Of a DNA stretch of 64,000 bases, positions 1-64,000 are shown in pieces. Source of the stretch: Streptomyces sp. NBC_00285 (GTDB lineage Bacteria; Actinomycetota; Actinomycetes; Streptomycetales; Streptomycetaceae); NCBI RefSeq assembly GCF_036174265.1, contig NZ_CP108055.1, forward strand, positions 3,348,001-3,412,000, written 5' to 3'. The position numbers and the translations under genes were made by a program. Under the pieces are notes generated by a model. That model was not told the DNA's origin, did no database searches, and was given only the letters and a program-made list of their open reading frames with translations. Numbering within the stretch: the first letter of the stretch is position 1; every line of letters starts with the position of its first letter.

Positions 1-834
1 CTCACTCCGGGCCACGAGTGGTCCGGGACGGTCGAGGCGGTGGGGACCGGTGTGCCTTCAACTCTCGTAGGCCGCAAGGTCGTCGGCGAGGGCTTCCGCA
101 ACTGCCAGGTGTGCGACCGCTGCCACGCGGGCGAGACGACCCTGTGCAGCGCCGGGTACGAGGAGACCGGGTTCACCCACCCGGGCGCGATGGCCGCCAC
201 CCTCACCCTGCCTGCACGTCTGCTCCATGTCCTGTCCGACAACGCCGACCTTACCGCCGCGGCTCTGCTGGAGCCGGCGGCCTGTGTCGCGGCCGCCGCA
301 CTGAAGGCGAACGCCCTGCCCGGCGAGCGCGTGGCCGTCGTGGGCACGGGAACGCTCGGGATGTTCGCCATCCAGTTCCTGAAGGCGGCTTCGCCGGGCG
401 AGCTGCTCGTGGTGGGGACGCGGCACGACCGGGCCGATCTCTCGAAGGCCTTCGGTGCCAGCGACTTCCGCACCAGGGACCAGGAGCTCCCCGACGGCTT
501 CGACGTCGTCATCGAGACCGCCGGGTCCGCGTCGGCCGCGCGCACCGGTGCCGGTCTGCTGCGGCGCGGCGGACGTCTGGTCCTGACGGGCATCCCGGCA
601 GCGGGCGCCGAGGGTCTGGACCCCACGGACCTGGTTGTACGACAACTGGAGGTGCAGACCGTCTTCGGGGCCCCGCCGGGCGCCTGGGCGCACACGGTGC
701 GGGTGTTCGGGGCCGGTCTGCTCGATCCGCTGCCACTGATCACCCACGAGCTGCCGCTCGACGGGTTCCACGAGGCGATCGAACTGGTCGGGTCCGGTGA
801 TCCGATGGTGGGCAAGGTGCTGCTCCGCCCATAG
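1..834 (+). CDS. Zinc-dependent alcohol/sugar dehydrogenase (MDR family), 5'-truncated by window edge
   Basis: Medium-chain dehydrogenase/reductase that would oxidise a polyol, sugar or alcohol with NAD(P)+. The frame is open from base 1 and begins inside the catalytic domain at PGHEWSG, where the His-Glu pair belongs to the zinc/GroES-like fold. The structural-zinc loop NCQVCDRCHAGETTLC supplies four Cys. The Rossmann segment VAVVGTGTLGMFAIQFLKA is followed by a typical nucleotide-binding half. The N-terminal part lies outside the window. Its position upstream of a U32-like gene and a sugar ABC transporter suggests a sugar or sugar-alcohol substrate, but the substrate cannot be read from the sequence. 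A strong hairpin follows the stop. Confidence 0.85.
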   Translation, partial: LTPGHEWSGTVEAVGTGVPSTLVGRKVVGEGFRNCQVCDRCHAGETTLCSAGYEETGFTHPGAMAATLTLPARLLHVLSDNADLTAAALLEPAACVAAAALKANALPGERVAVVGTGTLGMFAIQFLKAASPGELLVVGTRHDRADLSKAFGASDFRTRDQELPDGFDVVIETAGSASAARTGAGLLRRGGRLVLTGIPAAGAEGLDPTDLVVRQLEVQTVFGAPPGAWAHTVRVFGAGLLDPLPLITHELPLDGFHEAIELVGSGDPMVGKVLLRP

Positions 835-841
835 CCGTACG

Positions 842-874
842 CCGGTGCGGGGTGACCTGACCACCCCGCACCGG
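842..874 (+). terminator. Rho-independent-type hairpin after the dehydrogenase gene
   Basis: A perfect 13-bp inverted repeat (842-854 with 862-874) with a 7-nt loop lies 7 nt after the dehydrogenase stop codon. There is no clear T-tract, as is usual for Streptomyces terminators. Confidence 0.7.
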
Positions 875-942
875 TGTACACCCAGCCCCGCACGACCTGA
901 GCCGCGAACCTTGTCCGAGATACCGAACCAGAAGGAAAGCTT

Positions 943-1914
943 GTGACGACCGACGCTTCCGCCCCGGCGGCCCGCCGACCCGGCGAGCAGGCCCTCGCCG
1001 CTCTCGGCCTGGGCGCGCCCGCACTCGACCCCGCCGACGCCTCGCCGCACACCTTCCCCGGCGGCGGCCGCTGGCGCACCGAGATCCCCTCGTGCGAGGG
1101 CCCGGAAGCGCTGGCCGTCGTCCTGGAGGAAGCCGGGCGCCTCGACGTGCCGATCCACCGGATCAGCCAGGGCAGCGGCATCTGGATGCTGACCGACTCC
1201 GAGATCACCGAGATGGTCAAGGCCACCGGTGAACGCGACGTCGAGCTCTGCCTGTTCACCGGCCCGCGCGGCACCTGGGACATCGGCGCCTCGGCGCGCA
1301 CCGACTCAGGCGGCGCGGGACTCAGGGCCAGAGGTCACGACGCGGTGGCCGGCTGTGTCGAAGACGCCATCCGGGCAACCGAGTTGGGCGTGCAGTGCCT
1401 CCTCGTCGCCGACGAGGGCGTGCTGTGGACGCTGCACCGGGCGCGGGTCGCCGGCATCATCCCGGCCGACACCACACTGAAGTTGAGCGCGCTCGTCGGA
1501 CCCGTCAACCCGGCCGCGTTCGCGGTGTACGAGCAGCTGGGCGCCGACTCCCTGAACGTGCCGAGCGATCTGACGCTCGATCACCTCACCGAGATCCGGC
1601 GGGTGTCGGCCGCTCCCATGGACATGTACATCGAGGCCCCCGACGATCTCGGCGGCTATGTACGGATGTACGAGGTCGCCGAGCTCATCCGGCGCGGCGC
1701 ACCGCTGTACCTGAAGTTCGGCCTGTCCAAGACCCCGGGGATCTACCCGTACGGTCACCACCTGCGCGACCTGACCCTGAGCACGGCCCGGGAGCGGGTA
1801 CGGCGCGGTCGGCTCGCCCTGGACCTGCTCGCGCGGCACGGGGCGGACGGCGACATGGCGCCGCTCGGTTCGCGGCTGCCGGGTGATCTGAAGCGTTTCG
1901 AAACACCCTCATAA
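943..1914 (+). CDS. TIM-barrel protein of the peptidase U32-like family, sugar-locus associated
   Basis: 323 aa, GTG start with GAAGGAAAG a few bases upstream. The protein has alternating strand/helix character (for example [15 protein letters not shown] and [14 protein letters not shown]) consistent with a (beta/alpha)8 barrel, and resembles actinobacterial proteins usually labelled U32 family peptidase. No protease catalytic residues can be assigned, so the peptidase label is only a family name. It sits between a sugar-type dehydrogenase and a ChvE-type ABC transporter, so a role in sugar metabolism or regulation is inferred, not shown. The function is unknown. Confidence 0.6.
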
Positions 1915-1922
1915 CGTTTCGG
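1895..1922. promoter_or_regulatory. Candidate operator (LacI/ROK-like palindrome) before the sugar ABC operon
   Basis: A 10-bp perfect palindrome GTTTCGAAAC (1895-1904) overlaps the end of the U32-like gene. A related half site, AACGTTTCGG (1913-1922), follows 8 nt later. Both lie upstream of the binding-protein gene at 2055. CG-centred palindromes of this kind are typical of LacI-family operators. No regulator gene for it is in the window, so the assignment is tentative. Confidence 0.35.
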
Positions 1923-2054
1923 ACAGACTCCCTTACAGAAGTCGACGCAGTCGCTCAGAATCACACACTCTTCTCTCGGTCGGAGCCCACACCTCCCTCC
2001 CGGAGCGCACCACCCGACAAGACACAGCCTGTCCCGACATCAAGGATGATGATC

Positions 2055-3161
2055 ATGCGTACACGTCGTGCCGCACTCACCGCCATAGCCGGCGCGGCCT
2101 CCCTCGCCCTGACCCTGTCCGCCTGCGGCCAGGACAGCGAAGGCGGCAGCAAGTCGTCGACCGACGGCGCCAAGGGAGGCACCATCGGCATCGCGATGCC
2201 GACCAAGTCCTCCGAGCGCTGGATCGCCGACGGCAACAACGTCGTCAAGAACCTCCAGTCCAAGGGCTACAAGACCAAGCTGGTCTACGGCGAGGACGAC
2301 CCCGACCAGCAGGTCAACCAGATCGAGAACCTGATCACGCAGGGCGTCAAGGGCCTGATCGTCGCGGCCATCGACAACAAGTCCCTGAACAACGTGCTCC
2401 AGCAGGCCGCCGACGCCAAGATCCCGGTGATCGCCTACGACCGTCTGATCCTCGGCACGAAGAACGTCGACTACTACGCGTCCTTCGACAACACCAAGGT
2501 CGGCGAGCTCCAGGCCAGCTACATCGTCGACAAGCTCGGTCTGAAGTCCGGCAAGGGCCCCTTCAACATCGAGCTGTTCGCCGGCTCCAACGACGACAAC
2601 AACACCAAGTACTTCTTCAACGGCGCGATGAGCGTGCTGCAGCCGTACATCGACAGCAAGAAGCTCGTCGTCAAGTCCGGCCAGACCAAGATCAACCAGG
2701 TCACCACGCTGCGCTGGGACGGTGCCACCGCGCAGAAGCGCATGGAGGACATCCTCACCTCCACCTACGGCAGCGGCAGGGTCGACGCGGTCCTTTCGCC
2801 GTACGACGGCATCTCCATCGGCATCATCGCCGCGCTGAAGTCGGACGGCTACGGCTCCGCGAGCAAGCCGCTCCCGGTCATCACCGGCCAGGACGCCGAG
2901 CTCGCCTCGGTGAAGTCGATCATCTCGGGCCAGCAGACGCAGACCGTCTACAAGGACACCCGCAAGCTCGCCGAGGTCGCCTCGGCCATGGTGGACGACG
3001 TCCTGAAGGGCAAGAAGCCCGAGGTCAACGACACCAAGACGTACGACAACGGTGCCAAGGTCGTCCCCGCCTACCTGCTGCAGCCGGTGAGCGTCGACAA
3101 GAGCAACTACACCAAGGAACTGGTCGACACCGGCTACTACAAGGCCGGCGAGCTCAAGTAG
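2055..3161 (+). CDS. Sugar ABC transporter substrate-binding lipoprotein (ChvE/XylF type)
   Basis: Extracellular monosaccharide-binding protein delivering sugar to the ABC importer encoded next. The N-terminus [13 protein letters not shown] is followed by a hydrophobic run and the lipobox LSAC, so it is a lipoprotein. The mature part has the periplasmic-binding-protein type I fold with motifs close to ChvE/XylF ([24 protein letters not shown]). An upstream in-frame ATG exists at 2046, but AAGG at 2042-2045 is correctly spaced only for ATG 2055. It is followed by the ATPase and permease genes. Such systems carry xylose, arabinose, glucose or galactose, and the specificity is not determined here. 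Confidence 0.9.
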
Positions 3162-3202
3162 TCAGCCCTGTCGGACCACTCCTCTGATTGAAAGGCACGA
3201 CC

Positions 3203-4753
3203 ATGGCGGGACCCGTCCTGGAAATGCGCTCGATCGTCAAGACCTTTCCCGGCGTCAAAGCGCTGTCGGACGTCACACTGACCGTCCGTCAGGGCGAGGT
3301 CCATGCCATCTGCGGTGAGAACGGCGCCGGAAAGTCCACCTTGATGAAGGTGCTCTCCGGCGTCCATCCGCACGGCACGTACGAGGGCGACATCCTCTTC
3401 GAGGGAGACATCGTCTCCTTCAAGGACATCCGAGCGAGCGAGCAGCACGGCATCGTGATCATCCATCAGGAACTGGCCCTGGTGCCGTTCCTGTCGATCG
3501 CGGAGAACATCTTCCTCGGCAACGAACACGCCTCGGGCGGGTTCATCAACTGGAACGAGACGCTCAAGCACGCCACCGAACTGCTGCGCCGGGTGGGTCT
3601 GTCCGACCACCCCGAGACCCGGATCACCGACATCGGTGTCGGAAAGCAGCAGCTGGTGGAGATCGCCAAGGCGCTCTCGAAGAAGGTGAAGCTCCTCATC
3701 CTGGACGAGCCGACCGCGGCTCTGAACGACGAGGACAGCGGCAAACTCCTGGATCTCATCCTGGAGTTGAAGAAGCAGGGCATCACCTCGATCATCATCT
3801 CCCACAAGCTCAACGAGATCCGCCGGGTCGCCGACTCGGTGACGATCATCCGCGACGGGAAGTCCATCGAGACCCTCGACGTGAAGGCCCCGGAGACCAC
3901 CGAGGACCGGATCATCACGGGCATGGTCGGCCGCGACCTCGACCACCGCTTCCCCGACCGCACTCCGTACGAGGGCGAGACGGACGCGGCCCCCGCCCTG
4001 GAGATCCGCAACTGGACGGTCCACCACCCGATCGACCAGACCCGCAAGGTGGTCGACGACGTGTCGATCGACGTGCGGCGTGGCGAGATCGTCGGCATCG
4101 CGGGCCTGATGGGCGCGGGGCGTACCGAACTCGCGATGAGCGTGTTCGGGCGCACCTACGGCCGGCACGCGGGCGGCACGGTCCTCAAGGACGGCAAGGA
4201 GATCCGTACGAAGACCGTCGCGGAGGCGGTCGGGCACGGCATCGCGTACGTCACCGAGGACCGCAAGCACTACGGCCTCAACCTCATCGACAACATCAAC
4301 CGCAACATCTCGCTGACCGCCCTGGACAAGGTGGCCAAGTACGGTGTGGTCGACGAGCACGAGGAGCGGAAGGTCGCCGAACGCTTCCGCAAGTCGATGA
4401 ACATCAAGGCGCCGACCGTGTTCGAGACGGTGGGCCGGCTGTCCGGCGGCAACCAGCAGAAGGTCGTCCTCAGCAAGTGGATCTTCGCCGGGCCGGACAT
4501 CCTGATCCTGGACGAGCCGACCCGCGGTATCGACGTGGGCGCCAAGTACGAGATCTACACGGTCATCGACCAACTGGCCGCCGAGGGCAAGGCGGTCGTC
4601 TTCATCTCCTCCGAGCTGCCGGAACTGCTCGGCATGTGCGACCGCATCTACACCATGTCCGCCGGGCGGCTGACGGGTGAGGTCTCGCGGGCCGAGGCCA
4701 CGCAGGAAGTGTTGATGCGCCAGATGACGAAGGACAAAGAGGTAACCCGATGA
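3203..4753 (+). CDS. Sugar ABC transporter ATP-binding protein with two ABC domains (MmsA/GguA/XylG type)
   Basis: 516 aa ATPase energising monosaccharide uptake. The first ABC domain has Walker [10 protein letters not shown] (about residue 35) and Walker [12 protein letters not shown]. The second has the degenerate Walker [11 protein letters not shown], signature LSGGNQQKV and Walker [13 protein letters not shown], which is the usual pattern of the CUT2 class. GAAAGG lies 8 nt before ATG 3203; an in-frame TTG at 3188 has no spacing for a ribosome site. The stop overlaps the permease start by 4 nt (ATGA), so the two are translationally coupled. Confidence 0.93.
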
Positions 4754-5994
4754 GCACCGATGTGAGCAAGATCCCGGCGTCGGCGCCGCCCGGCAAGAGC
4801 GGGGACCAGGCTTCCGACGGCGGCCTGCTGCAGCTGATGCTGAACGGCCTGCGCCGCAACATGCGGCAGTACGGCATGCTGATCGCGCTCGGCCTGATCG
4901 TCGCGCTGTTCGCGGTGTGGACCGACGGCGACCTGCTGCTGCCGCGCAACATCTCCAACCTGGTGCTCCAGAACAGCTACATCCTGATCCTCGCGATCGG
5001 CATGATGCTGGTGATCATCGCGGGGCACATCGACCTGTCGGTCGGATCGCTGACCGCGTTCGTCGGAGCGTTCGCCGCCGTGCTGACGGTCCAGCACGAC
5101 GTGGCCTGGCCGATCGCACTGGTGCTGACGCTCGTGGTCGGCGCGGTCGCGGGCTCGGTCCAGGGCTATCTGATCGCGTATCTCGGCATACCGTCGTTCA
5201 TCGTCACCCTGGCGGGCATGCTGCTCTTCCGCGGTCTGACGGAGATCCTCCTGGAGGGCCAGACCCTCGGCCCGTTCCCGGACGGTCTGCAGAAGCTCGG
5301 CAACGGCTTCCTGCCCGCGGTCGGCCCGGACACCAACTACCACAACCTCACCCTGCTGCTGGGCTTCGCGCTGCTGGCCTTCGTGGTCTACCAGGAGGTC
5401 CGCGACCGCAAGCGCCAGCAGGAGTTCGCGCTCGACGTGCTGCCCAGGAACGCCTTCCTGCTGAAGCTCGTCGCGATCGCCGCCGCGGTCCTCGCGGTCA
5501 CGATGCTGCTCGCCAGCTACCAGGGCGCGCCGATCATCCTGCTCGTCCTCGGTGTGCTGGTGGTCGGCTACGGCTACGTCATGCGCAACGCGGTCTTCGG
5601 CCGGCACATCTACGCGATCGGCGGCAACCTGCCGGCGGCCAAGCTGTCCGGCGTCAAGGACAAGAAGGTCACCTTCCTCGTCTTCCTCAACATGGGCGTG
5701 CTCGCGGCCCTGGCGGGTCTGGTGGTCGCCGCCCGTCTGAACGCGGCCTCCCCGAAGGCGGGTCTGAACTTCGAACTCGAGGCGATCGCCTCGTCGTTCA
5801 TCGGTGGCGCGTCCATGAGCGGCGGTGTGGGAACCGTCCTCGGCGCGATCATCGGTGGCCTGGTCCTCGGTGTGCTGAACAACGGCATGAACCTCCTCAG
5901 CGTCGGCACCGACTGGCAGCAGGTCATCAAGGGTCTCGCCCTGCTGGCCGCGGTCGGGTTCGACGTGTGGAACAAGCGCAAGTCCGGCTCTTAG
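4750..5994 (+). CDS. Sugar ABC transporter permease (CUT2 class, GguB/XylH type)
   Basis: 414 aa integral membrane protein that forms the channel of the importer together with the preceding ATPase and binding lipoprotein. A short cytoplasmic N-terminus is followed by about ten hydrophobic segments. The family motif [12 protein letters not shown] near residue 295 and a later Gly-rich stretch ([17 protein letters not shown]) match ribose/xylose-type permeases. The start overlaps the ATPase stop. A 14-bp hairpin after the stop probably ends the operon or attenuates read-through into galM. Confidence 0.93.
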
Positions 5995-6020
5995 CAGCCG
6001 GTTCGCAGACAGGTCGTACC

Positions 6021-6057
6021 GAAGGGTCCCGCGGGCAGCCCGTCCGCGGGACCCTTC
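6021..6057 (+). terminator. Strong hairpin between ABC permease and galM
   Basis: Perfect 14-bp inverted repeat (6021-6034 with 6044-6057) with a 9-nt loop, in the 99-bp gap after the permease gene. Confidence 0.75.
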
Positions 6058-6093
6058 GTCCTCCCACCCCAAGGCCACGGAGGCAGGAACCCG

Positions 6094-7140
6094 GTGAAGG
6101 AACTGTTCGGCACGCTCGCCGACGGGACGAAGGTCCACCGCTGGTCGCTGGAGAACGGCGGCACACGACTGAAGGTCCTGTCCTACGGCGGGATCGTGCA
6201 GTGCCTGGAGGTCCCCGACCGGGACGGCCGGTACGCCAACGTCTGCCTCGGCTTCGGCAGCGTCGAGGAGTACGTCGACTCCAGCCCGTACTTCGGGGCG
6301 CTGATCGGGCGCTACGGCAACCGCATCGGCAAGGGCGCCTTCGCCCTGGACGGCGAGACCTACCAACTGTCCGTCGACGACGGCGAGAACAGCCTGCACG
6401 GCGGCGCCCAGGGCTTCGACAGGCGCGTGTGGGATGTCGAGCCGTTCACCGAGGGCACCGACGTCGGCCTGCACCTGTACTACACGTCCACCGACGGCGA
6501 GATGGGCTACCCGGGCACCCTCAGGGTGAAGGTGACGTACACCCTCACCCGGCACGGCGAGTGGCGCATCGACTACGCGGCCACCACCGACAGGGCCACC
6601 GTCGTCAACCTCACCCACCACCTGTACTGGAACCTCGGCGGCGAGGGCACCGGCACGATCGAGGACCACGAGCTGGAGATCGCCGCGTCCCGCTACACGC
6701 CCACCGACCCGGGTCTGATCCCCACCGGTGAGCTCGCCAAGGTCTCGGGCACCCCCTTCGACTTCCGCGAGGGCAAGCCGATCGGCCGGGACCTCAGGGC
6801 CGGCCACCCGCAGCAGATCCTCGCCAAGGGCTACGACCACAACTGGGTCCTGGACAAGGGCGTCACCGCGGAGCCCGAGCACGTGGCGACCCTGCGCGAC
6901 CCGTCGTCGGGCCGCACGCTGCGGATCTCCACCGCCGAGCCGGGACTGCAGTTCTACTCGGGCAACTTCCTCGACGGCACCCTTACCGGCACCGGCGGCC
7001 GCACCTACCGCCAGGGCGACGCGCTGTGCCTGGAGACACAGCACTTCCCGGACGCCCCGAACCACCCGTCGTTCCCGTCCACGGTGCTGCGCCCGGGCCG
7101 GACATACCGTACGACAACGGTCCACTCGTTCGGTGCCTGA
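6094..7140 (+). CDS. galM: Aldose 1-epimerase (mutarotase)
   Basis: 348 aa, the normal length of GalM. It interconverts alpha and beta anomers of aldoses such as galactose, glucose, xylose or arabinose in the cytoplasm. Family motifs visible are GRYGNRIGKGAF, NSLHGG (the His here is one of the conserved catalytic-site residues), VVNLTHHLYWNL and the C-terminal LCLETQHFPDAPNH, whose Glu is the expected general base. GTG start with GGAGGCAGG 6-14 nt upstream. It follows the sugar ABC genes in the same direction, which fits anomer conversion of the imported sugar. Confidence 0.93.
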   Translation: MKELFGTLADGTKVHRWSLENGGTRLKVLSYGGIVQCLEVPDRDGRYANVCLGFGSVEEYVDSSPYFGALIGRYGNRIGKGAFALDGETYQLSVDDGENSLHGGAQGFDRRVWDVEPFTEGTDVGLHLYYTSTDGEMGYPGTLRVKVTYTLTRHGEWRIDYAATTDRATVVNLTHHLYWNLGGEGTGTIEDHELEIAASRYTPTDPGLIPTGELAKVSGTPFDFREGKPIGRDLRAGHPQQILAKGYDHNWVLDKGVTAEPEHVATLRDPSSGRTLRISTAEPGLQFYSGNFLDGTLTGTGGRTYRQGDALCLETQHFPDAPNHPSFPSTVLRPGRTYRTTTVHSFGA

Positions 7141-7315
7141 CCTGGTGAGATGACGGGCCCTACCCCGTGGTTCCCGAACTCACACTTCTTTCACACCCGT
7201 TGAACAGCGCCACGCGGATTTCCGTATGGAGAGGTGGCCCGTGCTCCCCCGCGCGGGCCACCCAATGACGACGGACCCGGTCGTCCCCGCCGGGTCCGCC
7301 CCATACGGAGGTTCG

Positions 7316-9058
7316 ATGGCCGACAACGTCACCTCGTTGTTCCGCAGCACTTCTGCGCACAGCCCGTCCATGGCGGCGCTGGCGCGTGAGGGCGGAGACG
7401 GGACGGGGCCGGTGGACTTCTGTATCCCCTGCAATCCCTATTTTCCCACCCCGGCGATGATGGACACCATGGCCTCGCGGCTGAAGGACATCATCACGTA
7501 CTACCCCAGCAGCGCCGACACGATCACCGCCGAGCTGTGCAACCTGCTCCAACTCCCGCCGCAGGCCGTGGCGATGGGCAACGGCTCCACCGAACTGATC
7601 ACCTGGATCGACCACCTGCTGGTCCGCGAGTCCCTCGCCATACCGGTCCCCACCTTCGGCCGCTGGACCGACCAGCCGATGGAGACCGGCAAGCGGGTCG
7701 ACATGTTCCCGCTCCAGGAGTCCAGCGGCTTCGCCCTGGACCTCGCGCAGTACGCCGAGTTCATCCGCACCCGGGGCACGCGGGTCGCGGTCATCTGCAA
7801 CCCGAACAACCCCGACGGCGGCTTCCTGCACAAGCACGCGCTGGTGCAGTTCATGGACGCCATGGCCGATCTCGACCTCATCGTCATCGACGAGTCGTTC
7901 CTGGAGTTCGCCGACGCGGAGCAGGAGCCCTCGGTCGTCCAGGAGGCGATGATCCGGCCGAACGTCATCGTCCTGCGCAGCCTCGGCAAGAACTTCGGCC
8001 TGCACGGCATCCGCTTCGGCTACATGGTCGCCAACCCCTCCCTGGCCGGCCGGGTCCGCTCGATGCTGCCGAAGTGGAACCTCAACGCCTTCGCCGAGTA
8101 CGTGGTGTTCATGCTCAAGGAGCACGGCGCCGAGTACGCGCAGAGTCTGCACCAGGTCCGCCGGGACCGCCTCGACATGGCGAGCCAGCTCTCCCAGCTG
8201 CCCGGGCTGACCGTCTACCCCTCGCAGGGGAACTTCCTCTTCGTGCGCCTGCCCGTGGGCGCCGAAGGCACCGTGGTCCGGGACCGGATGCTCACCGAGC
8301 ACCGCATCCTCGTCCGCGAGTGCGGCAACAAGATCGGATCCTCCAGCCGCTTCCTGCGGCTCGTGGTGCGCCCCCAGGTGGATGTGCGTCGCCTGGTGTC
8401 CGGCCTGGAACAGGTGCTCTACGGGACCAGGAGGGGAGCCGTCGTGCCCGAGCTCGCTCAAGGGACCAGCTACAGCTCGGGTACGGCGGCAGTGGACCGC
8501 CTCGTCGGCCAGACCAACGGGGCCGGCATGCAGGGCCTCGCGGCGATGGCCGTCGGCGGCGGTGGGATGGGCATGCCGATGGCGATGCCGACGCCGATGT
8601 CGGCACCTCAGCCGGTGCAGATGCCGGTCGCCGTGGCCTCGGCCCAGTCGGACGGGATGGGGATGGGCATGGTGGGCATGCCGATGGCGATGCCGACGCC
8701 GATGTCGGCGCCTCAGCCGGTGCAGATGCCGGTCGCCGTGGCCTCGGCACAGTCGGACGGAATGGGGATGGTGGGCATGCCGATGGCGATGGCGGCGGCA
8801 GCACCCGCACCTCCTCCGGCCCCCGCCCCGATGCCCCCTGCTCCAATGCCCATGGCTCCGGCCCCGATGCCCTTCGCCGCGCCGAGCGGGCCGACCCCGC
8901 CGGGGGTTCCGGCCCGTGGCGGGCTCACGGCCGCGCAGGTGCGTGGCATGACCGCACCGGCGGCGGGCGTACCGCAGGAGTTGTCCGCGGCGCCCGCCAC
9001 CGGGTGGCCCAACGCGCAGAGCTGGCCGAACGCGGCGGGGATGGGCCAGACGGGATAG
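7316..9058 (+). CDS. PLP-dependent aminotransferase (class I/II, HisC-like) with Met/Pro-rich repeat tail
   Basis: 580 aa, about 200 longer than a normal class I/II aminotransferase. Residues 1-370 or so carry the fold: CNPNNPDGG (substrate/PLP binding), VIDESFLEF (Asp to the pyridine nitrogen) and SLGKNFGLHGIRFGY, whose Lys should form the PLP Schiff base. From about residue 415 the protein becomes low-complexity, with two near-identical 35-residue units starting MGMPMAMPTPMSAPQPVQ and a third partial copy, then an Ala/Pro/Met tail. In-frame ATGs at 7226 and 7265 also exist. GGAGG at 7307-7311 favours 7316, although the spacing is short. The substrate is unknown; the histidinol-phosphate aminotransferase likeness is only family level. 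Confidence 0.85.
   Translation: MADNVTSLFRSTSAHSPSMAALAREGGDGTGPVDFCIPCNPYFPTPAMMDTMASRLKDIITYYPSSADTITAELCNLLQLPPQAVAMGNGSTELITWIDHLLVRESLAIPVPTFGRWTDQPMETGKRVDMFPLQESSGFALDLAQYAEFIRTRGTRVAVICNPNNPDGGFLHKHALVQFMDAMADLDLIVIDESFLEFADAEQEPSVVQEAMIRPNVIVLRSLGKNFGLHGIRFGYMVANPSLAGRVRSMLPKWNLNAFAEYVVFMLKEHGAEYAQSLHQVRRDRLDMASQLSQLPGLTVYPSQGNFLFVRLPVGAEGTVVRDRMLTEHRILVRECGNKIGSSSRFLRLVVRPQVDVRRLVSGLEQVLYGTRRGAVVPELAQGTSYSSGTAAVDRLVGQTNGAGMQGLAAMAVGGGGMGMPMAMPTPMSAPQPVQMPVAVASAQSDGMGMGMVGMPMAMPTPMSAPQPVQMPVAVASAQSDGMGMVGMPMAMAAAAPAPPPAPAPMPPAPMPMAPAPMPFAAPSGPTPPGVPARGGLTAAQVRGMTAPAAGVPQELSAAPATGWPNAQSWPNAAGMGQTG
8571..8790 (+). repeat. Intragenic 105-bp tandem repeats encoding Met-rich tail
   Basis: Two nearly identical units begin at GCATGCCGATGGCGATGCCG, positions 8571 and 8676 (period 105 bp, 35 codons). 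A third copy begins at 8775 after a 99-bp unit and decays after about 15 bp. The reading frame is preserved across all units, so the repeat expands the coding sequence without a frameshift. Confidence 0.9.
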
Positions 9059-9091
9059 CCCGCGCCCGGACGCGACAGGCTCGCGACGAAG

Positions 9092-9123
9092 GGCCTCCGG
9101 CAAGGTCTCCCCCGCCGGAGGCC
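9092..9123. terminator. Bidirectional hairpin between convergent genes
   Basis: Perfect 10-bp inverted repeat (9092-9101 with 9114-9123) and 12-nt loop between the aminotransferase stop (9058) and the PRPP synthetase stop (9129), serving both strands. Confidence 0.7.
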
Positions 9124-9128
9124 GTCCG

Positions 9129-10103
9129 TCACAGCTCGTCGAGGAGGCTGGTCACCGAGCCGTTCTCGAAGATCTCCCGGATGGCGTGCGAGATCAGCGG
9201 TGCGACCGACAGGACCTCGACCTTGTCCAGGCCGGTCGCGCCGGCCGTGGGCAGGGTGTCGGTGAAGACGAACCGGCTGACCCGGGAGTTCTTCAACCGG
9301 TCCACCGCGGGCCCGGACAGGATGCCGTGCGTGGCCGCCACGATGACGTCCTCGGCGCCGTTCGCGTACAGCGCGTCCGCCGCCGCACAGATCGTGCCCG
9401 CCGTGTCGACCATGTCGTCCACCAGGACGCACACCCTCCCCGCGACCTCGCCGACCACCTCATGCACGCTGACCTGGTGGGCCACGTCCTTGTCCCTCTT
9501 CTTGTGGACGATGGCCAGCGGCGCGCCGAGCCGGTCGCACCACCGGTCGGCGACCCGGACCCGGCCGGCGTCCGGGGAGACCACCGTCAGCCGCTCCCGG
9601 TCGGTTCCCGCCGCGATGTGGTCGGCGAGGGTGGGCAGGGCGAAGAGATGGTCCATGGGGCCGTCGAAGAACCCCACGATCTGGTCGGTGTGCAGGTCGA
9701 TCGTGATGACCCGGTCGGCACCGGCGGCGCTCAGCAGGTCCGCGACCAGCCGGGCCGAGATGGGCTCCCGGCCCTTGTGCTTCTTGTCCTGCCGCGAGTA
9801 GCCGTAGAACGGCGCGACGACGGTGACGCTGCGGGCCGAGGCCCGTTTCAGCGCGTCGATCATGATGAGCTGTTCCATGATCCACGTGTTGATGGGCGCC
9901 GTGTGGGACTGCGTGACGAAGCAGTCCGCACCGCGGACCGACTCCTCGAAGCGGACGTAGATCTCCCCGTTGGCGAAGTCCCGTGCCTGGGTGGGCACCA
10001 GGCGGGTGCCGAGTTCCCGGGCGATGCGGGCGGCGAGGTCGGGGTGGGCCCGGCCGGAGAACAGGAGCATCTCCCGCCGGGCGCCACGGGTCACGGAGGT
10101 CAC
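9129..10103 (-). CDS. prs: Ribose-phosphate pyrophosphokinase (PRPP synthetase)
   Basis: 324 aa, the normal family length. It converts ribose 5-phosphate and ATP to PRPP in the cytoplasm. Signature segments are FANGEIYVRFEESVRG, RQDKKHKGREPISA (ATP loop), VITIDLHTDQIVGFFD (metal/R5P region) and the PRPP loop VLVDDMVDTAGT. The GTG start overlaps the stop of the upstream flavin reductase by 4 nt, so it is co-translated within the C-nucleoside-like cluster. It is unlikely to be the housekeeping copy, given its context. PRPP would feed the uracil phosphoribosyltransferase in the same block (inference). Confidence 0.92.
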   Translation of the reverse strand: MTSVTRGARREMLLFSGRAHPDLAARIARELGTRLVPTQARDFANGEIYVRFEESVRGADCFVTQSHTAPINTWIMEQLIMIDALKRASARSVTVVAPFYGYSRQDKKHKGREPISARLVADLLSAAGADRVITIDLHTDQIVGFFDGPMDHLFALPTLADHIAAGTDRERLTVVSPDAGRVRVADRWCDRLGAPLAIVHKKRDKDVAHQVSVHEVVGEVAGRVCVLVDDMVDTAGTICAAADALYANGAEDVIVAATHGILSGPAVDRLKNSRVSRFVFTDTLPTAGATGLDKVEVLSVAPLISHAIREIFENGSVTSLLDEL

Positions 10104-11170
10104 CGGCCGAGCACCGGGTAGTCGGTGTAGCCGCAGTGGTCGCCGCCGTAGAAGGCCGACTCGTCGGCCGCGTTGAACGGTCCGCCTGAGGCGATACGGG
10201 CCGACAGGTCGGGGTTGGCGAGGAAGAGGGCCCCGAGCGAGACCGCGTCGGCGAGACCCTCGTCAAGGATCTGCTGCGCGGTCTCGGCGGATGCCGGGAA
10301 GGAGTCCGCGGTGGCGTGCGGGTTGACCACCAGACCGCCCTGCCACAGGTCGCGCACGGCCCGGGTGACCGGGCGCGAGACGATCTCGCAGACCTCCAGG
10401 AACGCCAGCTCCGGCAGCGCCGGGACGAGGGCCGCGTAGAGCGCCTGGGTGTCGCCCTCGGCGATGTCGTTGTAGGTGTTGCCGGGCGAGACACGCACGC
10501 TGGTGCGCTCGTTGCCGATCGCGGCGGCGACGGCCTCGGTGACCTCGACGGTGAGCCGGATCCGGCCCGCGAGCGAACCGCCGTAGGAGTCGGTGCGGTG
10601 GTTGGTGTTCTCGGCGAGGAACTGGTGCAGAAGGAAGCCGTTGCCGGCGTGCACCTGGACGCCGTCGAATCCGGCCTCGACCGCGTTGCGGGCGGCGTCC
10701 GCGAAGTCCCTTACGGTGGCGGCGATCTCGTCGGCGGTCAGCTCGTGCGGGACCGGGTAGTCCTGCGGTCCGGCCGGGGTGAAGCACTGTCCGGCGGCGG
10801 CGATCGCGGACGGGGCGACCGGCTGGTGGGCGCTGTCGTACAGCGCGGGGTGCCCGATGCGGCCCGAGTGCATCAGCTGGACCACGATCCGCCCGCCCGC
10901 GGCGTGCACGGCATCCGTGACGGTGCGCCAGCTCTTGACCTGCTCGGGGTGGTGCAGGCCGGGCGTGTTGAGGAAGCCCTGGCCGACCTGGGAGGGCTGG
11001 GTGCCCTCGGTGATGATCAGGCCGGCGGAGGCACGCTGGGCGTAGTACTCGGCCATCAGCTCGGTGGCCCCGCCGCACGGCTTGGCCCGGTTGCGGGTCA
11101 TGGGGGCCATCACGAGCCGGTTGTCCAGGGTGATCTTGCCGAAGGTGACGGAGTCGAACAGCGAGGTCAT
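10100..11170 (-). CDS. Old-yellow-enzyme family alkene reductase (NemA-like)
   Basis: 356 aa FMN flavoprotein of the OYE family, which reduces activated C=C bonds or nitro groups with NAD(P)H. Visible motifs are LVMAPMTRNRA near the N-terminus, the GRIGHPALY loop, GFDGVQVHAGNGFLLHQFL (active-site barrel strand) and SYGGSLAGRIRL. AAGGAAG lies just before the ATG. It stands 20 nt after psuG and overlaps prs, so it is inside the operon. Its role in the pathway is unknown; it might reduce a pathway intermediate or a reactive quinone-like product. Confidence 0.9.
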   Translation of the reverse strand: MTSLFDSVTFGKITLDNRLVMAPMTRNRAKPCGGATELMAEYYAQRASAGLIITEGTQPSQVGQGFLNTPGLHHPEQVKSWRTVTDAVHAAGGRIVVQLMHSGRIGHPALYDSAHQPVAPSAIAAAGQCFTPAGPQDYPVPHELTADEIAATVRDFADAARNAVEAGFDGVQVHAGNGFLLHQFLAENTNHRTDSYGGSLAGRIRLTVEVTEAVAAAIGNERTSVRVSPGNTYNDIAEGDTQALYAALVPALPELAFLEVCEIVSRPVTRAVRDLWQGGLVVNPHATADSFPASAETAQQILDEGLADAVSLGALFLANPDLSARIASGGPFNAADESAFYGGDHCGYTDYPVLGR

Positions 11171-11190
11171 GATCTTCCTTTACGAGGGTG

Positions 11191-12123
11191 TCAGCCGCGG
11201 TCGGTCTGGTGGCGGGCGTAGGCGGCGGCCAGGCGGCCGCCGACCTCGGCGGTGGAGATGAGGACGGCCATGTTGGCCTGGGCGGTGCGGCCTCCGGTGG
11301 CCCGGTCGACCGCGTGCATCAGGTACTTGGTCAAGCCCTGGCCGCCCACGCCGTCCCGCTCTGCCTGCGCGAGCGCGTCCTGGATGGCGGCCTCGGCCTC
11401 GGCCCGGTCGACGGCGTCCTCGGCGCGCGGCGGGGTGGCGACGACCACGCCGCCGGGGTGGCCGGTGGCCCAGTGGGTGGCGACGACCTCGGCGATCAGG
11501 TCCTCGTCGTCGATGCGGTGCGGGGATCTGATGCCGCTGGAGGCGCAGTAGAAGGCCGGGAAGTCGTCGCAGCCGTGGGAGAGCACCGGGACGCACTGCG
11601 TCTCCAGGTACTCCATGGTGAGTTTCAGGTCGAGGATCATCTTGGCGCCGGCGCACACGACCGCGACCTTGGAGCGGGTGAGCTGGATCAGGTCCGAGGA
11701 GACGTCCATGGTGGTCTCGGCGCCACGGTGGACGCCGCCGAGACCCGCGGAGGAGAACCACTGGATGCCGGCCAGCTCGGCGGCGACGAGCGAGGAGGCG
11801 ACGGTGGTCGCGCCCAGGCCCCGGCGGGCCAGCACCACGGGCAGGTCGCGGCTGGAGACCTTGGGGATGCCGGTCCCGGACGCGAACCGCTCGATGTCCT
11901 GCTCGGTCATGCCGACCTTGAGGGCCCCGTCCTCGACGCAGATCGTCGCCGGGACGGAGCCGCCCTTGCGGACGGCGGCCTCGACCTCGTACGCCGTCTC
12001 GGCGTTGTGCGGGTAGGCCAGGCCGTGGGTGATGACGTTCGATTCCAGCGCGACGACGGGCCGCCGTTCGTGCAGGGCCTCGCGGACCTCTTCGCTGTAG
12101 TGGATCGGGATGCGGGTGCTCAT
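11191..12123 (-). CDS. psuG: Pseudouridine-5'-phosphate glycosidase (IndA/MinB type)
   Basis: 310 aa. PsuG enzymes reversibly make or break the C-glycosidic bond between ribose 5-phosphate and a uracil-like base. Homologues occur in indigoidine (indA) and minimycin (minB) clusters. Visible catalytic blocks are VVALESNVITHG (Glu27), KVSSRDLP (Lys) and CAGAKMILDL (the Lys that forms the ribose adduct in E. coli PsuG), plus GGVHRGAE. The chosen ATG is preceded by AAGGAA and overlaps the tautomerase stop (ATGA). An extension to 12222 is open but has no homology. Co-location with an indigoidine-type NRPS argues for C-nucleoside synthesis rather than pseudouridine catabolism. Confidence 0.92.
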   Translation of the reverse strand: MSTRIPIHYSEEVREALHERRPVVALESNVITHGLAYPHNAETAYEVEAAVRKGGSVPATICVEDGALKVGMTEQDIERFASGTGIPKVSSRDLPVVLARRGLGATTVASSLVAAELAGIQWFSSAGLGGVHRGAETTMDVSSDLIQLTRSKVAVVCAGAKMILDLKLTMEYLETQCVPVLSHGCDDFPAFYCASSGIRSPHRIDDEDLIAEVVATHWATGHPGGVVVATPPRAEDAVDRAEAEAAIQDALAQAERDGVGGQGLTKYLMHAVDRATGGRTAQANMAVLISTAEVGGRLAAAYARHQTDRG

Positions 12124-12374
12124 CGGGTTCCTTCGGCGGGGATCGGCTGGGAGTAGTTCGGCTGCTTCCACAGCAGGTGGGCCTTGGCGTCGATCTCGGG
12201 TGTGTGCACCCGTTCGATCCACCGGGACGGCTCGACGGGTTCCACGGCGATCGACACCGCGCCCTCCTCGACGCCGAACACCCGGGTGACGGTCTCGGTC
12301 AGTGCGGTGACCAGCTCGGCCCGCTCGGCCTCGGTGAAGGTGCGGGGAAAGTGGCTGATGCTGATGTGCGGCAC
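12120..12374 (-). CDS. Small tautomerase (4-oxalocrotonate tautomerase family, PptA-like)
   Basis: 84 aa. The product begins MPHISISHFPR, so removal of Met would expose the catalytic Pro1 of the tautomerase superfamily. The length and the downstream pattern (VSIAVEPVEPSRW) resemble E. coli PptA/YdcE. Such enzymes interconvert keto and enol forms. It lies between the NRPS gene and psuG and overlaps the latter by 4 nt. A role in setting the tautomer of a pyridine or oxazine intermediate is plausible but is inference. Confidence 0.8.
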   Translation of the reverse strand: MPHISISHFPRTFTEAERAELVTALTETVTRVFGVEEGAVSIAVEPVEPSRWIERVHTPEIDAKAHLLWKQPNYSQPIPAEGTR

Positions 12375-12437
12375 GGCCGCGTCCCTTTCGGTCGGGGACC
12401 TCGCCCCGCGGCGGGGGAACTCACGGGGCGAGGAGTC

Positions 12438-15400
12438 TCAGTGACGGTGTGTCAGATCCCGGATGCGGGCGATGAGTTCGTCCACTCCGTGCTTCTTCAG
12501 CACGGAGTAGTGGTCGCCGTCGAGGTCCACGAGCACCGGCGGTTCGGCCGAGTAGCCGGAGCTGGTCTCCAGGAAGGAGTAGTCGTCGCCGCGCGCCTTG
12601 AAGACCGTGACGGGCGCCTCGATGCGGCGCTCGCGCAGTTCGCGGAAGCTGTACTCGAACTCGTAGGTCTCGGCGACGATCCGGGTGATGCGGCGAATCG
12701 TTTCCTCACCGAGGGCCGGCAGCCGGTCGTGGACGAAGCCGACGAAGGAGTCCTCGTCGGTCACCTGCCGCAGACAGGCCCGTACGGCCGGGCCGTGGAC
12801 GGTGCCCGCGAAGACGGAGAACAGGATGGTGACGTAGGCCGGGTTGGCGAAGGACGCCTCGCGGCCCCACCGTCGTCCGCTCTCGTTCGCGAGCTCGGGA
12901 TTGCCCGGGCAGATCAGCAGCAGGCTGTCCACCTTCTCGCCGGACCGCTCCAGCTGCCAGGCCGCCTCGAAGGCCACGCGCGCGCCGAAGGAGTAGCCCC
13001 ACAGCGTGTACGGTCCGCACGGCTGGGCCCGGCGGATCTCCGCGACGTCGGCCGTCGCCATCTCCCGGATGGTGCCGTGCGGCACCTCGCCGGGGTTGAT
13101 CCCGTGGGCCTGGATCCCGGTCACGGGCCGGTCCAGGTCCACTCCCTGGGCCAGCAGTCGCAGGTTCATCGGGTAGCCGCCGAGGCCCGGCCAGCAGAAG
13201 ACCGGGCTGCCGGGGCCGCCGTGCAGCGGCACCAGCCGGGAGCCGGTGTCCGGGGCGCCGCGGTCGACACGGGCGGCGAGATCGGCCAGCTTCGGCGACT
13301 CGAAGATCACCTGGAGCGGCAGACCGGCGTCGAACTCCCGGTTGATCCGGTTGACCAGCGCCACGGCGTGCAGCGAGTTGCCGCCCGAGGCGAAGAACTC
13401 GTCCTGGACGGACACGTCCTCGTACTTCAGCATCCGGCCCCACTCGGCGGCCAGCCAGCGTTCCGTCGCCGTGGCGGGGGCGACGTACTCGGCGGCGCTG
13501 CGGATCGCGGCGACCTCCGGCAGCGCGGCCGTGGCCTTGGCGTCGATCTTCCCGTTGGCGGTCAGCGGCAGTTCGTTCACCACCACGACCCGGGCCGGGA
13601 TCATGTAGTCGGGCAGGAACCGCGCCATGTCGTCGCGGATCAGTTCCGCCGGACCCCGGGTGTGCACGGCGTCCTCGGCCATGCCTTCGTGCGCGGCCTG
13701 GCCGGTGCTGATCCGGCCGCCCACGAAGAAGTACGAGGCGGGCGCGGGAGGCGCTCCGGCGGCGGCGAGCAGGTCGTCCAGGCGGCGGGCGGCCGGCAGT
13801 GGGTTGCCCGACTTGGAGGAGTAGCCGGAGGACATCAGACCGATGCCCGCGGTGCGCTGGAGGCGGTGCAGCAGGGTGCCGAGGACGATGTAGTGCCGCC
13901 ACGGGTCGGTGGCCCGGGAGACGGCACTGATCCCGAAGGCGGAGCACTCGTACACGCTCTGGTTGATGGCGATGACGTGCCGCTTCTCCACGACCCCGGA
14001 GCCGACCGCCTCAAGCCGGCCGTCCCGGTGCCGGTAGAGGCCTTCCTGCAGTCCCGCCACCCGGTCGCCGTGGGCCTGGACCAACAGCTCGACCTCGTCC
14101 GGCTGCTCCCGGTCCTGGTGCGGGGTGATCTCGAAGGTGCCCAGGTACCGGTCGCCGTCGGCCGCGTCGAGCCGGTCGAAGACCGCCGGGTCGAAGCCCA
14201 CGGGGACGATGCCGAGGCCGAACTCGGGCAGGACCTCCTCGAAGACGCCGAGCATGTGGCCGGCCTCGAACTCCAGGACCTCCAGGATGTTGTTCTTGTA
14301 CACGGGCTCGATGGCCCGTGTCCGCCCGAGGAAGTGCACCCGCAGCACCGGACGGGACGTCTCATGGCCCGCGTCGCCGACGCGCACCAGCGTGTGGTCG
14401 GCGGGGTGGTGGTAGTAGACGCCGGACAGCCCGAACAGGCCGTCGATCTCCAGATACGTCTGGGTGGCGTACAGAGCGCCGGGCGAGGCGTAGGAGTACT
14501 TCGGCAGCAGCCGTTCGTCGCTGCGGAACGGGCCGAACCAGCGCAGGACACGGCCGAGTTCCGTCAGTGTGAGCTCGGTGAGCGCCCGGGGCACGCGGGG
14601 TGTACGACGGCGCGGGGAGAGCAGGTCGAGCACGTCGTCCGCGGTGACCGCGCCGCCGTCGTAGCGGCGGTAGGTCTTGCGGGCGAAGGCCTCGCGGCGC
14701 TGCGCCTCGGTGGCCTGCCGGCCCGGCAGTTCGAGCACCGGGCGCCCGGCCAGTTCGGCGGGACCGCGCAGTCCCGGGTTGGACAGCTGGGCCCTGACCT
14801 GGACCTTGGACGCCTTGGACCGGTGGTGGGCGGCGTCGTCGCGGCCCTGGTCCATCACCGCGGCGGTGCGCTCGTTCAACTCCACTGCCGCGACGAGGGA
14901 CTTGCCTCCGGTGCGGGGGTCGTCGGTGACGACGGCTGCCGCGCGCCGCACCCAGGTGTGCTCCTCGATCCGGGACGCCACCTCCTCCAACTCGACCCGG
15001 TAGCCGCGCAGTTTGACCTGGTTGTCGGTTCGGCCGGTGAACTGGATGGTGCCGTCCGGGTTCCACTGGCAGAGGTCGCCCGTACGGTACAGGCGTTCCG
15101 TCGGATTGAACGGCGAGGTGAGGAGCGTCCGGCGGTCGCCTCGGGCAGGCCGATGTAGCCGCGGGCGACCTGGACGCCGCCCACGAAGAGCTCACCGTTC
15201 TCGCCGATGTCGACCGGCTGCATGTTCTCGTCGAGGATGTAGCAGGTCACGTTGTCGGCGGGCACGCCGACCGGCAGGATCCCGGCCGGTGCGACGTCGA
15301 GGGCGTCGGGGTCGATCCAGTGCGAGGTGGCGTTGATCGTGGTCTCGGTCGGGCCGTAGAGGTTGACCAGGGAGACGCCCGGCAAAGCTGTGAACAGCTC

Positions 15401-16264
15401 CTGGGCCAGCGCGCGGGTGAGGGCCTCGCCGCCGGAGAAGAGCCGGGTCAGGGAGGTGCAGGCACCGAACTCCTCGGTGTCGACGAGGGCTTGGAGCAGG
15501 GTCGGCACGGCCTGGAGCGCGGTCACCCGGTGCGCGCAGACCATGGCGATGACGGCCTCGGGGTCCCGGAAGATTCCCGGGGTTCCCATCACCACCCGCG
15601 CTCCGACGGCGGGGGCGAGGATCTCCCACTGTGCCGCGTCGAAGCTCATCGGCGTCTTCTGGAGGATGGACACCTCGGGGCCGAGGTGTCCGCAGTTGGC
15701 CAGCCAGCGCAACTGGGAGACGATGCTGCGCTGTTCGATCATCACCCCCTTGGGCCGGCCGGTGCTGCCCGAGGTGTAGATGACGTAGGCGAGATGCTCG
15801 CCGCGCGGGGCCGGCAGAGGCGCCACCGTGTCCTCGGCAAGGTCGGTGAGGTCGACGACGACCGTGCCCTCAGGGGCCAACTGCCGGGCCTGCTCGCGCA
15901 GGTGGGGCTGGGTGACGATCACCTGGGCGCCGGAGTCCTCGACCATGTGTCTGAGCCGGGCCTCCGGGTAATCGGGCGAGAGCGGCAGATACGCGGCGCC
16001 GGCCGTCAGGATGCCCCAGGCCCCGGTCATGAGGTCCGCGGAGGACTCGGTGTAGAGGCCGACGCAGGTGTCGGGCAGGACGCCGAGTCCGACGAGCCGG
16101 GAACCCAGGCGGTCGGCCTGGGACTTGAGCTCGCGGAAGGTCAGGCTTGCGTCGGCGGTGGTTACGGCCGTGTCGTCGGGGCGCAGTCCCGCCTGGTGGG
16201 CGAGCAGGCCGCGCAGCGACGCGGGCTTGAAGGACACACCGGATATGGGTGCCTCGGTGTTCAT
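12438..16264 (-). pseudogene. indC: Indigoidine synthetase-type NRPS (A-Ox-PCP-TE), interrupted by a -1 frameshift
   Basis: Closely resembles BpsA/IndC/MinA, which cyclise and oxidise two L-Gln to indigoidine or supply a Gln-derived intermediate. Domain order in the corrected product (about 1275 aa; BpsA is about 1280): adenylation with YTSGSTGRPKG (residue 163) and NLYGPTETT; an FMN oxidase inserted within the A domain (FARKTYRRYDGGAVT to VGGRISTGQAAHEGM); A10 motif LTANGKID; PCP site GGNSLHAV; thioesterase GYSFGARVAFE with DGDHYS. The frame breaks after residue 378. One base appears missing in the GG/CC pair at about 15129-15130; adding it restores TLLTSPFNPTERLYRTGDL. Each half is otherwise intact, so this is a fresh indel or a sequencing error. 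Confidence 0.9.
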
Positions 16265-16298
16265 GTGGTGATTCCCCCGAATCGTTGATGAGAGTCGA

Positions 16299-17207
16299 TC
16301 AGACCCGGCTCGCCGCGCGTTCGGGCGGCGCCGGTGCGGGTCTGCGGTCCCGGCCCCGCGGCTGGGCGAGGACGACCGCGCCCACGACGGCGGCCGCGCC
16401 GAGGAGTTGGAGCGGGCGCAGGGTCTCGTCTAGGAAGAGGTAGCCGAGGACCGTCGCGCACAGCGGTGAGGCGAAGGACAGGAAGGAGGCGGCGAGGGCC
16501 GGCAGCCGGGACAGACCTCGGAACCACAGGACATAGGCGATGAGCGCGCCGATGACGCTGAGGTAGGCGAAGCCCCCGACGTTGGTCCAGGTGAGATGGT
16601 CCGGCAGACCCTCGCCGGCCAGGGTGACGGGCAGCAGGACGAGCCCGCCGACGGTGAGCTGCCAACCGGTGAACGTCAGCAGTCCGACGCCCTCGGGACG
16701 GCCCCACCTCTTGGTGAGCACGATGCCGGAGGCCATGGACAGGGCGCCGAGGAGCCCGGCCAGTACGCCGACGCCGTCGAGACCGGCGTGCGGCTGCAGT
16801 ACGAGCAGGGCGACTCCGACGGCGCCGACCAGGCAGGCCACCAGATGGACGGGCTGGATCCGGTCCTTCAGCAGCGCCGAGCCGAGCAGCAGCACGATCA
16901 TCGGCTGGATCGTCATGACCAGCGCGGCCACTCCCCCGGGCAGGTGGTAGGCGGCCAGGAACAGCAGATAGAAGAAGGCACCGATGTTCAGGACGCCCAG
17001 GACGACGGCCCGCCACCACCAGATGCCCCGGGGAAGCGTCCTGGTCATGAGCAGCAGGAGCAGTCCCGCGGGCAGGGCCCGCAGGGTGGAGGCCAGCAGC
17101 GGCCGGTCCGGCGGCAGGAACTCGGTGGTGATGAGGTACGTCGATCCCCAGACGGCCGGGGCGAGCGCGGTGAGGGCGGAGGTCGCGGCGAGGCGCTGAC
17201 TGGTCAC
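16299..17207 (-). CDS. EamA/DMT-family transporter (putative exporter of the cluster)
   Basis: 302 aa with ten hydrophobic segments in two EamA repeats. Landmarks are WGSTYLITTEF in helix 1, ALVMTIQPMIVLLLGSALL and the second-half LPALAASFLSFASPLCATVLGYLFLDE. The C-terminus is short, basic and cytoplasmic. Its GTG start overlaps the uracil phosphoribosyltransferase stop by 4 nt, and it ends 34 nt before the NRPS start. In this context it most likely exports the product (self-resistance), as a transporter does in the published minimycin cluster. The substrate is inferred only. Confidence 0.85.
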   Translation of the reverse strand: MTSQRLAATSALTALAPAVWGSTYLITTEFLPPDRPLLASTLRALPAGLLLLLMTRTLPRGIWWWRAVVLGVLNIGAFFYLLFLAAYHLPGGVAALVMTIQPMIVLLLGSALLKDRIQPVHLVACLVGAVGVALLVLQPHAGLDGVGVLAGLLGALSMASGIVLTKRWGRPEGVGLLTFTGWQLTVGGLVLLPVTLAGEGLPDHLTWTNVGGFAYLSVIGALIAYVLWFRGLSRLPALAASFLSFASPLCATVLGYLFLDETLRPLQLLGAAAVVGAVVLAQPRGRDRRPAPAPPERAASRV

Positions 17208-17869
17208 TCGGTGGCTCCGGAGTCGGTCGTCCCGAAGAAACGGTCGCCGAAGTCGCCGATGCCCGGGATCATGAACGCGTGCTCGTTGAGCCGGTCCTCG
17301 ATCGCGCTGGTGACGATCTTGACCTGTGGACGCTCGGTGCCCACCCGGCGCAGCCCCTCGGGAGAGGACAGGAAGTTGATCATGATGATGTGCTTCTCGG
17401 GCACCCCGGCCTCGCGCAGCACGTCGATCGCGGCGATCGCGGAGCCGCCGGTGGCGAGCATCGGCTCCAGCAGCAGTACGTGGCCGTCGGCGATGTCCGC
17501 GGGCAGGTGCTGGTAGTACAGGTGCGGCAGCTTGGTCCGCTTGTCGCGCTGGATGAGGATCTTGCCGACGCGGATGCCGGGGTGGAGATAGCGCAGCTCG
17601 CCCTCCATGGCCTCGCCCGCCCGGATGACCGGCACCGCGCAGATCTTCGAGGCGAACTCGAGTCCCTGGTAGGTGGTGCCGACCGGGGTGGTGACGTCCT
17701 TCTTGGTGAACGGCAGGAGGTCGAGGCCGGCTTCGAGCAGGTGCCGGATGACGCGGCGCGAGTGGAAGACGAAGTCCTCGCGGGTGCAGTCCTTGTCCCG
17801 GATGATCGTGTGGATGGCACGGAGTTGGTCGGTCTGCGGAAGCAGATGGACGTTGTGGCCCGTGGTCAC
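17204..17869 (-). CDS. upp: Uracil phosphoribosyltransferase, eukaryote-like type (MinD-like)
   Basis: 221 aa. Makes UMP from uracil and PRPP. It belongs to the subgroup seen in fungi and plants, recognisable by IHTIIRDKDCTREDFVFHS and RRVIRHLLEAGLDLLPF, rather than the shorter housekeeping bacterial form. Further motifs are VPVIRAGEAMEGELR, KILIQRDKRTKLP, the PRPP loop EPMLATGGSA (Glu replaces the usual first Asp) and IPGIGDFGDRFFGT. It overlaps the exporter gene. In the minimycin system a UPRT (MinD) protects the producer by enlarging the UMP pool; the same role is likely here. Confidence 0.93.
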   Translation of the reverse strand: MTTGHNVHLLPQTDQLRAIHTIIRDKDCTREDFVFHSRRVIRHLLEAGLDLLPFTKKDVTTPVGTTYQGLEFASKICAVPVIRAGEAMEGELRYLHPGIRVGKILIQRDKRTKLPHLYYQHLPADIADGHVLLLEPMLATGGSAIAAIDVLREAGVPEKHIIMINFLSSPEGLRRVGTERPQVKIVTSAIEDRLNEHAFMIPGIGDFGDRFFGTTDSGATE

Positions 17870-17929
17870 GGCATGGGCTCCTTCGGGTCCGTTGGGTTCG
17901 ACTCGCTCGACGAGGGCACGGCGAAGGGA

Positions 17930-17964
17930 GGGGCGTCCGGGCCGGATCGCGGTCCGGACGCCCC
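17930..17964 (-). terminator. Hairpin between the TrpF-like gene and upp
   Basis: Perfect 11-bp inverted repeat (17930-17940 with 17954-17964), 13-nt loop, just after the TrpF-like stop on the minus strand. It may end or attenuate transcription before upp, making upp-exporter-NRPS a separate unit. Confidence 0.65.
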
Positions 17965-17980
17965 TGCTTCGGTGCTGCGT

Positions 17981-18664
17981 TCAGCCGATCTCGTCGAAAG
18001 CGCGGCGGGCCTCGGCGACGAACTTCGCGACCTTGGCGCGGTCCTTGCGCCCGTCGGGGCCCTCCAGGCCGGTGTGCGCGTCGACGGCGGCGGGCCGGAC
18101 CGCACGGATGGCGTCGCCCACGTTCTCCGGGTTCAGACCGCCGGCCATCATCAGCGGCTTGGGTGAACGCCGGACGAGCTCGGCGGAGACGTTCCAGTCG
18201 TGGGTGAGGCCGGTGGCGCCCTTGGCGCCGGTCCTCGGGTCGAAGGTGTCGGTGATGTACATGTCGACGAAGGCGTGGGTGTCGTCGACGAGCTTCAGCA
18301 GCTCCTCGGCGTTGTCCTGCTTGACGACGAGGGACTTGAGCACGAAGAGGTCCGGCCGGATCTCCTTGAGGCGGCGCAGCTGCCCGGTCTCCACGTCACC
18401 GTGCAACTGCACGGCGACGACGCCGAGTTCGTGACAGAAGTCGCTGATCTCCTGGGCGTCGGTGAGATAGCTGATGAGGACGCCGGCGTGCGGGGCGGCG
18501 AGGCCCTTGATGATCACCGCGGCATCCTGCTCGGGAATGTCGTCCTTGCCGGACGGCAGACGCAGCGCGAAGCCGAGCCAGTCGGCACCCTGAGCGATGA
18601 TCATGTCCGCCTCGACGGCGTCGATGACGCCTGCGACCTGGACGAGCTTGTTGACTGTGGTCAC
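17981..18664 (-). CDS. Phosphoribosylanthranilate isomerase-like (TrpF-fold) protein lacking the usual catalytic Cys
   Basis: 227 aa (beta/alpha)8 protein. TrpF-like features are GADWLGFALRLPSG, VVAVQLHGD, and the phosphate-binding end LMMAGGLNPENVGDAI with AAVDAHTGLEG. The first strand reads VQVAGVIDAVEAD where TrpF has KICGI, so the general-base Cys is Ala. An Asp is present in YITDTFDP near the position of the catalytic Asp. Tryptophan biosynthesis is therefore doubtful; an isomerase or lyase acting on a ribose-phosphate compound of the cluster is a guess. GTG 18664 has GGGGGG at good spacing; a TTG at 18673 does not. Confidence 0.75.
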   Translation of the reverse strand: MTTVNKLVQVAGVIDAVEADMIIAQGADWLGFALRLPSGKDDIPEQDAAVIIKGLAAPHAGVLISYLTDAQEISDFCHELGVVAVQLHGDVETGQLRRLKEIRPDLFVLKSLVVKQDNAEELLKLVDDTHAFVDMYITDTFDPRTGAKGATGLTHDWNVSAELVRRSPKPLMMAGGLNPENVGDAIRAVRPAAVDAHTGLEGPDGRKDRAKVAKFVAEARRAFDEIG

Positions 18665-18718
18665 GAAGACCAACCCCCCTGTTGGTGCGCGGTGTTCGCG
18701 CTTGGTTGTGATGTGGTG

Positions 18719-19375
18719 TCAGCGGCCGTACGTCTCGCTGAAGCAGGTCAGCACACGGTCCCGTCGTCCTGGGTGAAGCCGGCTCTCGGCCGGGTGGCCC
18801 AGCGGCATGAGCAGGGCGATGTGCAGGTCGTCGCGGCCGTCGATGCCGATGGCCTTCTTGACCTGCCCCTCGTCCCAGCCGTTCATCGGACTGGTGGCCA
18901 AACCCGCGGCCTCAGCGGCGATCATGAGGAAGGACGCGGCGATCATGGCGTCCTTGACCGCGTACTCCCGCTCCAGGCCCCGGCCCGCGAGGTCCTCGTA
19001 GAAGTGGCGGGTGTCGGCGGGCGAAGCGGCGGCGAATCGCTCGGACCACGCCCCGCGCTGCGTCGCGGTGTCCCACACGTCGCCCCGGTCCTCGCGCCAG
19101 GCGGCGGACTCGGCGACGAACACGAGCATCACCGGCGCTTCCTGCGGATGCGGCTGGCCACCGGTGGCCGCGGTGAGCGCCCGGCGCCCCTCCTCCGAGG
19201 TGACGGTCACGACCGAACGGGCCTGCAGATTGAAGCTCGACGGCGCTTCCAGGGCCAGCTCCACCAGCTCCGTGAGCAGCGCGGCCGGTACCGGATCGGG
19301 CCGGTAATGGCGAATACTGCGGCGGGAACGGATGACCCGGGAAACGGTGGCGTGATCGACGCTCGATGCGTTCAC
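18719..19375 (-). CDS. Nitroreductase-family FMN oxidoreductase
   Basis: 218 aa. The N-terminal VIRSRRSIRHYRPDPVP is the FMN phosphate-binding signature of nitroreductases. APSSFNLQARSVVTV and the C-terminal HIALLMPLGHPAESR complete the fold. It would reduce a nitro, quinone or enone substrate with NAD(P)H. It is the first gene of the minus-strand block and is divergent from a MarR regulator, with promoter and palindromic sites between them. It may be the regulated redox enzyme for a pathway intermediate or a detoxification enzyme; the substrate is unknown. Confidence 0.88.
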   Translation of the reverse strand: MNASSVDHATVSRVIRSRRSIRHYRPDPVPAALLTELVELALEAPSSFNLQARSVVTVTSEEGRRALTAATGGQPHPQEAPVMLVFVAESAAWREDRGDVWDTATQRGAWSERFAAASPADTRHFYEDLAGRGLEREYAVKDAMIAASFLMIAAEAAGLATSPMNGWDEGQVKKAIGIDGRDDLHIALLMPLGHPAESRLHPGRRDRVLTCFSETYGR

Positions 19376-19393
19376 GACCTTACCCCCTGACTT

Positions 19394-19450
19394 TTCGACG
19401 TCGAACTATCTGACGTCGAGAAGCTATGCCATGAACTACACTTGCGTCAA
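19394..19450 (-). promoter_or_regulatory. Divergent promoter region with candidate MarR operators
   Basis: For the minus strand, -35 TTGACG (19445-19450) and -10 TAGCTT (19421-19426) are 18 nt apart. A 12-bp perfect palindrome TTCGACGTCGAA (19394-19405) and a related TGACGTCGA (19411-19419) cover the start site and early leader of the nitroreductase transcript. The neighbouring MarR protein is the obvious candidate to bind them. Confidence 0.5.
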
Positions 19451-19491
19451 ACACTTCGCTGTCAAACTAAACCTGAACGGGAGGTGACCTC

Positions 19492-19980
19492 ATGCGTGAC
19501 TCCGTCGACGAGTTCATGGACCAGTGGGCCGCCCAGCGCACCGACCTCGACCTCGACGCCATGGGCACGGTCGGCCGCATCCTGCGGCTGTCACGACTGG
19601 TGAACGCCCGACTCAAGGACTATTTCACGCAGTACGACATGGAGACGTGGGAGTTCGACGTCCTCGCCACCCTGCGCCGCAGCGGGCAGCCGCTCACAGC
19701 CAAGGCACTGGCCGGCAGCATCATGATCGGCTCGGCCGCGCTCACCAACCGCATCGACCGGCTGGTCGCCCGCGGCCTGGTCACCCGCGAGTCCGTGCCC
19801 GGCGACCGGCGCAGCCTGCACATCGCCCTCACCGCCGAGGGACGCGACCTGGTCGACCGCACCGTGGAGGGACATGTCCAGAACCAGCTGAAGATCCTCG
19901 CGGGCCTGACTCCGGACGACCGCGAGGACCTCACCCGCGTCCTGCGCACCCTGCTGGTCTCGCTCGGCGACACCCGCTGA
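19492..19980 (+). CDS. MarR-family transcriptional regulator
   Basis: 162 aa winged-helix repressor. The DNA-binding part includes PLTAKALAGSIMIGSAALTNRIDRLVARGLVTRE, followed by the wing PGDRRSLHIALTAEGRDL. The protein is alpha-helical at both ends for dimerisation. ATG 19492 has GGGAGGTGA 5 nt upstream. It is divergent from the nitroreductase gene and probably controls it, and perhaps the whole C-nucleoside-like block, through the palindromes in the shared region. MarR proteins usually respond to phenolic or redox-active ligands; the ligand is unknown. Confidence 0.9.
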   Translation: MRDSVDEFMDQWAAQRTDLDLDAMGTVGRILRLSRLVNARLKDYFTQYDMETWEFDVLATLRRSGQPLTAKALAGSIMIGSAALTNRIDRLVARGLVTRESVPGDRRSLHIALTAEGRDLVDRTVEGHVQNQLKILAGLTPDDREDLTRVLRTLLVSLGDTR

Positions 19981-20072
19981 ACCCACCGCGCGCACAACGC
20001 CTCGCCGCCGCCCGGCAGTTACCGCACGGACGACGAGGCGGCCACGGGGTCACCCACTGGGGCGGCTCAGTG

Positions 20073-21029
20073 TCAGTGGGCGACCGGCCAGCCGCTGCTC
20101 CAGTTCAGCAGGTTGATGCCGAGCTTGGGTGTGCCGTTGTCGTTGCCGTCGTAGTAGTGGTAGACGATCAGGTCGCCGTCGGAGTCGTTCATGATCGACT
20201 GTCCGCCGGGGCCGATGTACCGGCCGTGCGACTCCAGGACCGGGGTGCCGCCGTTGTTCGTCATCGCGACGCCGCTCTTGTCGACGTACGGCCCGGTGAC
20301 GGCGGTGGCCCGGCCCACCTTGACCTTGTAGGTCGAACTCGTGCCGGCGCAGCAGGTGTCGTAGGACGCGAAGAGGTAGTAGTAGCCGCCCCGCTTGACG
20401 ATGTACGGCGCCTCGACGGCCTTGGTGCCGGTCGGGCGGGCCGCGATCGAGTACCGCGTGGTGTTGGAGGAGAGCTGCTTCCCGGTGCTCGGGTTGAGCT
20501 GGATCATCTTCAGGCCGGTCCACCAACTCCCGAAGGACAGCCACCACTTGCCGTCGCCGTCGACGAAGAGGTTCGGGTCGATGGCGTTGTAGTCGCTCGC
20601 GGTGGTGGAGGTGTAGACGGTGCCCTGGTCGGCCCAGGAGCCGGGCAGGCCGGTGCCCGAAGTGGCGAGGCCGATGGCGGACTTGTTGGAGCCGAACGTC
20701 GAGACGGCGTAGTACAGCAGGTACTTGCCGCCCTGGTAGGAGATGTCGGGCGCCCACGCCTCGGTGGCGTACGACGACCACCAGCCGGGCTTGGCGGTGA
20801 ACGCGTCGCCGCCCGCCGTGAACGCGGTCCGGTCGGTGGAGGTGCGGTAGCCGAGACCGCCGCCGGTGCCGTACAGCAGGTACCGGCCGGCCGAGGTGCG
20901 GATCATGGTGGGGTCGTGGACGGTGGTGGCACCGGTGACGGTCCCGGGGTTGGGGTACGCGGAGGCCGTGCCCGGAATCAGGGCCAGCAGGAAGGCGACG
21001 GGAACAGCCAGAAGCGATGTGCGGCGCAC
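20073..21029 (-). CDS. Secreted GH43 endo-1,5-alpha-L-arabinanase
   Basis: 318 aa exported hydrolase cleaving arabinan. The signal peptide MRRTSLLAVPVAFLLALIPGTASA ends at an AxA site. The five-bladed propeller carries the GH43 triad: Asp in TVHDPTMI (base), Asp in YNAIDPNLFVDGDGKWW (pKa modulator) and Glu in AVEAPYIVKRGG (acid). GTG 21029 has AAAGGAG 7 nt upstream; a longer open frame to 21143 lacks signal-peptide logic. A good promoter and an IclR-like box precede it. A paralogue lies at 38301-39269. The enzyme probably releases arabino-oligosaccharides for the ABC transporter at 39281-42431. Confidence 0.92.
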   Translation of the reverse strand: MRRTSLLAVPVAFLLALIPGTASAYPNPGTVTGATTVHDPTMIRTSAGRYLLYGTGGGLGYRTSTDRTAFTAGGDAFTAKPGWWSSYATEAWAPDISYQGGKYLLYYAVSTFGSNKSAIGLATSGTGLPGSWADQGTVYTSTTASDYNAIDPNLFVDGDGKWWLSFGSWWTGLKMIQLNPSTGKQLSSNTTRYSIAARPTGTKAVEAPYIVKRGGYYYLFASYDTCCAGTSSTYKVKVGRATAVTGPYVDKSGVAMTNNGGTPVLESHGRYIGPGGQSIMNDSDGDLIVYHYYDGNDNGTPKLGINLLNWSSGWPVAH

Positions 21030-21065
21030 GCTGACGCTCCTTTGCAGGATGCGAGTGAGGGGATG

Positions 21066-21131
21066 TTCGACATGTCGATCACCGATCAGAGCTTCGGACG
21101 GGACCGTAGAATCGAACCTCTTGCGCGTCAA
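21066..21131 (-). promoter_or_regulatory. Arabinanase promoter with downstream IclR-like box
   Basis: -35 TTGACG (21126-21131) and -10 TACGGT (21103-21108), spacer 17. The box TTCGACATGTCGAT (21066-21079), with a 12-bp perfect palindrome at its core (21067-21078), lies 23 nt beyond the -10. It matches boxes in front of the sugar ABC operon and iclR in sequence and position. Confidence 0.55.
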
Positions 21132-21187
21132 TGGCCCGCGCACGCCTCAGTGGTCGTGCTCCAGGGACGGCGTGGGCGTCGTAGGAC

Positions 21188-21718
21188 TCAGCCGACCTGC
21201 TCGAAGACCATCGACCACCAGCTGTCCGGCTGTGCGAACGCGTACGGGTCGCGGGCCCTGAGGTACTCCACGAGTGTGTCCGTGTACGGCGCGCGGTCCT
21301 GCGGTGCGGCCTGTTCCAGGTGCTTGGTGCGCAGTGCGAAGCGGTACAGGAACTCGACGAGGTCGGCGAGGGTGCGGTTCACGATCTCGGCGCGCGGTTC
21401 CGCGTCGAAGGACATGAGGATGACGTAGCCGCGGTCCATGTCGAGGCAGTACCGCATCGCCGGGTCGTCGGTGGGGCCGCCGAGGACGAGGATGTGGGTC
21501 TCGTCGCCGCCGGCGGCGACCGGCACCACGGTGAAGGGATCGGGCCCGTCGTCGGCGGTGTCGAGGGTGAACAGCACGTCGACGAAGGCGGGCACACCGA
21601 CGTCGCACAGCACCTCGGCGTCGGCCTCGGACAGTCCGCGCTCCTCGGCGACGGCACGGTCCAGCGTGACCACGCGGTCCGCGCCGAACAGTTCCGTCAT
21701 CTCGTCATGGGTGGCCAT
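21188..21718 (-). CDS. SUKH-4-like immunity protein
   Basis: 176 aa cytoplasmic alpha/beta protein with no signal peptide. The segments VLCDVGVPAFVDVLF, HILVLGG and GYVILMSF, followed by an acidic helical end (ADLVEFLYRF), resemble SUKH-4 immunity proteins, which neutralise polymorphic toxins. It lies 32 nt downstream of a second SUKH-like gene and the HNH-type toxin in the same direction, so a protective role is inferred from both fold and context. It may guard against a different toxin from the neighbouring one. Confidence 0.65.
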   Translation of the reverse strand: MATHDEMTELFGADRVVTLDRAVAEERGLSEADAEVLCDVGVPAFVDVLFTLDTADDGPDPFTVVPVAAGGDETHILVLGGPTDDPAMRYCLDMDRGYVILMSFDAEPRAEIVNRTLADLVEFLYRFALRTKHLEQAAPQDRAPYTDTLVEYLRARDPYAFAQPDSWWSMVFEQVG

Positions 21719-21750
21719 GCGTCCTCTTCTTCCCCTCGTCCTCTGTGTGT

Positions 21751-22305
21751 TCAGCCGGCGAGGCCGGCCCGGCGCAGCAGCTTCAGCCAGTCGTCGTACT
21801 CCACCAGTTCGTCGTCGACCAGCGCGAGCCGTGCGTACGCGGCGGGGTCGGCCAGCCGCTCCAGGAAGAAGTCGGCCAGACCGGGCGCGAGCTGCTCGAA
21901 GCGCTCCGCGTCGACCCAGTCGGCGCCCTGGTCCGGGGTCCCGAGGACACTGCCGCCCGCGCGGTCGAGGAACACGGGAGCGTCGTTGGTCATCCCGACA
22001 CAGAACAGCTTCTCCGGGGACAGCTCCAGCGGGGAGTCGACGACCGGCTCGCAGTAGAACTGGTGCTCCTCGGCCTCCTCCAGGCCGAAGAGCTGCACGG
22101 ACGGTCCGCAGCTCGCGCCGTCCAGCACCCGGCAGAAGTCCAGGAACTCCCGCGGCACCCCGTCGGCATCCGCGGCGGCGGACGTCTCCTCGTCGATCGT
22201 CCCGCCGAGCGTGAACCCGAGCACGTCCGGGCTCTCCGCCAGCGCCGTCCGCAGGGCGTCCACGGTTGCGATCAGGCGGGACGACGCCGGGCTCGCGCTA
22301 GTCAT
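21751..22305 (-). CDS. SUKH (SMI1/KNR4-like) immunity protein
   Basis: 184 aa, acidic, soluble. The segment GVPREFLDFCRVLDGASCGPSVQLFG matches the start of the SMI1/KNR4 fold (a helix entering a strand with the xPxxYxxFxxxxxG-like pattern). It ends with a helical DWLKLLRRAG. ATG 22305 overlaps the last 8 nt of the toxin gene, the tight coupling expected for a cognate toxin/immunity pair. Its probable job is to bind and inhibit the HNH-like nuclease encoded just upstream. Confidence 0.7.
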   Translation of the reverse strand: MTSASPASSRLIATVDALRTALAESPDVLGFTLGGTIDEETSAAADADGVPREFLDFCRVLDGASCGPSVQLFGLEEAEEHQFYCEPVVDSPLELSPEKLFCVGMTNDAPVFLDRAGGSVLGTPDQGADWVDAERFEQLAPGLADFFLERLADPAAYARLALVDDELVEYDDWLKLLRRAGLAG

Positions 22306-23107
22306 CTGGCCACCACTTGATGTCGATGTTGATCGGATTGCCGTCCGGAAGATCCTTGATCTGCGGGCGTATCTGCTGTGTGCCGATGTCGTAGTTCGTC
22401 GTCCGGTCGAGCATCCGCAGGTTACGCCACGCGTCCGGACCACCGGTCTGGAGCTCGTTGACGTGGTCGGGCTGCATTTTACGGGCGGCCTGCGCGGCCT
22501 CCTCGGCGAACTCGGGGTCGTCCTTGTGGTTCCTGCGGATGAGCGCTTCCAGGGCGCCCTTGTACTTCGCGGTGATCTCCTTGTCGCGGTAGTCCTCGGT
22601 CCTGCCCTTGAACTTGAAGAGGTTCCCCTCCTCGCCGAGCCGCTGCAGGGCCCGCGCCTTCCGTTCGAAGGCCGGCTTGGGCATGCCGGGCTTCCACTCC
22701 ACGGTGACGGTGTGCGGGTCCTTGGTGGTGTCCGGACGGTCCTTGCCGATCCCGCCGCCGTCGCGCACCGTGTCCTGGTCGCCGGAGCGCTTCACGATGC
22801 TCTGCAGCATCGTCTCGATGTTCTTGTCGTTGCGCGCATGGTTGTCGCCCATGTCCCGCACGCCCTTGGACACGTCCTGGAGGTGCTTGTGGAGCTGGTC
22901 CTCGGCCTCCTCGATGGCCTTGAGGATCTTCTCGGCCCCGGTCTCGACGGCCGCCGCGAGGGCGCCCTTGCCGCGCGTCCGGTTCAGCCCGGCCCGGCTG
23001 CGGCGCAGGTGGGGGCGGGCGCTGGACTCGTGCTCGTCGGCCTGGGAGGTGATCCGGTCGGCGAGCCGTTCGTGCAGCTCTTGGTCGCTGCGTACGGTGT
23101 CGCTCAC
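22298..23107 (-). CDS. Polymorphic toxin with C-terminal HNH-like nuclease domain
   Basis: 269 aa, with no signal peptide. Residues 1-110 form a long charged coiled coil (IEEAEDQLHKHLQDVSKG). Residues 135-269 look like a toxin domain ending in an HNH/treble-clef-type core: QPDHVNELQTGG (Asp214-His215), WRNLRMLD (Asn229) and TTNYDIG (Asn238). It overlaps the WXG100-like protein gene upstream (GTGA) and the immunity gene downstream (8 nt). Together they look like a type VII-secretion-associated toxin split into carrier, toxin and immunity. DNase activity is predicted from the fold only. Confidence 0.7.
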   Translation of the reverse strand: MSDTVRSDQELHERLADRITSQADEHESSARPHLRRSRAGLNRTRGKGALAAAVETGAEKILKAIEEAEDQLHKHLQDVSKGVRDMGDNHARNDKNIETMLQSIVKRSGDQDTVRDGGGIGKDRPDTTKDPHTVTVEWKPGMPKPAFERKARALQRLGEEGNLFKFKGRTEDYRDKEITAKYKGALEALIRRNHKDDPEFAEEAAQAARKMQPDHVNELQTGGPDAWRNLRMLDRTTNYDIGTQQIRPQIKDLPDGNPINIDIKWWPDD

Positions 23108-23802
23108 GCGGCGCCTCCCCCCTTCGCGGTGAAGGTCCCCGTGGTCCCCGTGGCAGCGTCCAGCCCCTCCTTGAGGCCCTCGCTGCCCGCGTTCAGGGTC
23201 TTGCCGGGGCTGTAACCGTCCTGCAGTCCCACGGCGTTGGCGCCGACCTGGATGACGAGGTCGGTGGCCATGTTGCCGAGCGCGGAGTAGACGGGGCCCA
23301 TGGCGACGGACATGAGCTCCTCGACCAGGAGGTGCTCGGCCTCCTTCAGCAGCCGCCGCACGATCAGGCGGGTGGCCTGGGTGGCGCCGAGCGCGCCGAC
23401 CTCGGACAGCCCGAGCGTGAAGGGCGCGGCAGCCTGGGCGGCGATGATCTCGGCGGCCAGGATGCCCAGTTGGACGACGGCGGCGACCTTGGCACCGGCC
23501 ACGGCGACGGCGGCGCCGTCCAGGGCCACCGCCCCGATGTCGGCCGCTTCACCGAGGCGTTCCAGGTGTACGTCGCTGACCTTGCCCCAGTGTTGCTGGA
23601 AGGCGGCGGTCGCGATGCCCTCGTTGCCTTCGAGGAACTCGCGGACGACACTCGTCGTCGCGTCCTTGCCCTGCCGCATCTGCGAGGCGAACGAACGCAG
23701 TCCGTCGGCCATGTCGCGGTAGTCGTCCTCGTCGACATTGGGCCACTCGACTCCGATGAGGTCCAGCACCCAGGCCGCCTCGTCGGGCAGCACGACTCCC
23801 AT
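23104..23802 (-). CDS. WXG100/CpnT-N-like carrier protein of the toxin module
   Basis: 232 aa, ATG start. The N-terminal VLPDEAAWVLDLIGVEWPNVDEDDYRDMADGLRSFA matches the helical WXG100-like N-terminal domain found in CpnT-type and other actinobacterial toxins. A hydrophobic Ala/Val-rich middle (AAVAVAGAKVAAVVQLG, residues 95-150) could insert in membranes. The C-terminus is Gly-rich and disordered. In many relatives this domain is fused to the toxin; here it is separate and coupled to the toxin gene by a GTGA overlap. Export by a type VII-like pathway is inferred. Confidence 0.7.
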   Translation of the reverse strand: MGVVLPDEAAWVLDLIGVEWPNVDEDDYRDMADGLRSFASQMRQGKDATTSVVREFLEGNEGIATAAFQQHWGKVSDVHLERLGEAADIGAVALDGAAVAVAGAKVAAVVQLGILAAEIIAAQAAAPFTLGLSEVGALGATQATRLIVRRLLKEAEHLLVEELMSVAMGPVYSALGNMATDLVIQVGANAVGLQDGYSPGKTLNAGSEGLKEGLDAATGTTGTFTAKGGGAA

Positions 23803-23930
23803 CCCCGTTCCCCCTTCGCCTTGGCAGGACCATTTCAGGTCACGCGTGCGACGGCCGAACTGTACTACGGGGGGCGCGATTTGCTGCCGCTACGGGAGGG
23901 ATCGGAGTCCGTCCGTCGGGCGGGGGATGC

Positions 23931-24401
23931 TCACCGGTTCCCGAAGGGACGCGTCGGGCGGGAGCCGCCCAGACCGCCGGGGCCGGACTGCCCCCAAGGG
24001 CCCGCGGGACGCTCTGAATCCGTACGGCTCTCCGCGCCGGGCGGTGCCGTGTCCTGGCCGTCCCGCTCGTCCCTCTCATCGTGCTCGTCCTCGGCGCGAC
24101 GCGCTTCCTGCCACTCCCCGAAGCGCTCGCCGGCCTCGCGGGCCTCGGCGTCGGAACGCTGCTCCCCCGCGCGCCGGACCTTGTCCGCCCCCGCGAACAG
24201 GGCGGCCGTGTACTCCGGGTCGGTGAAGGCCTGTTCCGCCGTGAGTCTGCCGCGCAGCACCCCGCCCGCCATCTCCCGCAGCTTCGGGTCGGACCCGGTG
24301 CTCAGCGTGCGCAACGCGCGCAGCAGGCTACGCGCCCGCTCCTCGTCCTTTGCGACACCCAGCAACTCCCCCTGATCCACCTCACGCCCGTCCACCACGC
24401 G
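23931..24401 (-). CDS. Conserved hypothetical protein, highly charged, next to toxin module
   Basis: 156 aa, unrecognised. The N-terminal half is helical (DEERARSLLRALRTLSTGSD, LTAEQAFTDPEYTAALF). The C-terminal half is charged then Gly/Pro-rich (DEHDERDERDGQD) and probably disordered. No signal peptide or membrane helix. GTG 24401 has an excellent AAGGGGGAGG 5 nt upstream; GTG 24419 is a second possibility. It lies upstream of the WXG100-like gene in the same direction, with 128 bp between, so it may be an accessory or chaperone protein of that module, but nothing proves this. Confidence 0.6.
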   Translation of the reverse strand, partial: RVVDGREVDQGELLGVAKDEERARSLLRALRTLSTGSDPKLREMAGGVLRGRLTAEQAFTDPEYTAALFAGADKVRRAGEQRSDAEAREAGERFGEWQEARRAEDEHDERDERDGQDTAPPGAESRTDSERPAGPWGQSGPGGLGGSRPTRPFGNR

Positions 24402-24461
24402 AACCTCCCCCTTCTTCACGCCGGTCGCTCCAGTATCCAACAGCCGCCCGCGGGGCGGGAG

Positions 24462-24914
24462 TCACTGTCGCCGACGGCGGCTCGGCAGATCGACCTCGGC
24501 GCGCACCGTCTTCCCCGGCGGGGGCTCCCGGTCCCGTACCTCCCACCGGTCGGCGAGCGCGTCGACGAGGACGAGCCCACGGCCCCCGTCGCCGAGCAGC
24601 CGCATCGGCCGTACGGCGGGAAAGGGCTCCTCGCGGGTGTCGGTGACCTCGATACGGACACTGCCGGTGACGAGGGCCAGCCCCAGCTCGAAGTCCCGTC
24701 CCGGAACCCGGCCGTGGGTGACGGCGTTCGCGGCGAGCTCGGCGACGATCACCGCGACGGCGTCGGAGACCGGAGTGCCGTGCGCGATGCCCCAGGCGTG
24801 CAGCTGGTTCAGGGCGAGGTGGCGGGCGAGACGGGCACCGCGCGGGGTGGGACTGAGGCGCTGGGTGAACGTACGTACGGTAACCGGGGGTTGGTGGGTG
24901 TGAGGTGCGGTCAT
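24462..24914 (-). CDS. ATP-binding protein, anti-sigma regulatory factor-like (HATPase_c)
   Basis: 150 aa. A single histidine-kinase-like ATPase domain without a kinase dimerisation domain, as in RsbW/SpoIIAB-like proteins. The N-box AELAANAVTHG holds the ATP-Mg Asn; the G-box is LLGDGGRGLVLVDAL; IEVTDT gives the G1-like Asp. Such small proteins are abundant in Streptomyces beside XRE/DUF397 pairs, as here, and probably act in signalling or anti-sigma control. It is divergent from the XRE gene, with a 25-bp palindrome between them. Confidence 0.85.
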   Translation of the reverse strand: MTAPHTHQPPVTVRTFTQRLSPTPRGARLARHLALNQLHAWGIAHGTPVSDAVAVIVAELAANAVTHGRVPGRDFELGLALVTGSVRIEVTDTREEPFPAVRPMRLLGDGGRGLVLVDALADRWEVRDREPPPGKTVRAEVDLPSRRRRQ

Positions 24915-24958
24915 GGGCCCAATCTGGCGGTCCTGACGGTGCTTCACCAGGTGGGGCG

Positions 24959-25020
24959 CGCGTACGCTGCGGCAGCGTACGCGGTCACGGACTGGACAGT
25001 ACGCGTGACGGACCGTGACC
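24959..25020. promoter_or_regulatory. 25-bp palindrome in the divergent HATPase/XRE promoter region
   Basis: Twelve-base arms (24959-24970 and 24972-24983, CGCGTACGCTGC and its complement) flank one central G, giving a perfect 25-bp palindrome. A second inverted repeat, GGTCACGG (24983-24990) and CCGTGACC (25013-25020), follows. The site is probably an operator, most likely for the adjacent XRE regulator. Confidence 0.5.
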
Positions 25021-25043
25021 ATGGGCGCGGGAGGTGACCGACT

Positions 25044-25868
25044 GTGGTCGATGGTGGCGGTGAGCCGGAGTCGTCGGACAGCATGCGGACGTTCGGGGCG
25101 GTGCTGCAAGCCCTGCGGGAGCATTCGGGGTTGAGCCGGGAGGAGTTCGGCGACCTGGTGGGCTTCTCCAAACACACCGTGGCGTCGGTGGAGTTGGGGC
25201 GCCGGATGCCGGACCTGGTGCTCGTGGAACGGGGAGAGGAGGCGACGGGGAACACGGGGGCGCTGCGGAAGTCGTTCCCGAAGCTGGCCCGGCAGCCGGG
25301 GTTGGCGGCGTGGTTTCGGCAGTGGGCGGGACTGGAGGCGACCGCGATCACGCTGTACACGTATGAATGCCGGTTGGTTCCGGGGCTGTTGCAGACGGAG
25401 GCGTATGCGCGGCAGCTTTTCACCGACGAACTCCCGCCGTTGGACGACGAGCAGATCGAGGCACAGTGGGTCGCCCGGGCGGAACGTCAGAAGTTGCTGC
25501 GGGACCGGCCGAACACCGCCTACAGCTTCATCATCGAGGAACACCTGCTTCTCCGCCGCACGGGCGGAACGCAGACGACGCGGGAGCTCGTGGAACATCT
25601 GCTGGAGGTCTCCGAGCTGCGGAACGTCGAGATCCAGGTCATGCCGTTGGTACAACGGTCACACGCAGGTCTGCACGGGCCGATGCAGTTGCTGGAGAAC
25701 CCGCAAAACAGGTGGTTCGCCTACACGGAGGCGCCGGAGAGCGGGCAGCTCATCTCCGACTCCAAAGTGATCAGCGTGCTCCAGAGCAGGTATGCCAGGA
25801 TGCGTTCACAGGCGCTCACCATTAGGGACTCGGCAAGCCTGTTGCGACGGATGCGAGGAGAGCTATGA
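25044..25868 (+). CDS. XRE-family regulator with DUF5753 effector domain
   Basis: 274 aa. The N-terminal helix-turn-helix (about residues 20-75: LQALREHSGLSREEFGDLVG, FSKHTVASVELGRRMP) is followed by the DUF5753 domain typical of Streptomyces (RLVPGLLQTEAYAR, the FIIEEHLLLRRTGG region, and QVMPLVQRSHAGLHGPMQLLE). GTG 25044 has GGAGG 9 nt upstream. It overlaps the DUF397 gene by 4 nt (ATGA), the standard XRE-DUF397 pair. Members of these pairs act in development, antibiotic control or toxin-antitoxin-like circuits; the role here is unknown. Confidence 0.9.
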   Translation: MVDGGGEPESSDSMRTFGAVLQALREHSGLSREEFGDLVGFSKHTVASVELGRRMPDLVLVERGEEATGNTGALRKSFPKLARQPGLAAWFRQWAGLEATAITLYTYECRLVPGLLQTEAYARQLFTDELPPLDDEQIEAQWVARAERQKLLRDRPNTAYSFIIEEHLLLRRTGGTQTTRELVEHLLEVSELRNVEIQVMPLVQRSHAGLHGPMQLLENPQNRWFAYTEAPESGQLISDSKVISVLQSRYARMRSQALTIRDSASLLRRMRGEL

Positions 25869-26107
25869 GCACCTCCGAACTGGCCTGGTTCAAAAGCAAC
25901 TACAGCAGCGGCTCCGGCGACGACTGCGTCGAGGTCGCCCTCTCCTGGCGCAAGTCCAGCTACAGCAGCAGCGGTTCCGGCGACTGCGTAGAAGTGGCCA
26001 CCTGCCCCGCCACCATCCACATCCGCGACTCCAAGAACCCGGACGGCCCCCGCCTCACCGCCTCCCCCACCCCCTGGGCCGACTTCCTCGCCCACCTCAC
26101 GAAGTGA
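25865..26107 (+). CDS. DUF397 protein with an internally duplicated motif
   Basis: 80 aa. DUF397 proteins are small partners of XRE/DUF5753 regulators. The signature W.KSSYS..SGDCVEVA occurs twice in a row: FKSNYSSGSGDDCVEVA (residues 9-25) and RKSSYSSSGSGDCVEVA (29-45), then the usual IHIRDSKNPDGPRL. The second copy fits the family better; the first looks like a recent duplication of the N-terminal part. The start overlaps the XRE stop. The 3' end overlaps the convergent DUF1330 gene by 11 nt. Confidence 0.88.
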   Translation: MSTSELAWFKSNYSSGSGDDCVEVALSWRKSSYSSSGSGDCVEVATCPATIHIRDSKNPDGPRLTASPTPWADFLAHLTK

Positions 26108-26441
26108 GCGCGTCCCGCATCCCCTTGGCGGTGACCGCCGGGTCGTAGCCGTCGGGAACGCCTTCGACCAGGATGATGTCGCCCTCGATGTGCCGCGAGC
26201 GCAACGGGGCGATCTCCTGGTACGCGGCGGAGTCCCACCAGGCCCGCGCCTCGGCGATCCCCGGGAAGCCGATCACGACCACGAACCCCGGCCAGCCGCC
26301 CTCCTTCACCTCGTGCAGGGTGCCGTGCACCAGGAAGCGGCCGCCGTACGGCTCGAAAGTGCCGGGGATCCGCTCGATGTACTCGGCGATCTCCGGGTGC
26401 GGCGCGGCGTTCCGCAGGTGGGCTATGGCGTAGGCGGTCAT
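26097..26441 (-). CDS. DUF1330 domain protein
   Basis: 114 aa, ATG at 26441. It matches the DUF1330 dimeric alpha/beta-barrel family: YIERIPGTFEPYGGRFLVHG, then FVVVIGFPGIAEARAWWDSAAYQEIAPLR. Members are ferredoxin-like-fold proteins of unknown biochemical role, sometimes linked to stress or degradation of small molecules. Its last 11 nt overlap the convergent DUF397 gene. There are no operon partners. Confidence 0.85.
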   Translation of the reverse strand: MTAYAIAHLRNAAPHPEIAEYIERIPGTFEPYGGRFLVHGTLHEVKEGGWPGFVVVIGFPGIAEARAWWDSAAYQEIAPLRSRHIEGDIILVEGVPDGYDPAVTAKGMRDALTS

Positions 26442-26591
26442 GGCGTCCTCCCGGTCGGTGCGACTGTGTACGCCGGTGAGCCTGGCAGGCTTCCGGACAG
26501 GGGTCGATGACCTCAGAAGTAACCGGCAGAGGTGACCCGCGTCCTCAAAAACCGCCTCGCCGACCGCCGCGCCACCGGGTACGTTCGCCGC

Positions 26592-26960
26592 GTGTGCCAC
26601 TACGCCGAGACCTCCTACAAGCTGCACTACGCGTGCGTGTCCTGCCGCGTCGCGTTCAAGAGGCACCCGGCCACCGCCCCCGGCGGACACCGCTGCCCGA
26701 ACTGCTCCGGGCCGCTGACCTGCGCCGGCCACGACTTCGCGGCACCCGCACGCCGGGACGTCAAGGCGTGGTCCGTGGTGGCCGCGGTCCTGGCCGCCGG
26801 CCTGCGCTACGAGGGCTTCGAGCCCTGCGGCTGCGGCCGGGAGCCGAAGTTCCGTCCCCGGACGCGAGCCCAGTTGCGAGCCCGCCGTATCGCGGCGACC
26901 CGGGAGGGGACTCCCCTGGCCGTGGTGCTGGAACGCCGGGACCCGCAGCTTCCCGCGTGA
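26592..26960 (+). CDS. Small zinc-ribbon-like hypothetical protein
   Basis: 122 aa from GTG 26592 (CHYAETSYKLHYACVSC). Paired Cys in YACVSCRVAF and RCPNCSGPL form a likely zinc ribbon; a further EPCGCGREPKF carries two more Cys. The rest is basic. Homologues in Streptomyces are common and sometimes mislabelled as deoxyxylulose-phosphate synthase, which this is not. An earlier in-frame GTG at 26532 would add 20 residues that do not resemble the family. The function is unknown; nucleic-acid or protein binding is possible. Confidence 0.65.
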   Translation: MCHYAETSYKLHYACVSCRVAFKRHPATAPGGHRCPNCSGPLTCAGHDFAAPARRDVKAWSVVAAVLAAGLRYEGFEPCGCGREPKFRPRTRAQLRARRIAATREGTPLAVVLERRDPQLPA

Positions 26961-26966
26961 CCTGAC

Positions 26967-27029
26967 CGCCGCCGCGGGGCCGCCCACCTCCCTCCCGGGA
27001 CGGAGGACGTGGACGGCCCCGCGGCGGCG
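26967..27029. terminator. Bidirectional long-stem hairpin between convergent genes
   Basis: Perfect 16-bp GC-rich inverted repeat (26967-26982 with 27014-27029), 31-nt loop, between the convergent genes ending at 26960 and 27043. Confidence 0.6.
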
Positions 27030-27042
27030 CGTCAGACAGGCG

Positions 27043-27348
27043 TCAGCCGACCGCCCGTTCCGGTCCCAGCGTGGCCTCCAACCGCTCTCTCCACCCCGCA
27101 TCCGCCAGCCCCGCCCCCACCAGCACGTCCCGCCAGTCCTCCTTGGCCAGCTGAACGGCGTCGAGGATCCGGTCCACCCGTCCCTGGCCGCACAGCAGGG
27201 TCGCGGCAGCGATCCGTTCCTTGTCCTCCTGATCCCCCCGGTCGGTCAGGTGGTTGACCAGTTCGGTGAGGAGATCCCCGACCACCTCGCCCTCGCGACC
27301 GGGGAAGTCCTCGGCGATACGCCGTTCGACCCGCACGGTAAGCCCCAT
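27043..27348 (-). CDS. Hypothetical small helical protein
   Basis: 101 aa, unrecognised. ATG 27348 is preceded by GGAGGGTGA, an excellent ribosome site, so the gene is probably real. The product is acidic and predicted mostly helical (VVGDLLTELVNHLTDRGDQEDKERIAAATLL), with no membrane segment and no signal peptide. A single Cys is present. No operon partner: both neighbours point away or converge. Confidence 0.6.
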   Translation of the reverse strand: MGLTVRVERRIAEDFPGREGEVVGDLLTELVNHLTDRGDQEDKERIAAATLLCGQGRVDRILDAVQLAKEDWRDVLVGAGLADAGWRERLEATLGPERAVG

Positions 27349-27494
27349 TCACCCTCCTTGTTGGCATACGCCCCGATACGCTACCGCGCCCGCCCCGAAC
27401 CGTCCCGCAACCTGTCTTGCAAGAAACTTGACGGTCCATCACTTTGCCGAACTGACAGCGCACCAACAGACACCGCCCCTAAGGTGCCGTGTTC

Positions 27495-28322
27495 ATGACA
27501 GACACCCCCATGAATGACACCCCCACGACCGAGACCGCCGTGGACGAGACCGTCACGAGAGCCGCGGCCGACACGTCACGCAACCCGATCGGACGCCGGA
27601 CCGTCCTGGTCGCCACAGGCGCCACGGCGGCGACCCTCGCCGTGGGCGCCGCCGCCTCGCGGACTCCCGCGGCCGACACGACCGACACCGCCCCCGTCGC
27701 CGCCGCGGCCGTCTGCACCCTCACCAAGGAGATGACGGAGGGGCCCTACTACCTCGACGGCCAGTACGTCCGCTCCGACATCACCGAGGGCAAGACCGGC
27801 TTCCCGCTCAAACTCGCCCTCACCGTCGTCAACGACGACACCTGCGCCACGATCAGCAACGCCCTCGTCGAGATCTGGCACTGCGACGCGCTCGGCGAAT
27901 ACTCCGGCTACGTGGGCAACAACGGCCACAACGAGCCCGACGACGGCACCTTCCTGCGCGGCGGGGTCCTGACCAACAGCGCGGGCGTCGCCAACATCAC
28001 GACGGTCTACCCGGGTTGGTACCGGGGCCGCTGCGTCCACATCCACGTGAAGGTGCACGTGGGCGTCACCCTCACCTCCGACGGCTCCTTCACCGGCGGC
28101 ACCGAACTCCACACCGGCCAGCTCTTCTTCAACGAGACGATCACCGCCAAGGTCGGCGCGCTCTCGCCGTACTCGGCCAACACGGTCACCCGCACCACCC
28201 TCGCCCAGGACGGGATCTACGACGACGCCGGCGCCTCCTCCGGCCTCCTGACCCTCACCGCCCTCGGCAGTTCGCCCACCGCCGGTTACACCGGCACCCT
28301 CACCCTCGGCGTCGAGAACTAG
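27495..28322 (+). CDS. Secreted intradiol ring-cleavage dioxygenase-like protein (copy 1)
   Basis: 275 aa. A hydrophilic leader with GRRTVLVATGATAATLAVGAA resembles a Tat signal, so it is likely exported. The core shows the intradiol dioxygenase iron site: Tyr in LGEYSGY, and Tyr plus His-x-His in YPGWYRGRCVHIHVKV. EMTEGPYYLDG and ALVEIWHCDALG are typical of the extracellular subgroup in actinomycetes. These enzymes cleave catechols to muconates. ATG 27495 has AAGG at good distance, better than GTG 27489. A diverged paralogue lies at 31733-32593. Confidence 0.88.
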   Translation: MTDTPMNDTPTTETAVDETVTRAAADTSRNPIGRRTVLVATGATAATLAVGAAASRTPAADTTDTAPVAAAAVCTLTKEMTEGPYYLDGQYVRSDITEGKTGFPLKLALTVVNDDTCATISNALVEIWHCDALGEYSGYVGNNGHNEPDDGTFLRGGVLTNSAGVANITTVYPGWYRGRCVHIHVKVHVGVTLTSDGSFTGGTELHTGQLFFNETITAKVGALSPYSANTVTRTTLAQDGIYDDAGASSGLLTLTALGSSPTAGYTGTLTLGVEN

Positions 28323-28341
28323 CGCGACCGCTCATCCCCCA

Positions 28342-28388
28342 CGCGCCCTGGGCGACCGTAGGCCGGAATCCCGGTGGCCCAGGGCGCG
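28342..28388 (+). terminator. Hairpin after dioxygenase copy 1
   Basis: Perfect 12-bp inverted repeat (28342-28353 with 28377-28388), 23-nt loop, 19 nt after the stop. The rest of the roughly 200-bp gap to 28529 shows nothing further. Confidence 0.6.
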
Positions 28389-28528
28389 TACTTCCGGCTT
28401 GACACCCTCCGTCTCCATGACGCCGGGGAGCGGGAGACGGGCGATGACAGAAGCGGGACCGGCCGGTCGAGTGCCGCATCCCGGGCCGGACCTCGCTGAT
28501 CCGTTCCTCAAGCACGGTGCTGCCGCGG

Positions 28529-29098
28529 TCAGCGCACCAGGGGGAGGAAGATCGTGTCGACGATCTCTTCGAGGACGTCGTCGGGCACGGGGGCGAAGGT
28601 CGTGAGGAACTCGTTGCGCAGCAGGTCGAAGGGGAGTGACTTGATGCGTTCGGTGAGGAGTTCCGGTTTGATCTCGCCGCGTTCGGCGGCGCGGTCGAAG
28701 AGGACGTCGACGGCTTCCTTGCGCCCTGTCGTGGTGGGGTCGACCAGGTCGCCGGGGCTGGTTCCGGTCTTCTGGTAGTAGCCGGCCAGGTTCACGCTCA
28801 TGACGGTGACGAGCTGGAGGCGGGTGGCGCTGATCTCCCGCATGAGGGTGAGGACGTCCTCCCGCAGGGATCCGGTGTCGGGAACGTCGTGGATGTGTTT
28901 GCGCAGAACATGGGGGATGGTCGCCCGGACGAGTGCGTCGCGGTCCGACCACCGGCGGTAGAGGACCGTAGGGCTGGTGCCCGCACGCTTGACGACGGCG
29001 TCCATGGTGAACCGGGCGTAGCCGTTGTCGGCGAGTTCTTCCCAGGCCGCGTCGAGCAGCGCCTCCTCCAGCGCCGCTCCGCGGCGTCGCTCGGCCAT
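28529..29098 (-). CDS. TetR-family repressor of the adjacent MFS pump
   Basis: 189 aa. N-terminal TetR helix-turn-helix: ALLDAAWEELADNGYARFTMDAVVKRAGTSPTVLYRRWSDR. It is followed by a helical ligand-binding domain with the common RKEAVDVLFDRAAERGEI segment. The ATG at 29098 has GGGGG upstream; ATG 29110 is also in frame but has no ribosome-site spacing. It is divergent from the MFS gene. The intergenic region holds two AGATAG-N6-CTATC(T/C) operators over the MFS promoter, so autoregulation and repression of the pump are very likely. Confidence 0.9.
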   Translation of the reverse strand: MAERRRGAALEEALLDAAWEELADNGYARFTMDAVVKRAGTSPTVLYRRWSDRDALVRATIPHVLRKHIHDVPDTGSLREDVLTLMREISATRLQLVTVMSVNLAGYYQKTGTSPGDLVDPTTTGRKEAVDVLFDRAAERGEIKPELLTERIKSLPFDLLRNEFLTTFAPVPDDVLEEIVDTIFLPLVR

Positions 29099-29116
29099 CT
29101 GAACCCCCATCTCCGC

Positions 29117-29182
29117 TAGATAGACTTGCCTATCTAATCCTAGCGGCCTAGCCTGACTCCAATAAGATAGAGCCATCTATCC
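29117..29182 (+). promoter_or_regulatory. MFS promoter flanked by two TetR operators
   Basis: Promoter: -35 TTGCCT (29126-29131) and -10 TAGCCT (29149-29154), spacer 17. Operator 1 is TAGATAG-N6-CTATCTA (29117-29136), a perfect repeat covering the -35. Operator 2 is AGATAG-N6-CTATCC (29165-29182), one mismatch, covering the first transcribed bases. The 47/48-bp centre spacing is close to 4.5 helical turns. Confidence 0.75.
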
Positions 29183-29194
29183 TAAGGAGTGTTC

Positions 29195-30682
29195 ATGAGC
29201 ATCACGGGCGCCAAGCCACCATCCGCCGGCGCGGACGCCGACCGGATCGACCCGGCCCTGCGGCATCTGACCTACACCTTGATCATCGGCGCACTCGCCG
29301 TCATCTTCGACACCACGATCATGAGCGTCGCCATCGACGGCCTCGCCGGGCAGCTCCACACGTCGCTCAGTACCACCCAGTGGGTGACCACCGCCTACCT
29401 GCTGGCCCTGTCCGCCACGATGCCGGCCGTCGGATGGGCCCAGTCGATGCTGGGCGGCAAACGTCTGTGGACCGCCGGCCTGGGCATGTTCCTCACCGGG
29501 TCACTGCTGTGCGCCGGGGCGTGGAACGTCCAGAGCCTGATCGCCTTCCGAGTGATCCAGGGCATCGGCGGCGGCACGCTCATGGTGCTGATGTTCACCC
29601 TGGTCATGCAGGCGGCCAAGGGCCGCAACATCGGCAAGGTGATGTCCCTGATCACCGTGCCCACCGCCCTGGGCCCCGTCATCGGCCCGGTCATCGGCGG
29701 TGCCCTCCTGCACCTGGGCGACTGGCGCTGGATCTTCCTCTTCAACGTGCCCTTCTGCGTCGTCGGCGGCTACCTGGCCCAACGCAACCTTCCCGACGAC
29801 GGACCCCGGCCCGGCACCCGCCCCCGCCTGGACACCGTGGGCATGCTCCTGCTCTCACCCGGCATCGCCGCCGTCGTCTACGGCCTGACACAGCTCTCCG
29901 GATCCGACGGCCTGGCCGGCCTGGCCGGCCTCAGGGTGGCCGGACCCCTGCTCGCCGGGGTGGCCCTGCTCGCCGGATACGTCCTGTGGGCACTGCGGCA
30001 CGGACCGGACGCCCTGCTCGACATCAGGCTGCTGCGCCACCGCGCCCTGGCCTCATCCTCGGCACTGGTGTTCCTGACCGGTGCCGCCCTGTACGGGACC
30101 ATGCTCCTGCTGCCGCTGTACTGGCAGCAGGTACGTGGCGAATCCGCCCTGAACGCCGCCCTGTTGCTCATCCCGACGGGCGTGGGCGCCCTCCTCTCGC
30201 GTGCGTTGGCCGGCCGGTCCATGGACCGCTTCGGCTCGCGCCCTGTCGCCGTCGTCGCCTTCGCCCTCACCTTCGCGGCCACCGTGCCGTTCGGCTTCGT
30301 CACCGCCTCCACGAGCAACATCGCACTGATGGCCGTGCTGTTCGTGCGCGGACTCGGGCTGGGAGGAGCCATGATCGCGATCATGGGCGCGGCCTTCGTC
30401 GGACTGGAACGCGAGGAGATCCCGGCCGCCTCCAGCATCAGCCGAGTCGCCCAGCAGGTCGGCGGTTCCGTGGGCATCGCGGTCCTGGTCATGGTCCTGC
30501 AACGGGCCACAGCCGGCGCCCGTACACCCGCCGACCTGGCCTCCGGATTCGGTGAAGCCTTCTGGTGGTCCACGGCGTTCACCGCCGCGGCCGTCCCGCT
30601 GTGCCTCCTGCTGCCGGGCCGCGTCGGCCCGGAACCGGAGGTCCAGAGCCCCGCACCTGCCGGCGAACCCCTCGAAGCCTGA
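29195..30682 (+). CDS. MFS drug efflux transporter, DHA2 (14-TMS) type
   Basis: 495 aa membrane protein with about 14 hydrophobic segments. Motif A-like LGGKRLW after TM2, motif C PTALGPVIGPVIGGALL in TM5, and the early FDTTIMSVAIDGL match EmrB/QacA drug:H+ antiporters. ATG 29195 has AAGGAG 5 nt upstream. It is controlled by the divergent TetR. It probably exports a lipophilic toxic compound; whether that is a catechol-like substrate of the flanking secreted dioxygenases is open. Confidence 0.93.
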   Translation: MSITGAKPPSAGADADRIDPALRHLTYTLIIGALAVIFDTTIMSVAIDGLAGQLHTSLSTTQWVTTAYLLALSATMPAVGWAQSMLGGKRLWTAGLGMFLTGSLLCAGAWNVQSLIAFRVIQGIGGGTLMVLMFTLVMQAAKGRNIGKVMSLITVPTALGPVIGPVIGGALLHLGDWRWIFLFNVPFCVVGGYLAQRNLPDDGPRPGTRPRLDTVGMLLLSPGIAAVVYGLTQLSGSDGLAGLAGLRVAGPLLAGVALLAGYVLWALRHGPDALLDIRLLRHRALASSSALVFLTGAALYGTMLLLPLYWQQVRGESALNAALLLIPTGVGALLSRALAGRSMDRFGSRPVAVVAFALTFAATVPFGFVTASTSNIALMAVLFVRGLGLGGAMIAIMGAAFVGLEREEIPAASSISRVAQQVGGSVGIAVLVMVLQRATAGARTPADLASGFGEAFWWSTAFTAAAVPLCLLLPGRVGPEPEVQSPAPAGEPLEA

Positions 30683-30757
30683 ACGATCGGAGCGCCGCCC
30701 GGCCGAAGTGCTCGAACAGGACACTGCGGGACGCCAACCGGCCGCCAGGACCGGGAA

Positions 30758-30787
30758 CCGTCCGCCACCCCACTGGGTGACGGACGG
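30758..30787 (+). terminator. Hairpin between MFS gene and DUF4360 gene
   Basis: 13-bp stem with one mismatch (30758-30770 with 30775-30787) and a 4-nt loop, between convergent stops at 30682 and 30808. Confidence 0.6.
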
Positions 30788-30807
30788 CCCCGTTCAGCTG
30801 TCCCGGC

Positions 30808-31458
30808 TCACTTGCCCGGGCACGGCTGCCATGCCATGTGGTACACGGTGCTGATGTCGCCGTCCGTCGAGTCCATCGTCATGAAGCTGACCTTGGACGG
30901 CGAGGAGGAACCCGCGTTGACGCGGATCTCCGTGTTGATGTTGAAGTTGCGCTGAACTCCACAGGGGGCCCAGACCAGTTGGGCCCAGTCGGTGGTGTCG
31001 GTCGCCTGCCAGTTGTCGTTGTAGACGCCGGTGAAGTTGTGGGTCTTGAAGGCCGTCTGCGAGGAGCCCTGGAAGTAGTACGAGGCTCTCTGCACGGCGC
31101 TCGCGCCGGACTGGAGTGCGGCGAAGCCGCGGTAGTCCGCCTGGGCGATGGCGTACGTGAAGCCCGACGGGACGTGGACGATCAGGTTGAGCTGGCAGTT
31201 CTTGCGGAACGCCGTGGGGTCGGAGTTGCCGCCGACCTGCGCGAGGTAGTCGCTGTAGGTGACCGTGAACGCGGTGTTGTCCTCGGAGACGGCGACGGCC
31301 GCCGTTCCCGCGGGACAGCCGGAACCATTCACCGTGGCGACGTTGATGACGATCTTGTCCGGGGGCGGGTCGACGAACCCGCCGGACGGGTTGTGCGCGG
31401 GCATCGCCGCGGTGACGAGAGCGGCGATCGCGCCGCCCAGGAACAGTCCACTTGCCAT
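30808..31458 (-). CDS. Secreted DUF4360 protein
   Basis: 216 aa. MASGLFLGGAIAALVTAAMPAHN is a signal-like leader. The mature part fits DUF4360: VNGSGCPAGTAAVAVSEDNTAFTVTYSDYLAQVG, then a cysteine pair (CGVQRN, WQPCPG). ATG 31458 follows GGAG. Such secreted beta-rich proteins are common in Streptomyces and fungi; the function is unknown. It stands alone between the MFS gene and the second dioxygenase. Confidence 0.85.
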   Translation of the reverse strand: MASGLFLGGAIAALVTAAMPAHNPSGGFVDPPPDKIVINVATVNGSGCPAGTAAVAVSEDNTAFTVTYSDYLAQVGGNSDPTAFRKNCQLNLIVHVPSGFTYAIAQADYRGFAALQSGASAVQRASYYFQGSSQTAFKTHNFTGVYNDNWQATDTTDWAQLVWAPCGVQRNFNINTEIRVNAGSSSPSKVSFMTMDSTDGDISTVYHMAWQPCPGK

Positions 31459-31732
31459 GGGGGGTCTCTCCTCTGTCGCTGAACTGTTGAAGCGTGGAGA
31501 ACCTGTGTGTTTTCTGTGAAGCACCGCGGCGATCGAATCGTAGGGAGCGCCCTGTGACCCGACCAGTGCGAACTCCGGCCATTCACCCCGGCCCGTTCAC
31601 AACCCCACACACGACGGGCGGCGCACTATGTCCGAACTCGCTTGGAAACAGGGTCCGTTGAGCGGTGCGTTCCCAGGCTGTTCACAGCCGCAAGTCAAGG
31701 AATTCTTCAGATTCGCTCCTAACTTCTCCCTC

Positions 31733-32593
31733 ATGACGGGAAACACGGAGCACGACCACGAGAGCAACACCGACAGCGACACCGTGAGCGGTACCGGGCA
31801 GGGCGGCAGGCACCGGCTGGACGGCGGCGTCAAACGGCGGCGCATCCTGATCGGTGGCGGAGCCGTCGCCGCGGTGGGCGGGCTGGCGGTCGCCGGCATC
31901 GCCTCGGCCGACACCCCCACCACGGCCACCGGGTCCACCACGGCGGCCGAAACCGCCACCGCCACCGCGTCCTCGAGCGTCTGCACCCTGACCGCCGAGG
32001 TCACCGAGGGTCCGTACTCGCTCGACGGCGCCCTGGTCCGGGCGGACATCAGGGAGGAGAAGGAGGGTTTCGAGGTTCAGTACACCTTCACCGTCGTCGA
32101 CCAGGCCGACGACTGCGCGCCGCTGGCCGACGCGCTCGTCGAGCTCTGGCACTGCGACGTGCTGGGCGAATACTCGGGCTTCGTCGGCGGCAACGGCCAC
32201 CAGGAGGAGGACAACGGCACCTTCCTGCGCGGCGGCCAGATGACCGACGCGAACGGCCAGTGCACCATCACCTCGATCTGGCCCGGTCACTACGTCTCCC
32301 GGGCCGTTCACATCCATATGCGAGTGCACACGGAGGTGACGCTCACCGACGACTCGTACACCGGTGGCGAGGTCGTCCACACCGGGCAGCTCTTCTTCGA
32401 CCCGGACATCAACACCGAGGTCCAGGCCACCTCGCCGTACTCCGCGAACACCACGTCGGAGACCCTGCTCGCGAACGACTCCGTCTACGACGACGGCGGC
32501 GCCTCCTCGGGCCTGCTGACCCTGACCGCCCTCGGCTCCAGCGTCTCCGACGGGTACCTGGCCACGCTGACCGTCGGCGTCAACTCCGCCTGA
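31733..32593 (+). CDS. Secreted intradiol ring-cleavage dioxygenase-like protein (copy 2)
   Basis: 286 aa, a diverged paralogue of copy 1. The twin-Arg leader KRRRILIGGGAVAAVGGLAVAG suggests Tat export. The iron site is conserved: Tyr in LGEYSGF, Tyr plus His-x-His in WPGHYVSRAVHIHMRV. The C-terminal GGASSGLLTLTALGSS is nearly identical to copy 1. An in-frame ATG at 31628 would add 35 residues of atypical composition, so 31733 is preferred, although neither has a clear ribosome site. About 270 bp upstream hold only the leader and promoter region. Confidence 0.82.
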   Translation: MTGNTEHDHESNTDSDTVSGTGQGGRHRLDGGVKRRRILIGGGAVAAVGGLAVAGIASADTPTTATGSTTAAETATATASSSVCTLTAEVTEGPYSLDGALVRADIREEKEGFEVQYTFTVVDQADDCAPLADALVELWHCDVLGEYSGFVGGNGHQEEDNGTFLRGGQMTDANGQCTITSIWPGHYVSRAVHIHMRVHTEVTLTDDSYTGGEVVHTGQLFFDPDINTEVQATSPYSANTTSETLLANDSVYDDGGASSGLLTLTALGSSVSDGYLATLTVGVNSA

Positions 32594-32618
32594 CCGGCGG
32601 CGGGTTCCGCACGCACAC

Positions 32619-32650
32619 GGGCGCGGCGTCTCGGCGGGGGCGCCGCGCCC
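32619..32650 (+). terminator. Hairpin after dioxygenase copy 2
   Basis: Perfect 10-bp inverted repeat (32619-32628 with 32641-32650), 12-nt loop, between convergent stops at 32593 and 32661. Confidence 0.6.
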
Positions 32651-32660
32651 GCCCGGCGTC

Positions 32661-32975
32661 TCAGGCGCCCTCGACCTTGCGCAGCAGCCCCAGCAGGGTC
32701 TTCCGTTCCGCATCCGCCAGGCCCTCGAAGCACTCCGCGAGCACCGCGTCCGCCACCTCGTGCCCCGCCTTCAGCACTCGTTCCCCCTCGGCGGTGAGGT
32801 GGTGCTCGATACGGCGGCCGCGCCCGGGGCGCCGGTCCAGCAGGCCCTGGGCCACCAGACGTCCGGCGAGCGTGCCGAAGGCCTGCTCGGTCTGGAACGT
32901 CGCCGCCGCCAGTTCCCGCGCACTGGCACCGGGGCGCCGGCCGATCGCCCGCAGCGCGGAGTACGCCGCGTCCTT
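32661..32975 (-). pseudogene. MarR-family regulator remnant, 5' end deleted
   Basis: The last 105 codons or so of a MarR protein remain: SALRAIGRRPGASARELAAA, then TEQAFGTLAGRLVAQGLLDR, the wing RRIEHHLTAEGERVLKAG and a C-terminal helix AERKTLLGLLRKVEGA. The N-terminal dimerisation helices and any start codon are gone. The open frame continues across the junction into sequence that, on the other strand, encodes an alpha/beta hydrolase end. The gene is therefore a fragment left by a deletion. Confidence 0.75.
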
Positions 32976-33090
32976 CCCGGACGCCCGCTTCGAGGTGGTG
33001 GCGGAAGCCGGCCACCTGCCCCATCTCGAACAGCCCGCGCGCACCTTCGCCCTGCTCGACGACTTCGCCGCGCGGACCGGGAGCCGGTGA
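32971..33090 (+). pseudogene. Alpha/beta hydrolase C-terminal remnant
   Basis: About 38 codons read FPDARFEVVAEAGHLPHLEQP and onward to a stop at 33088-33090. This is the classic C-terminal end of an alpha/beta hydrolase with its catalytic His (AGH). The nucleophile and acid parts are absent: upstream of about 32971 the sequence is the MarR remnant on the opposite strand. There is no start codon or ribosome site in phase. Confidence 0.7.
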
Positions 33091-33100
33091 CCGGGGGGAC

Positions 33101-33559
33101 TCAGGGGTTCTCCCAGGCCGCCGGTTCGGCCGCCAGCTGCCGGACCGGCTCGGGCAGCGCGTCCTGCGCGATGTCCGCGATGGTGACGCCCTCCAGGATC
33201 TTGCGGACGTTGGCCCGCAGGGCGACCCACAGGGGAAGCAGCGGCTGCGCGGAGCCCGTGTACTCCAGACCGGTGGGCCGCTCGCCGCGCACCGACACGA
33301 TGGGTCCGTCGACGGCCCGGATGACGTCCGCGACAGTGATGGCCGACGCCTCGCGGGCGAGCCGGTATCCACCGCCCCCGCCCCGCCTGCTGTCGACGAT
33401 TCCGCCGCGCCTGAGGTCGCCGAGAATCCCCTCCAGGAACTTGTGCGGAATGTCCTGGACCGCCGCGATGGCCTCGGCTTTCACCGGCCCCGCGTCCCGC
33501 CTCACGGCAAGCTCCAGCACCGCCCGTACCGCGTAGTCCGCCCGTGCAGAGATCCTCAT
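33101..33559 (-). CDS. Rrf2-family transcriptional regulator
   Basis: 152 aa. RISARADYAVRAVLELA is the standard Rrf2 N-terminus, and DIPHKFLEGILGDLRRGGIVDSRRG is the winged-helix recognition part with the glycine-rich wing (RGGGGGYRLA). No Fe-S Cys cluster is visible, so it is probably a cluster-free member. ATG 33559 has no ribosome site, and an 8-bp palindrome ACAATTGT (33562-33569) lies immediately before it, so leaderless translation and autoregulation are possible. It is divergent from the GH35 gene. Confidence 0.88.
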   Translation of the reverse strand: MRISARADYAVRAVLELAVRRDAGPVKAEAIAAVQDIPHKFLEGILGDLRRGGIVDSRRGGGGGYRLAREASAITVADVIRAVDGPIVSVRGERPTGLEYTGSAQPLLPLWVALRANVRKILEGVTIADIAQDALPEPVRQLAAEPAAWENP

Positions 33560-33693
33560 ACGACAATTGTGCGGCGTCCGGGCATAGAGAATGGCCACAT
33601 CACAATGACCCCACCACTCACAGCACGGGCGAATCGGCCGGGCGACGGGCCGGGGGCGGACACAAGGAACGGGCACGACCAGGAGGCGCTCCC

Positions 33694-36687
33694 TTGGAGC
33701 TGAGCAGACGTACATTCAGCGCCCTCGCCGGCACCACGGCGCTCGGCTTCGCGCTGAGCGGCAGCGGTGGCGAGACCACCCGGGCGTATGCCTCCCACAG
33801 CGTGCCCACCGGGCCCGCGCCGGGCGCGCCCGCCGCCGACCGGCTGCGGCACAAGGTCGGCTTCGACGAGTACTCGCTGCTGGTCGACGGCCGGCGCCTG
33901 GTGCTGTGGTCGGGTGAGATGCACCCCTTCCGGCTGCCCAGCCCGTCGCTGTGGCGGGACGTCCTGGAGAAGATGCGCGCCCACGGCTTCAACGCCGTGA
34001 GCGTGTACGTCGCCTGGAACTACCACTCCGCAGGCCCCGGCCAGTACGACTTCACGGGCGTCCGCGACCTCGACCTGTTCCTGCGCACGGCCACCGAGAC
34101 CGGCCTGTACGTGATCCTGCGCCCGGGCCCCTACATCAACGCGGAGGTCGACGGCGGCGGCTTCCCGGGCTGGCTGACGGCCACCGCGGGCCGGGCCCGC
34201 ACCTCCGACCCGACCTATCTGTCGTACGTCGACGAGTGGCTGGGCGAGGTCAACGCCATCGCGTCCCGGCACCTGTTCACCAAGGGCACGGGCACGGTCC
34301 TGCTCTACCAGATCGAGAACGAGTACGACGCCTTCGTCGACGAGCCCCTCGGCCGTGACTACATGTCCCACCTGTACAAGAAGGTGCGCGCCGACGGGAT
34401 CGACGTACCGCTGTTCCACAACGACAAGGGCAGGAACGGCTACTGGACGCCCGGCACCTTCAACACCGAGGGCCAGGAGCACGGTTGGCTGTACGGCTTC
34501 GACGGCTATCCGAACCCGGCCGAAGTGCCGCCGGACTGGGGGTACTTCGGCGAGGGCGGGCTCAAGGGCGGGGCCACGGCCAGCCCCAGGACGCCCGGGT
34601 TCGTCCCGGAGTTCGGCGGCGGCTGGTTCGACCCGTGGGGCGGGGCCACCTTCGACGGCAAGGGATACGCCGAGGCGCGGCGGACCCGGGACGCGGCCTA
34701 CGAGCGGCGCTTCCAGCTCACCAACCTCGCCAACGGCATCACCGTGCACAACGTCTACATGACCTTCGGCGGCACCTCGTGGGGCTGGCTGCCCGCACCG
34801 GCCGTCTACACGTCGTACGACTACGGGGCGGCCATCGACGAGGCGCGCAGGCAGACCCCGAAGCTCGCCCCGACCCATGAGCTCGGCCATCTGCTGCGGA
34901 CCGTGCCGGACTTCGCCAAGCTCGACCGGGCGGACGCGGTCCGGGCCGCGGACGAGCGGCTGAAGGTGTACCACCTGACCAACCCGGACACCGGCTCCCA
35001 TGTGTACGTCGTGCGCAACGACACCGACGCGCCGATCACGACCACCATCCCGGACGCCGGGATCGACGTGGCGTTCACCGTCGCCGCCCATGACGCCCGA
35101 CTGCTCACCGCCAACCTGCAGTTGGGCGTGCGCACGCTCAGGTTCGCCACCGCGCAGCCCATGATGTATCTCAAGGTCGGGCGGATGGACGTCGCCGTGT
35201 TCACGGCCCCGTACGGCGAGATGGCGCAGGTCCTGGTGGAGTGCCCGGAGGAGCCGCTGGTCTACCGGGGCGACGCGGAACCCGCGTGGAACTACGACCT
35301 CGGCGTCCTGCGGGTCACCGCGCCGATCGGCGTCGGCGGACTGACCCGGGTGCGCGTCGAGGGCGGCGGCAGCGAGACCCCTCTGCTGCTGGTCTTCGCC
35401 GACGACGCGACCGCGCTCAGGCTGTTCCCGCTGGACACCCCGACCGGGCCGGTGCTGGTGTACGGCCCCTCGCTGGTGCGCGGGGCCACCCTGGACGGCA
35501 TGACCGCCCATCTGACCGGCGACACCGTCGAGGCGACGGGCATGGAGGTGTGGGGGCCGCGCGGCATGGGGCGGATCACCTGGAACGGGCGCCCGCTGCG
35601 CACCTCCATCACCCCCATGGGCAGCCTGCGGGCCGACATGCCGCCCACGCCGGGGCAGCTCCCGGTGCCCGCCGTGGGCGAGGTGCGGCTGCCCGCGCTG
35701 AGCGGCTGGCGGCGCCGTGTCGAGAACTTCGAGGCCGCCCCGGACTACGACGACTCCGGCTGGACGACGGCCGACCGCGCGAGCTCGTACAGCGTCACCC
35801 CGGTCCCGAACGACGGTCCTGTCCTCTTCGCCGACGACTACGGCTTCCACTACGGGGACGTCTGGTACCGGGGGCGATTGACGGGCGCGGACGACCTGGA
35901 GTCGGTGTCCCTGGCGTACAGCACGGGCACGCAGGGGCTGCTGATGGCGTGGCTCGACGGCAGGCCTCTGGGCACGCACCGGATGCCGGTGCCGGACAAC
36001 AGCACGGCGGGGAAGGGGAGTTGGGCGGCGAAGGCGACGTTCGACGTGCCGCCGGCTGCCGGGGAGTCCCCCCGGGTGCTGTCCGTCCTCGTACGGCGGA
36101 TGGCGCACGACATGGACGGCAGGTCCGCCGACTCCCACAAGGTGGCCCGGGGGTTGACGGAGGTCACCTTCAAGGGCGGTGCGCCGAAAGCGAGTTGGCG
36201 CATCCAGGGCGAGTCGACACCCGACCCGGTGCGCGGGCCGCTCAACAACGGCGGGCTGTACGGGGAGCGCAAGGGCTGGCACCTGCCGGGCTTCGCCGAG
36301 GACGGCTGGGAGGCCACGGAGCTGCCCCGCACCGACCGGCGCCAGGGGGTCACCTGGTACCGGACGACGTTCCGGCTCGCCGTCGACGCCGGCATCGACG
36401 CCTCGATCGGCCTCACCCTCGACGACGACCCGAAGCGCGCCTACCGCGTCCAGATCTTCCTCAACGGCTGGAACATGGGCCAGTACGTCAACGACGTGGG
36501 CCCGCAGCACACCTTCGTCCTGCCGAACGGCATCCTGCGCACGCGCGGCACCAACACCCTGGCCCTGGCGGTGCTGTCCGACGGGACGACGGAGTCAGGG
36601 CCGAAGGACGTACGGCTGAAGGCGATGGGGGCCTCGGCCGGAGGAGTGCCGGTGACACCGGTGGACTCCCCCGGCCGCAGGCCCTAA
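33694..36687 (+). CDS. Secreted GH35 beta-galactosidase
   Basis: 997 aa. The Tat leader ELSRRTFSALAGTTALGFALSG directs export of the folded enzyme. The catalytic barrel shows GH35 hallmarks: GPYINAEVDGGGFPGWL, QIENEYDAF (the second Glu of NEY is the acid/base) and FVPEFGGGWFDPWGG (Glu nucleophile). The C-terminal half consists of beta-sandwich domains, including jelly-roll FHYGDVWYRGRL. TTG 33694 has AGGAGG 7 nt upstream. It probably trims beta-1,4-galactan or arabinogalactan side chains; it converges with the GH51 gene, the stops sharing CTAA. Confidence 0.92.
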   Translation: MELSRRTFSALAGTTALGFALSGSGGETTRAYASHSVPTGPAPGAPAADRLRHKVGFDEYSLLVDGRRLVLWSGEMHPFRLPSPSLWRDVLEKMRAHGFNAVSVYVAWNYHSAGPGQYDFTGVRDLDLFLRTATETGLYVILRPGPYINAEVDGGGFPGWLTATAGRARTSDPTYLSYVDEWLGEVNAIASRHLFTKGTGTVLLYQIENEYDAFVDEPLGRDYMSHLYKKVRADGIDVPLFHNDKGRNGYWTPGTFNTEGQEHGWLYGFDGYPNPAEVPPDWGYFGEGGLKGGATASPRTPGFVPEFGGGWFDPWGGATFDGKGYAEARRTRDAAYERRFQLTNLANGITVHNVYMTFGGTSWGWLPAPAVYTSYDYGAAIDEARRQTPKLAPTHELGHLLRTVPDFAKLDRADAVRAADERLKVYHLTNPDTGSHVYVVRNDTDAPITTTIPDAGIDVAFTVAAHDARLLTANLQLGVRTLRFATAQPMMYLKVGRMDVAVFTAPYGEMAQVLVECPEEPLVYRGDAEPAWNYDLGVLRVTAPIGVGGLTRVRVEGGGSETPLLLVFADDATALRLFPLDTPTGPVLVYGPSLVRGATLDGMTAHLTGDTVEATGMEVWGPRGMGRITWNGRPLRTSITPMGSLRADMPPTPGQLPVPAVGEVRLPALSGWRRRVENFEAAPDYDDSGWTTADRASSYSVTPVPNDGPVLFADDYGFHYGDVWYRGRLTGADDLESVSLAYSTGTQGLLMAWLDGRPLGTHRMPVPDNSTAGKGSWAAKATFDVPPAAGESPRVLSVLVRRMAHDMDGRSADSHKVARGLTEVTFKGGAPKASWRIQGESTPDPVRGPLNNGGLYGERKGWHLPGFAEDGWEATELPRTDRRQGVTWYRTTFRLAVDAGIDASIGLTLDDDPKRAYRVQIFLNGWNMGQYVNDVGPQHTFVLPNGILRTRGTNTLALAVLSDGTTESGPKDVRLKAMGASAGGVPVTPVDSPGRRP

Positions 36688-38195
36688 GCCAGCCGGATCA
36701 CGTTCCAGGACAGCGGCTCCAGTACGGCGGTGAGGGTGCCGTCCTGGAGCGCGGTGCCCTCGGCCGGGTGCGGGGCGACCCGCTCGGGGGCGTCGAGGGT
36801 GTTGCGGGCGTCCGGGTCGGCGTCGGCGAGGACGCTGTGCTCGACGACGCTCGTCAGGCCGAGGCCGCTGAGGGCGACTTCGAGCGGCAGGGCCTCGCTC
36901 CGGCTGCGGTTGACCGCGAAGACGGTGACCGAGCCGTCCTCGGCGCGGACCGCCGTGGCGTGCAGGAGGTCCGTCTCGCCGTACTTCTTCGTCTCGTACG
37001 TCGGCGAGTCGGCCCGCACGTCGAGGACCTCGCCGCGGCCGTACCGCGAGGCCTGGGCGAACGGGAAGAACGTCGTCTGACGCCAGGCCGGGCCGCCGGG
37101 CTCGGTCATGATCGGGGCGATCACGTTGACGAGCTGGGCGAGGCAGGCGACGGTGACGCGGTCTGCGTGCCGCAGCAGGGCGATGAGGAGGGAGCCGAAG
37201 AGGACGGCGTCCAGGACGCTGTAGTTGTTCTCCAGGAGACGGGGGGCCTCCGCCCAGTCCCGCGCGCCGGAGTTCTCGATCTCGTGCCACTCGGAGGTGT
37301 ACCAGACGTTCCACTCGTCGAAGGAGAGGTTGATCTTCTTCTTCGACTTCAGCTTCGCGCCGATGTGGTCGGCGGTGGCGACCACGTTCTCGATGAAGGA
37401 CTCCATGTCGACGGCGGAGGCCAGGAAGGAGTCGACGTCACCGTCCTCGGGCTGGTAGTAGGCGTGCAGGGAGATGTGGTCGACGAGGTCGTACGTCTCC
37501 TCCAGGACCGTCGCCTCCCAGGCGGCGAAGGTCGGCATGGACTGGCTGGAGGAGCCGCAGGCGACGAGTTCGACGCCCTGATCGATCTGGCGCATCGCGC
37601 GAGCGGTCTCGGCGGCGGTCCGGCCGTACTCCTGGGCGGTCTTGTGGCCGGTCTGCCAGGGGCCGTCCATCTCGTTGCCCAGGCACCACAGCTTGATGCC
37701 GAAGGGGTCCTTGTCGCCGTGCGCGGCACGGAGGTCGGACAGGGCCGTGCCGGCGGGGTGGTTGGCGTACTCCTGGAGTTCGAGGGCCTCGGCGACGCCC
37801 CGGGTGCCGAGGTTGAGGGCCATCATGGGCTCGGCCTGGGGGCCGATCTTCTTCAGGAAGGCGATGTACTCGGAGAGGCCGAAGCGGTTGGTCTCGGTGG
37901 AGCGCCAGGCGAGATCGAGGCGGCGGGGGCGGTCCTCGGCGGGGCCGACGGAGTCCTCCCACTTGTAGCCCGAGACGAAGTTGCCGCCGGGGTAGCGGAT
38001 GGCGGTGACGCCGAGCTCCCGGACGAGGTCCAGGACGTCGGTGCGAATGCCGTCCTCGTCGGCGGCGGGGTGGCCGGGCTCGAAGATGCCGGTGTAGACG
38101 CAGCGGCCGAGGTGTTCCACGAAGGAGCCGAAGAGGCGGGGGTTGACTTCGCCGATCTTGAAGGCGGGGTCGAGGGTGAAGCGGGCGGTGTGCAT
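36684..38195 (-). CDS. abfA: GH51 alpha-L-arabinofuranosidase
   Basis: 503 aa, intracellular (no signal peptide). It releases L-arabinose from imported arabino-oligosaccharides. GH51 motifs are YPGGNFVSGYKWEDSVGP, the acid/base Glu in WCLGNEMDGPW and the nucleophile Glu in NLSFDEWNVWY. The N-terminal FGSFVEHLGRCVYTGI and C-terminal beta-sandwich (VAVNRSRSEALPLEV-like) complete the family. GAAAGG precedes the ATG and lies in a 12-bp palindrome CCTTTCGAAAGG (38201-38212). It is 105 bp after the second GH43 gene in the same direction, with a repeat element between. Confidence 0.95.
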   Translation of the reverse strand: MHTARFTLDPAFKIGEVNPRLFGSFVEHLGRCVYTGIFEPGHPAADEDGIRTDVLDLVRELGVTAIRYPGGNFVSGYKWEDSVGPAEDRPRRLDLAWRSTETNRFGLSEYIAFLKKIGPQAEPMMALNLGTRGVAEALELQEYANHPAGTALSDLRAAHGDKDPFGIKLWCLGNEMDGPWQTGHKTAQEYGRTAAETARAMRQIDQGVELVACGSSSQSMPTFAAWEATVLEETYDLVDHISLHAYYQPEDGDVDSFLASAVDMESFIENVVATADHIGAKLKSKKKINLSFDEWNVWYTSEWHEIENSGARDWAEAPRLLENNYSVLDAVLFGSLLIALLRHADRVTVACLAQLVNVIAPIMTEPGGPAWRQTTFFPFAQASRYGRGEVLDVRADSPTYETKKYGETDLLHATAVRAEDGSVTVFAVNRSRSEALPLEVALSGLGLTSVVEHSVLADADPDARNTLDAPERVAPHPAEGTALQDGTLTAVLEPLSWNVIRLA

Positions 38196-38244
38196 GGTCG
38201 CCTTTCGAAAGGGGTGGTTCTGTGTCGCGGGCGGCTGAAGGCTT

Positions 38245-38302
38245 GTGGGGGCTTGTCGCGCACACGCGGCGGAGCCGCATATTGACGCAGCCCCGCGCCC
38301 CT
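38245..38302 (-). repeat. Streptomyces-type palindromic repeat element (copy A)
   Basis: On the minus strand it starts AGGGGCGCGGGGCTGCGTCA, has central GCGGCTCCGCCGC and ends GCCCCCAC. It fills the gap between the GH43 stop codon, with which it overlaps, and the GH51 leader. A related copy lies inside a gene at 59086-59143. It looks like a REP/MITE-like element without a coding capacity. Confidence 0.65.
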
Positions 38303-39269
38303 AGAAGACCTTGGGCCAGCCGTGCTTTGTCCAGCCGAGCCGGTTGAGGCCCAGCTTCGGGGTGCCGTTGTCCTCTGCGTCGTAGTAGTGGTAGGCCAGC
38401 CAGTCCTGGCCCCTTGCCCTGAACACCGACTCGCCTCCCGTGCCGACGTAACGGCCGTGTCCTGCCAGCAGCAGGTCTCCGCCGCCCTCCAGGAGCGGCT
38501 TGCCCGTGCTGTCGGTGTACGGACCGGTCACCGACGTCGACCTGCCCACCCTGATCCTGTACGTCGAGTCCGCTCCCGCACAACAGGTGTCGTAGGACGC
38601 GAAGAGGTAGTAGTGGCGGCCGTGCTTCACGATGTACGGCCCCTCGACCGCGTACGGCGCGTCCGGGCGGGTGGCCAGGTGGTGGACGGTCGTGTCCGGG
38701 CGGGCCGTGCCCGTGAGCGGGTCCAGCTCGACCATACGGATGCCCGTCCAGTACGAGCCGAACGACATCCAGAGCCTGCCGTCCGCCCGGACGAGTGCCG
38801 GGTCGATGGCGTTGAAGGAGTCGGTCGTCCCGGACGTGAAGGCCTTCCCCTTGTCGGTCCAGGTACCAGGAAGCCCGCTCGGGGAGGTCGCCACGCCGAT
38901 CGCGGAGTGGTTGGTGCCCCAGCTCGACACGGCGTAGTACAGCCAGTACCTGCCCGCGCGGTAGGAGATGTCCGGGGCCCAGGGGTCGCCGGTGTTGTTG
39001 TACTCGTACCACCAACTCGGTGGCTCGGCGAAGGCGTTGCCCGCGTCGGTCCAGTGCCTGAGGTCCTTGGACAGCCGGGCACCGATCACGCCGCCGGTCG
39101 AATAGGCCACGTAGCCGCCGGACTTGAGATGGATGACCGTCGGGTCGTGGATGATCTGCTGACCGGTGAGGGGGAGCGGGTCGGGGTAGGCGACGTTGGC
39201 CTGCGCCATCGTGGGCAGCAGGGCGATGAGGGCGGCGGTCAGGAGGGTCGCGAATCTCAGGCGCTTCAA
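38301..39269 (-). CDS. Secreted GH43 arabinanase (second copy)
   Basis: 322 aa. TTG 39269 with AAAGGAAG 5 nt upstream gives MKRLRFATLLTAALIALLPTMAQA, a Sec signal. The GH43 triad is Asp in IIHDPTVIH, Asp in FNAIDPALV and Glu in AVEGPYIVKHG. It shares the block FASYDTCCAG and the ending NGTPKLGLNRLGW with the 20-kb arabinanase. It is the last gene of the sugar ABC operon (11 nt after the permease), linking secreted arabinan breakdown to oligosaccharide import. Confidence 0.92.
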   Translation of the reverse strand: MKRLRFATLLTAALIALLPTMAQANVAYPDPLPLTGQQIIHDPTVIHLKSGGYVAYSTGGVIGARLSKDLRHWTDAGNAFAEPPSWWYEYNNTGDPWAPDISYRAGRYWLYYAVSSWGTNHSAIGVATSPSGLPGTWTDKGKAFTSGTTDSFNAIDPALVRADGRLWMSFGSYWTGIRMVELDPLTGTARPDTTVHHLATRPDAPYAVEGPYIVKHGRHYYLFASYDTCCAGADSTYRIRVGRSTSVTGPYTDSTGKPLLEGGGDLLLAGHGRYVGTGGESVFRARGQDWLAYHYYDAEDNGTPKLGLNRLGWTKHGWPKVF

Positions 39270-39280
39270 CTCGGCTTCCT

Positions 39281-40138
39281 TTACTGTCCGGCCAGACCCG
39301 TGTGGGCCACGCCCGCCACGATCTGACGCTGGAAGAAGACGAACACGATGATCAGCGGGAGGCCCGCCATGAGGCCGCCGGCCATGAGTTGGGCCCACTG
39401 GATGCCGTAGGAGTTCATGACGGTCGCGATACCGTTCGGCATGGTCATCAGGTCGGGGTTGTTGGTCACCATGTAGGGCCACAGGAAGTTGTTCCAGGAG
39501 GCGATGAAGGTGAAGATGCCGACCGCCGCCAGGGAGGGCCGGGAGAGCGGCAGGACGATGGTGAAGAAGACCCGCCAGCGGCCGGCGCCGTCGATGAAGG
39601 CGGCCTCCTCCAGTTCGCGCGGGACGCCCTGGAAGAACTTGTACAGGATGTAGACCATCGCGGCGGGGGCGCACTGGGGAAGGATCATGCCCCAGTAGGT
39701 GTCGACCATCCCCATCTGCTGGACCGTGGTGAACAGGGGGACGCCCAGCACGGCCGGGGAGACCATCAGGCCCGACATGACGAGACCCATGAGCGCGTTC
39801 TTGCCGCGGAACTCGGTGCGGGCGAAGCCGTATCCGGCGAGGGCGCTGACCGTCAGGACGACGGAAGTGACGCAGACCGACACGACCAGGGAGTTGACGA
39901 ACCAGTTGCTGACGTTGCCGGTCTCCCACAGTGCCTGCCACGCCTGGACCGTCCAGACCTGAGGCAGCCAGTGCGGCGGGATCTCGGCGGCCTCCGCCTC
40001 GGACTTCAGCGAGGTGAACAGGGACGCGGCGATCGGCGCCACGAAGACGGCGGAGACGGCGACGCCGATCAGGGTGAGCACGATCTGGCCGGGGGTCCAG
40101 GTACTGCGGGGCTTGAGCCGTATCTCGGTGCCGCTCAT
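39281..40138 (-). CDS. Carbohydrate ABC transporter permease (MalG type, CUT1)
   Basis: 285 aa with six membrane segments. The EAA loop region ELEEAAFIDGAGRWRVFFTIVLPLSRP contacts the ATPase. TM segments include IVLTLIGVAVSAVFVAPIAASLF and VFVFFQRQIVAGVAHTG at the C-terminus. Its ATG overlaps the stop of the other permease gene (ATGA). No ATPase gene is present, as usual for Streptomyces CUT1 systems served by the shared MsiK ATPase. The substrate is probably arabino-oligosaccharide, given the GH43 and GH51 partners. Confidence 0.93.
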   Translation of the reverse strand: MSGTEIRLKPRSTWTPGQIVLTLIGVAVSAVFVAPIAASLFTSLKSEAEAAEIPPHWLPQVWTVQAWQALWETGNVSNWFVNSLVVSVCVTSVVLTVSALAGYGFARTEFRGKNALMGLVMSGLMVSPAVLGVPLFTTVQQMGMVDTYWGMILPQCAPAAMVYILYKFFQGVPRELEEAAFIDGAGRWRVFFTIVLPLSRPSLAAVGIFTFIASWNNFLWPYMVTNNPDLMTMPNGIATVMNSYGIQWAQLMAGGLMAGLPLIIVFVFFQRQIVAGVAHTGLAGQ

Positions 40139-41085
40139 CGGGTGCCCTCCTCACGGTTGCGCAGCAGCCACATCCGCGCCAGGGCGACGAATGCGATGAT
40201 CACGAAGAAGATGATGGACATCGCTGAGGCGTAGCCCACGCGGTAGCTGGTGAAGCCCTGTTCGAGGGTGTACTGGACGAAGGAGCGGGTGCTGAGCTCC
40301 GGTCCGGGACTGAAGTCCATCATCACGACGGCCTGGTCGAACAGTTGCAGTGAGGCCAGAATCTGGAGCGCGATCACCAGGCCGGTGATGTTGCGGAGCA
40401 TCGGCAGCGTGATGTGGACCATGCGGTGCCAGGCGTTGGCGCCGTCCAGCTTCGCGGCCTCGTACAGGTGGCCGGGGATGCCCTGGAGGGCGGCGAGGTA
40501 CAGCAGGAAGCTGAAGCCGACCGTCCACCACAGGGTCTCGATGACGATGGCGGGCATGGCGTACGACTTGTCGGTCAGCCAGGGCGTGTCGAGTCCGAAG
40601 GTCTCGTTGATCAGGCCGATGCCCTGGGTGAACAGCCACTGGAACATGTTGGCGGCGACGGTCGAGGGCAGCAGGAACGGCACGAAGAAGCACAGCCGCC
40701 ACAGCCACTTGGCGTGCTCGATGTGGTGGGCGAGCATCGCCAGCAGGAAGGCGAGGGCCGTGATGCACGGGACGACCATCAGCGTGAACCAGGCGCTGTG
40801 GCCGAGCGCGTCCCACATCGCCTGGTCGTGCAGGGCCTCGCGGTAGTTGTCGAGGCCGACGAAACCCGCGCTGTCGCCGGAGATGTTGGCGTCCGTGAAG
40901 CTGAGGTAGACCCCGCGCAGCAGCGGCCAGATCACGAACAGCGCGAAGAGCGCCAGGAAGGGGGCGACGAACCAACCGCCGTGCTGGAAGCCCTGCTTGC
41001 GGCGGACGGTCGCCGTGGCGGTCACGGTCCTGGCCCGTGCCGGTGCGGCGACGGCTCCGGTCGTCATGTGAGCGCTGGTCGTCAT
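40135..41085 (-). CDS. Carbohydrate ABC transporter permease (MalF type, CUT1)
   Basis: 316 aa, six membrane segments after a charged N-terminus (RRKQGFQHGG). The EAA motif is YEAAKLDGANAWHRMVHITLPML. ATG 41085 has GGGAGGTG upstream and overlaps the binding-protein stop by 4 nt. It pairs with the next permease to form the channel for the oligosaccharide importer. Extension of the frame upstream to 41388 is the shadow of the binding-protein gene. Confidence 0.93.
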   Translation of the reverse strand: MTTSAHMTTGAVAAPARARTVTATATVRRKQGFQHGGWFVAPFLALFALFVIWPLLRGVYLSFTDANISGDSAGFVGLDNYREALHDQAMWDALGHSAWFTLMVVPCITALAFLLAMLAHHIEHAKWLWRLCFFVPFLLPSTVAANMFQWLFTQGIGLINETFGLDTPWLTDKSYAMPAIVIETLWWTVGFSFLLYLAALQGIPGHLYEAAKLDGANAWHRMVHITLPMLRNITGLVIALQILASLQLFDQAVVMMDFSPGPELSTRSFVQYTLEQGFTSYRVGYASAMSIIFFVIIAFVALARMWLLRNREEGTR

Positions 41086-42431
41086 GCGACCGCACCTCCC
41101 TGCGCTGCGGTCCTGCCGTCCATGGGGTTCTTCGAGGCGAGGAGCTTGGTGAGGTGGCTCTTCATCGTCTGTGCGACCTTGTCCGGCTTGGCGGAGCCCA
41201 TGGTGGAGGAGACGACGACCGGGCCGAGGTCCTGGGCGAGGACGCCTGTGGAGCCCGCGAACCACACCTTCGGCTCGGTGGCCTGGTGGTCCATGGCGCT
41301 CGCGTACTCGTTCTGCGGGGTGAGCTTCTTGTACGCGGCGGTGGACAGCGTCGGCGTGTACGCGGGGATGTGGCCGCCGGCCGCCCACTGCAGGGCGTGC
41401 GTGACGACGTAGGCGGCGAGTTCGTGGGCGCCCTCGTTGGTGGCGCCGCCGCGGCCCGCCTGGTGGGGCAGGACGAAGGCGTGCGACTCGGCGTGGGTGG
41501 CCTGTCTGCCGAAGACGGGTGGCAGCGGGGTCGCGCCGTAGTCCAGCTTCGCCCCGGAGAAGACGGGCACGGACCAGTTGCCCTCCCAGGTGAAGGGGGC
41601 GCCGTTGATGAACTGTTCACCGGTGGGGGCGCCGGGGATGACGTATCCGTCGGTGACGTGTTGGCGGAGGAACTCCAGGACCTGGGTGGCCTTGTCGGTG
41701 TCGAAGAGGACCTCGGTGTTGCCGTCGTCGAACCACCTGCCGCCGAGCTGGGTGTAGAAGGCGACGAAGAACCACCACTGGAAGTTCTGGTCGTTGGTCC
41801 ACAGGCCGATCGTCTGGAGCCCCTTCTTCTGGACGGCCCTGGCCTTCTTGAGGACGTCGAACCACTCGTCGGTGGAGGTGACCGGGATCATCCGGCCGTC
41901 GTCGCCGAGGAGGTCCGCCTTCTTCAGCACGTCCTTGCGGTAGAAGCAGAGCTGGACGTGGATGTCGAGCGGGAGCGCGTAGAGCTTGCCGTCGATGACG
42001 CCGCGCTTCCACAGGGCCGGGTTGTAGTCCTGCTCGCGCACTCCGTACTTGGCGAGCAGGTCGACGTCCCAGGGGTCCAGGAGGCGGCCGGGTGAGAAGC
42101 CGGTGACCCGGCCCATGTGCATGACGCCGAGGTCGGGTGCGCGGTTGCCGGCCGCGGCCATGGCGAGCTTGGTGTAGAAGGGGTTGCCCCACTGGAGGGT
42201 GGAGTCCTTGACATCGATGTCCGGGTTGGCCTCACGGAAGGCGTCCAGCATCGCGATCATGTTGGAGCCGTCGCCGCCGCTGAAGAGGTTCCAGTAGCGC
42301 ACTCGGGTGTCCGCGCCGGAGGCGAGCGCGTCGGCGCCGGTACCGAGGGCCGCGAAGCCGAAGCTCGCGGCGACGGTCAGACCGCCGGCCGCGGCGAGAA
42401 GGTGTCTGCGATTCAGGTCAGGTCGTCCCAT
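41082..42431 (-). CDS. Extracellular sugar-binding protein (CUT1), Tat-type leader
   Basis: 449 aa. The leader NRRHLLAAAGGLTVAASFG carries a twin Arg and a hydrophobic run. There is no lipobox Cys, so it is secreted or anchored by its leader rather than a lipoprotein. The mature part has the family-1 solute-binding fold (VRYWNLFSGGDGSNMIAMLDAFREANPDI). First gene of an operon binding protein-permease-permease-GH43-(repeat)-GH51. A strong promoter with a LacI-like operator and a downstream IclR-like box precedes it. Confidence 0.92.
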   Translation of the reverse strand: MGRPDLNRRHLLAAAGGLTVAASFGFAALGTGADALASGADTRVRYWNLFSGGDGSNMIAMLDAFREANPDIDVKDSTLQWGNPFYTKLAMAAAGNRAPDLGVMHMGRVTGFSPGRLLDPWDVDLLAKYGVREQDYNPALWKRGVIDGKLYALPLDIHVQLCFYRKDVLKKADLLGDDGRMIPVTSTDEWFDVLKKARAVQKKGLQTIGLWTNDQNFQWWFFVAFYTQLGGRWFDDGNTEVLFDTDKATQVLEFLRQHVTDGYVIPGAPTGEQFINGAPFTWEGNWSVPVFSGAKLDYGATPLPPVFGRQATHAESHAFVLPHQAGRGGATNEGAHELAAYVVTHALQWAAGGHIPAYTPTLSTAAYKKLTPQNEYASAMDHQATEPKVWFAGSTGVLAQDLGPVVVSSTMGSAKPDKVAQTMKSHLTKLLASKNPMDGRTAAQGGAVA

Positions 42432-42446
42432 TCCCTGCCCTATCTG

Positions 42447-42511
42447 TTCGAGATATCGAATTGCGCCCGTAACTTCGAACGGACGCTAAGCAGGAAGCGC
42501 TTTCTAGTCAA
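42447..42511 (-). promoter_or_regulatory. Arabino-oligosaccharide operon promoter, LacI-type operator and IclR-like box
   Basis: -35 TTGACT (42506-42511) and -10 TAGCGT (42483-42488), spacer 17. Inside the spacer lies GGAAGCGCTTTC (42493-42504), a LacI-family-like palindrome. TTCGAGATATCGAA (42447-42460) begins 22 nt beyond the -10, in the same place as the boxes before the arabinanase and iclR genes. Dual control is implied. Confidence 0.65.
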
Positions 42512-42610
42512 TGGGGCCCACAGCAAAATCGGATCGCATGACGGGGACAGTTCAGGGCGCGTACTCTCGAACGGCCCGTCCTACGGCGGCGGGAGAGCTC
42601 AGGGGGTGGG

Positions 42611-43201
42611 ATGGACATCGCGGGCGCGCGCAGAAGTGCGGCCCGGATCGCCTCGGCGCTACGGCGCACCCGTGCGACCTCGGCCATGCGCGATCTGGTC
42701 ACCCACCTCACCACCGCGATCCGTGCGAGACCCCGTCCCCCGGCCGGCGTGCCGGAGCTGTGCCGGGCCCTGTGCCAGGAGATGAGCGCCCGCCGCGGAG
42801 GGCGGCCCGTCGAGCTGCGCTTCGAGCGGATCCCCGACGAGATCGCGGTCACCGGACTGTGGGTGGAGTTCCAGGACTTCGACCTCGTCATCGTGGAGGA
42901 ACGAGCCGAAGAGATGCAGCAACTGGTCATATTGGGCCATGAGTTGTGGCATCTGCACGCCAGGCACGCCCACCATCACACGGCCGCGGCCCACGCGCTC
43001 GCCGGCCGGCCCGGCTGGGACTCCGTCGCCCTGACCGTGGCCGCCCGCAACGGCTCCCGCGAGGCGGACGAGGCCGAGGCCGACGACTTCGGTCACCGGC
43101 TGGCGGCGGCGTTCCGGCTGTCGGTACCCTCGCCGGGCTCCGCGGTGCGGCCCGACACCGTCCAGAGATCCCTCGGCTACCGCGGAGGCCGAGCCCGGTG
43201 A
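42611..43201 (+). CDS. ImmA/IrrE-like HExxH metallopeptidase family protein
   Basis: 196 aa. The zinc-site motif LGHELWHLHARH and the downstream EADEAEADDFGHRLA (third ligand Glu and helix) are typical of the ImmA/IrrE family, which cleaves repressors or acts as a toxin-like component in Streptomyces. The N-terminus is basic and helical. It is coupled to the next gene by a GTGA overlap. In many similar loci an XRE regulator (the likely target) precedes it; none is found here. Confidence 0.8.
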   Translation: MDIAGARRSAARIASALRRTRATSAMRDLVTHLTTAIRARPRPPAGVPELCRALCQEMSARRGGRPVELRFERIPDEIAVTGLWVEFQDFDLVIVEERAEEMQQLVILGHELWHLHARHAHHHTAAAHALAGRPGWDSVALTVAARNGSREADEAEADDFGHRLAAAFRLSVPSPGSAVRPDTVQRSLGYRGGRAR

Positions 43202-44430
43202 CCCACCCAGCCCTGGCGCAGCACACGGCCGCCTCCATCACCGGCCTGTACGTCTCCTTCTGGCTCCCCGGCCTGGTCCTCACCGCCGCCCTGGTGATCA
43301 AACTGCCCAGCATCCTCAAGCTGTGGCGGGACCCGCTGCTGCGCGCCGTGGCCGGCCTGCTGCTGTTCGCCTGCGCGGTGTTCGTCTTCGCGGCCCCCAG
43401 CACCATCGCCTGGACGAACCGCGTCACCGGCGTCCCCAACATCGCCGCACCCTGGGTGTACTCGCTGCTCACCGCGCTCTGCGCGTCCTGGCTGCTGCTG
43501 GTCGTGCACTGGCGCAACGGCCGCACCGAGCGCAACGCCCGGACCCGGCGGGCGACCCGCTGGGTGATCTGCGCGTACGCGGGTGTGGTCGTCCTGCTGT
43601 GGGTGCTGTTCGCGCTCGCCGACGTGCCCGTGGAGCAGATCCGGAACCTGGACACGTACTACGCCAACACGCCGTACATGCGGGAGATGATCCTTCTCTA
43701 CCTGCTCGGGCACATGGTGGCCAGCCTGGTCACCTCGCGCCTGGTGTGGAACTGGATCCGCACCGACGGTCTCGACGCCTGGCTGCGCTGGGGGCTGCGG
43801 TTCCTCGGGGCGGGCTTCGCGACGAACCTGCTGTTCAGCCTCGCCAAGCTCACGGCGGTCGGAGCCCGCTGGACCGGGCACGACCTGGACTGGCTGAACA
43901 CCAACATCGCGCCGTCGGCCGCCTGCATCGCCGCCACGCTCGTCGCGGTCGGCTTCATCGTCCCGCACTCCGGCCAGTACCTTCACGAGCGCTGGCTGGT
44001 GCGCCGCCGCCACCGCACGCTCAGGCCCCTGGCCCGGCTGGTGCGGACCGTCGCGGGCAGCCGCGAACCGCTCGCCCTGCGCGCCACCCCCGAGATGCGG
44101 CTGATCCGCCGCGAGACGTTCATCCGCGACGCCCTCCTCCAGCTGGCGCGCTTCCTCGACGAGGGGCTGCGCGTCCGCGCCCACCGGGCAGCCCTCGATC
44201 TCGGCCTCGACCGTGGCCGGGCCCAGGCCCTCGCCGCCGCCGTGACGATCCTGGACGCCGTCGAGACCAGGCGCAGCGACCCGGACGCTCCCGGCACGGG
44301 CGACACCGACACCCTCTACCTGTTGCAGGAGATCCAGGCCGTGTCCGAGGCCCTGCACCGAACCGACGAGATCAAGGCGGTCCGCGCCGCAGCGGCCGTC
44401 CCGGCAGAGAGCATGTCCACGCATGAGTGA
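43198..44430 (+). CDS. MAB_1171c-like (DUF6545) putative transporter/sensor membrane protein
   Basis: 410 aa with about seven N-terminal membrane helices (for example LPGLVLTAALVIKLPSIL and LLLFACAVFVFAAPSTIAW), then a cytoplasmic C-terminal half from about residue 270 (the FIRDALLQLARFLDEGLR region). It corresponds to the MAB_1171c-type family found between ImmA-like and FAD-monooxygenase genes in Streptomyces. GTG 43198 overlaps the ImmA-like stop, and the 3' end overlaps the next gene by 8 nt. The transported or sensed ligand is unknown. Confidence 0.75.
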   Translation: MTHPALAQHTAASITGLYVSFWLPGLVLTAALVIKLPSILKLWRDPLLRAVAGLLLFACAVFVFAAPSTIAWTNRVTGVPNIAAPWVYSLLTALCASWLLLVVHWRNGRTERNARTRRATRWVICAYAGVVVLLWVLFALADVPVEQIRNLDTYYANTPYMREMILLYLLGHMVASLVTSRLVWNWIRTDGLDAWLRWGLRFLGAGFATNLLFSLAKLTAVGARWTGHDLDWLNTNIAPSAACIAATLVAVGFIVPHSGQYLHERWLVRRRHRTLRPLARLVRTVAGSREPLALRATPEMRLIRRETFIRDALLQLARFLDEGLRVRAHRAALDLGLDRGRAQALAAAVTILDAVETRRSDPDAPGTGDTDTLYLLQEIQAVSEALHRTDEIKAVRAAAAVPAESMSTHE

Positions 44431-45826
44431 ACGCCCCTCCCCCGCCTCGGTAGCCGTAGTCCTCGGGGGATCCCATACGGGCATGCTCGCGGCGGCCGCG
44501 CTGGCCGGCCTCGCCGACCGGGTCGTCGTGGTCGAGCGGGACGACCTGCCCGAGGAGCCCGCGCCCCGCAGAGGCCTGCCGCAGGCCCGGCACGCCCACA
44601 TGCTGTGGTCGGGCGGCGTACGGGCCATGGAGGAGCTGCTGCCCGGCCTCACCGGGATGTTCGTGGACGCGGGGGCGCGCAGGGCGCCCGTCACCACCGA
44701 CATGGTCGTCCTTTCCGCGTTCGGCTGGTTCAGGCGCTGGCCCGAGTCCCACCATGTGATCCTGGCCGGCCGTGACCTGCTGGACGCGACGGTCCGGACG
44801 CGGGTCCTCGCGGACGGGCGGGTCGAGGTGCTCGGCGGCACCGAGGTGCTGGGGCTGACCGGCGGCGCGGAGGCCGTCACCGGGGTCCGGGTGCGGGAGC
44901 GCGACGGCGGCGAACGGACCCTGGAGGCGGACCTGGTCGTGGACGCGACCGGGCGGAGTTCCGGAGCGCCGCGCTGGCTGGCCGAGCTCGGGCTGCCCGC
45001 ACCGGAGCGTCGGGAGGTCGACTCCGGCCTGGCGTACGCGAGCCGCCTCTACCTCGCCCCCGAGGCCGCCCGCGGCGGCTTCCCCGTCATCAGCGTCCAG
45101 CCCGACACACAGGCGCAGGGGCCGGGGCGGGCGGGTTTCCTGCTGCCGATCGAGGACGGCCGGTGGATCGTCACCCTCAACGGCACCCGTGGCGGCGAGC
45201 CGTCTCCCGCCGACGACGACTTCGTACGGTTCGCCCGTGAGGAGCTGAGGCATCCGCTGATCGGCGACCTGATCGCCCGGGCGGAGCCGCTGTCCGGCGT
45301 CTCCTTCACCCGCACGACCGTCAACCGGCGGTACTTCTACGAGCGGATGGCCCGCTGGCCGGAGAACTTCACGGTGCTCGGTGACGCGATGGCCGCGTAC
45401 AACCCGGTCTACGGGCACGGACTGGCGGTGGGTGCGCAGAGCGCGCTGGCCCTGCGGGACCTGACGCGGCGCCACGGGCTCGGCGCGGCCGGACTGTCCC
45501 GGCGGGTCCAGAAGGCGGTGGCCAGGCCGGTCGGAGCGGCGTGGGACCTGGCCACCGGGCAGGACGTGTTCTATCCCGGGGCGACGGAGAGCGGACCCAC
45601 GGTGCGGGACCGGCTCGTGTCCGCGTACGTGTCCCGGCTCATGTCCACGGCCACCGGGAACGGGCGTGTCGCCCGCCGCGTGACGGACGTGACGTCACTG
45701 GAGCGGCGGGCGGAGGTACTGCTGACGCCGGCGGTCCTGCTCGCGGCGGCGGTCGGTCCTTTGAAGCCCTCGCTGACCGAACCGCCTCTGACCGCCGAGG
45801 AGTTGAAGAAGGCGGGGCTGCAGTAG
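44423..45826 (+). CDS. FAD-dependent monooxygenase/epoxidase-like oxidoreductase
   Basis: 467 aa flavoprotein. The Rossmann start VVLGGSHTGMLAAAALAG is followed by VVVVERDD. The FAD-ribityl segment LGDAMAAYNPVYGHGLAVGAQSA is typical of group A monooxygenases. RGLPQARHAHMLWSGG resembles LasC/squalene-epoxidase-like enzymes of polyether clusters. The N-terminal Gly-rich loop has Ser-His rather than the usual Gly, as in that subgroup. It is the third gene of the coupled trio with the ImmA-like and MAB_1171c-like proteins; the substrate is unknown. Confidence 0.85.
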   Translation: MSERPSPASVAVVLGGSHTGMLAAAALAGLADRVVVVERDDLPEEPAPRRGLPQARHAHMLWSGGVRAMEELLPGLTGMFVDAGARRAPVTTDMVVLSAFGWFRRWPESHHVILAGRDLLDATVRTRVLADGRVEVLGGTEVLGLTGGAEAVTGVRVRERDGGERTLEADLVVDATGRSSGAPRWLAELGLPAPERREVDSGLAYASRLYLAPEAARGGFPVISVQPDTQAQGPGRAGFLLPIEDGRWIVTLNGTRGGEPSPADDDFVRFAREELRHPLIGDLIARAEPLSGVSFTRTTVNRRYFYERMARWPENFTVLGDAMAAYNPVYGHGLAVGAQSALALRDLTRRHGLGAAGLSRRVQKAVARPVGAAWDLATGQDVFYPGATESGPTVRDRLVSAYVSRLMSTATGNGRVARRVTDVTSLERRAEVLLTPAVLLAAAVGPLKPSLTEPPLTAEELKKAGLQ

Positions 45827-46669
45827 TCAGCCCGCGAAGAGCGGCTGCGCCAGCCCCTTGCCCGCCCCCGGTACCACCAGCAGGGAGCCCGCCACGGGGT
45901 GCGGGGCGGCCAGGCCCACCCGTGCCGTCGTGATGTACAGGTCGGTGAGGTCCGGGCCGCCGAACGCGCACGCGGTGACGCGCGGGGCCGGGAGGGTGAT
46001 CACCCGGTCGAGTTCTCCCGCGGGCGTGTACCGCCGTACCGCTCCCCCGTCCCACAACGCGACCCAGACGCACCCGTCGGCGTCGACCGTGAGGCCGTCG
46101 GGAAAACCGGCGCCGTCCTCGATCCCGGCGAAGGCCCGGCGGTTGCCGATACGGCCGCCGTCGTGGTCGAAGACGTCGACGCGACGGGTGGGCGAGTCGA
46201 CGTAGTACATGAGCCGGCCGTCCGGGCTCCAGCCAGTGCCGTTGCTGACGGCCACGTCGTCGAGGACGACGTCCACCGAGCCGTCGCCGCCGATCCGGGA
46301 CAGGGAGCCGCCGCCCGGTGCCTCGTCGTAGCGCATGGTGCCGGCCCACAGCGAACCGTCGGGGGCGACGGCGGCATCGTTGGCGCGGCGGCCGGGGACC
46401 GGCTCGTGGTGGAGCCAGCGGAAGGTGCCGTCCGGGTCCAGCAGGGCCACGCCGTCCCGCAGGTTGAGGACGAGGCCGCCGGCCGCGCGCGGCTTGACGG
46501 CGCCGATGTGCTGGTCGAGGGTACGGACCGTGCGACGGCCGGAGACGGGGTCGTAGGTGTGCAGGCGGGCTCCGAGGATGTCGATCCACAGGAGCCTGTC
46601 GCCGACGGGGTCCCAGGTGGGGCCCTCACCGAGGGTGGCCTCGGCCCGTACCGCGATCTCGTAGGTCAT
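45827..46669 (-). CDS. SMP-30/gluconolactonase-family lactonase
   Basis: 280 aa six-bladed propeller of the SMP-30/LRE family. Metal-binding motifs are EGPTWDPVGDRLLWIDI (Glu), RANDAAVAPDGSLWAGTM (Asn), VSNGTGWSPDG (Asn) and DGLTVDADGCVW (Asp). The enzyme probably hydrolyses a sugar-acid lactone such as L-arabinono-1,4-lactone in oxidative pentose catabolism. Its ATG overlaps the iclR stop, so the two are co-expressed. The stop codon directly abuts that of the convergent FAD gene with no base between. Confidence 0.9.
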   Translation of the reverse strand: MTYEIAVRAEATLGEGPTWDPVGDRLLWIDILGARLHTYDPVSGRRTVRTLDQHIGAVKPRAAGGLVLNLRDGVALLDPDGTFRWLHHEPVPGRRANDAAVAPDGSLWAGTMRYDEAPGGGSLSRIGGDGSVDVVLDDVAVSNGTGWSPDGRLMYYVDSPTRRVDVFDHDGGRIGNRRAFAGIEDGAGFPDGLTVDADGCVWVALWDGGAVRRYTPAGELDRVITLPAPRVTACAFGGPDLTDLYITTARVGLAAPHPVAGSLLVVPGAGKGLAQPLFAG

Positions 46670-47439
46670 CCCACACCCCGGTGACCGAGGCGCTCGGAGA
46701 GTTCGGCGGCGCCCTTGGCGGCGAGCTGCTCCAGTTCGACGCGGCGCTCCTCGCTCCAGCGGATCATCGGGACGGAGATGGAGAGCGCGGCGACGACCTG
46801 CCCGGTGCGGTCGCGGACCGGGGCGGCCACGCAGGAGACGTCCGGGTTGGACTCCCGGTTCTCGACGGCGATCCCGCGCTGCCGGATCTCGTCGAGGGCC
46901 TCGCGCAGGGCGGCCGGGTCGGTGATGCTGTTGGGGGTCATGCCGACGAGCGGCACGTCGCCCTGGATGCGGGAGGCGAGCTGCGGCGCGGGGAGGGAGG
47001 CGAGGAGCATCTTGCCGACGGAGGTGCAGTGGGCGGGCAGCCGGCGCCCGGCGGCCGACACCATCCGCACCGCGTGGGTCGAGTCGACCTTGGCGATGTA
47101 GATGACGTCAGTGCCCTCCAGGATCGCCACGTGCACGGTCTCGTCGCAGGTCTCGGCGACGGACCGGGCGACCTGCTGGCCCTCGGCGGCGAGGTCGAGC
47201 TGCTCGGCGTACCGGCTGCCGAGCTGGTACGGCCGCACTCCGAGCCGGTAGCGTCCCGGCTGGCCGGGCACCTGGACGATGTACGACCGGGCGGCCAGTG
47301 TGGTCACCAGTTCGTGCACGGTGGTGCGTGGCAGCTGGAGCCTGCGCACGATGTCGGGGGCGGAGAGCGTCCCGTCCCCTTCGAGGAAGAGCTCGAGAAT
47401 GTCGAGAGCCCGGGTGACGGCAGGTACGAGGCGTCCCAC
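46666..47439 (-). CDS. IclR-family transcriptional regulator
   Basis: 257 aa. N-terminal winged helix (PAVTRALDILELFLEG to LPRTTVHELVTTLAARSYI), then the IclR effector domain with HCTSVGKMLLASLP and SCVAAPVRDRTGQVVAALSISVP. GTG 47439 is spaced 9 nt from GGGAGG; GTG 47448 directly abuts it. It is cotranscribed with the lactonase gene. The box in its own leader recurs before the sugar ABC operon and the 20-kb arabinanase, so it is the best candidate regulator of arabinan use in this region. Confidence 0.92.
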   Translation of the reverse strand: MGRLVPAVTRALDILELFLEGDGTLSAPDIVRRLQLPRTTVHELVTTLAARSYIVQVPGQPGRYRLGVRPYQLGSRYAEQLDLAAEGQQVARSVAETCDETVHVAILEGTDVIYIAKVDSTHAVRMVSAAGRRLPAHCTSVGKMLLASLPAPQLASRIQGDVPLVGMTPNSITDPAALREALDEIRQRGIAVENRESNPDVSCVAAPVRDRTGQVVAALSISVPMIRWSEERRVELEQLAAKGAAELSERLGHRGVG

Positions 47440-47475
47440 GACCAGCACCCTCCCTTTGCGTCTAAGGCGTCTGCG

Positions 47476-47541
47476 TTCGAGATTTCAACAGACGATCGGC
47501 ATGACGAACACAGGCTAGCGACATGCGGTTTCCCCGGGCAA
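47476..47541 (-). promoter_or_regulatory. iclR promoter with auto-regulatory box
   Basis: -35 TTGCCC (47536-47541) and -10 TAGCCT (47512-47517), spacer 18. The box TTCGAGATTTCAAC (47476-47489) begins 22 nt beyond the -10, matching the other two boxes. The rest of the 250-bp gap to the TerD gene at 47693 shows no further structure. Confidence 0.55.
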
Positions 47542-47692
47542 TGGGGAGACAGGTCAAGGCAGGTCACGAACGCCCCATCGCCCCGTTCCCACGGGGAGGA
47601 CACGGGCACGAGCTGCCGGGACTACTGTGTGCGTGTGCGGCACATCACACTGCGTGGTGTGTCCTGGGGGATGTGGTTCCAGGGGGGATCTC

Positions 47693-49753
47693 GTGCACGA
47701 AATGACCAAGGGGTCGAACACTGCCCTGTCGGCCCTGAGTGAGAACACCGGTTCGGTGATCGTGAGCCTGGGCTGGAGCAGCCCGGCCGGTGACGGCGAC
47801 GCGGACGTCTCCGTCTTATTGCTGGGCCCGGACGGCAAGGTACGCGGCGACACGGACTTCTACTTCTACAACAACCCGGTGGCGGCCGACGGAAGCGTGC
47901 AGCTGCTGGACAAGACACCCACGGAGGACGGGAACGAGGACCGGATCGGCTTCGACCTGACCGCGGTTCCGCCCGAGGTGACACGCCTCGTCGTGGCCGC
48001 CAGCCGCTACGGCGGCGCCCACTTCGGCGAACTGGACGACCTGCGGGTGACCCTGTCCGACGCGGTCGGCGACAGCCTCCTCCAGTTCAGCATCGGCGAC
48101 GCCGGAACGGTGAGCGCGATCATCTTCGGTGAGCTCTACCGCCGGGACGACAACTGGAAGTTCCGGGCCGTCGGCCAGGGCTACGACTCAGGTCTGGCGG
48201 GGCTGGCGACGGACTTCGGCGTCGACATCGACGACGACGCGGAGGCCGCCGAAGAGGACGTGGACGGCACGGCCCTCGCTGCGGCGCCGGAACCGGCCGG
48301 GAACGGCGAGCCGGCCGACCCGCCCCCGGGCTCGACTCCCGAGCCGCATGACTCCGGCTCGCTGGCTGCCGTCCCGGCTCCCCGCCGGTCCACCGACGAA
48401 GCCGCACCAAGAGTGGCCGCCCGGCCCCGCACGGCCAAGAAGAAGGCAAGCCCGCCCGGCACGCCACCGAAGTCCCTGGCGGAGAACGACTCCTGGAGAC
48501 CCGCGAGGCTCTTCCCTGTCTCCGCGCTCAAGAACGACCGGGACCGGGAGATGCGCGCGACCTCGGTGCTGTTGTCGGTGATGACCCAGGTACCGCGGTT
48601 CGGCAGGCGCCTCACCGCCGCGTTCGGGGCACCATCCGGTCGTATGGAGACGTTCACCGAGGTCTCCCTGCCGCACGGCGACACACCCCGGCGGCCCGAC
48701 GGAGTGATCCGCATCGAGCGGGCCGGCAAGCTGTGGACGGCCCTCGTCGAGACCAAGACCAACGGCAACGCCCTCAAGGCCGACCAGGTGCAGGCCTATA
48801 TGGACATCGCCGCCCGGCGCGGCTACGAGGCCGTGATCACACTGTCGAACGACGTGGCGCTGGAGGGCAGCCCACTGGTCGACGTCAAGATCGACCGGCG
48901 GCGCAAGCACCAGGTGGCGCTCTGGCATCTGTCGTGGGCCGAAGTGGCGCATCAGGCGCAGATGTTGATCCGGCACGAGGGCGTCGGCAATGCCGCGCGC
49001 ACCTGGCTGCTCCAGGAGCTGCTGCACTATCTCCAGCACGAGAACTCCGGGTGTCACGGTTTCCAGAACATGGGCGCGGCCTGGGTGCCGGTACGCAACG
49101 GCATCAGCGACGAGACCCTGTGCCAGGGTGACCCCCGGGCCCTCGAAGTCATCGAGAGCTGGGAGCGCCTCGTGCGCCAGGTGTGCCTCAGGCTGGGCGG
49201 CGAACTCGGGCAGAAGGTGCTGCCGGCCCAGCGCGCCAGACGCGGCACCGACCCCGGGACCCGCCGGGTGCAGCTCGCCGACCGGTTGTGCAGCGAAGGC
49301 AGGCTCCAGGCGGAGCTGCGCGTCGAGCAGGCACCCGGCCTGCTCACGATCGGCGCCGATCTGCGCACCGGCAGACTGCGCACCTCCATCGAGATTCCGG
49401 CACCCGAGCAGGGTTACCCCCTCACCTGGGCCAAGCGCCTGATCCGGCGCCTCGCCGAAGCCCCGGCGGACCTGCATGTCGAAACCCTGGTAGAAGGCGC
49501 GCCGGGCGGCCCCCGGGGCACCTTGGAGCGGCTGCGCCCCGAACCGGCGGACATGCTGCCGAAAGGCGCCGCGAGGATCACCGGGTTCCGGCTGTCCCTG
49601 CTCAAGAACATGGGGAGCAGTCGTGGCAACGCCGAGGCCGGCTTCATCCGCAGCGTCGACGATGCCGTGCAGCGCTTCTACACGACGGTGATGGTCCACC
49701 TGGACGGGCCCGTGGCCCGGCGGACGGGGGTGCAGGACCGGGCCGGCGTCTGA
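47693..49753 (+). CDS. TerD domain fused to a PD-(D/E)XK nuclease-like domain
   Basis: 686 aa. Residues about 10-185 form a TerD calcium-binding stress domain (TGSVIVSLGWSSPAGDGDADV, SRYGGAHFGELDDLRVTL, GELYRRDDNWKFRAVGQGY). After a Pro/Ala-rich linker to about residue 290, the C-terminal part holds a restriction-endonuclease-like core: RPDGVIRIE (Asp336) and ALVETKTNGNAL (Glu353, Lys355), then DQVQAYMDIAARRGYEAVITL. GTG 47693 has AGGGGGGA upstream. Leu42 is a TTA codon, so translation probably depends on bldA tRNA. The role is unknown; stress- or phage-responsive nucleic-acid cleavage is inferred. Confidence 0.8.
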   Translation: MHEMTKGSNTALSALSENTGSVIVSLGWSSPAGDGDADVSVLLLGPDGKVRGDTDFYFYNNPVAADGSVQLLDKTPTEDGNEDRIGFDLTAVPPEVTRLVVAASRYGGAHFGELDDLRVTLSDAVGDSLLQFSIGDAGTVSAIIFGELYRRDDNWKFRAVGQGYDSGLAGLATDFGVDIDDDAEAAEEDVDGTALAAAPEPAGNGEPADPPPGSTPEPHDSGSLAAVPAPRRSTDEAAPRVAARPRTAKKKASPPGTPPKSLAENDSWRPARLFPVSALKNDRDREMRATSVLLSVMTQVPRFGRRLTAAFGAPSGRMETFTEVSLPHGDTPRRPDGVIRIERAGKLWTALVETKTNGNALKADQVQAYMDIAARRGYEAVITLSNDVALEGSPLVDVKIDRRRKHQVALWHLSWAEVAHQAQMLIRHEGVGNAARTWLLQELLHYLQHENSGCHGFQNMGAAWVPVRNGISDETLCQGDPRALEVIESWERLVRQVCLRLGGELGQKVLPAQRARRGTDPGTRRVQLADRLCSEGRLQAELRVEQAPGLLTIGADLRTGRLRTSIEIPAPEQGYPLTWAKRLIRRLAEAPADLHVETLVEGAPGGPRGTLERLRPEPADMLPKGAARITGFRLSLLKNMGSSRGNAEAGFIRSVDDAVQRFYTTVMVHLDGPVARRTGVQDRAGV

Positions 49754-49774
49754 CCTCCCGCGACGGTTCGCCCC

Positions 49775-50998
49775 TCATGTCAGTTCTCCGCGTAGGCGTC
49801 GTGCCCGTAACACCAGTTCCAGTTCGAAGCGGCGGTCCGGGTCGTCGATCTCGTCGCCCCACAGTTCGCGGATCTGGCGGAGGCGATAGCGGACCGTCTG
49901 TGGGTGCACTCCCAGCCGGGCCGCCACTTCCGGTGCGCCGCCCCGGGTCTCCAGCCAGGCGAGCAGGGTCTGGGCGAGGCGGCGGCCGTGGGTGGGGCCG
50001 CAGTGTCTGAGGGGGGCCAGGCAGCGCAGGGCCAGGTCGTCCATCAGCTCCTCGGGCTGCAGCAGGACCAGGGCCTCCGTGTGTTCCGTGCAGTAGAGGA
50101 CCTCACCGGCGGGAAGCAGGGCGCGTTCCATCAGGCGTACGGCCGCCTCGGCCCAGCGCAGGGACTTCGCCGCGTCGGCGAGGGGGACCGGGGGGCCGAT
50201 CGCGCCGGCCCAGCCGGTCAGGGCCCGGTGCAGGAGTTCGTGGCGGCCCGCCGCGTCCGGCTCCGGTACGACCATGCGGGGCTGTTCGTAGTCCATGTCC
50301 AGGAGGACTCCCTGGCCCACCGCGGGGGCCACCGCCTCCCGGGCCGGGCGGATCAGGACACCCACCGCCACCTTCTCGGGCAGGGGCCAGCCGATGCGGG
50401 CCGCGCGTTCCGTGAGGGCGTCCGCGGGGTCGCCCCGGTGGCGTTCGGCCAGCAGTAACTCCATCAGGCGGCGCTGCAGGCGCAGGCGTTCGCCCGCCTG
50501 GCGTGCGGCGGCCTCGGCGTAGCCGCGGACCGACTGGTCGACGAGGCCGTCCAGGTACTCGTAGCCCGCGTCGACGAGTTCGTACATCGCCGGCGGCGGG
50601 ATCTCCACGCGCTGTCCGATGTCGGCGAACCGGCGCCAGGCAAGGCGTACGCCCATCCGGTAGATCGCCTGGAGGGAGTCCAGGCTGCGGCCGTTCAGTC
50701 CCTCGCCCCTGCCGAACTCCTGGAAGACGCCCGGTGGGACGGTGGGGCGGCCCTCCGCCGTCTCCAAGTGCTGGACGAAGACCTCGATCGCACGCCGGAT
50801 GCCGACCAGGGCCATCGGTTCCCCCGACTCGTCGAGGACGACCGGCAGATGGGGGTACTCGCGGCGGATCTCGCGGAGGATCTCCTCCGCGAGCGCCGGT
50901 GCCTCGGCAAGCGCGATCGCCGCGAAACGGCGGACCTGGAGGCGGGGCACGTCGTGCCAGGCCGAGCGGGCGTTCACGGCTGCCGGGCGGGCGGCCAT
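49775..50998 (-). CDS. PucR/CdaR-type transcriptional regulator
   Basis: 407 aa. The C-terminal HTH_30 domain is LLAWLETRGGAPEVAARLG, HPQTVRYRLRQIRELWG, as in PucR/CdaR regulators. The N-terminal about 170 residues form an unrelated helical domain, and a GGDEF-like middle region is common in the family. It contains a TTA codon (50456-50458 on the plus strand, read as TTA on the minus strand) in LMELLLAERH, so expression may be bldA-dependent. It is adjacent to the DUF2613-like and DUF3068 genes and may regulate the envelope-glycan block. Confidence 0.88.
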   Translation of the reverse strand: MAARPAAVNARSAWHDVPRLQVRRFAAIALAEAPALAEEILREIRREYPHLPVVLDESGEPMALVGIRRAIEVFVQHLETAEGRPTVPPGVFQEFGRGEGLNGRSLDSLQAIYRMGVRLAWRRFADIGQRVEIPPPAMYELVDAGYEYLDGLVDQSVRGYAEAAARQAGERLRLQRRLMELLLAERHRGDPADALTERAARIGWPLPEKVAVGVLIRPAREAVAPAVGQGVLLDMDYEQPRMVVPEPDAAGRHELLHRALTGWAGAIGPPVPLADAAKSLRWAEAAVRLMERALLPAGEVLYCTEHTEALVLLQPEELMDDLALRCLAPLRHCGPTHGRRLAQTLLAWLETRGGAPEVAARLGVHPQTVRYRLRQIRELWGDEIDDPDRRFELELVLRARRLRGELT

Positions 50999-51001
50999 GT
51001 G

Positions 51002-51154
51002 TCAACTCCCCTGGTCCGGCTGCTCGTAGGTGATCAGTGGCGTGTTGGGCTGCTCGGGCGTCGCCTCCAGAAGCGCGACGATGCCGAGCGCGGCACCGAG
51101 GGCGAGCAGTGCGGCGGCGACGACGGTCAGTGCGGCGGCGAGCAGTCTGGACAT
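51002..51154 (-). CDS. DUF2613-like small membrane protein
   Basis: 50 aa. SRLLAAALTVVAAALLALGAALGIVALLEA is a single N-terminal membrane helix, followed by a short extracytoplasmic tail. Small proteins of this kind (Rv0236A/DUF2613 type) lie next to the arabinofuranosyltransferase aftD gene in mycobacteria; the AftD-like gene is 3.3 kb away here. It ends 3 nt before the start codon of the PucR gene. No clear ribosome site is seen. Confidence 0.6.
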   Translation of the reverse strand: MSRLLAAALTVVAAALLALGAALGIVALLEATPEQPNTPLITYEQPDQGS

Positions 51155-51370
51155 CGCAGGGGCAGCCTCTCTCGAGCGGCTCGGTCCGGCGTACATCCCC
51201 ACCCGGAGCCCGACCCGGAATCCCATCCGGTACCCACGCTGCCTGTCGAGCCAGTGTCGGCAAGACACCGATGCCCCGTCAAGACATTGACACTCCGTCA
51301 AGAGACGCCTACGGTTCCCGGCCCTAAGAGCGACCCGAACTCCGTCAACCCACGCCCCAGGAGTGTCCGG

Positions 51371-52360
51371 ATGCGCCGTACAGCCTCTCCAATCTCCCTG
51401 ATTCTGCTGGGACTCGGCACGTTTCTGCTGGTACTGGCGCCACTGCTTGCGTGGTACGTGACTCCGCGGGCGGCCCTGAACCCGATCAACATCGACCAGA
51501 CCGCCGTGTACCGCGGCACGGGCAGCGTCTTCGACACCGAGCAGGTGAAGACCGTCCCCGACCAGCGCATCACCGTCACCCAGCGGGTGCGCGGCAACGT
51601 CGAGGACAGTGAGAACAGCGACGGGGCCGCGGTGTGGGACGTGACCACCACCGTCGACACCGACAAGTCGCTGCCGGCCGCCGATCCGCACGACGCGCTG
51701 GAGTTCGTCCCGCACCGGTGGGTCATGGACCGTAAGACGACCAAGCCGGTGCACTGCTGCGGGGAGAAGCCGTACTTCGAGGGCGAGGCCTATCTGAAGT
51801 TCCCCTTCGACGTGCAGCGACGCTCCTACCAGTGGTGGGACAACTCCCTCGGTTCCACAGTGACGTTGCGATACCAGGGTACGAAGAAGGTTCAGGGGTA
51901 CACGGGTTACCGGTTCACCGGCACGGTCGCCCCGGCGAAGGTCGGGACGCGGCTGGTGCCGGGCACGATCGTGGACGAGCCGGGCCGGCCGCAGGTGCTG
52001 GCCGAGGAGTGGTACTCCAACCACGGCATCGAGCTGGTCGTCGACCAGCGCACCGGCCGGGTCGTCTACGCGCAGGTGGGTCCGAAGCGCACCCTGCGGG
52101 CTCCCGGCGCGAAGAAGGACGCCGTGGTCCTGCTGGACAGCCGGAAGATCGAGTTCACCACCGCAACCCAGAAGGAGGCGGTGCGGCTGGCGAAGCGGGA
52201 CAGTGACCAACTGCGCGCGGTGGGCGAGACGTTGCCGGTCGGGGCGGCTGTGGCCGGATTCGTACTGGCTGCCGTGGGGGGCGTTTTGGTGGTACGGGGG
52301 CGCAGGCGTCCCGAGTCCACCGAAATGAGCGATACGCCCGAGCCCGTTCTCACGATGTGA
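51371..52360 (+). CDS. DUF3068 (PorA-family) membrane-anchored protein
   Basis: 329 aa. N-terminal membrane helix (ISLILLGLGTFLLVLAPLLAWYV), a large extracytoplasmic beta-rich region and a C-terminal membrane helix (VGAAVAGFVLAAVGGVLVV) before a charged tail. The layout and segments such as DPHDALEFVPHRWVMDR, TYEGYRF-like repeats and EEWYSNHGIELVVDQRTG identify DUF3068, a family of actinobacterial envelope proteins. ATG 51371 has AGGAG 7 nt upstream. The function is unknown; it opens the plus-strand glycan locus. Confidence 0.85.
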   Translation: MRRTASPISLILLGLGTFLLVLAPLLAWYVTPRAALNPINIDQTAVYRGTGSVFDTEQVKTVPDQRITVTQRVRGNVEDSENSDGAAVWDVTTTVDTDKSLPAADPHDALEFVPHRWVMDRKTTKPVHCCGEKPYFEGEAYLKFPFDVQRRSYQWWDNSLGSTVTLRYQGTKKVQGYTGYRFTGTVAPAKVGTRLVPGTIVDEPGRPQVLAEEWYSNHGIELVVDQRTGRVVYAQVGPKRTLRAPGAKKDAVVLLDSRKIEFTTATQKEAVRLAKRDSDQLRAVGETLPVGAAVAGFVLAAVGGVLVVRGRRRPESTEMSDTPEPVLTM

Positions 52361-52553
52361 CTGGACGTCAGCTCTAATAACGCCGGAAATTGTCACGCAG
52401 GTGAGTAGCCACGGCGAACGGGTGGGCGAAAACTGTGCCACCCCACCCGAGCACAACCCACCCACACCATCCTCCTAGGAAGCACTCAGTCCCCCCACAA
52501 CCAGCCTGAAAGCCACCGCTGAGTTCCGCACCCTGAGACGAGTTGGAGCACCC

Positions 52554-53738
52554 ATGCCCCAGCACGTGCCCCATCTGCTGCACACGTCGCCACCCCAGGC
52601 GTCGCAGCGGCAACCCTCACCGCACAGCGCACAGCATCCCTCGGCGCTTCCCCCACCTCCGCGCCGAATCGTTTTTCTCGCCCACCGTGACCTCGGCAAC
52701 CCGGCCGCCGGCGGCTCGGAGCTGCTCGTCGACCGTCTCGCCGACGGACTGACCCGGCTCGGCCACCAGGTGACCCTGCTGTGCGGCGGCCCGGCCTCCT
52801 ACCGGGACTACCGCGTCGTGTCGGCGGGCGGCGAGTTCGGCCACTACCTGCGCGCCCGTACGGCCTTCGCCCGCCAGGTCGGCGAGACCGACCTGCTGGT
52901 GGAGGTGTGCAACGGCATGCCGTACCTCGCGCCCCTGTGGCATCGCGGCCCCACCCTGTGCCTGGTCAACCATGTGCACACCGACCTGTGGTCGATGCGG
53001 TTCGGCGGGCCCCTGGCCCCGGCCGCCCGGATCGGCCGAAGACTCGAACACTGGGCGCTGGCCGGTGCGGCGGTCCGGGACCGGGGCCTGCTGGTCGCCG
53101 TCTCCCCGTCGACCGCCCATGCGCTGCGGGCGATCGGTGTCGAACGGGACCGTATCCGCGTCGTGCACAACGGGGTCGAGGAGCCGGGCCCCCTCACCGA
53201 GCGCTCGCCCGAGCCGCTGTTCGTGGCCGTGGGCAGACTCGTCGAGTACAAACGGATCGATCTGCTGCTGAGACTGTGGGAGCGGGTGCGACCCGTGACC
53301 GGCGGCCGGCTGGTGATCGTCGGGGACGGACCCGAACGGCAGCGCCTGCAGCAACTCGCGGGCCCCGGCGTGGAGTTCACCGGGCATGTGTCGGAGGCGG
53401 AGAAGCACCGGCTGCTCTGTGCGGCCTGGCTGCTGCTGCATCCGTCCGCCGTGGAGGGCTGGGGGCTGGTCGTCACCGAGGCCGCGACCCGCCGGACGCC
53501 GACCATCGCCTTCGACGTGCCCGGACTGCGGGACTCCGTCGTGGACGGGGAGACCGGCGTGCTCGCGCAGGGCGAGTCCTCGTTCGCCGCCGCCTGGTGC
53601 ACGCTCGCCCTGTCGGGGAACCGCCGTGCGGCGATGGGCAAGGCCGCCCGCGACCAGGCTGCCCGGTTCCGGTGGCATCGGACCGTCAGACAGTTCCGGG
53701 CCGTGGCCGCCGAGGCGGTGAGGGGCTGGGGACCGTGA
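52554..53738 (+). CDS. GT4-family glycosyltransferase
   Basis: 394 aa GT-B enzyme. After a Pro/His/Gln-rich leader of about 35 residues comes RRIVFLAHRDLGNPAAGGSELLVDRLADGL (N-terminal acceptor domain). The donor domain has LFVAVGRLVEYKRIDLLLRLW and the EX7E motif in SAVEGWGLVVTEAATR. It probably adds a nucleotide- or lipid-linked sugar to an envelope glycan on the cytoplasmic face. The GTGA overlap with the next methyltransferase gene shows an operon. A 190-bp leader with no identified site precedes it. Confidence 0.9.
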   Translation: MPQHVPHLLHTSPPQASQRQPSPHSAQHPSALPPPPRRIVFLAHRDLGNPAAGGSELLVDRLADGLTRLGHQVTLLCGGPASYRDYRVVSAGGEFGHYLRARTAFARQVGETDLLVEVCNGMPYLAPLWHRGPTLCLVNHVHTDLWSMRFGGPLAPAARIGRRLEHWALAGAAVRDRGLLVAVSPSTAHALRAIGVERDRIRVVHNGVEEPGPLTERSPEPLFVAVGRLVEYKRIDLLLRLWERVRPVTGGRLVIVGDGPERQRLQQLAGPGVEFTGHVSEAEKHRLLCAAWLLLHPSAVEGWGLVVTEAATRRTPTIAFDVPGLRDSVVDGETGVLAQGESSFAAAWCTLALSGNRRAAMGKAARDQAARFRWHRTVRQFRAVAAEAVRGWGP

Positions 53739-54475
53739 CGCGACCTCGGGCGAAGGACCCCTCCCTGCGGCGTTCCCTCACGCTCTTCCGGGCCTTTCTC
53801 CATGAGCAGGACGATCCCGAGTCCTGCTACGCGCTCCTGGCCCGGGACGCCGTCGACCAGGTCGAGGCCTACGACGGGCCCGTCGCCGGTCGTACCGTCG
53901 TCGACGTCGGCGGCGGGAGCGGGTACTTCACCGAGGAGTTCCGCAGACGCGGCGCCCTGGCCCATCTCTTCGAGCCCGACGCGAGGGAACTGGGAGAGAA
54001 ACCACCCGACTCCACCGTGATCGCCGACGGCTATCTGCTCCCCCTGCGGGACGCGGCCGCGGACGTCACCTTCTCCTCCAACGTCCTTGAGCACGTGGCC
54101 GATCCGCAGACCTTCCTCAGCGAACTCATCCGCGTCACCCGACCCGGCGGGCTGATCTACGTGTCGTTCACCAACTGGCTGTCCCCGTGGGGCGGTCACG
54201 AGTGGGCGCCCTGGCACTACCTGGGTGCCGAACGGGCCCGGTCCCGCTATCGGCGCCGTACCGGAAAGGCCGCCAAGCACACCCTCGGCGAGAACCTGTT
54301 CGCCGTGCACATCGGCCCGACCCTGCGGCAGGTGCGCGCCCGCGACGACGTCACGGTCGTCTCGGCGCGCTCCCGCTACTGGCCCTTCCTCGCGGAGACC
54401 GTCGTCCGGGCTCCCGGCATCCGTGAGGTGGCCACCTGGAACCTCCTCCTCATCCTCCGGCGGTGTCCACCATGA
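53735..54475 (+). CDS. Class I SAM-dependent methyltransferase
   Basis: 246 aa. SAM motif I is VVDVGGGSGYFTEEFRRRG, with the acidic end of strand 2 (LFEPDA) and motif III-like FSSNVLEHVADPQTFLSEL, VTRPGGLIYVSF. It resembles methyltransferase type 11 enzymes acting on sugars or lipids. The start overlaps the GT4 stop and the end overlaps the AftD-like start, so it belongs to the envelope-glycan operon and may cap or modify the glycan. Confidence 0.88.
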   Translation: MTRPRAKDPSLRRSLTLFRAFLHEQDDPESCYALLARDAVDQVEAYDGPVAGRTVVDVGGGSGYFTEEFRRRGALAHLFEPDARELGEKPPDSTVIADGYLLPLRDAAADVTFSSNVLEHVADPQTFLSELIRVTRPGGLIYVSFTNWLSPWGGHEWAPWHYLGAERARSRYRRRTGKAAKHTLGENLFAVHIGPTLRQVRARDDVTVVSARSRYWPFLAETVVRAPGIREVATWNLLLILRRCPP

Positions 54476-57400
54476 CGACGTCCACGGTCCAGGCCCCTCC
54501 TCCGGCGGCCGTTCCCACCACCGCGACCAGGTCGGGCCCGCCGGAGGGCCCGCGGTCGCGGCGCTGGCTGCTGGGGTTCTGGGCCGTGGTCCTCGTGCTG
54601 TTCCTCGCGGTGCATCCGGGGCGGCAGACCTTCGACACCAAGCTGGGTGTGAGCGTCGATCCGGGCCGGTTCCTCGCCGATCTCGGACAGCTGTGGCACG
54701 ACCAGGGGTCCTTCGGCGGGATCCAGGACCAGTACGTCGGCTATCTGTGGCCGATGCTGCCGTTCTACTGGCTGGGCCACGCCGTGCAGCTGCCGGTGTG
54801 GCTGGTGGAACGGCTGTGGCTGTCACTGGTCGTGTCGGTGGCCTTCTGGGGCGCGCTCCGACTGGCCGAGCGGCTGCGCGTGGGCAACGGCACGTCCCGG
54901 CTGATCGCCGCCGCCGCGTACGCGCTGTGGCCGACCTTCACCATCGTCGTCGGCTCGACGTCCGCGGCCGCGCTGCCCGGCGCCTTCCTGCCCTGGGTGC
55001 TGCTGCCGCTGACGAACGAGCGCCACAGCGCCCGGATCGCCGCCCTGCGCTCGGCACTGGTCATCCCGTTCATGGGCGGGGTGAACGGGGCCTCCACCCT
55101 GGCCTGTCTGCTCCCCGTCGGGCTGTACCTCCTCTCCCGGCCGCCCGGCCCACGGCAGCGCAAACTGATCGCCTGGTGGGTGCCGGGCGTGATCCTGGCG
55201 ACCGCCTGGTGGGTCATCCCGCTGCTGCTGCTCGGGTTCTACGGCGAGAACTTCCTGCCCTACGTCGAGAACGCGCGGACCACCACCGAGACCATGTCGG
55301 CGACGGAGGCCCTGCGCGGCGGCGGGAACTGGGTCGCCTATCTGCACCTGGGACAGGCGTGGCTGCCGGCCGGCTGGACCGTGGCGTCCTCCGTGATCGT
55401 CATCGTGTGTTCGGCGTTCGCCGCCGGCCTCGGTCTCGCGGGCCTGGCGCGCCGGGACATGCCGGAGCGGCGATGGCTGGTGCTGACCGCGCTGACGGCC
55501 GTCCTGGTGCTGCTCGCGGGGTACGGCGGCGCGTTCGGCGCCCCCTTCCACGGGCTCGTGCAGGACTGGCTGAACGGCTCCCTCGCCCCCTTCCGCAACA
55601 TCTACAAGTTCCAGCCGGGGCTGGCGCTCGCACTGGTGCTGGGCCTCGCCCACCTGGTGGGGGTGGCCGCCGAGCCGCGCGGGGCACGTGAGTTCAGAGG
55701 CCGCCGGTACGCCCCGCTGGTCGCGGCCGTCCTGGTCCTGCCCGGGCTGATGTGGCCCTACCTCAACGGCTCGATCCTGAACCCGGGTTCCTTCCAGGAG
55801 CTGCCCAAGTACTGGCACACCACGGCCGACTGGCTGGACAGGTACTCCCCGGACTCACGTGCCCTCGTCGTCCCGGCGACCGCGCACGGCATCTACACCT
55901 GGGGCTCCCCCATCGACCAGCCCCTCGACGTGCTCGCCGAGTCCCGCTGGGCGCAACGCGACTACGTCCCCTTCGGCACCCCGGGCAACCGGCGCACGAC
56001 GGACGCGGTCGAGCAGGCGCTGATGACGGGCGGCGACATCCCGGGGCTGGCCGACTACCTGAGCCGGGCCGGCGTCTACTACGTCGTCGTCCGCAACGAC
56101 CTCGACCCCGACCAGATCGGCGCCGTGTCGTCCTCGGTCGTCAAGCGGTCCCTGGAGCAGTCCGGCTACGAGCGGGTGACGGGCCTCGGGCCCCTCATGA
56201 CGGGCGGTGTGATCGCGCACGACACCCCGCTCCAGATCGAGGGGCTGTATCCGAGGCAGCGCGCGGTGGAGATCTACCGGCCGGTGGAGTCCTCGGGGGT
56301 ACCACGGCCCGGACAGGCCGGGCTGCTGCCGGTCGCCGACACCGCCCAGGTGTCCGGCGGACCCGAGTCCCTGCTTCCGCTGGCCACCGAACTGCGGGGC
56401 CGGGCAACGGTGTTGACGGGCGACAACCATCCGGGGCTCGGCACCCCGTCGCTCCAGATCGTCGGCGACGGACTGCGGCGCGCGGACACCCGGTTCGGGC
56501 TCGTCAACGCGAACACGTCGTACACGTACACGAGCGACGAGCGCAACGCGCCCGGGGCCGCCCAGGACGCCGGGGAGAAACCGCACCAGATCCTGCCGGA
56601 GAAGGGCCTCGACCACCAGACGGTGGCCGAACTGCGCGGCGCCGACTCGGTGAGCGCGTCGTCGTACGGCAACTGGCTGTTCCATCTCCCGCAGTTCGAC
56701 CCGGTCAACGCCTTCGACGGCAACCCGGACACCGCGTGGACGGAGGGCGTGGCGGGCTCGCCGGACGGGCAGTGGCTGCGGATCGGGTTCTCGGATCCCG
56801 CCTACGACATGCCCTCGTCGTTCAAGGTGACGCCGTTGCCGCAGGAGAGCGTGCGGTCGGCCCCGACGAAGGTGCGGGTGGAGACGGAGAAGGGGTCGGC
56901 GACCAGCTTCCTGCGGGCCGACGGCTCCGCACAGCGCATCAAAGCCCCTGCGGGGGCGACGGGTTGGATGAAGCTGACGATCGTCGACTCGGTGGCGCGG
57001 CGGACCGGTCTCGCCGGTGCCGGGTTCTCCGAGATCACCCTGCCGCAGGTGCAGGTGACCCGGCTGCTGCGGCTGCCGACCGACGCGGACACCTCGGACT
57101 CGGCCGCCGAGATCGTCTCCCTGCACCGGGTGCCCGACCCGGCCGGGATCTCCCCGACCGGCACCGAGGCGGGCCTGCACCGCCGCTTCGCGACGGCGAC
57201 CGCGGGAACGTACGCGGTGCAGGCGAGCGCGGTGCCGGTGAGCGGGGAGGAACTCGACAAACTGCTGTACGAGGTCGCCCCGGACCAGCGCAACCGCATC
57301 ACGGCGACGGCCGACTCCACGGCGGCCCTCGGTGCGGGTCTGTCCGCCCGCAACCTCACCGACGGCGACCTCACGACGGCCTGGATCGCCGGCGACCGCC

Positions 57401-58668
57401 CCACCATCCACCTCAGCTGGGACGGCAAACAGCCCATCTCGGAGTTGGTGCTGGCACCCGCCGGCGGGCTGTCCACCCGGCCCACCGAGGTGGACATCAG
57501 CTCGCCCGACGGCTCGACGGTCGCCGGGGTCGACGAGAACGGGGTGGTGCGCTTCCCCGCGATCACCACCGACCGCCTCGACATCACGATCACCGAGACG
57601 GCCCCGCTGGTCCTGCACAACCCGGTCGCCGACGAGGATCTGCAACTGCCGGTGGGGCTCACGGAGGCGTACCTCCCGGCTCTCGACCAGTACCGGACCC
57701 CGCAGCCGAAGGCCACCCGGACGTTCTCGTTGCCGTGCGGCCGGGGACCGGTGGTGGCGGTCGACGGGAAGCTGTTCCAGACCGGCGTGTCGGGCCTGAT
57801 CCGGGACCTGACGGAACGGCGGCCGGTGAAGGTGACGCTCTGTCAGGGACCCAGGTCCGGGGCCGAGTTGTCCCTGGCCTCCGGGGAGCACGTGGTCGAG
57901 GGCGGGGACGCCGGGCCGCTCACCCTGACCGCCGTCACGCTGACCCGCGGCACGATCGCCGAACCCACCTCGCTCACCCGTGAGTTGCAGATCAAGGACT
58001 GGCTGGGCGACAGGCGCGAGGTGAGCGTGGGCTCGGGGGCGGCCTCGTACCTCACGACGTACGAGAACTACAACGACGGCTGGAAGGCCACGCTGAACGG
58101 CAAGTCCCTGTCGCCGGTACGCCTCGACGGCTGGCAGCAGGGCTGGCGGGTCCCCGCCGGGGCGGGCGGCACGCTGAAGCTGTCGTACGAGCCCGCGACG
58201 ACGTACGACGGGGCGCTGATCGGCAGCGGGGTCGCGTTGGCCGTGCTGGTGGGGCTCGTGCTGTGGCGCAGGCGGTCCCCGAACCCCGACGAGCCGCAGC
58301 GGATGCCTCCGGCGCCCGGGCTGTGGCTCGGGACGGTGGCGCTCACGCTGGTGGGCGTGGTGATCGCGGGCTGGTTCGCCCTGCTGGTCCCGGCGTTGGC
58401 GCTGCTCGCGTACCGACGGCACGCACTGCTGGTGCCGATCGCCTTCGTCGCCCTCGCGGGGGCGGGGATCGCCGCTGCGACAGGGGCGGGCGAGCCGGTG
58501 GGCGCGGGGCACGGGGCGTTCGGGCATGTGGCCCAACTGCTGGCGCTGATCGGTCTGTTCGCGGGACTGGTGAGTGTGCGGGAGTCCGCGGAGGCCGCCG
58601 GTCCCGAGGCGCCGACGCAGCAACTGCCGCCGGTCGAGGTGAGCAAGGGGAGGGCGGAACCGACATGA
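54472..58668 (+). CDS. AftD-like alpha-(1->3)-arabinofuranosyltransferase (GT-C, DUF3367)
   Basis: 1398 aa. The N-terminal about 430 residues hold 11-13 membrane helices of the GT-C fold with the early acidic loop GRQTFDTKLGVSVDPGRFL. A very large extracytoplasmic region follows, including two F5/8-type modules (NAFDGNPDTAWTEG near residue 750, ARNLTDGDLTTAWIAG near 965), then C-terminal helices (LIGSGVALAVLVGLVLW and more). This is the architecture of mycobacterial AftD, which adds arabinofuranose from decaprenyl-phospho-arabinose. Start ATG overlaps the methyltransferase stop. Streptomyces lacks classical arabinogalactan, so the acceptor is unknown. Confidence 0.88.
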   Translation: MTTSTVQAPPPAAVPTTATRSGPPEGPRSRRWLLGFWAVVLVLFLAVHPGRQTFDTKLGVSVDPGRFLADLGQLWHDQGSFGGIQDQYVGYLWPMLPFYWLGHAVQLPVWLVERLWLSLVVSVAFWGALRLAERLRVGNGTSRLIAAAAYALWPTFTIVVGSTSAAALPGAFLPWVLLPLTNERHSARIAALRSALVIPFMGGVNGASTLACLLPVGLYLLSRPPGPRQRKLIAWWVPGVILATAWWVIPLLLLGFYGENFLPYVENARTTTETMSATEALRGGGNWVAYLHLGQAWLPAGWTVASSVIVIVCSAFAAGLGLAGLARRDMPERRWLVLTALTAVLVLLAGYGGAFGAPFHGLVQDWLNGSLAPFRNIYKFQPGLALALVLGLAHLVGVAAEPRGAREFRGRRYAPLVAAVLVLPGLMWPYLNGSILNPGSFQELPKYWHTTADWLDRYSPDSRALVVPATAHGIYTWGSPIDQPLDVLAESRWAQRDYVPFGTPGNRRTTDAVEQALMTGGDIPGLADYLSRAGVYYVVVRNDLDPDQIGAVSSSVVKRSLEQSGYERVTGLGPLMTGGVIAHDTPLQIEGLYPRQRAVEIYRPVESSGVPRPGQAGLLPVADTAQVSGGPESLLPLATELRGRATVLTGDNHPGLGTPSLQIVGDGLRRADTRFGLVNANTSYTYTSDERNAPGAAQDAGEKPHQILPEKGLDHQTVAELRGADSVSASSYGNWLFHLPQFDPVNAFDGNPDTAWTEGVAGSPDGQWLRIGFSDPAYDMPSSFKVTPLPQESVRSAPTKVRVETEKGSATSFLRADGSAQRIKAPAGATGWMKLTIVDSVARRTGLAGAGFSEITLPQVQVTRLLRLPTDADTSDSAAEIVSLHRVPDPAGISPTGTEAGLHRRFATATAGTYAVQASAVPVSGEELDKLLYEVAPDQRNRITATADSTAALGAGLSARNLTDGDLTTAWIAGDRPTIHLSWDGKQPISELVLAPAGGLSTRPTEVDISSPDGSTVAGVDENGVVRFPAITTDRLDITITETAPLVLHNPVADEDLQLPVGLTEAYLPALDQYRTPQPKATRTFSLPCGRGPVVAVDGKLFQTGVSGLIRDLTERRPVKVTLCQGPRSGAELSLASGEHVVEGGDAGPLTLTAVTLTRGTIAEPTSLTRELQIKDWLGDRREVSVGSGAASYLTTYENYNDGWKATLNGKSLSPVRLDGWQQGWRVPAGAGGTLKLSYEPATTYDGALIGSGVALAVLVGLVLWRRRSPNPDEPQRMPPAPGLWLGTVALTLVGVVIAGWFALLVPALALLAYRRHALLVPIAFVALAGAGIAAATGAGEPVGAGHGAFGHVAQLLALIGLFAGLVSVRESAEAAGPEAPTQQLPPVEVSKGRAEPT

Positions 58669-60056
58669 CCCCACCGAGGCGCATCCCGTTCCCCGTGGTG
58701 GACGAGATCTCCCGGCACTGCCTTCAGGAGGAGGAACCGGAGACGGTCCACATCGAGGTGCACCTGCCGGGCCGGCTGGACCAGGCGCGGCTCCGGAAGG
58801 CGTTCGTGGAGGCCCTGCACCGGCATCCGCGGATCCTGATGCGGGAGGTGGCGGGGGGCTGGTACCGGCGACGGTACGAGTGGGAGCTGACGGCGGAGCC
58901 GGATGTGGAGGTGGTGAGTTTCCCGGCCCCGGGCCGCAACGCCCTGCGGGACGCGCGGACACGCGCCCTGGAGGAGGCTCCACCCCTGTCGCTGTCGCCG
59001 CCGATACGGCTGGAGGTGGTGGAAGGGGCCGGACCGGTGGAGGGCAGCGAAGCGTCGGACGCAGTCGGCCTGCACCCACCTTTTCAGGGGCGCGGGGCGG
59101 TATCGACAAGCGGCTCCGCCGCGGGGCGCGAGCAGCCCCCACTCAGCCGCACCCAAAACACAACCGTCCTCTTCCTCACCATCAACCACACCGCCCTCGA
59201 CGGCCCCGCCTGTCTCCGCATCCTCGCCACAGCCGCCGAGATCTACGGCGGCCGGGACAACTCCCCCACCCCGGCCCCCACCCGCGCCCCCGACCCCCCG
59301 GCACCCCCTGAGGACACCCCCTCCAACTGGGCCCGCCCCGCCCGCGTGGCACAGGGCAGTCCCGAACCGTCCCCCGGCAACGGTCTCCTCGTCACCGAAC
59401 TCCCCCTCCCCCACCGCCCCAAGGGCTCCCCCTACACGGTCAACGACCAGCTCATGGTCACCACGGCCCTGACCCTCACCCACTGGAACAGGGAACACGG
59501 CGCGGCTCCCCGCCCCCTGCGCATCACCATGCCCGTGGACGACCGCCCCAGGGACGCGACAATGCCGATAGGAAACGGCACCCGGCTGGTCGAAGTCCCC
59601 TTCTCACCCGATGAGTTGGCACACGCCCCCGCCGGCATGCCCGCGCTTCTGCGCCGCACGGCGCAACGCACCCGAGCCCTCAAGTCCCTCCCCCGCCCGC
59701 AACTCGGGCACGGCGCGCACCTGCTCACCGCCCCGGTCACCCCGGTGGCCTGGCGGGCGGCGCTCACCAGGGGCCTGCGAAGCGCGGCGGCACCCTGGAC
59801 CTCGACCACCCTGCTCAGCAACATCGGCCGCGTCCCGTACCCGCTGGACTTCGGCGAGGAGGCCGGTCGCGCGCACGCCGTGTGGTTCTCGGCGCCCGCC
59901 CGGATGCCCCGCGGCCTCACCGTCACGACCGCCTCGACCGCGGGCCGGCTGCATCTCGCCCTGCGCTGGTCACGGTCCCTGCTCGGCCACGGTGACGGCG
60001 CCCACCTCAGGGACCTGTTCGAGCACTGTCTGCACGCCACGGAGGTGGCCCCGTGA
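58665..60056 (+). CDS. Condensation-domain-like acyltransferase with an in-frame repeat insertion
   Basis: 463 aa of the condensation/PapA-like acyltransferase fold. IPFPVVDEISRHCLQ opens the N-lobe. The active motif HxxxDG appears as INHTALDGPACL (about residue 180). The C-lobe has DDRPRDATMPIGNGT and the LLSNIGRVPYPLDFGEE segment. About residues 125-160 are encoded partly by a repeat element (59086-59143) and are likely a disordered loop. It overlaps the AftD-like gene (ATGA) and the next methyltransferase (GTGA). It may acylate a glycan or glycolipid; substrates are unknown. Confidence 0.82.
   Translation: MTPPRRIPFPVVDEISRHCLQEEEPETVHIEVHLPGRLDQARLRKAFVEALHRHPRILMREVAGGWYRRRYEWELTAEPDVEVVSFPAPGRNALRDARTRALEEAPPLSLSPPIRLEVVEGAGPVEGSEASDAVGLHPPFQGRGAVSTSGSAAGREQPPLSRTQNTTVLFLTINHTALDGPACLRILATAAEIYGGRDNSPTPAPTRAPDPPAPPEDTPSNWARPARVAQGSPEPSPGNGLLVTELPLPHRPKGSPYTVNDQLMVTTALTLTHWNREHGAAPRPLRITMPVDDRPRDATMPIGNGTRLVEVPFSPDELAHAPAGMPALLRRTAQRTRALKSLPRPQLGHGAHLLTAPVTPVAWRAALTRGLRSAAAPWTSTTLLSNIGRVPYPLDFGEEAGRAHAVWFSAPARMPRGLTVTTASTAGRLHLALRWSRSLLGHGDGAHLRDLFEHCLHATEVAP
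59086..59143 (+). repeat. Streptomyces-type palindromic repeat element inside a coding sequence (copy B)
   Basis: Begins AGGGGCGCGGGGC, has central GCGGCTCCGCCGC and ends GCCCCCACT. It matches the intergenic copy at 38245-38302 at most positions. It sits in-frame in the condensation-like gene, with no stop introduced. Confidence 0.65.
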
Positions 60057-60790
60057 ACACCACCGCACCCCCGCGCCGCAGCGGCCTGCGCGACTTCTAC
60101 GAGGATCCTGCCGTCCCCGTCGCCTCCGGCACCCCCCGCTCCCTGCGCCAGGCCCGCATGCTGGCCGCGGCCCTCGGAACCCCCGGCAGGAACCGGCGCA
60201 CCGTCCTCGACATCGGCTGCGGCGACGGCACCGCGGCCGCCACCGCGGCCCCCCTGCTCACCGGCCACCGGATCGTCGGCGTCGACTGGTCCCAGGACGC
60301 CCTCAAACGTGCCCGCACCCGGCTGCCGTACGCCGTCCGGGGCGAACTCACCGGCTCCGGGCTGCCGTTCGCGTCCTCGTCCGTCGACGCCGTGCTGTTC
60401 AGCGAGGTCGTCGAGCATCTCGTCGACCCGGACGCCGCGCTGGACGAGATCCGCCGCATCCTGCGCCCCGGAGGCCATCTCATGCTGTCCACCCCGAACT
60501 TGGCGGCCTGGTACAACCGCGGACTCCTGCTGGCCGGTGTCCAGCCGGTGTTCTCGGAGGTCAGCCTGCGGGCGATCCACGGCAGGCCGGGACGGGAGGT
60601 CGTGGGGCATCTGCGGCTCTACACGGCACGCGCGCTGCGGGAGTTCGTGGCCGCGGCCGGCTTCGACGTCGTACGGCTGGAAGGGGCGCCCTTCCACGGT
60701 GTGCCGCGGGTGCTGCGGGGCCTGGACCGGCTGGCGTGTGCCAGACCGTCGCTCGCGTCGATCCTGCTGCTGCACGCACGGAAGACCTAG
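60053..60790 (+). CDS. Class I SAM-dependent methyltransferase (second in operon)
   Basis: 245 aa. Motif I is VLDIGCGDGTAAATAAPLL, motif II VDWSQDALKRAR and the methyltransferase-11 signature FSEVVEHLVDPDAALDEIRRILRPGGHLMLSTPNL. GTG start overlaps the preceding stop. The resemblance to glycan or lipid-head-group methyltransferases is family-level only. It may methylate the same molecule as the acyltransferase-like protein. Confidence 0.88.
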   Translation: MNTTAPPRRSGLRDFYEDPAVPVASGTPRSLRQARMLAAALGTPGRNRRTVLDIGCGDGTAAATAAPLLTGHRIVGVDWSQDALKRARTRLPYAVRGELTGSGLPFASSSVDAVLFSEVVEHLVDPDAALDEIRRILRPGGHLMLSTPNLAAWYNRGLLLAGVQPVFSEVSLRAIHGRPGREVVGHLRLYTARALREFVAAAGFDVVRLEGAPFHGVPRVLRGLDRLACARPSLASILLLHARKT

Positions 60791-60802
60791 GGGGCCCGGG
60801 CC

Positions 60803-61720
60803 ATGTGGTGGGGAGTGGCGGCGGCCCTGTTGGCGAACACCCTGTACAGCGTCGGCTTCGTCCTGGAGAAAAGGGCTCTCACCGCCCTGCCCGAGGTGTC
60901 GATCCGGCACCCCGCCAAGCTGCTGGGGCTCGTCCTCAGGAGCCCGCTCTGGATCGGCGGTTCGCTGTCGCTGGCCGCCGGGTTCGGGGCGCAGCTCGCG
61001 GTCTACCGGACGCTGCCGATCGCGGCCGCGCAGGGCATCTTCGTCTCCGGTCTGGTGCTGCTGGTCCTGCTGTCGTCGCGGCTGCTGGGCGAGGAGACGA
61101 GTGGGCGGGAGCGGTACGCGCTGGGTGCCATCCTCGCCGCGCTGCTCATGGTCGTCCTCTCCCTGAAGGAGGGTTCGGACCACGTCAGCCGGGACGCCCC
61201 GTATCCGCTGATCCTGCTGGTGTGCGTGCCGTCGCTGGCGGCGGGCGTGTGGCTGTACGGGTCCGCCGAGCGGCGTACCCGGCACCGGCACCGGATGCCG
61301 ACGACCGGCGTCGAGTACGGCGTGGCGGTGGGCCTGCTGTACGGGGTCAGCTCGCTCGCGATCAAGGGCGTGTCGAGTTATCTGTCGTCAACTGGATTGG
61401 GTGGAGCGGTACTTGAACTTTTGAGGTCCCCGTATCCGTATCTCCTGTTGTTCACCGGAGCGTTCGGTCTGGTGATGTCACAGGCGGCGCTGCAGCGCTG
61501 CCGGGCCTCGCTGATCGTGCCGGTGTGCACGACGGTGACCTGCCTGTACACAGCGGTGCTCGGCACGCTCTCGTTCGGCGAGTCCCTGCCCCACGACCCG
61601 GTGCGGCTCGCGCTGCGCCTCGCGGGGACGGTACTCGCCGTCGCCGTACTGCTGGCCATGCCCAAGCACGATCCGGCGCCCAAACCTCCCGTAGGTGCCA
61701 AGGAGTTGACACCCCCATGA
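60803..61720 (+). CDS. EamA/DMT-type membrane transporter or flippase
   Basis: 305 aa with nine or ten hydrophobic segments (for example WWGVAAALLANTLYSVGFVLEKRAL, VYRTLPIAAAQGIFVSGLVLLVLL). It is of the small multidrug/EamA-like superfamily used also by undecaprenyl-phosphate-sugar flippases such as ArnE/F. It lies 12 nt after the methyltransferase and overlaps the Trm112-like gene by 4 nt. In this locus a role in flipping a lipid-linked sugar is attractive but unproven. Confidence 0.8.
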   Translation: MWWGVAAALLANTLYSVGFVLEKRALTALPEVSIRHPAKLLGLVLRSPLWIGGSLSLAAGFGAQLAVYRTLPIAAAQGIFVSGLVLLVLLSSRLLGEETSGRERYALGAILAALLMVVLSLKEGSDHVSRDAPYPLILLVCVPSLAAGVWLYGSAERRTRHRHRMPTTGVEYGVAVGLLYGVSSLAIKGVSSYLSSTGLGGAVLELLRSPYPYLLLFTGAFGLVMSQAALQRCRASLIVPVCTTVTCLYTAVLGTLSFGESLPHDPVRLALRLAGTVLAVAVLLAMPKHDPAPKPPVGAKELTPP

Positions 61721-61944
61721 ATCCCGACGACCCGCTGCTGGAGATCCTGGCCTGCCCGCTCGACAAGGGCCCCCTGCACCTCGTACCGCCGAACGGGTCG
61801 GCGTCCGCCGAGGAAGCCCTGTACAACCCGCGGCTGCACCGCCGCTACCCGGTCGTCGACGGCATCCCGCAGCTGCTGCCGTCCTCCGGGGAGCAGGTCT
61901 CGGACGACGAACACGAAGAGCTCCTGAAGAGGATGGCTCCGTGA
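61717..61944 (+). CDS. Trm112-like small protein
   Basis: 75 aa. LLEILACPLDKGPLHLVPP, then LHRRYPVVDGIPQLLPS are the two halves of a Trm112p-like fold. The zinc-ribbon Cys are mostly lost: only one Cys (ACP) is visible. Trm112 proteins activate methyltransferases; here it lies between two methyltransferase genes in the same operon. The start overlaps the transporter stop. Confidence 0.8.
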   Translation: MNPDDPLLEILACPLDKGPLHLVPPNGSASAEEALYNPRLHRRYPVVDGIPQLLPSSGEQVSDDEHEELLKRMAP

Positions 61945-61977
61945 GCCCCGGAGGAACCCCGTGAGAGGGACGACTAC

Positions 61978-62802
61978 ATGACGACCACGCTGGCGGCACG
62001 GTTAGCGCCCTTCCTGCCCACCCGTCTGGTCGCGGCGGCCGCCCGGGCCGTCTACCCGCGCTTCGAGCCGGAGCTCGCGCGGCTCGACGAGCTGTGCCCG
62101 GCGGACTGCGGGACGGCGGTCGACGTGGGCGGCTGGTACGGGCCGTGGACACGCCGGCTGGCCGGCCGGGCGCGGCAGGTGGTGACGGTCGAGCCGGTGC
62201 CCCATCTGGCCCGGCTGCTGACCTCGGCGGCCCCGGCGAACGTCCGGGTCGTCCAGGCCGCCGCCACGGACCGGCCCGGCACCGCCCGGCTGTGGCTGCC
62301 GCCGGACGACGCGGGCGACCGCGGGGTGTCCTCCCTGGTCCGGCGCGACATCCACGGCCGGGCACTGGACGTCCGCTGCGTCACGCTGGACGAACTGGTC
62401 CTGAAGGACGTCGGCTTCATCAAGATCGACGTGGACGGCAGCGAGCTGGCGGTGCTGCGCGGGGCGACCGGCATCCTCGCGCGTGACCGGCCCGCGCTCT
62501 TCGTCGAGCTGGAGTCCCGCATCCAGCCGATCGGCCCGGTGGTGACCTATCTGTCCCTGCTCGGCTACGACGGCTGGGTGCTGCCCCGCGCCACCTGGGT
62601 GCCGCTGGCCGGCTTCCCGCTGGAGGCGCACCAGGAGACAGCCTCGTACGTGGTCGCCCAGGGCCTCCTGCGCCGGGTCCTGCCCTTCCTGCACCGCCCT
62701 CGGTACGTCAACTCGGTCCTCTTCCTGCCCGACGGCCGCCGCCCCGGTGTCAGTGCCGTGGGGGACGATGGGGAGCATGCCCTCCGGAAAGCCCCCGGCT
62801 AG
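61978..62802 (+). CDS. FkbM-family methyltransferase with a TTA codon
   Basis: 274 aa. AVDVGGWYGPWTRRLAGRAR is motif I, VTVEPVPHLARLL the acidic strand-2 end, and IKIDVDGSELAVLRGATGIL is the FkbM signature. It methylates a sugar or polyketide hydroxyl. Leu9 is encoded by TTA (62002-62004), so translation may need the bldA tRNA. ATG 61978 has GAGAGG upstream. It is the last glycan-related gene of the operon, and its 3' end overlaps the next gene by 26 nt. Confidence 0.88.
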   Translation: MTTTLAARLAPFLPTRLVAAAARAVYPRFEPELARLDELCPADCGTAVDVGGWYGPWTRRLAGRARQVVTVEPVPHLARLLTSAAPANVRVVQAAATDRPGTARLWLPPDDAGDRGVSSLVRRDIHGRALDVRCVTLDELVLKDVGFIKIDVDGSELAVLRGATGILARDRPALFVELESRIQPIGPVVTYLSLLGYDGWVLPRATWVPLAGFPLEAHQETASYVVAQGLLRRVLPFLHRPRYVNSVLFLPDGRRPGVSAVGDDGEHALRKAPG

Positions 62803-63364
62803 TCCCTTCACCGTCCACGACTTCCAGCTGGTCCTGCTGCGCCGCATGGCCGACCACAACCCGGGCCCGGTGGAGGACGCCCGGCACCTCCTGGGCGTCT
62901 CGGTCGCGGACATGCGGGAGGCCAACAGGCGATGGCAGGCCATGGTCCGCTCTCCGCGGTCCCGCGCCGCCACCTCCCGGTACCGCTCGGTCCTCGGCAC
63001 CCCCGAGACCGTCCTGACCCGGAAGATCGGCGACCTGGAGTGCGAGGCATGGCTCTGGCCCGTTCCGCTCTGGGCCGACCTCCGCTTCGAGGTGCTCCTC
63101 TCGCCGACCGGCGCAGTCTGGAACGAGTGGCTGATCCGCGCGCCGGGAGCCGAGGGCCCCGACCTGCGCACCCTCGCCGACCTCACCCCCTGGTCCTGCA
63201 CGGTCGACGAGGCGGCCCGCGCCTTCGCCCCGGCCCGACCCCTGGAGGGCACGGCCCCGACCCGCTGGGGCCTGACGTTCACGGCACCGGACGCGGAGGG
63301 CGTACGGCACGAGGTGGTGGCCGAGTTCACCTGGGGCCTGCTGCAACGACTGACGGTGCGCTGA
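62777..63364 (+). CDS. Conserved hypothetical protein
   Basis: 195 aa, unrecognised. FTVHDFQLVLLRRMADHNPGP resembles a short helical start, then WLWPVPLWADLRFEVLLSP and LTPWSCTVDEAARAF give an alpha/beta region. No signal peptide or membrane helix. ATG 62777 is preceded by GGGGAG; ATG 62768 is also in frame. It overlaps the FkbM gene by 26 nt. It converges with the last gene, with only 4 nt between the stops. Function unknown. Confidence 0.65.
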   Translation: MPSGKPPASPFTVHDFQLVLLRRMADHNPGPVEDARHLLGVSVADMREANRRWQAMVRSPRSRAATSRYRSVLGTPETVLTRKIGDLECEAWLWPVPLWADLRFEVLLSPTGAVWNEWLIRAPGAEGPDLRTLADLTPWSCTVDEAARAFAPARPLEGTAPTRWGLTFTAPDAEGVRHEVVAEFTWGLLQRLTVR

Positions 63365-63368
63365 GCGC

Positions 63369-63998
63369 CTACCGGTCGTCCCGGGCCGGCCCGGTGGTTC
63401 GGTGTCGGGTGCCCACGAGGGTGGCCAGGTCGGCGGCCAGGGGGATCTCGATCGTGTCCAGGGCGGGGTGCCGCAGCCACTCCATGCGGGGCCGGTCCAC
63501 CGAACCTTCGTGTCTGGGCGGCCAGTCCGTCGCCGGGGTGAAGTCGTCGATCACGATCCTGCCGCCGGGGGTGAGGAGACGGGCCGGGTCGGCCGGGGGG
63601 TCGTCGGGGGTCTTGCCGGTGCCGCCGCCGTCGAGGACCAGGACGTCGTAGGGGCCGTGGTCCTCGATGCGGCGCCAGTCGTCGTGGAGGATCCGCACGT
63701 CGGGACGGTCGGCGAAGACCTCCGCGGCCACCCGCGCCCGGCCCGGGTCCCGCTCGACACCGATCAGCCGTACGCCCGCACGCGCTCCCGAGGCCAGCCA
63801 CGCGAGGCCCACCCCGCAGCCGGTGCCCGTCTCCCCCACCCGGCCCCGGGCCCCGCCCGCCAACGCGTGCAGCAGGCGGCCCTGTTCGGGACGGCAGGAG
63901 TAGGGGAAGCCGTGGGCGCGGGCCGCAGCGAGGGCTCGGCCGACCAGCGGGGGCAGGTGGGGTTCGTTGTCGTACGCGTCCGTTCCGGAGATCGACAT
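63369..63998 (-). CDS. Class I SAM-dependent methyltransferase (O-methyltransferase-like)
   Basis: 209 aa from ATG 63998. RVGETGTGCGVGLAWLASG is SAM motif I, IGVERDPGRARVAAEVF motif II and YDVLVLDGGGTGKTPDDP the motif-IV region; LTPGGRIVIDDFTP ends the core. It resembles small-molecule O-methyltransferases. Only two bases of window remain upstream, so its ribosome site and any longer start cannot be checked. Confidence 0.8.
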   Translation of the reverse strand: MSISGTDAYDNEPHLPPLVGRALAAARAHGFPYSCRPEQGRLLHALAGGARGRVGETGTGCGVGLAWLASGARAGVRLIGVERDPGRARVAAEVFADRPDVRILHDDWRRIEDHGPYDVLVLDGGGTGKTPDDPPADPARLLTPGGRIVIDDFTPATDWPPRHEGSVDRPRMEWLRHPALDTIEIPLAADLATLVGTRHRTTGPARDDR

Positions 63999-64000
63999 GG

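Follow-up and report, generated by a model that had tools for sequence, protein, structure and literature searches.

The window, a 64,000-nucleotide stretch from Streptomyces sp. NBC_00285, carries an operon that is probably a variant of the IndC-PsuG clusters for C-nucleosides, and minimycin is probably not its product. The IndC-PsuG clusters examined here split into two types that are mutually exclusive at any one locus, one marked by a HAD phosphatase gene and the other by a gene for a TrpF-like protein (PRAI fold). The operon, which is chromosomal, likely represents an uncharacterized TrpF-type branch, whose product would be some C-nucleoside or C-nucleotide derivative distinct from minimycin; this separate, little-studied branch probably makes a different compound.

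Operon Organization and the NRPS Frame

Pfam matches above cut-off recovered all of the genes that the original prediction had placed together on one strand. These form a single operon on the minus strand (positions 9129 to 19375 of the window), flanked by a divergent MarR gene on the plus strand that extends to 19980 (Table 1). The operon genes are tightly spaced, with 4-base overlaps at the PRPPS/OYE, tautomerase/PsuG, and EamA/UPRT junctions. The tautomerase call rests on Pfam, and a GC-based choice of frame instead picked a plus-strand frame over this gene; the OYE scored 299 bits against NF007899, under the cut-off of 403.

Table 1. Genes of the operon and its divergent regulator (positions in the window).
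Feature	Positions	Strand	Matches and remarks
MarR-family regulator	19492..19980	+	PF12802/PF01047; divergent from operon
Nitroreductase-family flavoprotein	18719..19375	-	PF00881; first gene of operon
TrpF-like protein, PRAI fold	17981..18673	-	PF00697; catalytic Cys lost; branch marker
Uracil phosphoribosyltransferase (UPRT), MinD-like, cluster lineage	17204..17869	-	PF14681
EamA/DMT exporter (predicted)	16299..17207	-	PF00892
NRPS piece with adenylation domain	14876..16264	-	PF00501; pocket DAWQLSLIN
NRPS piece with oxidase-thiolation-thioesterase (Ox-T-TE)	12438..14990	-	PF00550, PF00975; different frame
4-oxalocrotonate-type tautomerase (Tau), stand-alone, 84 aa	12120..12374	-	PF01361; Pro follows start Met
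PsuG/IndA-type C-ribosyl synthase	11191..12123	-	PF04227 (Indigoidine_A)
Old-yellow enzyme (OYE), N-ethylmaleimide-reductase-like	10100..11170	-	PF00724
PRPP synthetase (PRPPS)	9129..10103	-	NF002844, 539 bits vs. cut-off 438; last gene of operon

In stretches of 17–21 kb from 13 relatives having the block, MarR was matched in 11 (45–80% identity) and PRPPS in nine. The flanking sugar ABC permease, aldose epimerase, aminotransferase, GH43, and SUKH-4 genes matched none of the 13, two of which (L108 and L109) break off where PRPPS and OYE lie and leave that flank unseen. Because MarR and PRPPS recur in relatives while these five flanking genes do not, the block is more than a chance assembly. 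In an alignment of the MarR–nitroreductase gap (116 bases in the window) from nine loci, the best palindromes differ by locus, and no operator is claimed; a tenth locus, L033, was excluded because its predicted reading frames overlap. Some stretches of this gap appear conserved. A phage comparison of positions 18600 to 19500 gave no near match.

As implied by the original prediction, in which the NRPS frame needed repair, the reading frame of this gene departs from that of its family near 15.1 kb. The A, Ox, T, and TE domains of a MinA-type enzyme are all present but lie across two frames, and not in the one frame of a single-module A(Ox)-T-TE NRPS of the IndC/BpsA kind. The gene is in one frame at 42 of 43 TrpF-type loci, the window being the sole broken one, and this break may be either real decay or an error in sequencing. 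The 446-residue oxidase piece is 57% identical to the NRPS of S. lavendulae pSA3239; the oxidase part gave no Pfam match to nitroreductase. Among the NRPS relatives taken in (80 of 121), the pattern of the adenylation pocket is common to all types, including MinC-type and TrpF-type loci.

Absence of MinC and Co-inheritance of the TrpF-Type Genes

The minimycin (oxazinomycin) cluster minA-B-C-D-T of S. hygroscopicus JCM 4712 was compared by its description in the available part of a review (PMC8724604), not by sequence. The original prediction that this is the set expected for minimycin is not supported. A PsuG-type synthase and a UPRT are shared with the minimycin cluster, and the IndC-type NRPS and the EamA transporter are candidate counterparts of MinA and MinT. 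MinC (HAD phosphatase plus PF14027), which that part of the review counts among five essential genes, is missing from the cluster, and a TrpF-like gene is found instead. The operon also differs in having the tautomerase as a separate gene, and in the addition of OYE, PRPPS, and nitroreductase. No HAD phosphatase was found with a HAD profile at positions 4001 to 26000 of the window, nor with Pfam in the ten cluster proteins, and PF14027 (DUF4243) is likewise absent from the cluster. The genome has a single PF14027 match, located 2.6 Mb from the cluster; it passes the family cut-off and spans a third of the profile, and the 361-aa frame holding it weakly matches the C-terminal half of MinC (E 2.6e-9). 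The missing HAD/DUF4243 gene had gone unremarked in the original prediction.

Locus types were counted after removal of L075, which is the L014 plasmid again, of L112, which lies at a contig end, and of second copies of loci already in the set (L135, L136, L137, L142, L143, L145). Within the stretches fetched for 65 PsuG-bearing related loci (11 of them shorter than 19 kb), a TrpF-like gene occurs at 47, a HAD gene at 14, both at none, and neither at four; three of the four genomes in the last group have a TrpF-like gene outside the fetched stretch. TrpF-like and HAD genes thus exclude each other at the loci examined (Fisher value 5e-11, descriptive only, as loci were treated as independent), with the proviso that the HAD profile derives from the HADs of clusters, so that distant phosphatases at TrpF-type loci could escape it. 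The window, with TrpF-like, PsuG, and UPRT genes and neither HAD nor PF14027 at the locus, is among the 47, and NRPS, PsuG, and TrpF-like genes occur together without HAD or PF14027 at 43 loci. The extra genes of the operon are not random additions: among the loci examined, the TrpF-like gene marks a locus type that never carries the HAD gene. Other genes are also distributed unevenly between TrpF-type and HAD-type loci, namely OYE (24/47 vs. 0/14), PRPPS (26/47 vs. 1/14), nitroreductase (14/47 vs. 0/14), and EamA (33/47 vs. 4/14). None of these four is universal across the TrpF-type branch.

Parsimony requires at least four changes between the types on the NRPS tree and at least five on the PsuG tree, these being quick trees (the NRPS tree midpoint-rooted) with many weak forks and with L017, L018, and L019 on very long branches. 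On the NRPS tree, the HAD-type rows L031, L032, and L040 fall among TrpF-type rows, and at these loci TrpF-like, OYE, and nitroreductase are missing together. The S. microflavus genome carries both types, at separate places.

One branch of the PsuG tree (SH-aLRT 99) divides 64 cluster PsuG from 30 others (30 of 40 PF04227 matches used), which comprise the second copy of this genome and copies of relatives and were assumed to be housekeeping without a check of their neighborhoods. The window PsuG falls in the cluster clade and conserves Glu31 and Lys166 of YeiN (alignment to 4gij), the residues of the Glu and Lys mechanism given in the available text of PMC7722734; together with its PF04227 match, this identifies it as the MinB counterpart, a PsuG-type C-glycosynthase. 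The window UPRT, the MinD counterpart, shares 39% identity with the other UPRT of the genome (over 155 columns), compared with a median of 66% with 60 cluster UPRTs. Distances for TrpF-like, PsuG, UPRT, and NRPS are correlated (r 0.77–0.91, n = 42 loci), and 23 of 24 genomes found through the TrpF-like protein alone carry PsuG in the fetched stretch. The cluster reading was to fail if PsuG and UPRT grouped with housekeeping copies or if the genes were scattered; separate lineages and correlated distances were found instead, and they support, at the level of sequence, a co-inherited cluster of the C-nucleoside type. A chance association of the TrpF-like protein with PsuG was dropped in view of the locus counts, the correlated distances, and the tree.

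A TrpF-Like Protein Without the Catalytic Cysteine

In TrpF (PRAI) the catalytic base is a Cys (Cys7 in T. maritima). All 168 rows aligned have Ala at the corresponding position (148 distinct TrpF-like proteins, the window included, with the best 120 of 848 database matches taken in), while the acid Asp (Asp142) is conserved in every one of them. The predicted structure (pLDDT 91) has PRAI 1dl3 as its nearest fold (TM 0.90 to 1dl3_B, 29% identity), and the model keeps the acid Asp and the (beta/alpha)8 fold of canonical TrpF (PDB 1dl3, 1lbm). Beyond the replaced Cys, the TrpF-like protein differs from canonical TrpF in having no Arg at either of the two positions of the canonical SKRY arginine, and in its signatures QVAG and RLPSGKDD, by which the gene can serve as a one-gene marker for TrpF-type clusters. 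The GGL..NV residues in the C-terminal half are retained, and dozens of positions are near-invariant, many of them differing from canonical TrpF. A plain TrpF of the tryptophan pathway was set aside in view of the loss of Cys and of a second PRAI in the genome, which has the canonical motif. TrpF-like proteins of Pseudoalteromonas genomes are ~70% identical.

Candidate Pathway, Alternatives, and Related Clusters

The gene families suggest a pathway and an end product. The NRPS would load L-glutamine and oxidize and cyclize it to an aminopyridinedione, which, left alone, would dimerize to indigoidine; the tautomerase may supply the right tautomer. PsuG would then form the C–C bond between this base and ribose 5-phosphate, giving a C-nucleotide. 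On the way to minimycin, MinC would next carry out ring oxidation and dephosphorylation, a branch missing from this cluster. Instead, the TrpF-like protein, which retains the phosphoribosyl-binding fold of PRAI and its acid Asp and has lost the base Cys, would most likely act on the 5'-phosphorylated C-nucleotide by ring opening or closing, short of a full Amadori shift, and may have a new enzyme activity on C-nucleotides. This role is a guess from the fold and residues, which a binding or protective role fits equally. The two flavoenzymes, OYE and nitroreductase, could adjust how oxidized or reduced the base is. UPRT and PRPPS may give protection through a higher UMP level, the role proposed for MinD, and EamA and MarR are the predicted exporter and regulator. 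The end product would be a C-nucleoside or C-nucleotide derivative, and not minimycin. With its NRPS frame broken, this strain may fail to produce the base. Four clusters of Kitasatospora-type genomes have no adjacent NRPS (it lies elsewhere in three of these genomes and is missing from one), so another base is possible.

Several other readings bear on this pathway. The block in this strain could be a decaying cluster without a product, which we consider somewhat unlikely: its NRPS is the only broken one among the 43 TrpF-type loci, and decayed relatives are known (e.g., A. vitis CG957, L027, and Streptomyces W1SF4, L021), but the single break could be a sequencing error, and the other operon genes have open frames whose products match their S. 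bikiniensis (L028) counterparts at 76–93% identity. Less probable is that the TrpF-like protein binds a toxic C-nucleotide for self-protection, where HAD-type strains would dephosphorylate it. The loss of Cys alongside retained Asp and GGL..NV residues agrees with such a role, as do the substitution of HAD and TrpF-like genes for each other and the self-resistance proposed for the MinC phosphatase domain (PMC8724604, in the part available). Against it, the near-invariant residues seem to exceed the needs of binding, and the joint absence of TrpF-like, OYE, and nitroreductase at L031, L032, and L040 points to a tailoring branch.

An indigoidine pigment cluster, in which PsuG, UPRT, and the other genes are merely auxiliary, is improbable in our estimation. 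The available part of PMC10409956 calls the sister genes of pSA3239 indigoidine genes, and that of PMC2830990 calls the Corynebacterium aurimucosum cluster a black-pigment locus. This pigment is black, however, and not blue; the NRPS is inherited together with PsuG, UPRT, and TrpF-like; and within the stretches fetched, 41 NRPS loci lack all of PsuG, TrpF-like, HAD, and PF14027 (seven of these stretches <19 kb because contigs end), so that the pigment seems to need none of these. A minimycin cluster in which an unlinked general phosphatase and oxidase do the work of MinC is slightly more improbable still. The minimycin-like genes, the shared adenylation pocket, and the distant PF14027 protein would be in keeping with it, but that protein is only partially and weakly MinC-like, and the TrpF type is a separate set recurring in many genera with HAD at none of 47 loci. 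Returning to the TrpF-type pathway, we tentatively suggest, as a possibility short of an expectation, that a Cys-less PRAI was recruited as a new isomerase on PsuG-made C-nucleotides derived from the indigoidine monomer, in actinobacteria, alphaproteobacteria, and probably marine gammaproteobacteria, with a branch product other than minimycin; spill-over of this pathway would then account for the C. aurimucosum black pigment and for what is termed "indigoidine" on the aur1 plasmid.

Showdomycin is a maleimide, and a showdomycin reading, prompted by the OYE having its best score, below the cut-off, to N-ethylmaleimide reductase, was dropped, because the window has an indigoidine-type NRPS and the cluster no HAD. 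The showdomycin cluster (as given in the review) and the PsuG and HAD loci L016 and L018, taken for its relatives, share the PsuG-type synthase; showdomycin has a dissociated NRPS (separate SdmC and SdmD) and the HAD phosphatase SdmB, whereas the window NRPS is multi-domain (A, T, TE; two frames) and its cluster has no HAD. Agrobacterium vitis pAvCG78a (L017) has the same gene order (TrpF-like, UPRT, EamA, NRPS, Tau, PsuG, OYE), but with a downstream LysR gene and no match to MarR, PRPPS, or nitroreductase. On S. lavendulae CCM 3239 pSA3239 (L014), TrpF-like, UPRT, EamA, Tau, PsuG, OYE, PRPPS, and NRPS are present without HAD; this set differs in being plasmid-borne within a type II PKS cluster (aur1), in having the NRPS at its end and an adjoining SARP regulator in place of MarR, and in giving no nitroreductase match. 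C. aurimucosum pET44827 (L019) shares the divergent MarR, TrpF-like (52%), UPRT, NRPS, Tau, PsuG, and EamA, also without HAD, but has an NAD(P)H-binding protein instead, a black pigment, and no match to OYE, PRPPS, or nitroreductase. For that locus, the available part of PMC2830990, the one paper in the literature searched to name a PRAI alongside indigoidine, suggests that the PRAI and the phosphoribosyltransferase activate the NRPS. With the TrpF type recognized, the products of this black-pigment plasmid and of the indigoidine genes beside auricin become testable.

The gene block and its borders

The - strand block of the window is a genuine IndC-PsuG-kind cluster whose genes are co-inherited, and the extent originally predicted for it is borne out by gene calls and family matches. 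In order of transcription, it encodes a nitroreductase, a TrpF-like protein, UPRT, EamA, the NRPS, a tautomerase, PsuG, an old-yellow enzyme (OYE), and PRPP synthetase, with a 4-base overlap at three gene junctions and a MarR gene divergent from the block. Among 13 relatives with the block (compared in stretches of 17-21 kb), MarR has a match in 11 and PRPP synthetase in 9, and the five genes flanking the block have none; the stretches of two related loci (L108, L109) stop at the PRPP synthetase/OYE end, so the flank beyond lies outside this comparison.

Features of the window, in window positions
Feature	Position	Strand	Description
Aminotransferase	7226-9058		PF00155 at residues 98-392; C-terminal tail of ~200 residues, repetitive and Met/Pro/Ala-rich
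IndC-PsuG-kind block	9129-19375	-	Nitroreductase to PRPP synthetase
Departure of the NRPS adenylation frame from its family	near 15.1 kb	-	
Consecutive genes	21188-23802		SUKH-4 immunity-like protein, a pair of frames lacking Pfam matches, WXG100-like protein; looks like a polymorphic toxin-immunity locus

The host genome (10.3 Mb, two contigs) harbors a second PF04227 gene and a second UPRT, along with two weaker UPRT matches below the family cut-off. The comparison with housekeeping enzymes proposed in the original prediction places both PsuG and UPRT of the cluster apart from these copies. In the PsuG tree (94 rows), one branch (SH-aLRT 99) splits 64 cluster rows from 30 presumed housekeeping rows, made up of the second copy in this genome and the top-scoring copies from its relatives. 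The window UPRT shares 43-86% identity (median 66) with 60 cluster UPRTs and 39% (155 columns) with the genome's other UPRT, which itself has 29-42% identity to the cluster proteins. Additionally, the window PsuG conserves Glu31 and Lys166 of YeiN (alignment to 4gij, with a numbering offset of 23 by our own count), given as iminium-mechanism residues in PMC7722734.

Two types of PsuG-bearing locus

The original prediction described the block as the set expected for minimycin, which is not supported: the minimycin cluster has MinC, comprising HAD and PF14027 parts (according to the review PMC8724604), whereas both halves are missing from the window cluster. PF14027 is matched only once in the genome, 2.6 Mb from the cluster; this match passes the family cut-off (34 bits) but spans just one third of the profile, and the 361-aa frame that contains it aligns with the C-terminal half of the MinC-type protein of the related locus L013 at no better than E 2.6e-9.

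The NRPS oxidase-part alignment was scanned against the genome collection, and the best 80 of 121 relatives were combined with plasmid loci, loci from a search beginning with the TrpF-like protein, and the window; with second copies dropped, 108 loci were tabulated using purpose-built profiles. The NRPS occurs with PsuG and the TrpF-like gene in 43 loci, with PsuG, HAD, and PF14027 in 8, with PsuG and HAD in 4, with PsuG and neither TrpF-like nor HAD in 4, without PsuG, TrpF-like, HAD, or PF14027 in 41, and with PF14027 alone in 1. The remainder are TrpF-like and PsuG without the NRPS (4), PsuG and HAD without an IndC-type NRPS (2), and a decayed TrpF-type locus (1).

Among the 65 PsuG-bearing loci, 47 have the TrpF-like gene (TrpF-type), 14 have HAD (HAD-type), none has both, and 4 have neither. 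Of these last, L100 has a 74% TrpF-like gene ~0.5 kb past the fetched end, judged by coordinates; L034 and L095 have one on another contig of the genome (88 and 72%); and the plasmid of L015 contains no TrpF-like match. A search of 12 of the 14 HAD-type loci (whole genome for 11, plasmid for 1) gave one strong TrpF-like match, at the separate TrpF-type locus L146 of S. microflavus, weak matches in six (E 3e-13 to 9e-7, 29-43% identity), and none in five. The window cluster is TrpF-type, and at the loci examined this type is mutually exclusive with HAD/PF14027, the late part of the minimycin pathway. The accompanying genes differ between TrpF-type and HAD-type loci: OYE (24/47 vs. 0/14), nitroreductase (14/47 vs. 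0/14), PRPP synthetase (26/47 vs. 1/14), EamA (33/47 vs. 4/14), and UPRT (47/47 vs. 12/14).

Three HAD-type loci (L031, L032, and L040) fall with the window within a 14-row set (support 100) of the midpoint-rooted NRPS tree, which has 59 rows, and L031 and L032 share one fork with the TrpF-type L030 and L033 (support 99). Parsimony gives at least four type changes on the NRPS tree and five on the PsuG tree, showdomycin-like rows counted; in L031, L032, and L040, the TrpF-like, OYE, and nitroreductase genes are all missing together. Given these switches and the distribution of OYE and nitroreductase, HAD on the one hand and the TrpF-like gene, in many cases accompanied by OYE and nitroreductase, on the other appear to be two different ways of continuing from a shared NRPS-PsuG beginning.

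S. microflavus has HAD-type (L032) and TrpF-type clusters at distinct places in one genome. Loci of Photorhabdus asymbiotica and P. khanii (L103, L105) have NRPS, PsuG, HAD, PF14027-type, and UPRT genes and represent minimycin-like clusters outside the actinobacteria.

The TrpF-like protein and the NRPS

The search beginning with the TrpF-like protein matched 9/295 genus, 15/394 family, and 5/394 class genomes (overlapping sets, each counting the window's own genome), or 24 different genomes; one class-level match (34%) is a canonical TrpF. PsuG lies in the fetched stretch of 23 of the 24 and the NRPS in that of 19; in the one genome without PsuG there, the locus sits at a contig end. Four neighbouring-genus genomes (L138-L141) have TrpF-UPRT-EamA-PsuG-OYE, with PRPP synthetase in three, without an adjoining IndC-type NRPS; three encode such an NRPS elsewhere and one has none, and their PsuG groups with that of the window (fork support 84).

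The protein database yielded 848 matches at E 1e-30 or better, the best 120 of which include S. canus as the closest named proteins (95-97%) and Pseudoalteromonas proteins at about 70%. Residues were surveyed in 48 cluster proteins and these 120 matches (148 distinct), using the residue roles described for PRAI (phosphoribosylanthranilate isomerase, TrpF). Every row has Ala in the column of the canonical catalytic Cys and retains the Asp taken for the acid. The SKRY arginine is replaced at position 44 by Asp (141/168), Glu (21/168), Asn (4/168), or His (2/168), and position 45 is Asp in 168/168. The predicted model (mean pLDDT 91) best matches PRAI 1dl3 (TM 0.90 by target length, 0.77 by query length; 29% identity). 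We infer that this protein has kept the ability to bind a phosphoribosyl compound and lost that to perform the normal Amadori step.

The window NRPS is split between two frames, one with the adenylation piece and the other with oxidase, thiolation, and thioesterase; the GGNS (thiolation) and GYSFG (thioesterase) motifs are found. A single frame of at least 1150 aa occurs in 99 of 101 NRPS loci (all but the window and the HAD-type L031), among them 42 of the 43 NRPS-bearing TrpF-type loci, such as those of S. resistomycificus (L029) and S. bikiniensis (L028); the NRPS of the window strain may be dead. Its adenylation pocket, at nine presumed positions, reads DAWQLSLIN. A DAWQ...N pocket occurs in 38/43 TrpF-type, 12/12 HAD-type, 4/4 other PsuG-bearing, and 41/42 PsuG-lacking loci, the remainder (e.g., 5/43 and 1/42) being unread by the pattern used. 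As these pockets are common to all locus types, the amino acid loaded is probably the same; by analogy with characterised enzymes, it is probably glutamine.

Relatives on plasmids and in the literature

A TrpF-type set lies inside the auricin cluster of S. lavendulae pSA3239; PMC10409956 describes it as genes for the blue pigment indigoidine. Another, with a divergent MarR, is on the 29-kb plasmid of C. aurimucosum (L019), whose black pigment is attributed to the NRPS in PMC2830990; its section on the pigment locus reports a PRAI homologue, a phosphoribosyltransferase, an IndA-like protein, and a PecS-like regulator, and makes no mention of a nucleoside. Among the open-access papers searched, that paper alone paired 'phosphoribosylanthranilate isomerase' with 'indigoidine', and no description of the TrpF-type set was found in titles and abstract starts. 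The portions consulted of PMC8910723 and PMC5834325 add nothing on TrpF-type genes, and that of PMC13144596 uses indigoidine production as a read-out.

The Agrobacterium vitis CG957 plasmid (L027) carries a decayed TrpF-type cluster, with the NRPS in pieces and no full PsuG found. Reduced sets also occur among polyketide genes on linear plasmids: that of NBC_00158 (L015) is without TrpF-like and OYE genes, and that of Streptomyces W1SF4 (L021) retains EamA-tautomerase-NRPS.
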